Part shown: positions 1-33,180 of the stretch, one piece after another
Numbering within the stretch: position 1 is the first letter of the stretch
Layout: every line of letters begins with the position of its first letter
IMG/VR virus record: IMGVR_UViG_3300042549_007837
Span: 1-33,180 of that record
From: a virus
Direction: 5' to 3' (one strand)
Length of the DNA: 33,180 nt
Notes under the pieces: model-generated
The model's database searches: none
Seen by the model: only the letters and a program-made list of their open reading frames with translations
What the model was told of the DNA's origin: nothing
Translations under genes and position numbers: made by a program

Positions 1-2922
1 CGGATAAACTCGATGCCCATCGACATCCTCGGAGCGCAAGCCTACGACGCTGCACTTACATCTGTCATCAAGCTCATGGAGACTGGCGTTCGTATCGGCA
101 AGGCCGTGCGGACTGTCATCGCAGACATCAAGAAGACCCGCCAACTTTCAAGAGATGAAGAGGCAACGATCAAGGCGGCTTTGATCGCCAAGTCACAAGA
201 CCACCTTCGATTCGCTGGCGAGCGCGATGCGAAGCTCATGCTGGAGATGCCGAAGATCGCGGAGGAACTCGTCGCCCAGGGCAAGACGCCGACCCAGCAA
301 GACCTGATCGCCGCGCTGGCAACCCGCTTCCCCGACCAAGCACCCTACATCAAGGCGAACGGCGACAAGATTTTCAAGGACATGATGTTCGCCCGCGACA
401 AGCGTCTGTCGCGCACCACAGACAGCCAGCGCGAGTGGGGCGAGTGGGCTGACAGCGCAATCGATGGGACGCGCCGGATGGTGGATTCGTTCACCAAGGG
501 CGCACCGCTGACCAACGTCAAGCAGTTCGCCACCAACTTCCACGCCACCTACATGACGGGCATCGGCAACAAGATGCGCCACCTCGCCGAAGGCAACATC
601 ACTGGCAACAGCAGCAACGCATGGGGCAAATGGACCGAGGATCTTGTCGGACTCGCCAAGGGCAAGGACGGCGTTCACCGCGTCTCGACCGACCTGGAGA
701 TGAACCGCGACGTGACCACCTTCGCCAACCACCTCGACCGGATCAAGACCGACCTCAACCCGATGCTCAACGCGATGCCGCGTGGCGAGCGCAAGGCGTT
801 CATGGAGCGCGTGGGCGACCACATCACCGACGCCAGCCGCGACGGTGAGCTTGTCAACCAACCGCAGTTGAAGCGGGCCGTCGAAGCCTACGTCAAGATC
901 CGCGAAGACCTGCTCAAGCACATGAAAGACTCCGGTGTGGAGGTGGGCGACGTGGGGCCGCGCTCGATGCGCCGCGTGCTCGACCGCCCGACGATCCTTG
1001 GCAACCCGGATGAGTTCATGAAGCAGGCCGCCAACGCCTACAAGGCGAAGTGGCGGGCAGAAGTGGCAGCACTCAACAAGGAGGCCGCTGGTCTCGACCC
1101 AATCAAGAACAAGGACCGGCTGGCGACGATCCAGACGGAGTTGGCGGAGATTGCCAAACGGGACGCCGCAGACAGCGCGAGGAAATATCTGACCAACATC
1201 GAAGCCGACGAAGTGGGAATCACCTCGGACGGCAACGACCTGTTCAGCCCCCACAACGGCAACCCGTCGTCGATGAAGTCCCGCGAGTTCGGACCCGAGG
1301 CAGACCAACTGCTCGGCAAGTTCTACCTCCGCGACCCGGACGCCATCCTGCGCCGCGAGATCGGCGACTCGGTGCGTGCCGCCGGCGTGGCCCGCACATT
1401 CTCCGGCCCCGCGTTGGACCCGCAAGGGAACCCTCGCCCGAACGGCGAGATCGACCCGATGGCGAAGTGGAAAAAACTCCGACAAGACCTCATCGACGAG
1501 GGCAACCCCGACATGATCCCGATGGCCGCCACGCTCTTGAAGGAGCATTTCAACCTGGGCGGCCAAGACAGCCCGGCGATGCGCCGGACACTGGAGATCG
1601 CGCACACCCACACCCAGCTTGCCTTCCTCGCCCGCTCCGCGTTCTCCTCGCTCGGCGAGCCTGCGCTGGCGGGCATCCGTTCCGGCAAGCTGTCTGACAT
1701 CGCGGCAGGCTACGTCAAAACATTCAAAGGCATGGCCCGCGAGCTGCGCGGACTCGGCCCCGACGAGGCACGCATCATCTCGAATGCCATCGGCACCAGC
1801 AATGACGGCTTCAACTCGATCCTCGCCGCCAACCGGTTCCTCGACAGCTACGCGGTGGCCGGCAAGAGCGGCGAACTGGTGGCCATGTTCCACGCGAAGA
1901 CCTGGCTCACCGCGCTGACCAACGCCACCCACGCCGCATCGGTGGACATCAGTCACGGATTCATCCGCACCCAACTCGAACTGCGCCAAGCAGGCGGCAA
2001 ATACAAGACGGTCGCTGGCAAGCACCTCAACGAGATCGGCATCACCACCGCCGACATCCCGGCGATGCTCAAGTTCACCGACGACTTCGCCAAGTCCACC
2101 GACAAAGTGAAGCTGCTGACCGCAGACACGCCGGAAGCAAAGATGTATCGGGACGCGCTGCACCTCGTCAGAATGTCCGGCGGATCGCTGCAAGTCCTGC
2201 GCGGCACCCGCCCCCAGCACGCCAACTCGCCGGTCGGCGGCATGTTCTACGCGCTCAAGTCGTTCCTCTTCGCCTTCCAAGACCAAGTGCTCTCCCGCCA
2301 CGCCCGCCTCGTGCAGACGGCAGTGAAGGGCGAGACGATGGTCGATGGTGCGATGGAAAAACTGTCTGCGGCGGAGCGGACGAAGATGGTCCGCGAGACG
2401 GTGCAAGCCGTCGCCACCCTGGCCGCCGCGCAATACGGCATCCAAGTGCTCCGCGAGTCTCTCTTCTCAGATCCCGCCCGGATGAAGGAGGAGAACAAGA
2501 CCCCGGCGGAAAAAGCCCGGATGCGCGCCTACTCGGTGGCCACCCGCTCGTCGTTCTTCGGCGGCTACGACATCCTCTTCAACGCCATGACGGGCGCTCG
2601 CCACGGCGGCGACCCGTCCACGGCGGCACTCGGTCCGTCAGGCGGACTGGCTGGTTCGATCTTCGGGCAGATCGCTGGCATCGGCGGCAAGAAGGATTCA
2701 CCCAACACCAACACCCACGAGCGCAAGCTGACCCGCTCGATCTGGGACTTCACTGCGAAGCCGCTCGCCAACGCCGCGACAGCGACCCTCCCCGGCTACA
2801 AGATCGCCACCCCGCTCATCCAAGCATTCAACCACCCAGGCACCCGTGAGGCGCTGGTCAAGACAGTGGCCGGACCACCCATGAAGGGCGGGCCGATGAA
2901 GAAAAAATCCCCAGGATTCTGA
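1..2922 (+). CDS. Large internal virion / polyvalent protein, C-terminal part (5'-partial)
   Basis: A frame of more than 969 residues runs open to the left edge. The first ATG in the window is at 13, but there is no in-frame stop upstream of it and no ribosome binding site. The first residues (AYDAALTSVIKLMETGVRIG) look like the interior of a protein, so I treat it as the end of a longer one. The protein is mostly helical, rich in Ala, Lys and Asp, has no cysteine that I can see, and ends in a basic, Gly/Pro-rich tail (PPMKGGPMKKKSPGF). Very long helical proteins before the lysis gene are typical of podovirus ejection proteins and of phage 'polyvalent' proteins, which are packaged and injected with the DNA. 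No catalytic motif is evident in the visible part. The endolysin follows after 5 bases, so the two are probably co-transcribed late. The virion role is inferred from size, composition and position. Confidence 0.7.
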   Translation, partial: RINSMPIDILGAQAYDAALTSVIKLMETGVRIGKAVRTVIADIKKTRQLSRDEEATIKAALIAKSQDHLRFAGERDAKLMLEMPKIAEELVAQGKTPTQQDLIAALATRFPDQAPYIKANGDKIFKDMMFARDKRLSRTTDSQREWGEWADSAIDGTRRMVDSFTKGAPLTNVKQFATNFHATYMTGIGNKMRHLAEGNITGNSSNAWGKWTEDLVGLAKGKDGVHRVSTDLEMNRDVTTFANHLDRIKTDLNPMLNAMPRGERKAFMERVGDHITDASRDGELVNQPQLKRAVEAYVKIREDLLKHMKDSGVEVGDVGPRSMRRVLDRPTILGNPDEFMKQAANAYKAKWRAEVAALNKEAAGLDPIKNKDRLATIQTELAEIAKRDAADSARKYLTNIEADEVGITSDGNDLFSPHNGNPSSMKSREFGPEADQLLGKFYLRDPDAILRREIGDSVRAAGVARTFSGPALDPQGNPRPNGEIDPMAKWKKLRQDLIDEGNPDMIPMAATLLKEHFNLGGQDSPAMRRTLEIAHTHTQLAFLARSAFSSLGEPALAGIRSGKLSDIAAGYVKTFKGMARELRGLGPDEARIISNAIGTSNDGFNSILAANRFLDSYAVAGKSGELVAMFHAKTWLTALTNATHAASVDISHGFIRTQLELRQAGGKYKTVAGKHLNEIGITTADIPAMLKFTDDFAKSTDKVKLLTADTPEAKMYRDALHLVRMSGGSLQVLRGTRPQHANSPVGGMFYALKSFLFAFQDQVLSRHARLVQTAVKGETMVDGAMEKLSAAERTKMVRETVQAVATLAAAQYGIQVLRESLFSDPARMKEENKTPAEKARMRAYSVATRSSFFGGYDILFNAMTGARHGGDPSTAALGPSGGLAGSIFGQIAGIGGKKDSPNTNTHERKLTRSIWDFTAKPLANAATATLPGYKIATPLIQAFNHPGTREALVKTVAGPPMKGGPMKKKSPGF

Positions 2923-2927
2923 GATTT

Positions 2928-3404
2928 ATGTCCAACCTACCCGAACTCATCGCAGCCGCCGCCGAATCACAAATCGGTGTGCGGGAAAACAAGCCCAACG
3001 GCGGATTCAAGATCGAGGAATACCAACGGGCGACGTGGCTGCCGGTCGGCGCGTGGCCGTGGTGTGCGGCGTTCGTCTGCTGGTCTGTCAAGGCCGCTGT
3101 CGGCAAGACGAAGGTCAGCTTCCCTTTGCCAATGACTGCCGGCGCGTGGGACTTCGAGCGGTGGTGCCGCAGCGTCGATGAGACGGTGAAACTCCGCAAA
3201 CCGCACATGGGCGACGTGAAACGCGGCGACATCGTGGTCTTTCGCTTCAGCCACATCGGCATCGCCACCGGCCCGCCAGACGCAGACGGCAACGTCCCCA
3301 CGGTGGAGGGCAACACCAACGCCGCCGGCGCACGCCTCGGCGACGGGGTGTATGCGAAAGAGCGCAACCTCTCGGTCATTCGCTCGCGCATCCGCTTTCA
3401 GTAG
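2928..3404 (+). CDS. CHAP-domain endolysin (peptidoglycan amidase/endopeptidase)
   Basis: This 158-residue protein has the CHAP (NlpC/P60-superfamily) layout. The nucleophile is Cys46 in PWCAAFVCW, the base is His109 in FSHIGIATG, and Asn129 in VEGNTN is the likely third residue. The stretch GDVKRGDIVVF before the His is the usual CHAP strand. Such proteins cut peptide bonds in peptidoglycan at the end of infection. There is no signal peptide or membrane segment, so release would need a holin; the holin-like gene is at 24.4 kb. The single domain has no separate cell-wall-binding module, as is usual for phages of Gram-negative hosts. It starts 5 bases after the large virion protein. Its last 29 bases overlap the 3' end of the convergent repressor gene. 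Confidence 0.9.
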   Translation: MSNLPELIAAAAESQIGVRENKPNGGFKIEEYQRATWLPVGAWPWCAAFVCWSVKAAVGKTKVSFPLPMTAGAWDFERWCRSVDETVKLRKPHMGDVKRGDIVVFRFSHIGIATGPPDADGNVPTVEGNTNAAGARLGDGVYAKERNLSVIRSRIRFQ

Positions 3405-3825
3405 CGGAAGTGCGGGATGCGGACAACAACGCGAGAATCTGCATCGCCTGCTCCAGCGTCACCACCAGATCCAACCGCAGCCGCAAGTCACCGCCCGCCT
3501 CCTGGCGCAACTCGATCCCAGCGGGCGACGAGCGGACCACCGCAGGCTTCGGCTTCGGCGCGGCGGCAGGCTTCGACCGTGGCGCAACCGCAGGCGGGAC
3601 CACCGCACCAGGCGGCAAGCTGCCGTCGAGCAACTCCGCCGCAGACCCGCCGAGCGCCTTGGCGATCTTGTCGAGGAAGACCTTGGACGGCATTGCCGTG
3701 GCGCGGCAGTAAGTCGAGACAGCATCCCGGCGAAGCCCGGCGCGGCGGGCGAGTTCGGACTGGCTCCACCCACGCGCATCGAGCGCGGCGTTGAGCTTGG
3801 CGGCGAATTTTTGATGGTCATTCAT
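3376..3825 (-). CDS. XRE-family transcriptional repressor (candidate lysogeny repressor)
   Basis: The protein has 149 residues if it starts at the ATG at 3825. An in-frame ATG at 3855 would add ten residues, but the bases between are an A/C-rich run ending in CTGCC, like other leaders in this genome. Residues about 6-60 form an HTH of the XRE/Cro type (WSQSELARRAGLRRDAVSTY, then KVFLDKIAKALGG). A Pro/Ala/Lys linker follows, and then a C-terminal segment (GDLRLRLDLVVTLEQAMQIL) that could mediate oligomerisation. No LexA-like Ser/Lys protease dyad is visible. It lies on the strand opposite the lytic genes and next to attP, as expected of a lysogeny repressor. A pair of direct repeats sits just upstream. 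The family call is firm; the role as master repressor is inferred. Confidence 0.85.
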   Translation of the reverse strand: MNDHQKFAAKLNAALDARGWSQSELARRAGLRRDAVSTYCRATAMPSKVFLDKIAKALGGSAAELLDGSLPPGAVVPPAVAPRSKPAAAPKPKPAVVRSSPAGIELRQEAGGDLRLRLDLVVTLEQAMQILALLSASRTSATESGCASE

Positions 3826-3846
3826 GGCAGTGTGTTTGGTGTTGGT

Positions 3847-3865
3847 GGTGAACATTCGGTGAACA
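3847..3865. promoter_or_regulatory. Direct-repeat operator candidate for the XRE repressor
   Basis: Two perfect copies of GGTGAACA start at 3847 and 3858. They are 11 bases apart, about one helical turn, so both lie on the same face of the DNA. They are directly upstream of the repressor start at 3825, which fits autoregulation. The repeat and spacing are seen in the sequence; binding by the repressor is inferred. Confidence 0.45.
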
Positions 3866-3889
3866 CAACCCGCAAACCCTTATAGAATA

Positions 3890-3935
3890 TGGCGGACAGG
3901 GAGGGATTCGAACCCTCATCCGCTGTTACTGGCGG
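3890..3935 (-). other. attP core: 3' end of a tRNA gene with a long variable arm
   Basis: Read on the minus strand, this is the 3' part of a tRNA. It has a possible long variable arm (CCGC, loop, GCGG), a T arm (GAGGG, TTCGAAT loop, CCCTC at 3901-3917), the 3' acceptor strand CCTGTCC, discriminator G and CCA (3890-3892). The matching 5' acceptor strand (GGACAGG), D arm and anticodon arm are absent, so this is not a working tRNA. A long variable arm points to tRNA-Ser or tRNA-Leu. Many tyrosine integrases use tRNA 3' ends, and the phage copy rebuilds the host gene after insertion. It lies between the integrase and the repressor, so integration would separate these two to opposite ends of the prophage. 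Confidence 0.8.
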
Positions 3936-3957
3936 TTAGTAGTGGTTCCCGCTACCT

Positions 3958-5163
3958 TTATTCCGTAAGGCTTTTTCGGGGGTTATGGGTCACTGAGGGA
4001 TTTGCGCCCACATTTTCCGGGGGTGCATTTGGGGTGCATTTTTCGCGGACGGCAAACCACCGGACTCCCTCGTCTAGCGACTTGGCATCTTGGTAGGATT
4101 TCCGCGACTCGCTTTCTGAGTTGCCTGCCTCGGCGGCGGCCTTGGAGATCCCAACGACGGCGGCACGGTAGCTGATGAACGAGTGGCGCAGGGCGTTCCT
4201 CCTCCACCCACCAACGAGATGACCGAGCCGGGTGGTCTCGGCTTCTGTGCCGCCCTTGGGCGCTGTCGTTGGGGCGGCCGTGGCCCCGACTCTGCCTGAC
4301 GTTTGCCGGACGCCGTGTAGGGCATCCTCAAGCGCGGGCAGGATCGGGATGACCCGGCCTTGCCCGTTCTTATCAGTGGCAGGTCGCAGACGGATGATTT
4401 TTTCCCGCCAGTAGAAGTCTTCCCACATGAGCGGGGTTTTCTTGCTCTGCGGGCTGGGGCAAAGTTCCTCACTTCGTATCCCTGCGAAGGCGGCGCAGGC
4501 CAGCCATCCGCGGTGCTTGTCTGCGACGTTGGCGAGGAGGATTGCCAGTTCGGCGGGCGTGTAGGTGCTCGGCACACCGCGCACGATGATGGGGGCGTCG
4601 AGCCGCTCGGGGGCGGTCGGTTCGCCGTGGGGGAGGTGGCCCTGGCGGACGCACCAGCGGAAGAAGGTGATCCAGGCGTTGCGGCGGTTGGAGCGGGAGC
4701 GGGCGCTGCCGGGGAGCGGCGGCAGGTTGGCGGGGGTGAAGTCGCAGAGGGTGAGGTCTGGCAGGTGCTGGAGGTGGCGGGTGAGGGTGGCGACGTTGTG
4801 GGGGCTGTCGCCGGCGTTGGTGGTTTTGATAGCGAGGAACTCGGCGCGGGCCTCGTGGCAGGATTTCCGGGGGCGGGCCTTCCCGTGCCAGACGAGGAAC
4901 TCGTCGATGAGGGCGCATGACGGATCGGCTTCGATCATGCGCTGGCAGGCGGCGGCTTGTTGCGGGGTGAGTTCGGCAAGGTCGAGGCTGCCGCGCATGG
5001 TGGCCTTGCAGAGCGCGAGGGCGGCGGCCTTGGCCACGTCGAGAGATGCGCGGGTGACGGTCTGGCCGGCGTGCTTGAAGCGCCAGTAGTCGCGGCCGGA
5101 CGAGTGCGTCCAGGGGAAGACCGTGATGGTGACGGCGCGGTAACGGACGGTGACGGAGGACAT
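3958..5163 (-). CDS. int: Tyrosine recombinase (phage integrase)
   Basis: The protein has 401 residues from the ATG at 5163. An in-frame GTG at 5286 would overlap the small gene before it and adds a Pro/Arg-rich, unlikely N-terminus. The N-terminal half is an arm-binding/SAM-like region. The catalytic half has Arg about 230 (FAGIRSEEL), the beta-hairpin Lys region (TDKNGQGRVIPI), LRHSF at about 325-329 and the nucleophile Tyr about 357 (RKSYQ). The usual HxxRH and GH motifs appear here as NALRH and GN, so two catalytic positions are Asn. The arrangement GNS...Y...WFAV is one I associate with Verrucomicrobiota/Planctomycetota integrases. It lies next to the tRNA-derived attP. The gene starts 14 bases after the small ORF upstream and is probably co-transcribed with it and the RHH gene. 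Confidence 0.92.
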   Translation of the reverse strand: MSSVTVRYRAVTITVFPWTHSSGRDYWRFKHAGQTVTRASLDVAKAAALALCKATMRGSLDLAELTPQQAAACQRMIEADPSCALIDEFLVWHGKARPRKSCHEARAEFLAIKTTNAGDSPHNVATLTRHLQHLPDLTLCDFTPANLPPLPGSARSRSNRRNAWITFFRWCVRQGHLPHGEPTAPERLDAPIIVRGVPSTYTPAELAILLANVADKHRGWLACAAFAGIRSEELCPSPQSKKTPLMWEDFYWREKIIRLRPATDKNGQGRVIPILPALEDALHGVRQTSGRVGATAAPTTAPKGGTEAETTRLGHLVGGWRRNALRHSFISYRAAVVGISKAAAEAGNSESESRKSYQDAKSLDEGVRWFAVREKCTPNAPPENVGANPSVTHNPRKSLTE

Positions 5164-5177
5164 GGCGGGGGGGGCGG

Positions 5178-5312
5178 TCAGTTGAAACGGGAGTCGGCGT
5201 AGCGGGGGTGGAAGGGCAGGATGTTTTCTGGTAGGGGGGGGGGGGAATCCGTTAGTGCTAGGATTTCCGCCATTTCTTCTGGACACAACTGGCGGCTTGC
5301 CGCATCTGTCAT
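5178..5312 (-). CDS. Small protein of unknown function between RHH regulator and integrase
   Basis: A 44-residue frame (MTDAASRQLCPEEMAEILAL...) begins 8 bases after the stop of the RHH gene and ends 14 bases before the integrase ATG. This tight fit between two real genes is the main support. It has a short acidic helix (PEEMAEILALT) followed by a Pro-rich tail and no recognisable domain. A longer in-frame start at 5414 would overlap the RHH gene and is Arg/Pro-rich, so I prefer the internal ATG. It could be a small accessory factor for integration, but nothing in the sequence shows that. Confidence 0.5.
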   Translation of the reverse strand: MTDAASRQLCPEEMAEILALTDSPPPLPENILPFHPRYADSRFN

Positions 5313-5320
5313 TTGCACCG

Positions 5321-5587
5321 TTAGGCGCGTTTGGGTTGCGGGGTCTTTGCTGAGTCGGGGACGGACTTCAGCGGGGGGGCGGCTTGCGGCGGGGCGGGGG
5401 CGGCGGCGAGGCACGAGCTTGCGTAGGACTCGATGTCGAAGCCCATCCGCTCGTAGGCGTCGAGGCCGAGCTTGAGGCAGAGCCGCCGGACCTCAGCAGT
5501 GTCTTTGCCGGACAATTTGACGGCCTGTTGGAGTTTTTTGAAGGTCTCGTCGGAGACCTTGATGCTGGTGAGCGGGTAGTTTTTCAT
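5321..5587 (-). CDS. Ribbon-helix-helix (CopG/Arc-like) DNA-binding protein
   Basis: The protein has 88 residues from the ATG at 5587, with GGGG (in AGGGGAAAAATT) just upstream as one of the few Shine-Dalgarno-like sites here. Residues about 6-45 fit an RHH: strand TSIKVSDETF, helix KKLQQAVKLSG, turn and helix TAEVRRLCLKLGLDAYERM. The C-terminal 35 residues are Ala/Pro-rich and probably disordered. It is the first gene of the leftward integrase operon and is divergent from a second RHH gene at 5684. A 23-bp perfect palindrome lies between them. RHH dimers bind such sites, so auto-control and control of int/xis expression are likely but inferred. Confidence 0.75.
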   Translation of the reverse strand: MKNYPLTSIKVSDETFKKLQQAVKLSGKDTAEVRRLCLKLGLDAYERMGFDIESYASSCLAAAPAPPQAAPPLKSVPDSAKTPQPKRA

Positions 5588-5614
5588 AATTTTTCCCCTA
5601 GGGGTTAAAGGAAC

Positions 5615-5674
5615 GTAGCTCAAAACGCTACCTTCGCAACATTTTTATCTTGTAGCGGTAGCGGCTACCGCTAC
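5615..5674. promoter_or_regulatory. Divergent control region with a 23-bp perfect palindrome
   Basis: Positions 5652-5674 form a perfect inverted repeat with 11-base arms (GTAGCGGTAGC) around one central G. A weaker pair, GTAGC at 5615-5619 and GCTAC at 5627-5631, lies nearby. The region separates the leftward RHH/int operon from the rightward RHH/xis-like operon, with the palindrome ending 9 bases before the ATG at 5684. The boxes suit binding by RHH dimers. An identical 8-base box (GGTAGCGG on the minus strand) occurs beside attP at 3949-3956. No convincing -35/-10 pair was picked out. Confidence 0.7.
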
Positions 5675-5683
5675 GGTGCGCCC

Positions 5684-5899
5684 ATGTCCGACGATACAGA
5701 TACCAATACAATCAACACCGACGTGATCATCTCGATTCGCGTGCCTTTTGAACTTAACGATAGGGCGGAGGCTGCCGCCAACACGCTCGGCCTGAAAAAA
5801 GCCGACGTGCTGCGACTCTCATTCGACCGTGGTGTCGAAGTCCTCATCGCCCAACTCACCGGCCAGGTGCTGGCTGGTAACATTGAGGGCGAGGCATGA
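5684..5899 (+). CDS. Second ribbon-helix-helix (Arc/CopG-like) protein
   Basis: This 71-residue protein has an acidic N-terminus, then the RHH pattern: strand VIISIRVPFEL, helix NDRAEAAANTLG and helix KKADVLRLSFDRGVEVLIA. It is the first gene of the rightward early operon. It faces the other RHH gene across the palindromic control region, a Cro/repressor-like pairing. Its stop overlaps the next start (ATGA at 5896), so the two are probably translated together. It has no Shine-Dalgarno sequence. An Arc- or Cro-like role in the lysis/lysogeny switch is inferred. Confidence 0.72.
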   Translation: MSDDTDTNTINTDVIISIRVPFELNDRAEAAANTLGLKKADVLRLSFDRGVEVLIAQLTGQVLAGNIEGEA

Positions 5900-6138
5900 T
5901 CGCCCACGTCCGACTCGACGCGGCCGAGGAAGCGCTGGTGATGCGCGAGGCGGCGATCATCGCCGCTGATGTGATGCTCGCCGAGGCGCTGCTGACCCGC
6001 GACGAGGCAGCCAGCATGCTGCGGGTGACGACCAAGACGCTCAACCTGCTGCCGATCCAGCGGGTGAAGCTGGGCGGAGCCACCCGTTACCGCCGACAGG
6101 ACGTTCTCAGCCACATCCAAGCGAGCTTGGAGAAGTAA
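5896..6138 (+). CDS. Excisionase-like MerR/AlpA-type HTH protein
   Basis: In this 80-residue protein, residues about 33-75 fit a winged HTH of the excisionase type: LLTRDEAASMLRVTTKTLNLL, then GGATRYRRQDVLSHI. The Arg-Tyr-Arg before the last helix is typical of HTH_17/Xis-like proteins. The first 30 residues are an Ala-rich helix. It is coupled to the RHH gene by a 4-base overlap and lies across the control region from the integrase. That position fits an excisionase/directionality factor, or an AlpA-like activator. Confidence 0.7.
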   Translation: MIAHVRLDAAEEALVMREAAIIAADVMLAEALLTRDEAASMLRVTTKTLNLLPIQRVKLGGATRYRRQDVLSHIQASLEK

Positions 6139-6145
6139 CACCTTT

Positions 6146-6213
6146 CCCCGCGCTGCCACAGGGTAGCGACCAATGCTCACGGCTAACGGCCAGAAAGATC
6201 GAGCAGCGCGGGG
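6146..6213. repeat. Long-range inverted repeat (11-bp arms, 46-base loop)
   Basis: CCCCGCGCTGC at 6146-6156 is exactly complementary to GCAGCGCGGGG at 6203-6213. It lies in the 98-base gap between the excisionase-like gene and the 26-codon ORF. There is no T-run after the second arm, so it is not a standard intrinsic terminator. A GGTAGCG box like those in the RHH control region lies in the loop (6162-6168). It could be an RNA structure that partly insulates the regulatory genes from the rest of the early operon. Confidence 0.55.
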
Positions 6214-6236
6214 GATCACTTAACAACAACCACACC

Positions 6237-6317
6237 ATGAAAATCGCACTCTCCATCCTCCTCGGGGTCAACGCCTGCATCGGCCTGCTGATTCTCGTTC
6301 TTAACCACCAAGCCTAA
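6237..6317 (+). CDS. 26-residue hydrophobic peptide (single membrane span)
   Basis: The short frame (MKIALSILLGVNACIGLLIL...) is hydrophobic from end to end, with one Lys at the start and a short polar tail, so it is a single membrane span. The leader before the ATG (AACAACCACACC) is the same A/C-rich type seen before many genes here, and it is followed after 19 bases by another membrane protein gene. It is too small for routine gene calling. I cannot assign a function. Confidence 0.45.
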   Translation: MKIALSILLGVNACIGLLILVLNHQA

Positions 6318-6336
6318 TCTCCAACCACCCAAAACC

Positions 6337-6534
6337 ATGAACGACCACCAAATCAAACGCGAAAGCTCGGACACGTTCGGGCGCAACGTAAAAGCCGACC
6401 TCGAACTGCTCCGCCGGATCAACGAGCGGGCCGCAAACAACAACGAGGAGATGTTCGCGCTGCTCGTCGTCGCGGCCGCCATCGCCTGCGTCTGCGGCAT
6501 CGCGGGCGTCATCGCCTACTCCATCTTGTCATGA
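6337..6534 (+). CDS. Small membrane protein with C-terminal transmembrane helix
   Basis: In this 65-residue protein, about 40 charged residues (DHQIKRESSDTFGRNVKADL, LLRRINERAANN) are followed by a membrane helix (MFALLVVAAAIACVCGIAGV). This looks like a C-tail-anchored or N-in membrane protein. The start follows an A/C-rich leader ending in AAAACC and has no Shine-Dalgarno sequence. Its stop overlaps the ATG of a 14-codon mini-ORF that leads into the next gene. Function is unknown; superinfection or membrane-associated roles are possible but unsupported. Confidence 0.6.
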   Translation: MNDHQIKRESSDTFGRNVKADLELLRRINERAANNNEEMFALLVVAAAIACVCGIAGVIAYSILS

Positions 6535-6575
6535 TCTCCCAAACCAACAACACCAACACCAAAGCAAACGCATGA
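6531..6575 (+). CDS. 14-codon mini-ORF bridging two genes by ATGA overlaps
   Basis: The frame MISQTNNTNTKANA starts inside the ATGA that ends the 6337 gene, and it ends in the ATGA that starts the 6572 gene. It fills the whole 37-base gap. The product is Asn/Thr-rich with no domain, so the act of translating it may matter more than the peptide: ribosomes could pass by stop-start reinitiation from one gene to the next. It may also be chance, because the leader is an A/C-rich repeat (AACACC). Confidence 0.35.
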   Translation: MISQTNNTNTKANA

Positions 6576-7270
6576 AACTGTCAGAAAAAAAGCAAAGCAC
6601 ATTCACCCCGCATCCAGATAGCAATGGCGAATACGTCAAGGCGGTCCTGGTGGACATCACCGACCTGAAAAAGCGGATCACGCAATACGGCGAGAAAGAC
6701 GAGTTCCGCCTGGTCTTCGAGACCGAGTGCATGGACGAGGAGAACGACCGGCGATTCTGCATCTGGAGTCGGGGCTACACGCCATCGCTCAACGAGAAGG
6801 CCGCGCTGCGGAAGGACTTGAAGCGGCTGATGGGCCGCGAGCTGACGACCGCCGAGTTGAGCGAGTTCGACGTTGAAAGCCTGATCGGATTCGGCGTGAA
6901 GTTGATCATCCAGCATGAGACAAAGGACGACCGGACCTACGCAAACATCTCCTTCATGGTCCCTGATAAGGAGAAGGCACTGAAGCCTTCCGGCAAGTAT
7001 AAGCGGATCAAGGACCGCGAGGACAAGGTTGACAGTGCTGACAGCGACGAAACCGACGAGCCTGCTGCTAGCGGCTGGGAAGCGGTGGTCGTGCATGTCG
7101 GCAAGCACAAGGGCAAGAAGCTGGCGGACGTTGACGAGGCCGGGGTGAAGATCCTGATCGAGAAGTGGCTCCCGACTGCCAAGGCGGCGAAGAACCTGGA
7201 GGATGCGGGGCTGGTCGCCGCGCTCGATGAGCTGTCCGAGCTGCTGGCCGGCGACGACATCCCTTACTGA
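6572..7270 (+). CDS. OB-fold/SSB-like single-strand DNA-binding protein with acidic DDIPY tail
   Basis: This 232-residue protein starts with a Lys-rich segment, then a beta-rich domain of about 130 residues (YVKAVLVDITDLKKRI, KDEFRLVFETE, GVKLIIQHETKDDRTYANI) that resembles phage OB-fold single-strand binding proteins. A charged linker leads to a second small motif (VGKHKGKKLADVD), like the GKHKGK-type domain (DUF3820-like) found near exonucleases. It ends in ELLAGDDIPY, close to the DDDIPF tip by which bacterial SSBs recruit replication proteins. It heads the replication part of the early operon. The SSB role is a well-supported inference; the domain identity needs a profile search. Confidence 0.6.
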   Translation: MKLSEKKQSTFTPHPDSNGEYVKAVLVDITDLKKRITQYGEKDEFRLVFETECMDEENDRRFCIWSRGYTPSLNEKAALRKDLKRLMGRELTTAELSEFDVESLIGFGVKLIIQHETKDDRTYANISFMVPDKEKALKPSGKYKRIKDREDKVDSADSDETDEPAASGWEAVVVHVGKHKGKKLADVDEAGVKILIEKWLPTAKAAKNLEDAGLVAALDELSELLAGDDIPY

Positions 7271-7284
7271 ACCCACTACTAATC

Positions 7285-7632
7285 ATGCAAAACAAACTAG
7301 ACGACGGATCATTGCTTTACACCGAATACACCGACATGGGCGGATTTGTAATTCGGGAACTAGCGAGAACAAACAATCCCAATTTCAGATACCAAGTCGG
7401 GCATTTCGTCATGATGCCAATGGTCATTCCAATTTATTCACAAAGAATGATTCAAGGAGACAAGAAAGGCGAAATGAAGAAAGAATTGTTTATCACGGGA
7501 CATCGCGCCGGGGATGAAATCCAGAAGTTTCACCTTCATGGGTATGGGCGAACGAGGGAGGAAGCACTTGACCGAGCCTCAAATAAACTGATTCGAGCTG
7601 ATATTGCCAGAACAGCGACTAATCGAAACTGA
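7285..7632 (+). CDS. Conserved-looking hypothetical protein (115 aa)
   Basis: A soluble mixed alpha/beta protein with no motif that I recognise. It contains a Met-rich stretch (GHFVMMPMVIPIYSQRMI) and ends in a helix with basic residues (REEALDRASNKLIRADIAR). The DNA is clearly richer in A/T than its neighbours, which suggests a different origin. It starts 12 bases after the SSB-like gene with no Shine-Dalgarno sequence. It is followed by the structured element at 7640-7733, 7 bases after its stop codon. Confidence 0.6.
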   Translation: MQNKLDDGSLLYTEYTDMGGFVIRELARTNNPNFRYQVGHFVMMPMVIPIYSQRMIQGDKKGEMKKELFITGHRAGDEIQKFHLHGYGRTREEALDRASNKLIRADIARTATNRN

Positions 7633-7639
7633 AACTCTC

Positions 7640-7733
7640 AGCAGTGAGGCGTCCCGCTTGGCCCGTCGGGATCACCTTTTCACTGCTAGGCCGGTCTGGA
7701 TTCCAAATCCAGACCGGAGTCAACGGGCCGCCA
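7640..7733 (+). ncRNA. Predicted structured RNA element (two hairpins plus pseudoknot, tRNA-like 3' end)
   Basis: This fills most of the 123-base gap between two genes. Hairpin 1 pairs AGCAGTGA (7640-7647) with TCACTGCT (7680-7687), and inside it TCCCG (7652-7656) with CGGGA (7667-7671). Hairpin 2 has a perfect 12-bp stem (CCGGTCTGGATT, 7691-7702, with 7706-7717) and a 3-base loop. The loop of hairpin 1 holds GGCCCGT (7660-7666), exactly complementary to ACGGGCC (7723-7729) beyond hairpin 2, giving a long-range pseudoknot. The last stem is followed by G and CCA, so 7660-7733 is 74 bases with a 7-bp acceptor-like stem. The arm CTGGA-TTCCAAA-TCCAG resembles a tRNA-Trp anticodon arm, but there is no T arm. 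It may be a free small RNA or a cis-acting mRNA element. Confidence 0.55.
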
Positions 7734-7755
7734 ATTTCCCAACCAATCCGACCCC

Positions 7756-8208
7756 ATGCCAACCATCGCAGAAATCATCGCCGCCAAGAAGCGCGCAGCC
7801 GCGCCTGCCGCACCGCAGGCGCCGCAGGCAGACCCCGTGCTGGAAGCCGCCATCGACCGGATCGACCCGCCGAGCGTGGGAAAGCGGCCGGCGGGGCTGG
7901 TGCTGAGTGCATCGACCCCGCTGGCGGCGGCGGATGTGGCGGAGAAGGCACACCACTCGGAGCTGCGGAGCCTATCGCAGCCGCAGGGCGAGGCGATGCC
8001 AGTTCTGCCAGTGGCGGCGGACGCGGCGACGACCGCCTGGCATCAAGCCATCAACGCGTTCGAGAGCGAGCTTTGTCTGATGCGCGATCCCACGGACTCG
8101 GAGCGGGGGTGGCTGGCGCTGCGGCTGGACGGGCAACCGCTGCCGCTGCTGCTGAAGTCCTTCATGTTGTTCGACCACCCGCAGACGGTCCGCAGCCAGC
8201 CGTTCTGA
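7756..8208 (+). CDS. Hypothetical protein (150 aa) with disordered Ala/Pro-rich middle
   Basis: An N-terminal helix (PTIAEIIAAKKRAA) is followed by an Ala/Pro/Asp-rich, probably unstructured segment to about residue 85. A compact C-terminal region follows (AWHQAINAFESELCLMRDP, then RGWLALRLDGQPLPLLLKSF). Its start follows a leader ending in GACCCC, directly after the structured RNA element. The stop codon overlaps a Cys-rich frame that continues in the -1 register. I cannot assign a function; the position in the early operon suggests DNA metabolism or host takeover. Confidence 0.6.
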   Translation: MPTIAEIIAAKKRAAAPAAPQAPQADPVLEAAIDRIDPPSVGKRPAGLVLSASTPLAAADVAEKAHHSELRSLSQPQGEAMPVLPVAADAATTAWHQAINAFESELCLMRDPTDSERGWLALRLDGQPLPLLLKSFMLFDHPQTVRSQPF

Positions 8209-8378
8209 CCATCTCCCAACGCCTTGCCGCCAACGCCCGCAAACTCCGAGAAAAACCCTGCCCGCCCGAACATTGTGAAACCTGCTACCGCCACGCCTGC
8301 CGACTCCTGCTCAAGACCTGCTGCATCTGCACCGGCGGCGTGATCCTCTCTAAAGCCAACTTTTTCCCAAGAACATGA
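8205..8378 (+). CDS. Cys-rich small protein frame without a normal start codon
   Basis: About 57 codons encode a convincing Cys-rich protein (KPCPPEHCETCYRHACRLLL, then KTCCICTGG), with seven Cys and two His that could bind zinc. Its stop overlaps the ATG of the next gene (ATGA at 8375), as at many real junctions here. There is no ATG, GTG or TTG at the start. The only candidate overlapping the upstream stop is CTG at 8205 (CTGA). Other options are a -1 frameshift from the 7756 gene near its end, or loss of a start by mutation. Given start and coordinates are provisional. Confidence 0.45.
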   Translation: MTISQRLAANARKLREKPCPPEHCETCYRHACRLLLKTCCICTGGVILSKANFFPRT

Positions 8379-8632
8379 ACTACCATACCAGAGTCACCCG
8401 CCTGACAATCTCGCCACCCGGAGAGCCGATCTTTTCGGATCAAACCATCCACATCGAAATCGAGGATGAGGCGACGGGAGAGTATGTGAAAATCTCCCAG
8501 CAGTGCGATCATCGAGACGCACAAGACCAGGAGGTTTGCATCAATCCGGACGAATGGCCGGCCGTTAAGGATGCCGTGGAGAGTCTGCTGATGACGATCG
8601 CTGAGTGGGATGCAACGACGAAAACCAAATAA
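8375..8632 (+). CDS. Hypothetical protein (85 aa)
   Basis: A small acidic, beta-rich protein (YHTRVTRLTISPPGEPI, TIHIEIEDEATGEYVKI) with a C-terminal helix (EWPAVKDAVESLLMTIAEWD). Its ATG overlaps the stop of the Cys-rich frame, and the next gene starts 4 bases after its own stop. No domain recognised. The operon position and overlap support it as a real gene. Confidence 0.6.
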   Translation: MNYHTRVTRLTISPPGEPIFSDQTIHIEIEDEATGEYVKISQQCDHRDAQDQEVCINPDEWPAVKDAVESLLMTIAEWDATTKTK

Positions 8633-8636
8633 CACC

Positions 8637-8897
8637 ATGATCAACCCCGCACTCATCGCCGCTGCCAAGCGGCAACTCGCCAAGTATAACATCGACCGAC
8701 TCACCGCAAGCCTGCCACTCGCAGACCGCGAGCTGCTCAGGAAATATCCCAAGCACACGCTGGTCGCCGCACGGCTGATCGACGCCACGCCGCTATGCCG
8801 CGGAACATTACTCCCCGACCAGGTGGGCCACACCCCCGGCGAGGATTTCAACAGCCTGCAATGGCAGGCGAACGGCGAACTTCCATCCAGACAATGA
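8637..8897 (+). CDS. Hypothetical protein (86 aa)
   Basis: I start it at the ATG at 8637, which follows a typical A/C-rich leader (AAATAACACC) right after the previous stop. An in-frame start at 8610 lies inside the previous gene. The first 60 residues are helical (NPALIAAAKRQLAKYNIDRL, DRELLRKYPKHTLVAARLID); the end is polar and Gly-rich. No known motif. Confidence 0.55.
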   Translation: MINPALIAAAKRQLAKYNIDRLTASLPLADRELLRKYPKHTLVAARLIDATPLCRGTLLPDQVGHTPGEDFNSLQWQANGELPSRQ

Positions 8898-8898
8898 C

Positions 8899-9108
8899 AT
8901 GAAACCATACTACTACATCTATCGAGTCGGCGGGAGCCGTCCGACGACCAAACATTTCACCGTTGAATGCGCTATCAAAGAATCCAATCGCCTCGCCGCC
9001 CAACACCCCGGCGAGACGTTTGAAATCCTGATCTGCGTTGCCACCACCCGCTGCACCACGCCCGCCACCTTCTGGATGGATGGCGTCAACCCAGAAAACC
9101 TACCATGA
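8899..9108 (+). CDS. Hypothetical protein (69 aa)
   Basis: A small mixed alpha/beta protein (KPYYYIYRVGGSRPTTKHFT, CAIKESNRLAAQHPGETFEI). The pattern of a short strand, a helix of basic and acidic residues, then another strand (FEILICVATT) is common in small phage proteins of unknown role. It is coupled to the next gene by an ATGA overlap at 9105. Confidence 0.55.
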   Translation: MKPYYYIYRVGGSRPTTKHFTVECAIKESNRLAAQHPGETFEILICVATTRCTTPATFWMDGVNPENLP

Positions 9109-9590
9109 GAACCTACTACGACCCCGAAGACGACACCTGTGAGAAATCCGACCGCTACGAGCGGCTGCTGGACCTCGCCGACCACCTCCGCGACGAAGCG
9201 AAAGACCGCGAGATGGAGGAGTCTTATAACAATTTCGCGGCATCGAGTGATGCTGCCGAAAAACCGCCCGTGGCAATGTTGCCAGCGGATGCTGACACTA
9301 CACTCTGGGGAGTGGGAGTCAGTGACGCAGCGGGCGGATATTCTTTCACAGACACCGCAGACAGCATCCGCCCGCCGACACCGGAGGCCGCCGGCGTCGA
9401 GTATGCACAGATCGCCCGTGCGCTGCTGGCCACCCGCTTCCACCTCATGACAGGCCGGGAGATCAACGCCTGCCAGATAGCTACCGGCGACTACGACACG
9501 GACGAGGGGTTCAACGCCACCATCATCGACCTGCTCGCGATCCAATTCTCCCGCGAAATCTCCGAACACATCAACCAGAACAACCAATGA
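9105..9590 (+). CDS. Hypothetical protein (161 aa)
   Basis: A charged N-terminal helix region (YERLLDLADHLRDEAKDREM) is followed by a polar, low-complexity middle and a C-terminal helical part (EYAQIARALLATRFHLMTGR, TIIDLLAIQFSREISEHINQ). No catalytic motif is visible. It is linked by ATGA overlaps at both ends to its neighbours, so expression is tied to the 9587 gene. Confidence 0.6.
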   Translation: MRTYYDPEDDTCEKSDRYERLLDLADHLRDEAKDREMEESYNNFAASSDAAEKPPVAMLPADADTTLWGVGVSDAAGGYSFTDTADSIRPPTPEAAGVEYAQIARALLATRFHLMTGREINACQIATGDYDTDEGFNATIIDLLAIQFSREISEHINQNNQ

Positions 9591-10309
9591 TAACGAAAAC
9601 ACCAGACACAGAAACGACCGCCCTGATCCTTGCCGGCGACGGCTACCAACTGACCATCGCGCCGGAGGCAGAGGAGCGCAAGCAGCTGCTGCTTGCCGCC
9701 GCCAGCGGCATCACCCGCGTGCGGACTAACGACGAGAGCGGCGACGCGCATTTCCAGTCCCGGCGGTTGGCGCGATTGGCCATCGAGGTGGAGAAATCGC
9801 GCAAGGCGGTGAAGGAGCCGGTGAACCGGATCGGGAAGTTGATCGACCAGGCGGCGAAGGAGTTCATCGCTGACATCGAGGCCGAGCAGACGCGGATCAA
9901 CGGGCTGATCGGGGCGCACGCGACCGAGGTGGCGCGGATCAAGGCGATCGCCGAGGCGGAGGAGCGCAAGGCGTTCGAGTTCGCCAGACAAGCCCGCGAG
10001 GCGGCGGAGGAGAGCGGCCGGATCGCCGACGTGCTCGCGCACCGTGAGGCGGTGGCGGCGAAGCTGGCGGCATCCGACGAGGTGGCCAGCAAGAACATCG
10101 CCCAGGGCGTGCGGTTCGCGTGGGATTTCGATATCGAGAACATCACGGATGTCTATCGGGCTGAGCCGATGTTCGTCAGCATGGAGATCAAGCGCGCGCC
10201 GGTGCTGCTGTGGCTCAAGGAGATGGCAGCGGCTGACGAGGACGTGGTGGGGCGGGCCGCGCTGCTGGGGATCTTTGCATTCAAGAAGCCCGTGATTTCC
10301 GCACGATGA
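9587..10309 (+). CDS. Coiled-coil phage protein resembling DUF1351-type recombination-associated proteins
   Basis: This 240-residue protein has a short N-terminal beta part and then a long, highly charged helix from about residue 55 to 165 (RLAIEVEKSRKAVKEPVNRI, EAEERKAFEFARQAREAAEE) that should form a coiled coil. The C-terminal 60 residues look globular and end in AFKKPVISAR. The layout resembles DUF1351-like phage proteins that sit with single-strand annealing or exonuclease genes, but I saw no RecT/Bet or YqaJ gene next to it. It is ATGA-coupled to both neighbours. Family assignment is tentative. Confidence 0.6.
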   Translation: MITKTPDTETTALILAGDGYQLTIAPEAEERKQLLLAAASGITRVRTNDESGDAHFQSRRLARLAIEVEKSRKAVKEPVNRIGKLIDQAAKEFIADIEAEQTRINGLIGAHATEVARIKAIAEAEERKAFEFARQAREAAEESGRIADVLAHREAVAAKLAASDEVASKNIAQGVRFAWDFDIENITDVYRAEPMFVSMEIKRAPVLLWLKEMAAADEDVVGRAALLGIFAFKKPVISAR

Positions 10310-10530
10310 GCACACCAACAAATCCAACTGGCGTCGAGGCGGCAGTCTGCGAGGACATCGCCAGCCGCCAACAACTCGGCATCCAAAAATACGGCGGGAC
10401 GGTCGCGGACAACCCGGCCGGCCTGCGCGAATGGCTCCAGCACGCCTACGAGGAATGCCTGGACCAAGCTGTTTACCTCAAGCGGGCGATGGGGGAAATT
10501 GATAGGAAGAGCTTCACCTGCCATGAGTGA
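10306..10530 (+). CDS. MazG-like / dATP-dGTP pyrophosphohydrolase-like small phage protein
   Basis: In this 74-residue protein, the segment ASRQQLGIQKYGGTVADNPA followed by LREWLQHAYEECLDQAVYLK matches the short MazG-like helical proteins common in phages, in which Glu and Asp of the EE..D pattern bind metal. If active, it would hydrolyse nucleoside triphosphates. It is shorter than full MazG and probably works as a dimer. It is ATGA-coupled to the previous gene and overlaps the VRR-NUC gene by 8 bases. Confidence 0.55.
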   Translation: MSTPTNPTGVEAAVCEDIASRQQLGIQKYGGTVADNPAGLREWLQHAYEECLDQAVYLKRAMGEIDRKSFTCHE

Positions 10531-10816
10531 ATCCACCATCGAGCGCGCGGTCTGCGCCTATGCGAAAGCATGGGGCTGTCTGGTGATGAAACTGGCGGGG
10601 CCGAACCAAAAGGGACAGCCGGACCGGATGTTCCTGCGCGACGGCAAGGTGCTGTTCATCGAGTTCAAGTCGCCGGGCAAGCAGCCGACCGCGCTGCAAC
10701 TCAAATGGCTGGCCGACCTGCACTACCACGGCGCGCACGTGGCATGGTGCGATGACATCGGCAAGGGCAAGGAGATGATTCAGAACCTATGCAAACCCTA
10801 TGCAGAACCTATTTGA
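10523..10816 (+). CDS. VRR-NUC domain nuclease
   Basis: In this 97-residue protein, the whole length fits a stand-alone VRR-NUC (PD-(D/E)xK) nuclease. It has an N-terminal helix (ESTIERAVCAYAKAWG), then GQPDRMFL with the catalytic Asp, LFIEFKSPGKQPTALQ with the catalytic Glu-x-Lys, and a closing strand (GAHVAWCDD). Phage VRR-NUC proteins are thought to cut branched DNA (Holliday-junction-like). I start it at the ATG at 10523, which overlaps the previous stop. Its end runs into the repeat tract that precedes the methyltransferase. Confidence 0.85.
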   Translation: MSESTIERAVCAYAKAWGCLVMKLAGPNQKGQPDRMFLRDGKVLFIEFKSPGKQPTALQLKWLADLHYHGAHVAWCDDIGKGKEMIQNLCKPYAEPI

Positions 10817-10821
10817 ACCCT

Positions 10822-10880
10822 ATGACCCCTATGACCCCTATGACCCCTATGACCCCTATGACCCCTATGACCCCTATGAC
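10822..10880 (+). repeat. 9-bp minisatellite carrying repeated in-frame start codons
   Basis: Six perfect copies of ATGACCCCT run from 10822 to 10875, followed by a partial copy (ATGAC). Less regular relatives (CCTATGCAAACC, CCTATGCAGAACC) precede it from about 10786. Each unit encodes Met-Thr-Pro in the methyltransferase frame, so each gives a possible start. The unit is 9 bases, so copy-number changes by slippage keep the frame. Confidence 0.9.
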
Positions 10881-11697
10881 TAAAACGCTGCGAGTTCTTG
10901 TCGCCTGCGAATACAGCGGGACCGTGCGCGAAGCATTCGCTGCCCTCGGGCATGACGCAATGAGTTGCGACCTGTTGCCAACCGATCGCCCTGGCAACCA
11001 CTACCAAGGTGACGTGCGCGACGTGCTCGGTGATGGGTGGGATCTGATGGTCGCTCACCCGCCATGCACTTACCTGTCTGTCTCAGGCATCCATTGGAAT
11101 AACCGGGGGCGTGGCTGGGAAGAGACAGACAAGGCGCTCGACTTCGTGCGGCTTCTGCTTAGCTCGGACATACCGTGCATCGCCTTGGAGAACCCCGTGT
11201 CGATTATCTCCAGTAAGATCCGCAAACCGGATCAAATTATTCAGCCACACCAGTTCGGACATGATGCCAGTAAGTCAACCTGTCTGTGGCTAAAGAACCT
11301 ACCAAACCTAACGCCAACTAGCGTCACCCCCCCCCGGATCGTGAATGGAAAGCCGCGCTGGGGTAACCAGACGGACGGCGGACAGAACAAGCTACCACCC
11401 TCAAAATACCGATGGAAAATCAGATCAACCACATACCAAGGAATCGCGGAAGCGATGGCACACCAATGGAGCGCACACGCATTGTCTTCGCTGGAGAACT
11501 CCCCGACTGCGAATGCTGCGGCGAACCTTGGTGCCCTATTCACTTGGAACACTACGGAGACTGCGGATGCGTCGGACCAAGCAACGCCGAAGACGACGGA
11601 TGGGAACTCATCGAAATCAACGGAATCCTCTACGGGATACGTCCTCTGCGAGCCGGGGGATCCATCAATTTTGATGAAAGCATTGGCGAGGAGATAG
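10876..11697 (+). CDS. Phage DNA (cytosine-5) methyltransferase-like protein
   Basis: From the last ATG of the repeat tract, the protein starts LRVLVACEYSGTVREAFAAL, the SAM-binding motif of a Rossmann fold. DVRDVLGDGWDLMVAHPPCT follows, with the Pro-Pro-Cys catalytic-type loop of C5 methyltransferases, then IPCIALENPVS (the ENP/ENV-type motif). The family's usual end is at about YQGIAEAMAHQW (about 11470). The remaining 70-odd residues are Ala/Thr/Ser-rich and arise where this frame overlaps the next gene in another register. Starts at 10789 or any repeat unit are also possible. It probably modifies phage DNA or is a single-specificity orphan enzyme; no cognate restriction enzyme is nearby. 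Confidence 0.75.
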   Translation: MTKTLRVLVACEYSGTVREAFAALGHDAMSCDLLPTDRPGNHYQGDVRDVLGDGWDLMVAHPPCTYLSVSGIHWNNRGRGWEETDKALDFVRLLLSSDIPCIALENPVSIISSKIRKPDQIIQPHQFGHDASKSTCLWLKNLPNLTPTSVTPPRIVNGKPRWGNQTDGGQNKLPPSKYRWKIRSTTYQGIAEAMAHQWSAHALSSLENSPTANAAANLGALFTWNTTETADASDQATPKTTDGNSSKSTESSTGYVLCEPGDPSILMKALARR

Positions 11698-11702
11698 CAT
11701 GA
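11466..11702 (+). CDS. Small Cys-rich (zinc-ribbon-like) protein overlapping the methyltransferase 3' end
   Basis: This 78-residue protein reads MERTRIVFAGELPDCECCGE, then PWCPIHLEHYGDCGCVGP: six Cys and two His that could hold one or two zinc ions. It then has a short beta segment (WELIEINGILYGI). I recall similar Cys-rich proteins beside phage DNA methylases. It overlaps the methyltransferase frame for about 230 bases in another register. It is ATGA-coupled to the helicase gene at 11699, which supports it as the real product of this stretch. An in-frame ATG at 11412 is an alternative start. Confidence 0.7.
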   Translation: MERTRIVFAGELPDCECCGEPWCPIHLEHYGDCGCVGPSNAEDDGWELIEINGILYGIRPLRAGGSINFDESIGEEIA

Positions 11703-13087
11703 CTGAGACCTTCACGGCATTCGACTACCAGCCCGCGATGGTGGACCATCTGCTCGACAACGACAGGGCCGCGCTGTTTGTCTCCCCTGGCAAGGGCAAG
11801 ACGGTGGTCACGCTCACCGCGCTCGACGCGCTCGCCACCTGCGGGATGCTTAAAGCGGCGCTCATCGTAGCACCGCTGCGGGTGTGCTCGATCACATGGC
11901 CGGCGCAGGTGGCGCGGTGGAGCCACACAAGCTGGATGCGAGTGGCGAACCTGCGGACGGCGGAGGGAATGCAGGCGTGGCTGGACGGCACCGCGGACAT
12001 CTATCTGATCAACAGCGAACTGCTGCCGAACCGGCTGCCGATGATGTTCCCGAAGCGGAAGTCATTCGTCTGCCCGGTGGACACGCTCGTCATTGACGAG
12101 CTATCACTGGCCAAGAACCACGCGAGCAAGCGGTTCAAGGCGCTCCACAAGCACCTGTCTGCGATCCCTCGGCGGTGGGGGCTGACCGGCACGCCGATCC
12201 CGAACAACTACCTCGACCTGTTCATGCAGGTGAAGATGCTCGATGACGGAAAGCGGCTGGGGAAAACCTTCTCTGACTATAAGAGCGATTGGTTCTACCC
12301 GGCGGACTACATGGGCTATAATTTCAAGCTCCAGGCGGGGGCGAAGGAGGAGATCGACCGCAGGCTGTCAGACCTCGCGCTGGTCATCGTCGGCGACGGG
12401 TCCGACCTGCCTGCCTCCTCGATCATCGACGTGGCGGTGGTGCTGCCGGCCGACGCCCGCAAGCAATACCGGACGCTGGAGAAGGAGATGCTCGCAGACA
12501 TCGCAGACGGCGAGGTGACTGCACCCAGCGCGGCGACGCTCTGCAACAAGCTGCTGCAACTCACAAGCGGCGCGGTCTATGACGAGGACCGCAAGGTGCT
12601 GCCGGTCCACGACGCGAAGCTCGACGCGCTGCGCGTGCTGCTCGCCCGCCACGCTAACGAGCCGGTGCTGGTGCTGTGCGCGTTCAAGCATGAGTCGGCC
12701 CGCATCCTGAAAGCCATCCCGCAAGCACGCATGTTTGACGAACGGCAGATGAACGAGTGGCAGGCTGGCGAGATCCCGGTGTGGGTGGCGGACCCGCGGT
12801 CGTTGTCGCACGGCATCGACGGGCTACAACGGTCATGCCGGATCGCCATCTGGACCAGCCTGACCTACTCGCACGAAACCTATGTCCAAACCAACGCCCG
12901 CTTGATCCGCACCGGCCAGACCGCCGAGACGATCATCTACCGGATCATCGCCCCTGGCACGATTGACGACGCGGTGGCCGAGGCACTCCGCGACAAGAGC
13001 GACACCCAGAGCGGGATGCTCCACGCCGTCCGCAACCTGCAACTGATGCGCGGCAAGAATCTCTCAGAACCAATAACAATACCATGA
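11699..13087 (+). CDS. SNF2-type DEAD/DEAH helicase/translocase
   Basis: This 462-residue protein carries superfamily 2 motifs in order: FDYQPAMVDHLL (Q-like), Walker A SPGKGKT (residues 29-35), DELS as Walker B (133-136), LTGTPIPNN (162-170), and motif VI in TNARLIRTGQT near residue 400. Compact SNF2-like proteins of about 450 residues are common in phage replication modules and move along double-stranded DNA. It lacks extra chromatin domains. A GAGGAG 8 bases before its ATG is one of the few good Shine-Dalgarno sites here, and it also overlaps the upstream stop by ATGA. Confidence 0.9.
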   Translation: MTETFTAFDYQPAMVDHLLDNDRAALFVSPGKGKTVVTLTALDALATCGMLKAALIVAPLRVCSITWPAQVARWSHTSWMRVANLRTAEGMQAWLDGTADIYLINSELLPNRLPMMFPKRKSFVCPVDTLVIDELSLAKNHASKRFKALHKHLSAIPRRWGLTGTPIPNNYLDLFMQVKMLDDGKRLGKTFSDYKSDWFYPADYMGYNFKLQAGAKEEIDRRLSDLALVIVGDGSDLPASSIIDVAVVLPADARKQYRTLEKEMLADIADGEVTAPSAATLCNKLLQLTSGAVYDEDRKVLPVHDAKLDALRVLLARHANEPVLVLCAFKHESARILKAIPQARMFDERQMNEWQAGEIPVWVADPRSLSHGIDGLQRSCRIAIWTSLTYSHETYVQTNARLIRTGQTAETIIYRIIAPGTIDDAVAEALRDKSDTQSGMLHAVRNLQLMRGKNLSEPITIP

Positions 13088-13332
13088 CCATGACAGACAC
13101 ACCAGAGACAGACGGAGAATGGAACCGCCTAGCTTGCCAAGACCACCCGGAATTTGAACGGAACCTAGCCGACTTCGCCCGCAAGCTGGAACGCGAGCGC
13201 GACCAATGGAGGAATGAGCACGACCGAGTGGTGCGTGAGTTCCAGCACCGGCTGATGGTGGTCGGGATGTCCGTGATCAATGCAACCATTTATCCAGAGA
13301 ACGTCGATGTGGAGGCACGCTGTGAGTCCTGA
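13084..13332 (+). CDS. Hypothetical charged helical protein (82 aa)
   Basis: A long amphipathic helix region (FERNLADFARKLERERDQWR, NEHDRVVREFQHRL) suggests a coiled coil. The start is coupled to the helicase stop (ATGA at 13084), with a second ATG two codons on. Its 3' end lies in the first copy of a 56-base repeat, and its stop overlaps the next gene's GTG by 11 bases. Function unknown. Confidence 0.55.
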   Translation: MTMTDTPETDGEWNRLACQDHPEFERNLADFARKLERERDQWRNEHDRVVREFQHRLMVVGMSVINATIYPENVDVEARCES

Positions 13333-13366
13333 ACAACAAAGAATCGCCATCGCGAAAGCGTGTGGG
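13311..13366 (+). repeat. Direct repeat copy 1 (gene-junction duplication)
   Basis: This 56-base segment matches 13807-13862 at about 50 positions. It spans the end of one gene, the GTG start and stop overlap (GTGAGTCCTGA), and the first codons of the next gene. In both copies a GTG start overlaps the preceding stop in the same way. Confidence 0.85.
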
Positions 13367-13828
13367 AAAAACGCCAAAGGGACGCCACGCGAAGAGAATG
13401 GAAAGCCGCGATGTCTGCTACGGCGTTTGGCTATCGCTCTCGGCATCCATGACGAACTACCCGCTAACTCCGACAGCCCAGTCACCTATGGTGCATCGCT
13501 TGTGATCCCAACAAACCCATCGTGGGCAAACAGTCCGATCCATCAAGAGGTTCAGGAGTGGGAGAAGGAGTCGATCCATTCCCAGTATGTGAACAAACCA
13601 AGTGAGACATTGGTCGCCGAGCGCGACAGGCTGGACGATCAACTGGATCAAACAATACTCCGACTTGGCGAAACGCAAGAACGCATGATTGATGCGGAGA
13701 GGCAGCGCGACAGGCTGGCGGAGGTTTTGAATGCCATCTTAAATGATGATCCAGATTCTCTGCGATACAAAATAAAAGAAGCCCAAGACGCTTTAGCTGC
13801 ATGGAAGGAGGCACGCAGTGAATCCTGA
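13322..13828 (+). CDS. Chimeric protein: Phage_ABA_S-like N-terminus joined to a coiled coil
   Basis: From the GTG at 13322 the protein (168 residues) begins SPEQQRIAIAKACGKN, the same start as the Phage_ABA_S-like protein at 13818. It then diverges into an unrelated polar part and a coiled coil (ETLVAERDRLDDQLDQTILR, ERMIDAERQRDRLAEVLNAI). The GTG lies in the repeated junction and overlaps the previous stop by 11 bases, so I prefer it to the ATG at 13280. It looks like a product of duplication or recombination of the 5' end of the neighbouring gene. Function unknown. Confidence 0.6.
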   Translation: MSPEQQRIAIAKACGKNAKGTPREENGKPRCLLRRLAIALGIHDELPANSDSPVTYGASLVIPTNPSWANSPIHQEVQEWEKESIHSQYVNKPSETLVAERDRLDDQLDQTILRLGETQERMIDAERQRDRLAEVLNAILNDDPDSLRYKIKEAQDALAAWKEARSES

Positions 13829-13862
13829 AGCACAACGGATCGCCATCGCGAAAGCGTGTGGG
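13807..13862 (+). repeat. Direct repeat copy 2 (gene-junction duplication)
   Basis: This is the second copy of the 56-base segment at 13311-13366, 496 bases downstream. It holds the GTG at 13818 and the codons for NPEAQRIAIAKACG. The identical stretch GGATCGCC... differs from copy 1 at only about six positions, so the duplication is fairly recent or kept by selection. Confidence 0.85.
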
Positions 13863-14126
13863 TGGCTTCAGTCAAGAACCTGTAACTGGGGAGGGTGGTG
13901 GTATCTCAAAAAGGGGAAAAGAGCCTATCAGCAAACGCCACCTGACTACCTCAACGACCTCAACGCGATGCACGAAGCGGAGAATGTGCTGACGAACGAA
14001 CAATGGTGGTTGTTTGTGGAGTTTCTTACTGAAATCCGTGGTGGTGGTGTAGCTCTTTGTATTTCAGCCACCGCAGCCCAACGCGCTGAAGCATTTCTCA
14101 GAACACTGAACCTATGGAAACCATGA
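13818..14126 (+). CDS. Phage_ABA_S (phage ABA sandwich) domain protein
   Basis: This 102-residue protein has the signature pieces of this small phage family: NPEAQRIAIAKACGW at the start, an aromatic strand (WGGWWYLKKG), PPDYLNDLNAMHEAENVLTN in the middle and ATAAQRAEAFLRTLNLWKP at the end. The biochemical role of the family is unknown; it is frequent in phage early regions. The start is a GTG inside a repeated junction, overlapping the previous stop by 11 bases. Confidence 0.75.
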   Translation: MNPEAQRIAIAKACGWLQSRTCNWGGWWYLKKGKRAYQQTPPDYLNDLNAMHEAENVLTNEQWWLFVEFLTEIRGGGVALCISATAAQRAEAFLRTLNLWKP

Positions 14127-14350
14127 ACCCATCTAATACCGCTCCCAAAGACATCAACTTCCTCGGCTACTTCGGCTGGCCGTGGCTGTGCATGACCCGC
14201 TGGAATGAAGCCACCGGGCAGTGGACCTACGCCAACATGCAAGTCGGCCTCTACGAAGGCGAGTGGACAGACACCTATTTCGAGACCGAGAACGAACCGG
14301 AAGCCGCGCTCAAGGGCTGGCTGCCACTCCCTGAATTTACCCCACCATGA
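14123..14350 (+). CDS. DUF551-like small phage protein
   Basis: About 75 residues. A Trp-rich beta protein (DINFLGYFGWPWLCMTRWNE, GQWTYANMQVG) ends in GWLPLPEFTPP. The closing W-x-PLPE is the hallmark of DUF551-type phage proteins, whose function is unknown. I place the start at the ATG at 14123 because it forms an ATGA overlap with the previous stop; the ATG at 14114 is an alternative. Its own end overlaps the next start in the same way. Confidence 0.6.
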   Translation: MNPSNTAPKDINFLGYFGWPWLCMTRWNEATGQWTYANMQVGLYEGEWTDTYFETENEPEAALKGWLPLPEFTPP

Positions 14351-14535
14351 ATCCGCTCTGCCATGAAACCGAGAAGAAATGTTTCCCTTCGCGACTACAC
14401 GCAGAGGTCCGCATCCTCGACATCGAACGAAAGAGCGACCATCCGCTTTACTCTTACCGCTGCGAACACTGCGGACGATGGCACCTGACAAAAACACCTC
14501 ACATCGAAGCACTCATCGAACTCAATTTGAAATGA
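14347..14535 (+). CDS. Small zinc-finger-like protein (62 aa)
   Basis: Two Cys early (CHETEKKC) and a later pair, RCEHCGRWHLTKTPH, with nearby His residues give a likely zinc-binding fold. The later part resembles the end of small zinc-ribbon phage proteins (YRCEHCGRWHLT). It is tied to both neighbours by ATGA overlaps. The partner could be nucleic acid, which is usual for such modules, but no specific function can be given. Confidence 0.6.
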   Translation: MNPLCHETEKKCFPSRLHAEVRILDIERKSDHPLYSYRCEHCGRWHLTKTPHIEALIELNLK

Positions 14536-14885
14536 ACACCATGACTACAATGCAAAAAAAAGAACTAGATCAAGTCCCTTTTTATAAAATCATCAACCAT
14601 TTAGAGGCTATTGATCAATACTCAGATATACTGGAACACGCCATCAGTGAGACACTTCTTGCAAACCTAGATATTGCGGACAGCAAACTGAAACTCTTGA
14701 AGGACGCAATCTCGTTCAAAACGCCTCATGATATGCCAAATAATAAATATAGAATGCTTGGATTTGATGAAGATTACGAAATTGGAGACGAATGGCTTAT
14801 AGGTAGTGCATGGGAGGTAATCAAAAGTGTCGGTGAAGATAATTATGTTTGTATGCACGGTTGCTATTTTAGAAGGAGGATCTAA
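14532..14885 (+). CDS. Hypothetical protein (117 aa) in AT-rich DNA
   Basis: It starts at the ATG at 14532, overlapping the previous stop; a frame continuing upstream to 14379 is only a shadow. The product is an acidic, helical protein (FYKIINHLEAIDQYSDILEH, LDIADSKLKLLKDAISF) with a compact end (DEWLIGSAWEVIKSVGEDNY). The DNA is far richer in A/T than its neighbours, and the codons (AAA, ATA, AAT) differ too, which suggests recent gain from another source. No known domain. Confidence 0.6.
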   Translation: MNTMTTMQKKELDQVPFYKIINHLEAIDQYSDILEHAISETLLANLDIADSKLKLLKDAISFKTPHDMPNNKYRMLGFDEDYEIGDEWLIGSAWEVIKSVGEDNYVCMHGCYFRRRI

Positions 14886-14899
14886 AGAATTTCAATACT

Positions 14900-17140
14900 A
14901 TGACCATGACACATAAATCACCCAAGATTGGATTCTACGAGTCCGCCACGTCACCCGAACAAGAAGCAGTTTGCACGTTGGAAGACCTGATCGACGCGAT
15001 CAAGTCCGACGAGTTCGCAGCCAAGATTGCAAAGCTCCGCAGCACCCTCGCCGCTGGCGACGATGACGGCTACGCGGTCGCCAAGAAAGTCCTGCAAGCG
15101 GTCTCGATCTCCGGGGCAGTCAAAGACAACGGCCTGCGGGCGAAAGCGATGGAGGAAGGGCGCTTCACCCACTCAGGATTCCTGCAACTCGATTTCGACG
15201 CGGCGGACAATATTGGTTGGGAGGTGGAGGAGATCGTCCACATCCTCCAGGGTGAGTCGCGGATCGTGGCTGCATTCGTCAGCCCGTCCGGCCACGGCGT
15301 GAAAGGCATCGCCCGGATCGCTATCTGCGAGACCAAAGAAGAGCACGCGGCGTGTTTCGCGGCGGCTCGCAACCACTTCCTGCAATTCAACCTTGAGATC
15401 GACCGGGCGACGAAAGACCCGGTGCGACTGATGTTTGTCTCCCACGACCCGAAGGCATGGCTGGACCTCAAGCGCACCGCTGCGTTTGAACCCGAAGCGC
15501 CAAGCTCCCAAGACCTCCCATCTGGGAGTTCGCAGGCTCCCAAGAAGCCCAAGGGCAGCCTGATCCTCAAGGCGACCCACGGCAGCATACCGCTGCCGCC
15601 GCACGAGGGCATCCACACCTGGCTGATGGAGGCTGCGTGGTGGTGCCGGTTCAACGACCTGAGCGAGAGCGAGACGGTGGAGCGGCTGAAATCCTACGAC
15701 GGCAGCCTGCGCCGCGCCCTCCAACCGACCGAGGCGGTGGACGCTGCCAGACAGGTGTTCTCATCCGCGATGCCCGAGTCGTCTGCGGACTGGAAGATCA
15801 CCGAGCAAGTCACCGCACTCATCACCAAGCCGCCAGGGCAGTCAACGATGCAGAGCTTCGACCCGGAGGATGTTTTCTACGACGGGCCGGCCAGCAAGTA
15901 TCTCGTCCGCGTGGGCAATGCGTTCTTCACCTACTCGAAACTCAGCCCAATCGTAACAGGCATCGCCCGCCATCTGGCAGACCAATACACGGACGCCAAG
16001 GAGTTGATGCGGGCGGTGAAGGCGACGGTGGCGAACCGCGAGCTGGATGGAGGCGTGCAATGGAATGGTAATCTGGCAGGCCACAAGCAGGGACTGACAA
16101 CAGACAACGCCGGCCTGCCGATCCTCATCACGTCCGAGGCGAAGCCGCCGCAACCGGCAGACGGGGATTTCCCGATCATCACCGACCTGCTCTCACAAGC
16201 ATTCGCCAACCCGACCGCGATGGAGGTGTTCTTATCATGGCTCGCCGGGCGCTGGACGGCTGTCAACTCGCACACGCACATCCCGTCGCCGATGCTGGTG
16301 CTGGCCGGCGAAGTGAACTCCGGCAAGAGTTTGCTGGCGTGGATCGTCACCGAGATGCTGGGCGGCCGCGTGGCGAACCCCTACAAGGCATGGAGCGGCG
16401 ACATCCTTTGGAACGATGACTTGATCGGTTCCGAGATGCTTTTGGTCGATGACTGCTCGGCATCCACCGACATCCGCGCCAGGCGGGCGTTCGGGGCTGC
16501 CTTCAAGGAGGCGATGTATCCGCACGCCGTGCAACTCAGGAAGCGCCACACGTCGAGCGTGTCTGCGCGGCCGGTGTGGGCGGTCATGGTTTGCTGCAAC
16601 GACACGCCAGAAGCCCTGCAAATCATCCCGCCGCTCGATGCTGACATGTCAGACAAGATCATCCTGCTGCACGTCTCGCCAGTCACGCTGCCCATCGACA
16701 CGTCCACTCCTGCCGGGAAGCTCGCGCTGCAAGCGATGCTGCGCCTCGAACTGTCTGCGTTCGCTCAGTCGCTCAAAGAGTGGGTGGTGCCAGAAGAGCT
16801 TCGCGACACGCGCTCCGGCGTGCTTGCGTGGCGCGACCCCGAACTGGTCGATTCAGTGGATGCGAACAGCCCGGCGCGGCGCATCGAGCAACTCATCGAG
16901 ACGGCCGTCAGTCACCTGGGGATCTGGCACGACCTGCCACGGGAGTTCACGGCAATGGAGATCGAGAGCCGCCTGACCGACCAAGGCTCGCCAGTGCGCG
17001 ACCAAGCGAGGCAGATGTTCAACTGGCACGGAGCGTGTGGATCTGCGCTCAACCGACTGGCAGGCAAGGGCGGGCTGGTCAGCAAGGGCAGCTACGACGG
17101 CAACCGCAAGGTCTGGCGGTATCACATCGCGGCGGGCTGA
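14900..17140 (+). CDS. Replicative primase-helicase (BT4734/VirE-like N-terminus, D5-like ATPase)
   Basis: This protein has 746 residues. Residues about 10-190 resemble the BT4734/BF3469 (VirE N-terminal) domain, related to archaeo-eukaryotic-type primases (FLQLDFDAADNIG with acidic residues, FVSPSGHGVKGIARI, KDPVRLMFVSHDP). A Pro/Ser/Lys linker and a helical middle follow. The C-terminal part is a superfamily 3/D5-like ATPase with Walker A GEVNSGKS (about 470-478), acidic EMLLVDDCSA (about 514) and a polar sensor strand (PVWAVMVCCNDTP). Such proteins prime and unwind phage DNA. It closes the early operon; its 3' end overlaps the convergent regulator gene by 19 bases. AGGAGG at 14874 is about 20 bases from the ATG, probably too far to act. 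Confidence 0.85.
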   Translation: MTMTHKSPKIGFYESATSPEQEAVCTLEDLIDAIKSDEFAAKIAKLRSTLAAGDDDGYAVAKKVLQAVSISGAVKDNGLRAKAMEEGRFTHSGFLQLDFDAADNIGWEVEEIVHILQGESRIVAAFVSPSGHGVKGIARIAICETKEEHAACFAAARNHFLQFNLEIDRATKDPVRLMFVSHDPKAWLDLKRTAAFEPEAPSSQDLPSGSSQAPKKPKGSLILKATHGSIPLPPHEGIHTWLMEAAWWCRFNDLSESETVERLKSYDGSLRRALQPTEAVDAARQVFSSAMPESSADWKITEQVTALITKPPGQSTMQSFDPEDVFYDGPASKYLVRVGNAFFTYSKLSPIVTGIARHLADQYTDAKELMRAVKATVANRELDGGVQWNGNLAGHKQGLTTDNAGLPILITSEAKPPQPADGDFPIITDLLSQAFANPTAMEVFLSWLAGRWTAVNSHTHIPSPMLVLAGEVNSGKSLLAWIVTEMLGGRVANPYKAWSGDILWNDDLIGSEMLLVDDCSASTDIRARRAFGAAFKEAMYPHAVQLRKRHTSSVSARPVWAVMVCCNDTPEALQIIPPLDADMSDKIILLHVSPVTLPIDTSTPAGKLALQAMLRLELSAFAQSLKEWVVPEELRDTRSGVLAWRDPELVDSVDANSPARRIEQLIETAVSHLGIWHDLPREFTAMEIESRLTDQGSPVRDQARQMFNWHGACGSALNRLAGKGGLVSKGSYDGNRKVWRYHIAAG

Positions 17141-17400
17141 CGCTCCGGCCGTGGCACCACGGTGTCGAGGGGGAGGAGGGACATCGCGTTAAGGGCGAAA
17201 GCAGGGGGAATTTGACCTGCCTCCCACCCTTCCACCGTCCGGTGACTCACGCCACAAATAGCGCCGAGAGCGGTGGTCGAAAGGCGCAGCCGCTTGCGGA
17301 GGAGCTTGATTCCCTTGGGATACTTCATGAGTTTGCCTTCCGGGTCGAGAATGACGGGCATCCCGAAGGCGCTGGCTTCGTGGTGGAGTGTGATTTGCAT
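17122..17400 (-). CDS. XRE-type HTH regulator of the leftward cassette
   Basis: In this 92-residue protein, residues about 30-70 form an HTH (KLLRKRLRLSTTALGAICGV, SHRTVEGWEAGQIPP, ALNAMSLL), as in XRE-like regulators. The N-terminal 28 residues (HHEASAFGMPVILDPEGKLM) are extra. Its own promoter carries a perfect inverted repeat at 17412-17431, and near copies of that site lie in the promoter of the leftward operon at 20.9 kb. The simplest reading is that this protein represses both. It has no Shine-Dalgarno sequence, and the transcript would be nearly leaderless. It could also act as an activator. Confidence 0.75.
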   Translation of the reverse strand: MQITLHHEASAFGMPVILDPEGKLMKYPKGIKLLRKRLRLSTTALGAICGVSHRTVEGWEAGQIPPAFALNAMSLLPLDTVVPRPERQPAAM

Positions 17401-17470
17401 AGCGCCGAGAACTTACGCCCGCGAGCGTAAGGAGTCAAGAAAACATTAGCGCCGAATGATTAGCGCCGAG
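17401..17470 (-). promoter_or_regulatory. Promoter and operator of the XRE regulator
   Basis: On the minus strand there is TTGACT (-35), a 17-base spacer and TAAGTT (-10), about 10 bases before the ATG at 17400. The spacer holds a perfect inverted repeat, CTTACGC-CCGCGA-GCGTAAG (17412-17431), so a bound protein would block polymerase. Three copies of the box TAGCGCCGA (starting at 17400, 17447 and 17461 on the + strand) flank it, one touching the start codon. The box positions are seen directly; function is inferred. Confidence 0.6.
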
Positions 17471-17706
17471 TCGGAGGGCGGGGCGTCGGGCGGGCGGGGG
17501 CGCGGTGGGCCTGGCCGGTGGCGGATCGGGTGCGGTGGGGGTCGGCTGGGGGTGCGGCGGTCGAGGCGGTCGGGGTCGGCTGGGGTCGGGGCCGGTCGGT
17601 CTGTCTGTCTGTCTGCTGCTCCGGCTGGGGCGGCTGGGGCGGCTGGTCGATCTCCGGCCGGTGCTGGTCTGCTGGTCTGCTGGTCTGCCGCCCCTGGGGC
17701 CGGACG
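17471..17706. other. GC-rich low-complexity spacer with minisatellites, no gene recognised
   Basis: This spacer of very high G+C lies between the regulator promoter and the operon terminator. It holds short tandem repeats: TCTG x4 (17600-17615), GGCTGGGGC x2 plus a partial copy (from 17623), and GCTGGTCT x3 (17663-17686). Open frames on both strands are only Pro/Ala/Arg- or Gly-rich low-complexity runs and do not look coding. I see no convincing RNA gene. Slippage during replication could explain it. Confidence 0.6.
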
Positions 17707-17741
17707 CAAAAAAGCCCGGCGCGCTGGGTAGCGGCCGGGCT
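17707..17741 (-). terminator. Intrinsic terminator of the leftward operon
   Basis: On the minus strand, AGCCCGGC (17734-17741) pairs with GCCGGGCT (17713-17720) around a 13-base loop, followed directly by a T-run of six (17708-17713). This is a textbook Rho-independent terminator. It lies 20 bases after the last gene of the leftward cassette (stop at 17762), which marks the end of that operon. Confidence 0.9.
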
Positions 17742-17761
17742 GGGGGTGGGTGGGGGGTGGA

Positions 17762-17923
17762 TTAGATTTTCGAGGGTGTGGAACCTGCGTCGATCGCGTC
17801 CTGGTCCTCCTGGGTCCAAATGTCCTCGAAATCTTCGGTGAACGAGTAGATCGTTTTCCCGTTTTCGTCGGTGGTGGAGAAATAAACGGTTCCGGCTGCG
17901 TTGGTGTGTGTTGTCGTTGTCAT
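17762..17923 (-). CDS. Small acidic protein (53 aa), last gene of the leftward operon
   Basis: The frame begins MTTTTHTNAAGTVYFSTTDE and continues NGKTIYSFTEDFEDIWTQED. A short beta hairpin is followed by an acidic, Trp-containing tail. The leader on the minus strand ends in CTCAAAAAAAC, matching the A-rich leaders of the other genes in this operon. It lies between the 57-residue membrane peptide gene and the terminator, so it is the last gene of the transcript. It is too short for routine gene calling. Function unknown. Confidence 0.55.
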   Translation of the reverse strand: MTTTTHTNAAGTVYFSTTDENGKTIYSFTEDFEDIWTQEDQDAIDAGSTPSKI

Positions 17924-17967
17924 GTTTTTTTGAGGTTGTGGCGAGGGGTCGAACCTCGCCGGGTGGG

Positions 17968-18141
17968 TTAGGCGGTGATGGTGGTGTAAATCGCAAGCGC
18001 GGAGACGAGGACCGCGACGAGCGCGGCGAGCGCCTGAGCTGCGCGGGCGTTGCCGTGCGCTGGCCTGCGGCGGCGGTTGAGCGTCGAGATACTAAGCCCG
18101 GCGCGGTGCCGGGTGTCGAGGATGTAGGTTTGACGAGTCAT
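17968..18141 (-). CDS. Small membrane protein (57 aa)
   Basis: A basic N-terminus (RRRRPAHGNARAAQ) is followed by a hydrophobic helix (ALAALVAVLVSALAIYTTIT) reaching the C-terminus: a single-span protein with its basic end probably in the cytoplasm. The start follows a run of A on the minus strand (CCACAAAAAAAAATG), as in the neighbouring genes. The stop is 44 bases before the next ATG. It could anchor the cassette's products to the membrane, but that is a guess. Confidence 0.5.
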   Translation of the reverse strand: MTRQTYILDTRHRAGLSISTLNRRRRPAHGNARAAQALAALVAVLVSALAIYTTITA

Positions 18142-18181
18142 TTTTTTTTGTGGTTGGGTGGTTGGGTGGGTGGGTGGTGGG

Positions 18182-18532
18182 TCAATAGTCTTCGGGCGTC
18201 ATGATGCAGGTGGAGGCGCGGCGGCCGTCCTCGTCGGCGGCGTCGGTGATGATCCAGATTTTTTCTTCGCCGAGCTGGTAAACCGAAAAGATCCGGCTGC
18301 CATCGAGGAGGGCGAAATCGTTGAGTTCCCAGTCGGACATTTCGCCGGGGTCGGCATCGCGGCCGGTGTCGGCATCGCGGCCGGTGTCGCCCCAGTCGCC
18401 GCGATGGTGCCGGGCGAGGAATGGCACGAGTTCGGCCGGGTCCGCCACGAGGGCGAGGGCGTCGGGTGTGGCTACTGTCTGCCCGAGCCGGAAAAGCGGG
18501 GCGGTGCGGGTGGTGGTGGTGGTGGTTTGCAT
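18182..18532 (-). CDS. Conserved plasmid/phage-related protein (116 aa)
   Basis: I start it at the ATG at 18532. The frame runs open upstream, but that part is Arg-rich and follows the A-rich leader. After a Thr-rich start (QTTTTTTRTA), the family pattern follows: LFRLGQTVATPDALALVADP, FLARHHRGDWGD, then SRIFSVYQLGEEKIWIITDA and a final CIMTPEDY. I recall this pattern from 'plasmid-related proteins' found near anti-restriction genes on mobile elements; its function is unknown. Between GDTG and the next strand, two copies of an 18-bp unit (18351-18386) encode a doubled DTGRDA. Confidence 0.7.
   Translation of the reverse strand: MQTTTTTTRTAPLFRLGQTVATPDALALVADPAELVPFLARHHRGDWGDTGRDADTGRDADPGEMSDWELNDFALLDGSRIFSVYQLGEEKIWIITDAADEDGRRASTCIMTPEDY
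18351..18386 (-). repeat. 18-bp tandem duplication inside the plasmid-related protein gene
   Basis: Two perfect, adjacent copies of TCGGCATCGCGGCCGGTG (18351-18368 and 18369-18386) encode a doubled six-residue acidic segment (DTGRDA on the minus strand). They lie in a predicted loop right after GDWGD. The length is a multiple of three, so the frame is kept; it looks like a recent slippage event. Confidence 0.85.
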
Positions 18533-18600
18533 TTTGTTTGTGGTGCGGGTTGTTTGCGTCCGCGACCGGTTGCCCGGTTTCGTCCCCCGCCGGGGACTCG

Positions 18601-19440
18601 TCAGGCGGTCTCGATGGTCATGCCGTTGTCTGCGGCCCAGCGTGTCACGGCGCGCCATGAGTCCGCCGGGGTGGCGTCGTCGAGGTTGCTAGCTAGCGGC
18701 AGGATGAGCGCGCCGGGTGGAAATAGCGCGGTGTCCTCCTCTGCGGCCCTGGTGTATCCATAACCTTTCCGGGCGGCTTTCGCCCAGCCGTCGGCGTCGT
18801 TGGCCTCAATCTGGCGGAAATATAGGCGGCGGTAAGTGCTGGGGCTGAGTGCTCCGGCGAGGCGGGAAAGCTCCAGCGAATCCTCGGCGCGCTTGAGTTT
18901 CACAATCACCGTCTGCGAGTGATTCCCCGCGCCGGTGGAGAAATGCCGGAATAGTTCGCAGCGGATGACGCCGCCCGCTTCGAGGGCGTCAATTAGGCCA
19001 CAAATCGCGGTCGCCTGGTTGGCGATGCTCGAAGCGTCGGTGTAGGCTCCCGAGCTGCCCGGCATGATGAGCGGCAAAACCGATTTGCCTTTGCGCTCGC
19101 CGGGCGCTTTGCAGACCATCGAGCACGGGTCACCGGCGGCGGCGCGGGCGGCGTCTGCATACATCCCCGCCACGTCGAAGCGGCGGGCGCGGCCTCGGGC
19201 GGTCGGGCGGGGCATCGCGGCGCGGGCTGTCTGGAGCGCGGCCAGTCCGGCCGGCCATCCATGGCGCGCAAACCCGAGCGCTTGGGCGAAACTCTCCGCG
19301 CCGGTGAACTCGGTGCGCTCCTGGCTGTCTGTCTGCGTGCGTTGCTCGTATTTCGCCCGCCTCCATGCGGCGGAGGCTTTGAGGGCGGCGGCGTGCGCGG
19401 CGAACGCGCCGAGGGTCTCGAATTTGTGGATTGCGTGCAT
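18601..19440 (-). CDS. DUF7192-like protein, vWA-like partner of the MoxR/CobS ATPase
   Basis: This 279-residue protein has an N-terminal helix (AIHKFETLGAFAAHAAALKA), then ESFAQALGFARHGWPAGLAA, the SF-A-GW-G pattern I associate with DUF7192-type phage proteins. The middle (SVLPLIMPGSSGAYTDASSI, then ICGLIDALEAGGVIRCELF) resembles a vWA-like fold with a degenerate metal site: no clear DxSxS. The end (LSRLAGALSPSTYRRLYFRQ) is basic. It starts 6 bases after the AAA+ gene. MoxR-type ATPases usually work with a vWA partner to remodel or insert cofactors into other proteins, so a two-part complex is likely. Substrate unknown. Confidence 0.65.
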   Translation of the reverse strand: MHAIHKFETLGAFAAHAAALKASAAWRRAKYEQRTQTDSQERTEFTGAESFAQALGFARHGWPAGLAALQTARAAMPRPTARGRARRFDVAGMYADAARAAAGDPCSMVCKAPGERKGKSVLPLIMPGSSGAYTDASSIANQATAICGLIDALEAGGVIRCELFRHFSTGAGNHSQTVIVKLKRAEDSLELSRLAGALSPSTYRRLYFRQIEANDADGWAKAARKGYGYTRAAEEDTALFPPGALILPLASNLDDATPADSWRAVTRWAADNGMTIETA

Positions 19441-19446
19441 GGCGTT

Positions 19447-20634
19447 TTAGCGGTTGAGGGTGTGGCTGAGTGAGTGGAGCGCGCCGCTGGTCTCAGAGTC
19501 GAGGCGGGCGCGGCTGTCTGCGTCCATCCCCTCAAGCGAGAGGTTGAGGGCATCGCAGAGCGGGATTTCCGCCCGTAGTGCCTTACATGTCCGGTAGGTA
19601 GCGCGGGGGCTGATCACGTGCCGGATGGAGTGGCGGCGAGCTGCGGCGCGAATCTCTTGGACGTAATAGGCGACGGCCTCGCCGTGCTGGTGGAGCGCGC
19701 CGGCAATCAGGTTTTCAAGCTGCGGGTCGTAGTCCATCGCGATTCTGGCGAACCGGTCGAGGGTCGCGGCGTCGAGTTGGTTTCGCCCGACATACTCCCG
19801 GCTTGCTCCCCCGCCCCATGTATTGGCTGAGGCGATGCAGCGGAAATTCGGGTGGCGTTTCACGCTGCCATCGGGGAAATCAAATTTCCCATTTGAAAGC
19901 GCGGCGTTAAATGCCAGTAGGGCGGCCGGGTCGCTGGCGTCGATCTCGTCGAAGAGGAAGAGCCCGCCGTGCTCGAATGCTTCCCGAAATGCGGTGCGGA
20001 CGGTGCGGCCCTGGGCGTCCACAAAGCCGGTTAGCTTATATTCACTCCCGACCGCGCCGGTAAAATAAAACGGCGTGTCTAGTGCCTCCGCGCATTGCTC
20101 GGCAATCGTCGTTTTTCCTGCACCGGCCGGACCGGCGAGAAAAACGGAATCAAAGGCGACGGCGGCGAGGATGGCCGGAAAAGCGCAATGCCTCAGCCCG
20201 GCCGGAAGCTCCCGGCGTGTCTGCGGTGCGCCTTCAATGTAGATGGTTGCCTGCGGCGATTGCGGGGCGTGCTCGGCGATCAGTTCCACGATCCGCGCCT
20301 CGTCGAGCGGGGCGGCCTGCGGGGCGGCCGGTTGGAGCGTGGCAATCAGCGCGGCGAGAGCGGCGGCGGTGTCGGCGCTGGCTGGGGCGGCGATTGTCTG
20401 CCGTGTCTGCGGTGCCGGTGCTGGTGCCTGCGGCGCTGTCTGGCCGTCGAGGATGGCGTTGAGTGCCTCGTTGCTCTCGTCGTTGTAAGCGACGGAGAGC
20501 TGCGAAACGGTCAAATTTCCGATTTGCGAGTAGGTCGCCCCTTTCGAGGTCAGCCATTTGCGGACAAGCCCGCGGTTGGTCGAGTCGATGCTGGCATATC
20601 CGCGGGGCGGCAATGTTTCTGTCATGGTTTCCAT
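19447..20634 (-). CDS. MoxR/CobS-like AAA+ ATPase
   Basis: This protein has 395 residues from the ATG at 20634; an ATG at 20625 is also possible. The N-terminal 50 residues form a small helical domain (LVRKWLTSKGATYSQIGNLT) like the N-terminal part of CobS-type proteins, and an Ala/Pro-rich linker follows. The AAA+ core has Walker A GPAGAGKT (168-175), Walker B LFLFDEID (225-232), sensor 1 ASANTWGGG (about 269-275) and LDAATLDRFARI (about 287-298) with the finger Arg. MoxR/CobS ATPases act as chaperones that load metal or remodel partner proteins. No cobalamin or other metal-insertion genes are nearby, so the partner is probably the next gene's product. Confidence 0.88.
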   Translation of the reverse strand: METMTETLPPRGYASIDSTNRGLVRKWLTSKGATYSQIGNLTVSQLSVAYNDESNEALNAILDGQTAPQAPAPAPQTRQTIAAPASADTAAALAALIATLQPAAPQAAPLDEARIVELIAEHAPQSPQATIYIEGAPQTRRELPAGLRHCAFPAILAAVAFDSVFLAGPAGAGKTTIAEQCAEALDTPFYFTGAVGSEYKLTGFVDAQGRTVRTAFREAFEHGGLFLFDEIDASDPAALLAFNAALSNGKFDFPDGSVKRHPNFRCIASANTWGGGASREYVGRNQLDAATLDRFARIAMDYDPQLENLIAGALHQHGEAVAYYVQEIRAAARRHSIRHVISPRATYRTCKALRAEIPLCDALNLSLEGMDADSRARLDSETSGALHSLSHTLNR

Positions 20635-20661
20635 TTTTTTGTGGTGTTGGTGGTGGTTGGT

Positions 20662-20904
20662 TTAGCGGGAGAGGGTCGAGAGGGCGCGGCGCTCGGTCGG
20701 CGTCAAATCGCGGGCCTGGAGCGTGCAGCGGTAGCCGTCGCCGGCCGGGTGGTCGCTCATGCGGGCGGCGACGAATGCGGAGCGGGTGGCGAGTCCGCAG
20801 AAAACGCGGAGGGTGCGGGGCGCTCCTGGGCGGCAGCCGAACGGATAGGCGGCGGCATAAAATCGGGCGGCGGTGGGGGCGGTGGTGCGGGGCGTGTTGG
20901 ACAT
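20662..20904 (-). CDS. Hypothetical protein (80 aa), first gene of the leftward operon
   Basis: I start it at the ATG at 20904. An in-frame TTG at 20913 is possible, but the ATG lies just 6 bases after the -10 box, so the transcript would be leaderless or nearly so. The protein is basic (AARFYAAAYPFGCRPGAPRT, FCGLATRSAFVAARMSDHPA) and has a short helical end (LTPTERRALSTLS). No known domain. It lies 27 bases before the AAA+ gene. Confidence 0.55.
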   Translation of the reverse strand: MSNTPRTTAPTAARFYAAAYPFGCRPGAPRTLRVFCGLATRSAFVAARMSDHPAGDGYRCTLQARDLTPTERRALSTLSR

Positions 20905-20963
20905 GGCCGACAATTACGGGCGGGAACGTGATTTCTCAAGCTATTTTACGGGCGGGAAAGTAA
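20905..20963 (-). promoter_or_regulatory. Promoter with two operators for the MoxR-like cassette
   Basis: On the minus strand, TTGAGA (-35), a 17-base spacer and TAATTG (-10) precede the ATG at 20904 by 6 bases. The 18-base box at 20914-20931 (TTACGGGCGGGAACGTGA) lies in the spacer and -10, and a second at 20946-20963 (TTACGGGCGGGAAAGTAA) sits upstream of the -35. Both match the inverted repeat in the promoter of the XRE gene at 17413-17430. Their starts are 32 bases apart, three helical turns. Two repressor dimers could bind cooperatively. Confidence 0.65.
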
Positions 20964-21301
20964 ACCGCGCCGCTTGCGTCTGCACGTCTGCGAGTTGTGG
21001 CGGAATAAATTAGATTCATCGCCAGACAGAAAACCGAAAAAGCGGTAAACTGACTCCGCAAGACCCCGCATTTCTAACGCTTTGCGGTGTAGTGCGGAGT
21101 GTGTTTTTACCTCTGAGGTTTTTAAATAGTATATATAAGGGGATTTCGGGAGGGACGCCGCAAAACGCGCAAGGTAAAGTTCAGAAACAGACTCCGCACT
21201 CCGCATGTTCAGGCGAACAGTCCGGCTGTTCAAGGCGACGCCGTGCGGCCGCGCACGATTTCCCGCTTGTCTGTCGGTCTGTCGGTGGGTATCGTCCAGG
21301 C
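20964..21301. other. Intergenic region upstream of terS: candidate pac/late-control site
   Basis: No gene is recognised in this 338-base region. It holds a palindromic box array at 21053-21100: ACTCCGCA-AG-ACCCCGCA, a 12-base gap, then TGCGGTGT-AG-TGCGGAGT. An AT-rich segment follows (about 21117-21140, TTTTTAAATAG, then TATATA at 21130) that could hold a promoter (weak TTTACC -35, 18-base spacer). Two more overlapping boxes are at 21191-21205. The layout resembles packaging-initiation (pac) regions, which often lie beside terS. It could equally be a late-promoter activator site. Confidence 0.5.
21053..21100. repeat. Inverted array of 8-base boxes
   Basis: Two direct boxes, ACTCCGCA (21053-21060) and ACCCCGCA (21063-21070), spaced 10 bases apart, face two inverted ones, TGCGGTGT (21083-21090) and TGCGGAGT (21093-21100), also 10 apart. 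Left and right arms match at 15 of 18 positions when one is reverse-complemented. Further direct copies lie at 21191-21205 and 21857-21864. The 10-base step puts the boxes on one DNA face. Confidence 0.8.
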
Positions 21302-21769
21302 ATGGCCGGGTTGACATCGAAACAAAGAGCTTTTGCGAAAGGAGTGGCAAGCGGGTTACCACCAGCCAGCGCAGCCCGTGCGGCTGGGTATGCTGAGAAA
21401 AGCCCGCACGCGCTCCAGGTGCAGGCATCCCGACTCACAAAACATCCCGAGGTCCAGGCGGCCGCGCACGCCGAGCGTGAAAAACTCATTTCCCAGACAG
21501 CGCACCGGGCGCTTGCCTGCCTCGCGTCGATCATCGACAACGAGGCCGCGCAGCCGGCCGCCAGGGTCCAGGCGTCCCGGTGGGTGCTCGAAGCAGCCGG
21601 CCACGGGCTGGAAGCCGCCAAACTCCTGCACCGGATCGGCGAGGGAGACGAGCGGGCCGTGTCGCAGCTCTCAGCGGCGGACCTCGAGGCGCTGGTCGTC
21701 ATGGCCGCAGACAAGGTGCGTTTCGAGCGCGGCCAGGTGATCGACGCCGAGACCGGCGAAACGGTCTAA
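21302..21769 (+). CDS. terS: Terminase small subunit
   Basis: In this 155-residue protein, the N-terminal HTH (LTSKQRAFAKGVASGLPPAS, ARAAGYAEKSPHALQVQASR) followed by LTKHPEVQAAAHAEREKL is the Terminase_2-type pattern. A helical middle gives oligomerisation. The acidic C-terminal part (DLEALVVMAADKVRFERGQV) would bind the large subunit. It recognises phage DNA for packaging. The start is the ATG at 21302; upstream in-frame codons give an unlike N-terminus. The large subunit is 5 kb further on, after the fibre and lysis genes. Box arrays flank this gene. Confidence 0.85.
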   Translation: MAGLTSKQRAFAKGVASGLPPASAARAAGYAEKSPHALQVQASRLTKHPEVQAAAHAEREKLISQTAHRALACLASIIDNEAAQPAARVQASRWVLEAAGHGLEAAKLLHRIGEGDERAVSQLSAADLEALVVMAADKVRFERGQVIDAETGETV

Positions 21770-22176
21770 AACGGGCAAAAAGCCCGTGGAACAATGGTTA
21801 GAACGCAAGTTGATTGCGTTAAGGGGGCTGTTTTACTGATTTGCAAGGACTTATGGACTCCGCATTATATACATTATAACAAGTGAGAGCTTTTGACCAG
21901 GGGCAAGGGCAGGCGCGCAGACAGCGGCAGACAGCGGCACGGCGTGACGACTGGCGGAGCGGCACGGCGCGCTGGCCGCGACCGCCCGACCGCGCCCGTG
22001 GCGACCGCGCCCCGACCCCCCGGCCCACCCCCGAGCGCGCCGCTCGGCCATCCTATCGCCCACCCCTACTAAATTTCTGTGAAAACGAAAGTTCGTTCTG
22101 CTAGATCGGGTGGCGGACAGACGGGCGTCAAAAAAAGGGGTTGCCACCAGACAGACAAAAGTGATGATTCGTGCAA
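21770..22176. other. Intergenic region after terS with hairpin, candidate promoter and GC-rich filler
   Basis: No gene is recognised in this 407-base region. ACGGGC-AAAAA-GCCCGT (21771-21787) is a small hairpin right after terS, with no T-run on the + strand. An AT-rich stretch (21866-21879, TATATACATTATAA) with TTGCAA at 21841 and an ACTCCGCA box at 21857-21864 could be a late promoter. About 150 bases of C/G-rich, low-complexity sequence follow (21900-22060). ACCAGACAGACA at 22146-22157 precedes the next gene. Confidence 0.4.
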
Positions 22177-22464
22177 ATGACGACGAACGAACAGCTAAGT
22201 GCGAACGGGAATACTCTGACGTTGGACTGGTATGGCGCTGACGGGACGCTCTTTGCGAGTGGCGGATTCGGGGGCGGGACGGTGAACATGGCGATTTCGT
22301 GTGACGGCGGCCTGACCTGGTTCAACGCGAAGAATTCTGAGGGTATTGACCTGGCGCTGACGGCAGCCGGTGCGTTCAACTTCAGCATGGGGAACTGCAA
22401 GGTTCGCGGAGTGCTGAGTGGGGCGACGGCACCAGTGGTGACAATCAGCATCCAAGAGCGATGA
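22177..22464 (+). CDS. Beta-rich virion protein (95 aa)
   Basis: A beta-sandwich-like protein (NGNTLTLDWYGADGTLF, NMAISCDGGLTWFNAKNSEG, FNFSMGNCKVRGVLSG). The sequence DGG-TWFNA, with alternating polar and aromatic residues, is common in small phage head-decoration or tail proteins. I start it at the ATG at 22177 rather than the GTG at 22171. It is ATGA-coupled to the fibre gene, so it may be a partner of that fibre. Confidence 0.55.
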   Translation: MTTNEQLSANGNTLTLDWYGADGTLFASGGFGGGTVNMAISCDGGLTWFNAKNSEGIDLALTAAGAFNFSMGNCKVRGVLSGATAPVVTISIQER

Positions 22465-24092
22465 GAGGACTTGAGGATACGAGCGTGCTGGGAGTCGGGC
22501 TTCAATCAGGAGTCGGGCAAGTGGGCATCGGGTATCTCGGGGTGAGGGGTGAGGGGTTGAACACCGACGGCCTTTCCCTTGACCTCCAGTTCGCCGCCGA
22601 CAAGACGCTGACGGCTCGCAAAGGGCCGACTCCGGTGTTGACCCGTGCAAACGCCACTGCAACATTCATCGGAAGCGACGGTTTAATCCAAACCGCCATT
22701 GCCAACCAAGCTCGTTTTGATCACGATCCAATTGGTCTTACTAATCTTCTTTCTTATTCTAATGATTTCAACAATGCAGTTTGGGGAGCAATCAATGAAT
22801 TCCCAGTTAGGTCACAAAACCAGACTGACCCATATGGGGTTGTCAATAACGCATGGACGTTGGATGACCAGTTCTTATATAATGATGGCGCTGCAATAGA
22901 CCAAACTTTTTCTATCTCGCCAAGTTCAACAAGAAATTATACATTTTCTGTTTTCGCAAAACAAGGAACAGCGGAGTATTTTGATATCTATTCCTTTTTT
23001 CAAACCACAACAAAGGGGAGTTATGTTAGGTACACATGGGCGACGGATCAATTTGCGGCAGGATCTGCTGATGGTGGTGGTGTCGTTCCAACGAATATTG
23101 TAAAAACATCATTTGGAAATGGTTGGTATCGTTTTAGTTTTACTGTTAATGATGCAAATGAGGGAAACAATATTAGTCTTTGCTACAGACTTTACCCTTC
23201 CGGTAGAGACGCCAACAAAACAGGAACGACAATTTTCTACGGGAATCAAGTTGAATTCGGATCAACAGTAACTAACTACATACCGACGACGAGCAATCCG
23301 GTGACTGTCAGGGATTGCAAAGGCCTACTTCTTGAGGAGCAGCGCACTAACCTTGTGTTCCCAAGTGCGGCATTAACCACGCAGACACGCACCGTCACAG
23401 CGGTTGCTCACACGTTGAGCTTTTATGGAACTGGAACAATTGTTTTATCCGGTGTCCATGTAGCAACTGTTACAGGAACCGGAGCATACCCGACACGCAC
23501 AACGCTTACATTCACTCCAACGGCGGGAAGCCTTATATTGACAGTGACCGGATCGGTGACACAAGCACAACTAGAAGCAGGTGCGTTTGTTACAAGCTAC
23601 ATCCCGACGACCACCGGAAGCGCAGTCCGTAGTGCCGATGCTTGCAGCATTACTGGCGCAAACTTCACTGCAATGTATAACCAAACCGAGGGGTCGGTGC
23701 TTGTGGGAGCTAGCACTGTAACCAGCGGAACCAGAGACCTTGTGTCAATAGACTCTAATGGTTACACTGAGAACATCACTCTTTTTACAGGGTCAAATTC
23801 TGCACAGCTGTCAGTAGTTGACAGCGGTGCTTTTCAGGTATCTATCAGTTCTGGATCGCCAATAGCCTCAAACGTAGCCTTTAAACTGGCTTGTGCATAC
23901 AAGCTGAATGATTTTGCGCTCACCAAAAATGGCGTTGCTCCCCAAACTGATAACACGGGGACTCTCCCAACGCCTAACCAATTAAAAATAGGATACGAAA
24001 AAGGTCAGTATGTCCTGTGTGGGCATGTTGCATCTCTGAGATACTATAAGAAACGTCTGCCCAACGACAAACTCCAATCACTCACAGCATGA
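22461..24092 (+). CDS. Receptor-binding tail fibre/spike with carbohydrate-binding modules
   Basis: This 543-residue protein has the N-terminal anchor-like LQFAADKTLTARKGPTPVLT and NQARFDHDP, found in many phage fibre/spike proteins. Two jelly-roll, carbohydrate-binding-like modules follow, each ending in QVEFGSTVTNYIPTT or QLEAGAFVTSYIPTT. The C-terminal part (TEGSVLVGAST ... LRYYKKRLPN) fits a LamG/concanavalin-like lectin. There is no enzyme motif. The first module (about 22730-23300) is much richer in A/T than the rest, as if swapped in. It should bind host surface sugars. Confidence 0.75.
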   Translation: MRGLEDTSVLGVGLQSGVGQVGIGYLGVRGEGLNTDGLSLDLQFAADKTLTARKGPTPVLTRANATATFIGSDGLIQTAIANQARFDHDPIGLTNLLSYSNDFNNAVWGAINEFPVRSQNQTDPYGVVNNAWTLDDQFLYNDGAAIDQTFSISPSSTRNYTFSVFAKQGTAEYFDIYSFFQTTTKGSYVRYTWATDQFAAGSADGGGVVPTNIVKTSFGNGWYRFSFTVNDANEGNNISLCYRLYPSGRDANKTGTTIFYGNQVEFGSTVTNYIPTTSNPVTVRDCKGLLLEEQRTNLVFPSAALTTQTRTVTAVAHTLSFYGTGTIVLSGVHVATVTGTGAYPTRTTLTFTPTAGSLILTVTGSVTQAQLEAGAFVTSYIPTTTGSAVRSADACSITGANFTAMYNQTEGSVLVGASTVTSGTRDLVSIDSNGYTENITLFTGSNSAQLSVVDSGAFQVSISSGSPIASNVAFKLACAYKLNDFALTKNGVAPQTDNTGTLPTPNQLKIGYEKGQYVLCGHVASLRYYKKRLPNDKLQSLTA

Positions 24093-24406
24093 CCGACTAC
24101 ATCCTAAACTTCCCATCGAAAGCAATCGCGGAGCAGTTCGGTATCGCCAATGGCTTTTCAGAGCTTGATGAGAATGGAGCAGTCCGATCAAATCTCGCAT
24201 CCCACGAACATGCGTTGTGCGTAGTGGGCGAGTTTGCCGGATCATGGTGGGTGCTATTCCGAGATCTCGTCGGCATCCCAATCCCCGAAGGTGGCGATCA
24301 ATTCATCTACTGGGCTTCAACTTGGACAGTTGACGATGAAGACGGCAATCCCGTCCAAGTCCCAAGACCAACCTCTGACGATGTCCCCAATATCTGGTGG
24401 GCTTAA
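24089..24406 (+). CDS. Hypothetical phage protein (105 aa), possibly fibre-associated
   Basis: It starts in an ATGA overlap with the fibre gene. It is a mixed alpha/beta protein (NFPSKAIAEQFGIANGFSEL, EHALCVVGEFAGSWWVLFRD) with an acidic, Pro-rich end. The position right after the receptor-binding gene is where fibre chaperones are often found, but I see no signature of a known one. Confidence 0.55.
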   Translation: MTDYILNFPSKAIAEQFGIANGFSELDENGAVRSNLASHEHALCVVGEFAGSWWVLFRDLVGIPIPEGGDQFIYWASTWTVDDEDGNPVQVPRPTSDDVPNIWWA

Positions 24407-24417
24407 ACATTTTGCCC

Positions 24418-24756
24418 ATGGACATCATCCCCCACACCATTTCCGCAGCCTGTGTCCCGCTTACTGCCGTCTTTGGATCGAAGATCGGCAATTACGTCGC
24501 TCAAACGCTCCCGGTGGCGGACTGGCTCACGCCGCTGCTTGGTCCTCTCGGCGCACTGTCAGGGACGCTGCTTGCGATCAAGTGGCTGCTCACCCGACTC
24601 GACAAGGCGGAACAGAAGGCCGATGTGCGAGATCAGGAGCGGGACAAGAACCTGCAACTCATCGCCAGCATGACCGTGCAGAACCAGGCGGTGATCGAGC
24701 AAAACAGCGAGGTTCTTTCCGACGTGAAGCAGGCGATCGAGAAAATGACGCCATGA
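24418..24756 (+). CDS. Holin-like membrane protein
   Basis: 112 residues from the ATG at 24418; a GTG at 24397 overlaps the previous gene. There is a weakly hydrophobic first segment (TISAACVPLTAVFGSKIGNY) and a clear membrane helix (WLTPLLGPLGALSGTLLAIK), followed by a charged cytoplasmic tail (RLDKAEQKADVRDQERDKNL). The arrangement of one or two spans and a charged tail fits a holin, which would release the endolysin at 2.9 kb. It is coupled to the DUF1353 gene by an ATGA overlap. Confidence 0.55.
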   Translation: MDIIPHTISAACVPLTAVFGSKIGNYVAQTLPVADWLTPLLGPLGALSGTLLAIKWLLTRLDKAEQKADVRDQERDKNLQLIASMTVQNQAVIEQNSEVLSDVKQAIEKMTP

Positions 24757-25136
24757 ACCAGCTCTTCCCAGACCCGCTGCAATTCACCCTCGACGGGTGG
24801 AACGGCGACTCCGCGATCTATCGGCTGGATCATTATTACCGGGTTTCCACGTCGCAAGGCTGGGTGACGGTCCCAACGGGCTTCCGCACGGACGGCCTGT
24901 CGATTCCCGCCTTCGCGCATCCAATCGTCGGTCCTGCAAACGGTCCGGCATTCGGTGCCGGGCTGCTTCACGACTACCTTTACTCCCGCGAATCGAATTT
25001 GTTCCACGATCACCCCCGCGAAGTCTGCGATCTGCTGTTCAAGGAGGCGATGTGGAACCTTGGAATCGGCTGGTTCCGCAGAGAAGCCATCTACCGCTCA
25101 GTCAGCATGTTCGGCGGGAAATTCTACAAACGATGA
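24753..25136 (+). CDS. DUF1353 family phage protein
   Basis: In this 127-residue protein, the run GFRTDGLSIPAFAHPIVGPA, followed by FGAGLLHDYLYSR, is characteristic of DUF1353. The family is common in phage genomes next to lysis and fibre genes; its biochemical role is unknown. Conserved His and Asp (LLHDYLY) suggest a metal or catalytic site. It overlaps the holin-like gene and the next small gene by ATGA. Confidence 0.75.
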   Translation: MNQLFPDPLQFTLDGWNGDSAIYRLDHYYRVSTSQGWVTVPTGFRTDGLSIPAFAHPIVGPANGPAFGAGLLHDYLYSRESNLFHDHPREVCDLLFKEAMWNLGIGWFRREAIYRSVSMFGGKFYKR

Positions 25137-25243
25137 GCAGCAACTACGACATGGACCCGCTCAACACCCCGCCGTGGTGGCCGGGCATTGTCGCGCTTGT
25201 TGTTCTCGCCGCCATCATCCTCTCCATCCTTTTCAATTACTGA
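25133..25243 (+). CDS. 36-residue single-span membrane peptide
   Basis: A short polar start (SSNYDMDPLNTPPWW) and a membrane helix (PGIVALVVLAAIILSILFNY) to the end. It starts in an ATGA overlap with DUF1353 and ends 12 bases before the collar fibre gene. It could be a second lysis factor, such as a holin regulator or a small spanin-like part, but it has no lipobox or periplasmic domain. It is short, so the call rests on the overlap. Confidence 0.5.
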   Translation: MSSNYDMDPLNTPPWWPGIVALVVLAAIILSILFNY

Positions 25244-25255
25244 CCCAACACTATC

Positions 25256-26731
25256 ATGAGCGCAGCACCTACCACCTACATCCCGGACGCGGACTTCTCC
25301 ACCCTGGCAGCCACGCCGATCACCAGCGCGGGACTCCCCGGCACCGAGCTTGACACCGAGTTCGCCGAGATCGCGTCCATCCTGACGGCCACGCAGGCGC
25401 GGCTGGCGGAGTTGCAGCGCGACGATGGCGCGGTGCGGAACGGGGTTGTCGGGTTCCTCGCCATGTCTGCGGACGTGCTGGCGGCGTTCGCGTCCATCGG
25501 CTCCAACTACCGTGGCCAGTGGTCTGCGGGGCAGGACTACGTTTCCGGGGATCTGGTGATCTCAGGCATCGACAACTACCCCTACCTCTGCGGCGGGCCG
25601 CACACCAGTTCGGCGGACTTCAACAGCGATTTCTCCGCCGGCGTGTGGGCGATCCTCGGCTACCGCCCGACGACCGATAGCCTCGTGGTCAACACCTTCA
25701 GCGGCACTGGGGCGCAGACAGCGTTCAGCCTGACGAAGAACCCGGTGGATGAGAACAACACCCAGGTCTATGTGGCTGGCGTGTATCAGAAGAAGAGCAC
25801 CTATTCAATCGCAGGCACATCGCCAGCGGTGCTGACGTTCGCCGTTGCGCCAGCCGCCGCCCCGAACAACATCGAGGTGGTCATCGGCGTGTCTGCGGAA
25901 CTCATCAACAACGTCGTCACCATCCCTGACAACTCGGTTGGCACGGCAGCGATTATCAACTTGAACGTGACCACCGGCAAGCTGGCGGATCTGTCGGTAA
26001 CGACAGACAAGATCAGCGCTCTTGGAGTAACGACAGGGAAGTTGGCGGATCTCAGCGTGACGACGGGCAAAATTGCTGCGCTCGCGGTGACTAGCGACAA
26101 GATTGCAGGCGCGGCCATCGACAGCACGAAGCTGGCAGCCAACGCGGTGCAGACAGCGAACATCCAGGCGGGCGCGGTGGCGAACGCGCAACTGATGATT
26201 GGTGCGGTGGACGCGACGAAGCTGGCGACGGACGCGGTGGAGACGCTCAAGATCAAGGATGCAGCGGTGACAGCAGCGAAGTTGGCCGCAGACGTAGGCG
26301 TTCTTTTCGTCCCAGCAGGGGCGGTCATGCCATTCGCGATGAACTCTGCCCCGACAGGCTGGCTGGCAGCGTCAGGAACGGCAGTCAGCCGCACGACCTA
26401 CGCCACGTTGTTCGCGGCCATCTCCACCACTTACGGGGTGGGCGACGGGTCAACGACCTTTAACCTGCCAGACCTTCGCGGCTATTTCGTGCGAGGCAGC
26501 GGGACCAACAGCGATGCCACGGAATCCGGCACGTTTGGCGCGAAGCAAGCGGACGCATTCGAGGCGCACACGCACTTATTAACGCTGAATCAAAACTCGA
26601 CCAGTAATGGGACTACTACCGCTGAAAGCTCGTTTAACGGACCCGCCACAGGTAACGCAACCACAAGTTCCACCGGAGACACCGAGACCCGCCCGAAGAA
26701 CATCGCCATGCTCTACTGCATCAAGCACTAA
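25256..26731 (+). CDS. Tail fibre with collar domain
   Basis: This 491-residue protein has an N-terminal phage-fibre region (FAEIASILTATQARLAELQR) and a small beta domain. From about residue 215 to 350 it has a repeated stalk of 7-12-residue units (VTTGKLADLSV, VTTDKISALGV, VTSDKIAGAAI and so on). The C-terminal part is the Phage_Collar domain (GAVMPFAMNSAPTGWLAASG, then FNLPDLRGYFVRGSG), which often ends receptor-binding fibres. With the fibre at 22.5 kb, it gives two receptor-binding or adhesion proteins. Confidence 0.85.
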   Translation: MSAAPTTYIPDADFSTLAATPITSAGLPGTELDTEFAEIASILTATQARLAELQRDDGAVRNGVVGFLAMSADVLAAFASIGSNYRGQWSAGQDYVSGDLVISGIDNYPYLCGGPHTSSADFNSDFSAGVWAILGYRPTTDSLVVNTFSGTGAQTAFSLTKNPVDENNTQVYVAGVYQKKSTYSIAGTSPAVLTFAVAPAAAPNNIEVVIGVSAELINNVVTIPDNSVGTAAIINLNVTTGKLADLSVTTDKISALGVTTGKLADLSVTTGKIAALAVTSDKIAGAAIDSTKLAANAVQTANIQAGAVANAQLMIGAVDATKLATDAVETLKIKDAAVTAAKLAADVGVLFVPAGAVMPFAMNSAPTGWLAASGTAVSRTTYATLFAAISTTYGVGDGSTTFNLPDLRGYFVRGSGTNSDATESGTFGAKQADAFEAHTHLLTLNQNSTSNGTTTAESSFNGPATGNATTSSTGDTETRPKNIAMLYCIKH

Positions 26732-26734
26732 CCC

Positions 26735-28324
26735 ATGGCCGCCAAGCGCAAGGAACTGACGCCGCTGGAGCAGGCAGAATTGCAGCTCAAGGCGACCCAT
26801 CGGCTGCTTGCGGCGAAGAAGGCGCATGACTCGCTGATTGAGTTCGTGCGGTTGATGATGCCCGACCCGACCGACCCGGACGACGTGCAGCTTTCCCGCT
26901 ATGTGGTCGCCAAGCACCACCAGGTGCTCGCAGCGGCGTTGGAGGAGGTGGACAAGGGGAACATGCCCCGGCTCATCATCACGCTGCCACCCCGGCACGG
27001 GAAGAGCCAGATCGCCTCCAAGGCATTTCCCGCATGGTTCATGGGGCGCGACCCTTACCGCCAGATGATCGTGGCCTCCTACTCCGCGACGATGGCGGAG
27101 GACTTTGGCCGCGAGGTGCGGGCCTACATGCAGACACCGGCCTACCAGCAGGTGTTCCCGTCGTGCTCGCTCCGCAAGGGCGGCGCGGCCTCAGACCGGG
27201 TGCAGACCGAGCAGGGCGGGCTGGGCGTGTTTGTCGGTGCCGGCGGTGCGCTCACCGGACGTGGCGCGGACGTGCTCCTCATCGACGATCCGGTGAAGGA
27301 CCGCGAGGACGCCGATAGTTCGACCATGCGCGAGAAGCTGTGGAGTTGGTTCACCGACGTTGCGATGACCCGTCTGATGGGCGGCATGGGGCGGGTGGTC
27401 ATCATCATGACCCGCTGGCACGAGGATGACCTGGTGGGCCGCCTGACCGACCCTGGCAACCAGCACTACAACGCGGAGGAGGCGAAGCAGTGGAAGATCA
27501 TCTCCTTCCCGGCGCTGGCCGAGGACGACGACATCATGGGCCGCGAGAAGGACGAGCCTCTCTGGCCGGAGCGGATCACCAAGGAATTTCTCAACTCCCA
27601 GCGACGGCTGAATCCTCGGGGATTCTCCGCGCTCTACCAAGGGCGGCCGGCCCCGGAGGACGGTGACTTTTTCAAGCGCGAGTGGATGACCACCTACCAA
27701 CCCAACGAGTTGCCGCGCAACCTCCGCTACTATTGCGCGAGCGACCACGCCGTCTCGGTGGCGCAGGACCGCGACCCCACCGTGCTCCTGCCGGTGGGCG
27801 TGGACGACCAAGGGACGATCTGGATCTTGCCGGATGTCTGGTGGCGCAGGGCGCAGACAGACGACGTAGTGGACGCCATGCTCGACATGATGGCCCGCCA
27901 CAAGCCGCTGATCTGGTGGGCGGAGCGCGGCCACATCTCCAAGTCCATTGCGCCGTTCCTGCGGAAGCGGATGCAGGAGGAGAGCGTCTATTGCGCCATC
28001 GACGAGGTGGTTCCGGTGAAAGACAAGCAGACGCGGGCGCAGTCGATCCGTGGGCGGATGAGCATGGGCAAGGTGCGCTTCCCCGGCTTCGCGCCGTGGT
28101 GGGAGGCGGCACGGGCGCAGATGCTCTCGTTCCCGGCCGGCAAGCACGACGACTTCGTGGACACCATCGCCTACATCGGGATGGGGCTGGGGCGGATGAG
28201 TGCGGCCACCGCACCGAGCCGCAAGAAAGCCACCGCCCCGACTGGCAGCATCGGCTGGGTAAAAGCCCGCTCGAAGGCGCAAGCCCGCCAGGTCGCCAAC
28301 GTCAAGGCGGCTGCGGGATTCTGA
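26735..28324 (+). CDS. terL: Terminase large subunit
   Basis: This 529-residue protein has the packaging ATPase motifs: Walker A TLPPRHGKS (residues 83-91) and Walker B VLLIDDPVKD (about 179-188). MTRWHEDDLVGRL, an Arg/His-containing motif typical of terminases, is also present. The C-terminal nuclease part has an acidic start (YCASDHAVS) and the closing KHDDFVDTIAY (about 470-480), with the Asp pair that binds metal. It cuts and pumps DNA into the head, docking on the portal. It lies directly upstream of the portal gene, as usual, but is separated from terS by the fibre block. Confidence 0.95.
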   Translation: MAAKRKELTPLEQAELQLKATHRLLAAKKAHDSLIEFVRLMMPDPTDPDDVQLSRYVVAKHHQVLAAALEEVDKGNMPRLIITLPPRHGKSQIASKAFPAWFMGRDPYRQMIVASYSATMAEDFGREVRAYMQTPAYQQVFPSCSLRKGGAASDRVQTEQGGLGVFVGAGGALTGRGADVLLIDDPVKDREDADSSTMREKLWSWFTDVAMTRLMGGMGRVVIIMTRWHEDDLVGRLTDPGNQHYNAEEAKQWKIISFPALAEDDDIMGREKDEPLWPERITKEFLNSQRRLNPRGFSALYQGRPAPEDGDFFKREWMTTYQPNELPRNLRYYCASDHAVSVAQDRDPTVLLPVGVDDQGTIWILPDVWWRRAQTDDVVDAMLDMMARHKPLIWWAERGHISKSIAPFLRKRMQEESVYCAIDEVVPVKDKQTRAQSIRGRMSMGKVRFPGFAPWWEAARAQMLSFPAGKHDDFVDTIAYIGMGLGRMSAATAPSRKKATAPTGSIGWVKARSKAQARQVANVKAAAGF

Positions 28325-28370
28325 GATTGCCATTCACCAGACAGACAGACAAGATTTTCCACCAGAAGCC

Positions 28371-30521
28371 ATGACCTACCCACCGACAACCGAGCCACTC
28401 GAAGCCGAAGCAACCTCAGCAGAGCCGGTGAAGAGCGGGATGACCCGTGAGACGCCGACGCCGGACCCGTCGCGGGCCGCGCTGGTCAAGCACTGGCAGG
28501 GGAAGGTGGCCAACGCGAAGAAGCATTGGGAGAAGGATTTCAAGCGGATGAAGGAGGACCAGGCGTTCCTCGGCGGGGCGCAGTGGGACGGCCGGGAAGA
28601 CCCGGACAAATACACCGCCAACATCATCCAGCGGCACATCAACCAGCGGGTCGCCGCGCTCTACGCGAAGAACCCGAAGGTGGTGGTGCGGAAGCGCCGG
28701 ACGATGGATTTCACGCAGTGGGACGGCACCACCGACGCCTTGCAAAACATCCAGATGGCCATGCAGATGGCGCAGCAGACCGGGATGGGTATGCCGCCGG
28801 AGATGATGGGTTTGATCCAGGACATCGCCCAGGGCGTGCAGCGGCGATCGATGCTCGAAAAGGTCTCGAAAACGCTGGAAATCATTTACGATTACACGCT
28901 CAACCAGCAGATCCCGCCGTTCAAGGTGCAGATGAAGCAGTTGGTCCGCCGTGTCTGCACGACGGGCGTCGGCTACGTCAAGCTCGGGTTCAACCGCCTG
29001 CTGGAGCGCAGCCCCGACGACGTGGAGCGGATCAACGGCCTGACCGAGCAAATCTCGGTGATGGAGCGGATTCTCGCCGACGTGGCGGACGACAAGCTCG
29101 ATGAGGGCCGGGCGGAGGTGGAGCAACTGCGGTTGCTGCTCGCCGACTACCAGCAGCGCGAGCAGCAAGTCTCCCGCGAGGGGCTTTGCTTTGACTTCCC
29201 GCCGGCCACCAGCGTCATTGTGGACCCGGCGTGCCGCCACCTGCGGACCTTCACCGGAGCGCGGTGGATCGCGGAGGAATACATCCTCCCCGTGGATGAG
29301 ATCAAAGAGATTTACGCCATCGACCTGTCCACGGCGGGCAGCGCGACGAGCTATGACCTCGATTCCAAGAGCGGCATTCCCGGCTTGAAAGAGCGGATCG
29401 CGGCGGCGGTGACTGATGACGGTGCTGCCCCGGCCAAGTCGAAGGACGGCAAGTGCGTGTGGGTGATCTGGGACAAGACGACCGGACAGACCTGCACGGT
29501 CTGTGAAGGCTACGCCGACTTCCTGGTCGAACCGAAGCAGCCGGACGTGTTCATCGAGCGGTTTTGGCCGGTGTTCCCGCTGATTTTCAACGAGACCGAG
29601 AACGAGGACAGCATCTACCCGCGCAGCGACGTGCATCTCCTCAAGCCGCTCCAGAAGGAATACAACCGCTGCCGCGAGGGGTTGCGCCAGCACCGGATCG
29701 CCAACCGCCCGAAGACCGCGGTCGCCGCCGGCCAACTCGACGAGGAGGACATCGAGAAGCTCCGCAACCACCCGGCCAACGCGGTCATCACGCTCAACGC
29801 GCTGCCGCCCAACGGCGACGTGTCGAAGCTGATCCAGCCGATCCGGATGCCCGCTATTGACTCCGCGCTCTACGACACCTCGCCGGTGTATGAGGATTTG
29901 CTGCGGGTGGTCGGGCAGTCGGACGCCAGCATTGGCTCGGCGCAAAGCGGCGTGACCGCCACCGGCGACAGCATCGCCGAGCAGAACCGGACCGTGGCCA
30001 TCGCCTCCAACGTCGATGACCTCGACGACATGCTCAACGAGCTTTCCCGCGCCGCCGGGCAGGCGTTCTTCCTCGAAATGTCGCAGGAAACGGTGATGAA
30101 GATCGCCGGACCCGGGGCTGTCTGGCCATCGCTCTCGCCGCAGGACGTGGCGGACGAACTGCTCCTCGAAGTGGAGGCCGGATCAAGCGGCCGCCCGAAC
30201 CGCGCCACCGAGATCGCCAATATCGAGCGGCTCGCCCCGCTCCTCCTCCAGATGCCAGGCGTCAAGCCGGACTGGCTGGTCAAGCAGCTCATCATGCGGC
30301 TGGACGACCGGCTGGACCCGACAGACGCGATTGCCGCCGGCCTGCCAAGCATCATCACTCAGAACGCGATGGCCAAGGTGGCACAAGCCACCGGCGGCAC
30401 CCCGGAAGAGCAAGGCGGGAATGGCGCGGACAACGAGGCGAAAGCCCCCGGCGAAGGCCAGTCCCCATCCGGCCCAACCGCCCCGCAGCCAGCCGGACCG
30501 ACCGGGATGATGGGCGGGTGA
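28371..30521 (+). CDS. Portal protein (P22-type, large)
   Basis: The length of 716 residues fits large podovirus-type portals (P22 gp1 is about 725). Recognisable parts are: WEKDFKRMKEDQAFLGGAQW near the start, TANIIQRHINQRVAALYAKN, a wing region, and a long C-terminal part with SIAEQNRTVAIASNVDDLDD and helices for the tunnel and barrel. The C-terminal tail is Gly/Pro-rich. The portal forms the dodecamer through which DNA enters and leaves. The leader carries CAGACAGACAGACA at 28338-28351. Confidence 0.85.
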   Translation: MTYPPTTEPLEAEATSAEPVKSGMTRETPTPDPSRAALVKHWQGKVANAKKHWEKDFKRMKEDQAFLGGAQWDGREDPDKYTANIIQRHINQRVAALYAKNPKVVVRKRRTMDFTQWDGTTDALQNIQMAMQMAQQTGMGMPPEMMGLIQDIAQGVQRRSMLEKVSKTLEIIYDYTLNQQIPPFKVQMKQLVRRVCTTGVGYVKLGFNRLLERSPDDVERINGLTEQISVMERILADVADDKLDEGRAEVEQLRLLLADYQQREQQVSREGLCFDFPPATSVIVDPACRHLRTFTGARWIAEEYILPVDEIKEIYAIDLSTAGSATSYDLDSKSGIPGLKERIAAAVTDDGAAPAKSKDGKCVWVIWDKTTGQTCTVCEGYADFLVEPKQPDVFIERFWPVFPLIFNETENEDSIYPRSDVHLLKPLQKEYNRCREGLRQHRIANRPKTAVAAGQLDEEDIEKLRNHPANAVITLNALPPNGDVSKLIQPIRMPAIDSALYDTSPVYEDLLRVVGQSDASIGSAQSGVTATGDSIAEQNRTVAIASNVDDLDDMLNELSRAAGQAFFLEMSQETVMKIAGPGAVWPSLSPQDVADELLLEVEAGSSGRPNRATEIANIERLAPLLLQMPGVKPDWLVKQLIMRLDDRLDPTDAIAAGLPSIITQNAMAKVAQATGGTPEEQGGNGADNEAKAPGEGQSPSGPTAPQPAGPTGMMGG

Positions 30522-30611
30522 TTCCGGCCGAGTAAACGCAACAAAGTTGCATTTGCACTTTTGTGACGTTTGTGGTTGACGCGGCCCACAGACAGACAGA
30601 CATTCACGGGC

Positions 30612-31634
30612 ATGACGCCACCCACCGCGTCGGATTCGTCATCCGACCACCAGACAGACACTTATGTTGCCGACGCGCCAGACGCGGAGGTGACACCGGA
30701 CGCCACAGAGGTCGCACCGTCCACGACCGACACCCCCGGCGAAAAGCCGTTGACGTTGCTCGATCTCGTGAGGGATGTGGCGGCCAAGACGGGCAATGTG
30801 GCACCGCCGACCACGGAAGAACAGGCAGCGGAAACGGAAACCTCGTCCGAGGAGAATCCGGCCCACGATCCCGAAGCACCTACGCCGAGTGGCGAGAAGG
30901 ACGGACAGGAAGGGCAGGAGGACAATAACGACGAAAAGCTCCCGTTCCACAAGCACCCGCGCTTTCAACAGATCGTTCGCGAGAAGAACTCCTACAAGGA
31001 GGACGCCACGCAGTTCCGGGCGATTTCAGACTACATGGCCGAGAACCGTCTGTCCGCAGACGAGGTTGACCAAGGGTTTGTGATCATGTCGGCACTCAGG
31101 AACGATCCGGTCAAAGCGTTGGAGATGATCGCGCCAATCGTCCAGGACTTGCTGCAAAAGACAGGGACCACCTTGTCTCCCGAAGTGAGCCAGATGGTTG
31201 ACGAAGGCGAAATGAGCGAGACGGCGGCCAAGGAATTGAGCCGCTACAAAGCCCAGGTCGCCTTGCAAGAGAACCGCAACCAAGAGGCGCTGCAACAGCA
31301 GTATGCCATGAGGGAGCGGCAGAACGAGCAGAGCATCGTTAGCAGTGTGGAGCAGTGGGAACAGCAGATTGCGACACGCGATCCCGACTACGCCGCCAAG
31401 AAGTCGATTGTGTTCGACAAGATCCGCTTGTCGCAACTTGAGCGACCCGCGCAAAGCCCGCAGCAGGCCCTGGCATACGCCGAGGCCGCCTACCGCAGTG
31501 CGACGGAGACCCTCAGGGCCGCGATGCCGAAGCGGATGGCGATCAGCACACCATCGAGTTCGCAATCAGTCAGTTCCGCCCGAGCCGCGCCGCAAAGCCT
31601 GGCAGACGTGGTGCGAATGGCTGCCGGTCAGTAA
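30612..31634 (+). CDS. Head scaffolding protein
   Basis: 340 residues from the ATG at 30612. The N-terminal 110 residues are acidic and disordered (many Asp, Glu, Pro, Thr). A helical central and C-terminal region follows (FHKHPRFQQIVREKNSYKED, YKAQVALQENRNQEALQQQY), then a Ser/Ala-rich end. This layout between portal and capsid genes is typical of scaffolding proteins, which guide capsid assembly and leave afterwards. A longer TTG start at 30570 would add an unlike N-terminus. No protease gene is seen. Confidence 0.75.
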   Translation: MTPPTASDSSSDHQTDTYVADAPDAEVTPDATEVAPSTTDTPGEKPLTLLDLVRDVAAKTGNVAPPTTEEQAAETETSSEENPAHDPEAPTPSGEKDGQEGQEDNNDEKLPFHKHPRFQQIVREKNSYKEDATQFRAISDYMAENRLSADEVDQGFVIMSALRNDPVKALEMIAPIVQDLLQKTGTTLSPEVSQMVDEGEMSETAAKELSRYKAQVALQENRNQEALQQQYAMRERQNEQSIVSSVEQWEQQIATRDPDYAAKKSIVFDKIRLSQLERPAQSPQQALAYAEAAYRSATETLRAAMPKRMAISTPSSSQSVSSARAAPQSLADVVRMAAGQ

Positions 31635-31654
31635 CTCTCTAACATCCTAAAATC

Positions 31655-32734
31655 ATGGCATTCAGCAACGTCAGCGGCCTCACTGCCGCGCAACTCGAAA
31701 CCATCGCCTCGGCCGCCCTCGACTACTACGTCAAGGGTGATGCCTTCGACCAAACCATCCAAGACAAGCCTTTGCTTTCCGCTTTGCGCGGCAAGCAAAA
31801 GACCTTCGCCGGTGGCAAGGAAAAAATCAGTGTTCCAGTCGTCGGCGAGTATCTCAACGCCGACTCGAACTTCTTCAAGGGCTTCAACGGCACCGACTCG
31901 GTGACGTTCCAGAACCCGTCCTACCTCAAGCGCGCCGCTTACGGCTACTTTGAAATCCACGCGGGCATCACCGTGTCGTTCTCGGAGCTGAAAGCTGACG
32001 GCATCACCATCAACGACAGCGCGTTCGGCGAGAAGACCTCCCAGGTTGCCGGCCGCGAGCTGACCGCCCTTACCTCCCTACTGGATCACAAGCTCCAGTC
32101 GATGAGCGAAGGTTGGTCGCGTGAGATGAACGAGATGCTGTGGCGCGACGGCACGCAGGACGCCAAAGTCCCTGCGGGCATTCTCGCCTACATCACCGAC
32201 ACGGTGGCCACCGGCACTGTCGGCGGCATCAACCGTGCGACGAGCACCTGGTGGAGAAGCCGCCCGTTGGTCACTACGACCGCCGGATCGGACGCCCTCA
32301 CCACCGCTCTCCGCAAGGAAGTGCGCCAGTTGTCCCGCTACGGTGGCAAGCCGAACTTGATCCTTTGCGGATCAAAGTTCCTCGACGCCCTCGAAGCGGA
32401 GGTCGCCGCCAAGTCGCAGTATTCCAACACCGGAGTGGCCGGCACCCGTAACATCGCCAGCCCATCGGTGACGATCAACGGGATCGGCACCTTCGTCTAT
32501 GACCCGACGATGGACGACTTGCAGACCATCGTCGGCGGCGCAATCGACTACTCGAAGCGTTGCTATTTCATCGACACGGATGCTCTCTGCCTCTATGTCA
32601 TGGAAGGCGAGGACAACAAGATCCACGCACCGGCGCGGCCCGAGGACAAATACGCCCTCTACCGCTCGATGACCTGGACCGGCGGCACCGTCGCCAAGCG
32701 CCTGAACTCCTGCGGGGTTCACGCCATCGCCTAA
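31655..32734 (+). CDS. Major capsid protein (HK97-fold type)
   Basis: In this 359-residue protein, the order portal-scaffold-capsid and the content support the call: N-terminal helical arm (LTAAQLETIASAALDYYVKG), then KISVPVVGEYLNADSNFFKG, a long spine region (LTSLLDHKLQSMSEGWSREM), and a C-terminal A-domain with ENPLILCGS-like (GGKPNLILCGSKFLDALEAE) and VTINGIGTFVYDPTMDD. It is not preceded by a protease, which fits a scaffold-dependent capsid. A terminator-like hairpin follows. Confidence 0.85.
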   Translation: MAFSNVSGLTAAQLETIASAALDYYVKGDAFDQTIQDKPLLSALRGKQKTFAGGKEKISVPVVGEYLNADSNFFKGFNGTDSVTFQNPSYLKRAAYGYFEIHAGITVSFSELKADGITINDSAFGEKTSQVAGRELTALTSLLDHKLQSMSEGWSREMNEMLWRDGTQDAKVPAGILAYITDTVATGTVGGINRATSTWWRSRPLVTTTAGSDALTTALRKEVRQLSRYGGKPNLILCGSKFLDALEAEVAAKSQYSNTGVAGTRNIASPSVTINGIGTFVYDPTMDDLQTIVGGAIDYSKRCYFIDTDALCLYVMEGEDNKIHAPARPEDKYALYRSMTWTGGTVAKRLNSCGVHAIA

Positions 32735-32745
32735 GCGCGATTCAC

Positions 32746-32789
32746 GGGGGAGGGGCCGGTCAAACGGTCCCTCCCCTTCTCACTTTCTT
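32746..32789 (+). terminator. Hairpin after the capsid gene (intrinsic terminator or attenuator)
   Basis: GGGGGAGGGGCCG (32746-32758) pairs with CGGTCCCTCCCC (32765-32776) around a short loop, followed by pyrimidine-rich TTCTCACTTTCTTC. The T-run is interrupted, so termination may be partial. This would give more capsid mRNA than downstream mRNA, a common arrangement. Confidence 0.6.
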
Positions 32790-32812
32790 CATAACCAAAC
32801 CAAACCACCACC

Positions 32813-33180
32813 ATGCAACATTGCTCCGTTCTGGTCGCCCGAGGCGGCGATCTCACCAACACCGTCCTCCGCGAAAACGTGTCCGTGCCGGAAATCGGCG
32901 TGCTCATCGGCATCCACGGCGTTGACGGCGTGCTCCGTATGCCTGACAGCACCAGCGAGAAGGCCGTCAAACACGCCGAGGAGTATGACCGGATTGCCAA
33001 CATTTACGGCCCCGAGGCGACAAGTGCGATTCTTGGCCAGCGGGGATTCAACATCAACCTGCCGACCCGTCTGTCTGCCGTCTTCGCCGATGTGGCCGAC
33101 GAGCCGGAAGCCGAGGAAGCCAAGCCCGCCCCCGCCAAACGCGCCGGAATCAAGCTGGCGATGAAGTCCGACGACGCCGA
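32813..33180 (+). CDS. Head-associated protein, 3'-partial at window edge
   Basis: The frame opens at the ATG at 32813 after a leader ending in CCACCACC and runs past the right edge (at least 122 residues). It begins QHCSVLVARGGDLTNTVLRE, with a repeated-helix region (SEKAVKHAEEYDRIANIYGP), then an acidic, Ala/Pro-rich stretch (VADEPEAEEAKPAPAKRAG). It follows the capsid gene, where head-tail connector or decoration genes usually lie. The function is unassigned. Confidence 0.6.
   Translation, partial: MQHCSVLVARGGDLTNTVLRENVSVPEIGVLIGIHGVDGVLRMPDSTSEKAVKHAEEYDRIANIYGPEATSAILGQRGFNINLPTRLSAVFADVADEPEAEEAKPAPAKRAGIKLAMKSDDA

Follow-up and report, generated by a model that had tools for sequence, protein, structure and literature searches.

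A phage operon pairing a MoxR-type AAA+ ATPase with a DUF7192 protein probably encodes a protein-remodelling machine under its own switch

What does a block of minus-strand genes, flanked by the primase/helicase gene on one side and the terminase genes on the other and carrying its own putative regulator, do for a phage? This question is raised by positions 17122-20963 of a 33,180-nucleotide stretch of viral DNA (IMG/VR record IMGVR_UViG_3300042549_007837), which was analysed whole and is referred to here as the window. An original prediction had described the block as a self-contained, self-regulated cassette of a temperate phage, built around a MoxR/CobS-like ATPase and a vWA-like partner and possibly expressed from the prophage as a moron.

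Results

All seven predicted minus-strand ORFs were found in place. The first gene of the six-gene operon, P0007 (20662-20904), encodes an 80-aa protein that matched no known family, and is followed by P0006 (19447-20634), encoding a 395-aa MoxR-type AAA+ ATPase (CbbQ/NorQ/CobS-like); P0005 (18601-19440), encoding a 279-aa DUF7192 protein predicted to be a compact, vWA-like adaptor whose metal site is degenerate; P0004 (18182-18532), a 116-aa protein of the 'GDWG...TTILLPEEY' family; P0003 (17968-18141), a 57-aa protein whose sequence suggests a single hydrophobic transmembrane helix at its C-terminus; and P0002 (17762-17923), a 53-aa ORF in a variable slot for which family searches matched none. 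The seventh gene, P0001 (17122-17400), encodes a 92-aa XRE-type HTH protein, a putative autorepressor (HTH_31, 5.5e-5; PHROG 7950 repressor, 7.8e-6), and constitutes a separate transcription unit since it lies beyond the operon terminator. P0004 proved to be plasmid-related as expected, with homologues on 18 plasmids, and its family is also present in other phages, recurrently downstream of the ATPase-DUF7192 pair; a tblastn search of PLSDB plasmids with the DUF7192 protein of the window found no DUF7192. Elsewhere in the window, the small-terminase ORF starts near 21302, not 21092, and an integrase-like gene gave a weak match that agrees with a temperate phage. A SprT-like protease was not found in the window, and the sole HExxH motif found there falls within the primase ORF and was judged a coincidence. 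Rfam searches matched no RNA family.

The block does lie between replication and packaging genes, but the idea that it interrupts the phage as a recent insert did not hold: two close phage relatives (L002 and L003/L007) share the order and strand of the genes, the stem of the terminator and the regulatory sites, the core of the block is retained in a third (L004), and recent insertion was rejected on this synteny together with a similar GC content. When the relatives were searched for scattered genes or missing operators and terminator, clustering, operators and terminator were all found to be kept. Six of the seven ORFs are conserved as proteins in relatives (dN/dS 0.09-0.46), among them P0001 (95-98% identity, dN/dS 0.12-0.22), P0003 (0.15-0.28) and P0007 (0.24-0.26), and the P0002 slot holds unrelated sequence or other genes in L002 and L003. 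Among named phages, Microcystis phage Mae-Yong1326-1 has the most similar large terminase (51%).

The regulatory layout of the block rests on a palindrome, TYAC-N10-GTRA, that occurs in the window only once before the HTH gene and twice before the operon. Putative operator O1 (17413-17430, TTACGCCCGCGAGCGTAA) immediately precedes the HTH start codon and keeps its arms in both relatives, while putative operators O2 (20914-20931, TTACGGGCGGGAACGTGA) and O3 (20946-20963, TTACGGGCGGGAAAGTAA) are spaced by 32 bases, about three helical turns. The form TTACG-N8-MGTRA has only 3 matches in 33 kb against 0.07 expected; a half-site spelled CGSSCGTRA showed no enrichment, the enriched element being the palindrome with TYAC/GTRA arms. 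In L003 only the three corresponding sites carry the palindrome, with changed core letters, and since the same three sites are common to the window phage and both close relatives, the description of the unit as self-regulated is well supported. Two TCGGCGCTA(ATCAT) units stand in tandem upstream of the HTH gene (17447-17469, minus strand) where both relatives have three, and TCGGCGCTA was observed 4 times in the window against 0.26 expected. The intrinsic terminator of the operon (17707-17741, minus strand) is supported by folding (MFE -24.5, z -3.6; 1 of 200 shuffles folded equally well), and L003 retains its stem with an altered loop. A sigma-70 promoter scan found none, and the host promoter type may differ from sigma-70. 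A TTGAGA-17-TAATTG pair at 20911-20939 was noted by eye and carries no weight as evidence.

An HTH switch, operators and terminator of its own, the variable slot for a small gene that closes the operon, the integrase-like gene, and an opposite-strand island also seen in Rigallicvirus phages would all suit a prophage moron that the lysogen expresses to counter other phages or host defences. The defence role, however, drew from PADLOC only a weak, partial P-loop match to IetA (24 bits), which was dismissed as P-loop similarity, and the pair also occurs in virulent Herelleviridae; as the moron reading leaves pairs in strictly virulent phages and in chromosomes without explanation, we regard it as decidedly unlikely.

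By profile, motifs and modelled fold, P0006 is a MoxR-type AAA+ ATPase of the CbbQ/NorQ group. It matches AAA_5 (2e-12) and PHROG 249 (6e-54) and carries Walker A and B, sensor 1, arginine finger and sensor 2, with the motifs GPAGAGKT at 168, LFLFDE at 225, ASANT at 268, LDRF at 292 and SPR at 342. The top structural matches of its AF2 model were CbbQ2 (Z 21.4) and NorQ (Z 20.8), with NorQ matches spanning Z 18-21 and the next class well below at about 16, and the model places a short hairpin insert, one of the NorQ-type motifs, on helix 2, before Walker B, with strands near residues 204 and 211. CobS is also among the solved relatives, and PHROG 249 is named for porphyrin biosynthesis; both would fit a hijack of cofactor synthesis of the kind hypothesised for cobST in tailed viruses (PMC8651126), in which the pair acts as CobS-CobT with host CobN for insertion of cobalt (or another metal) and so raises cobalamin for nucleotide synthesis. 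Against this, P0006 scores 30.1 bits on the CobS equivalog TIGR01650, the cut-off of which is 558.55, the porphyrin name may reflect generic CobS similarity, and P0005 has neither the length nor the intact MIDAS of CobT. The predicted lack of a metal-cofactor gene also agreed with the large ORFs scanned, in a record that may be a fragment, and we consider the cofactor reading very improbable.

P0005 matches PF23822 (DUF7192) at 8e-26, a family that Pfam does not name as vWA. Searching PDB sequences with the DUF7192 profile returned nothing, and its relatives came from structure only. The AF2 model of P0005 (pLDDT 86.5, pTM 0.81) placed the NorD vWA at ranks 1 and 2 in Foldseek, and in VIA the MIDAS domain of Rea1/MDN1 and NorD occupied the first nine rows (Z 6.8-8.1), other vWA domains following. 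In a BFVD fold search with DUF7192, phage CobT/vWA proteins came next after the DUF7192 entries. The vWA match of DUF7192, taken alone, is of borderline significance (Z about 8, Foldseek E 5e-4); as modelled, P0005 has a vWA fold most like that of the adaptors NorD and Rea1, in line with its predicted role as a vWA-like partner. The DxSxS motif of the MIDAS is not intact, reading P-G-S-S-G at 127-131 with Pro127 at the Asp position; across 78 homologues this position is Asp in 17 and Asn in 32. Because the MIDAS Asp is mostly lost, P0005 is not a standard CobT. The insert that precedes the first vWA strand (residues about 86-112) ranks with the best-conserved segments of DUF7192. A literature search returned no paper on DUF7192 and no biochemical data for any DUF7192 protein.

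The ATPase-DUF7192 pair is common in many unrelated phages and is present in a few bacterial chromosomes. A first contig scan with DUF7192 returned no relatives, and a scan with the ATPase profile then found them: among 90 distinct ATPase loci, DUF7192 is the next gene after the ATPase in 77 and overlaps it in 7 more, with a contig end in 5, i.e., about 84 of 85 testable loci. A separate SprT-like protease accompanies 15 of 55 ATPase clusters with DUF7192. In 22 of 55 ATPase clusters, terminase genes are found within 5 kb upstream in divergent orientation, and in only 2 are they on the same strand; the divergent arrangement fits a packaging or assembly target equally well. It would suit a virion assembly or packaging chaperone with terminase, portal or some other structural protein as its remodelling substrate. 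Such a role has been proposed both for the MoxR-vWA pairs of jumbo phages and for Acidianus two-tailed virus, ATV (PMC7824862, PMC7911831), whose ORF892 appears low in the fold search with DUF7192. We nevertheless think this role unlikely: the operon runs opposite to the late genes with its own regulator and terminator, the record of the Sinorhizobium phage phiM5 flags a particle-proteome protein and leaves both the ATPase and DUF7192 genes unflagged, and chromosomal pairs occur without structural genes. In chromosomes, among them that of the cultured environmental bacterium Halpernia frigidisoli, the pair is a bare two-gene unit; its place beside apparent housekeeping genes argues that the target need not be part of a virion. 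In their main text, omics papers on Kayvirus and Listeria phages do not mention the pair.

Discussion

Since the ATPase and DUF7192 folds independently match two subunits of one complex, we propose that they make up a MoxR ring and its vWA adaptor, a remodelling machine under its own switch that most likely acts on a host complex (a probability of roughly 0.6). P0006 would assemble into a hexameric AAA+ ring capped by the vWA body of P0005, whose insert (residues about 86-112) would enter the ring pore; ATP hydrolysis would twist or pull P0005 and so prise apart the protein complex bound to it, in the manner of NorQ-NorD and CbbQ-CbbO. Since the metal site lacks its Asp, the target would probably be held by another surface or by the small partners, not via a bound Mg ion. 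P0001 would repress its own gene via O1 and the operon via O2 and O3, which would give the operon a control separate from that of the replication and late operons. The function is thus probably ATP-driven remodelling of a protein complex of the host, in a manner favouring the phage; the host target is suggested as most likely by genomic context.

The nearest comparison is NorQ-NorD, the MoxR AAA+ and vWA adaptor of nitric oxide reductase maturation, which P0006 and P0005 each match best or nearly best at their counterpart; a conserved insert ahead of the first vWA strand is also common to P0005 and NorD. The NorD finger is essential for remodelling, and NorD MIDAS mutants still bind NorQ (PMC13036017, PMC9976466). 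DUF7192 differs in having neither the N-terminal domain of NorD nor the MIDAS Asp, and this phage setting has no cNOR genes; as NorD needs its MIDAS for activity, the missing Asp is a point against a NorD-like reading. The CbbQ-CbbO rubisco activase is likened through the ATPase fold (Z 21.4), but there is no rubisco here and P0005 is much smaller and without a canonical MIDAS. Phage CobS-CobT pairs (Microcystis phage Mae-Yong1326-1, cyanophages) likewise place a vWA-fold partner after a phage-borne MoxR-type ATPase; the 644-aa CobT of Mae-Yong1326-1, however, has an HExxH motif, an acidic linker and a vWA domain with an intact DMSDSM, whereas P0005 has 279 aa and a degenerate site, and P0006 shares only 31% identity with its CobS over 168 residues. 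In the jumbo-phage chaperone pair (PMC7824862), MoxR ATPase, vWA partner and metallopeptidase form one system with the peptidase fused, whereas at DUF7192 loci it is separate (SprT-like) or absent, as in the window. Kayvirus GH15 (ORF047/046) and Mycobacterium phage JoeDirt (gp131/gp130) carry the same two families side by side, but within ordinary same-strand gene runs in which no dedicated HTH switch was seen. Rhizobium Rigallicvirus (P106B_25-20 / X2_24) resembles the window in an ATPase-DUF7192 island opposite in strand to the surrounding structural genes; there the island lies between tail and head genes, and two small genes separate ATPase from DUF7192.

More tentatively, and with rather less confidence than we place in the remodelling role, DUF7192 systems could be a MoxR-vWA class of their own, in which substrate is no longer bound through the metal site and the protease that at least one phage CobT carries fused has become a separate protein. 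Phages would use such a system to remodel a conserved complex of the host, and bacteria would several times have kept chromosomal copies for a cellular task.

The known machine type combines a MoxR ring and a vWA adaptor, and the DUF7192 pair would be a variant in which the metal-site Asp is mostly lost. DUF7192 as vWA adaptor of a phage MoxR ring offers a structural hypothesis for a pair found in hundreds of phage records, Kayvirus included, and is a warning not to list such ATPases among the auxiliary metabolic genes for cobalamin. With its three sites, the palindrome opens the regulation to direct tests, and the bare chromosomal pairs are a tractable route to the substrate.

Gene content and conservation of the block

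The source record is a 33,180-base virus and, by gene content, a tailed phage, with genes for a large terminase (26735-28324), a portal (28371-30521), a capsid-like protein (31655-32734), an SNF2-type helicase (11699-13087), a primase/helicase-like protein (14900-17140) and a weakly matching integrase (3958-5286). All seven minus-strand ORFs of the original prediction (17122-20963) were found between the primase/helicase gene on one side and the small terminase on the other. Since the GC content of this block (~65-67%) is near that of the remaining window, there is no sign that it arrived recently. The small-terminase ORF as listed (21092-21769) is overlong, with relatives beginning at codon 71 (~21302), and the gene is mosaic: L002 and L003, from close phage relatives, agree, and the window differs from both.

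P0007 (20662-20904), the AAA+ ATPase P0006 (19447-20634), the DUF7192 protein P0005 (18601-19440), P0004 (18182-18532), P0003 (17968-18141) and the HTH gene P0001 (17122-17400) keep their order in two close relatives, L002 and L003/L007, where the block again lies on the strand opposite to both flanking operons; dN/dS for P0001 and P0003-P0007 is 0.09-0.46. In L004, on an 81-kb contig, the ATPase, DUF7192 and P0004 genes adjoin the terminase, again divergently. At the final operon position (P0002, 17762-17923) the window, L002 and L003 each have a different small sequence, and P0002 itself is conserved in neither relative. The proposed gene unit is retained for P0001 and P0003-P0007, with P0002 replaced. 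The strong terminator (17707-17741) was borne out by its folding (z -3.6) and by a stem that is kept across relatives while the loop differs.

Regulation

Three sites in the window match the palindrome TTACG-N8-MGTRA, one before the HTH gene and two, spaced 32 bases, before the operon, vs 0.07 expected matches, an expectation that overstates the case because the pattern was derived from the same sequence. L003 (12.5 kb) is a fairer test, because the central bases of its two operon sites have changed, yet TYAC-N10-GTRA is found there, and only at the three corresponding places. L002 has the same three sites with slightly looser arms. This pattern, read from sequence, is consistent with one dedicated repressor and agrees with the self-regulation originally proposed; repression would act through these sites.

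Before the HTH gene, 14-base repeats stand in tandem (17447-17469), with two copies in the window against three in either relative; they may serve as additional binding sites or as origin iterons. The ~400 noncoding bases from the operon to the small terminase (20905-21301) are roughly 90% conserved, exceeding the terminase gene (69% vs L002), and contain clustered ACTCCGCA motifs in both orientations; they are a candidate packaging site or two-way promoter. Several operon genes (starts at 17923, 18141, 18532 and 20634) begin directly after an A-run and C-rich leader (CAAAAAAATG), with no clear Shine-Dalgarno motif at these starts.

Structural matches of the ATPase and its partner

P0006 matches AAA_5 (2e-12) as well as the phage family PHROG 249 (6e-54). 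The best structural matches of its AlphaFold2 model (pLDDT 83.7) were CbbQ2 (Z 21.4) and NorQ (Z 18-21), with a second CbbQ at 19.6 and all others at ~16 or below, as expected of the MoxR-type ATPase first suggested. P0005 matches DUF7192 (8e-26) and PHROG 1909 (1e-26, among phage families). With its model (pLDDT 86.5, pTM 0.81), the NorD vWA domain took ranks 1 and 2 in Foldseek (E 5e-4, 8e-4), and the first nine rows in VIA were Rea1-MIDAS, NorD and MDN1-MIDAS (Z 6.8-8.1), although a fold match at Z 8 is marginal when taken singly. Among viral models, the next best after DUF7192 itself were phage CobT and vWA proteins. These matches support a vWA-like partner.

The MIDAS Asp position is Pro in the window; of 78 homologues, only 17 have Asp there and 32 have Asn. 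NorD MIDAS mutants retain NorQ binding but no longer act on the target, and remodelling requires a NorD finger placed inside the pore of the ring (PMC9976466, PMC13036017). In DUF7192, the stretch immediately preceding the first vWA strand ranks among the best-conserved segments and is a candidate for an equivalent finger. P0001 matches HTH_31; the remaining four proteins (P0002, P0003, P0004, P0007) matched no family in protein-family or phage-family searches. The best-supported reading is that the block encodes a remodelling machine of the MoxR-vWA type, controlled by a switch of its own. The main strength of this reading is that adjacent genes, each independently, point to the two partners of a single machine, the ring and its adaptor.

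Distribution of the pair in phages and chromosomes

Among 90 distinct ATPase loci, some retrieved via DUF7192 and L033-L110 via the ATPase alone, DUF7192 lies directly downstream on the same strand in 77, the two overlap in 7, the contig ends too early in 5 and DUF7192 is missing in 1. As in the window, the pair is present in Kayvirus GH15, Mycobacterium JoeDirt and Rhizobium P106B, and in Rhizobium P106B and X2_24 it likewise forms an opposite-strand island. In JoeDirt a further DUF7192 gene, gp123 (L011, 4680-5522), has no ATPase annotated beside it.

An HExxH SprT-like protease adjoins 15/55 ATPase clusters; this ~200-aa protein is encoded beside the ATPase gene at 30 of the 77 pair loci (L016, L024, L061, L064 and others) and was not found in the window. 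The Mae-Yong1326-1 CobT carries an HExxH motif, acidic linker and intact vWA in a single chain; the DUF7192 systems therefore resemble a split and reduced version of these modules, a direction of change that we infer.

In 22 of 55 ATPase clusters the 5 kb upstream contain a divergent terminase gene (same strand in 2/55), and this proximity favours a role of the pair in virion assembly.

Bare two-gene ATPase-DUF7192 units also occur in bacterial chromosomes (L112, L114, L115, L117, L119, L125, L127, L132, L134), beside apparent housekeeping genes, assigned by eye from sequence as dnaN and recA, htpG, smpB and pfl, alaS, or cytochrome oxidase-like genes. The pair is rare there, with DUF7192 in 3/395 Bacteroidota and 16/193 genomes of one Bacilli order. 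The chromosomal rows require at least six label changes on the ATPase tree, and exchange with phages has therefore taken place repeatedly. Cofactor insertion and defence are jointly the least supported roles for the pair. A host complex as the possible target of the proposed remodelling machine is favoured by its regulation separate from the late genes, by the pair in virulent phages and by the bare chromosomal units.
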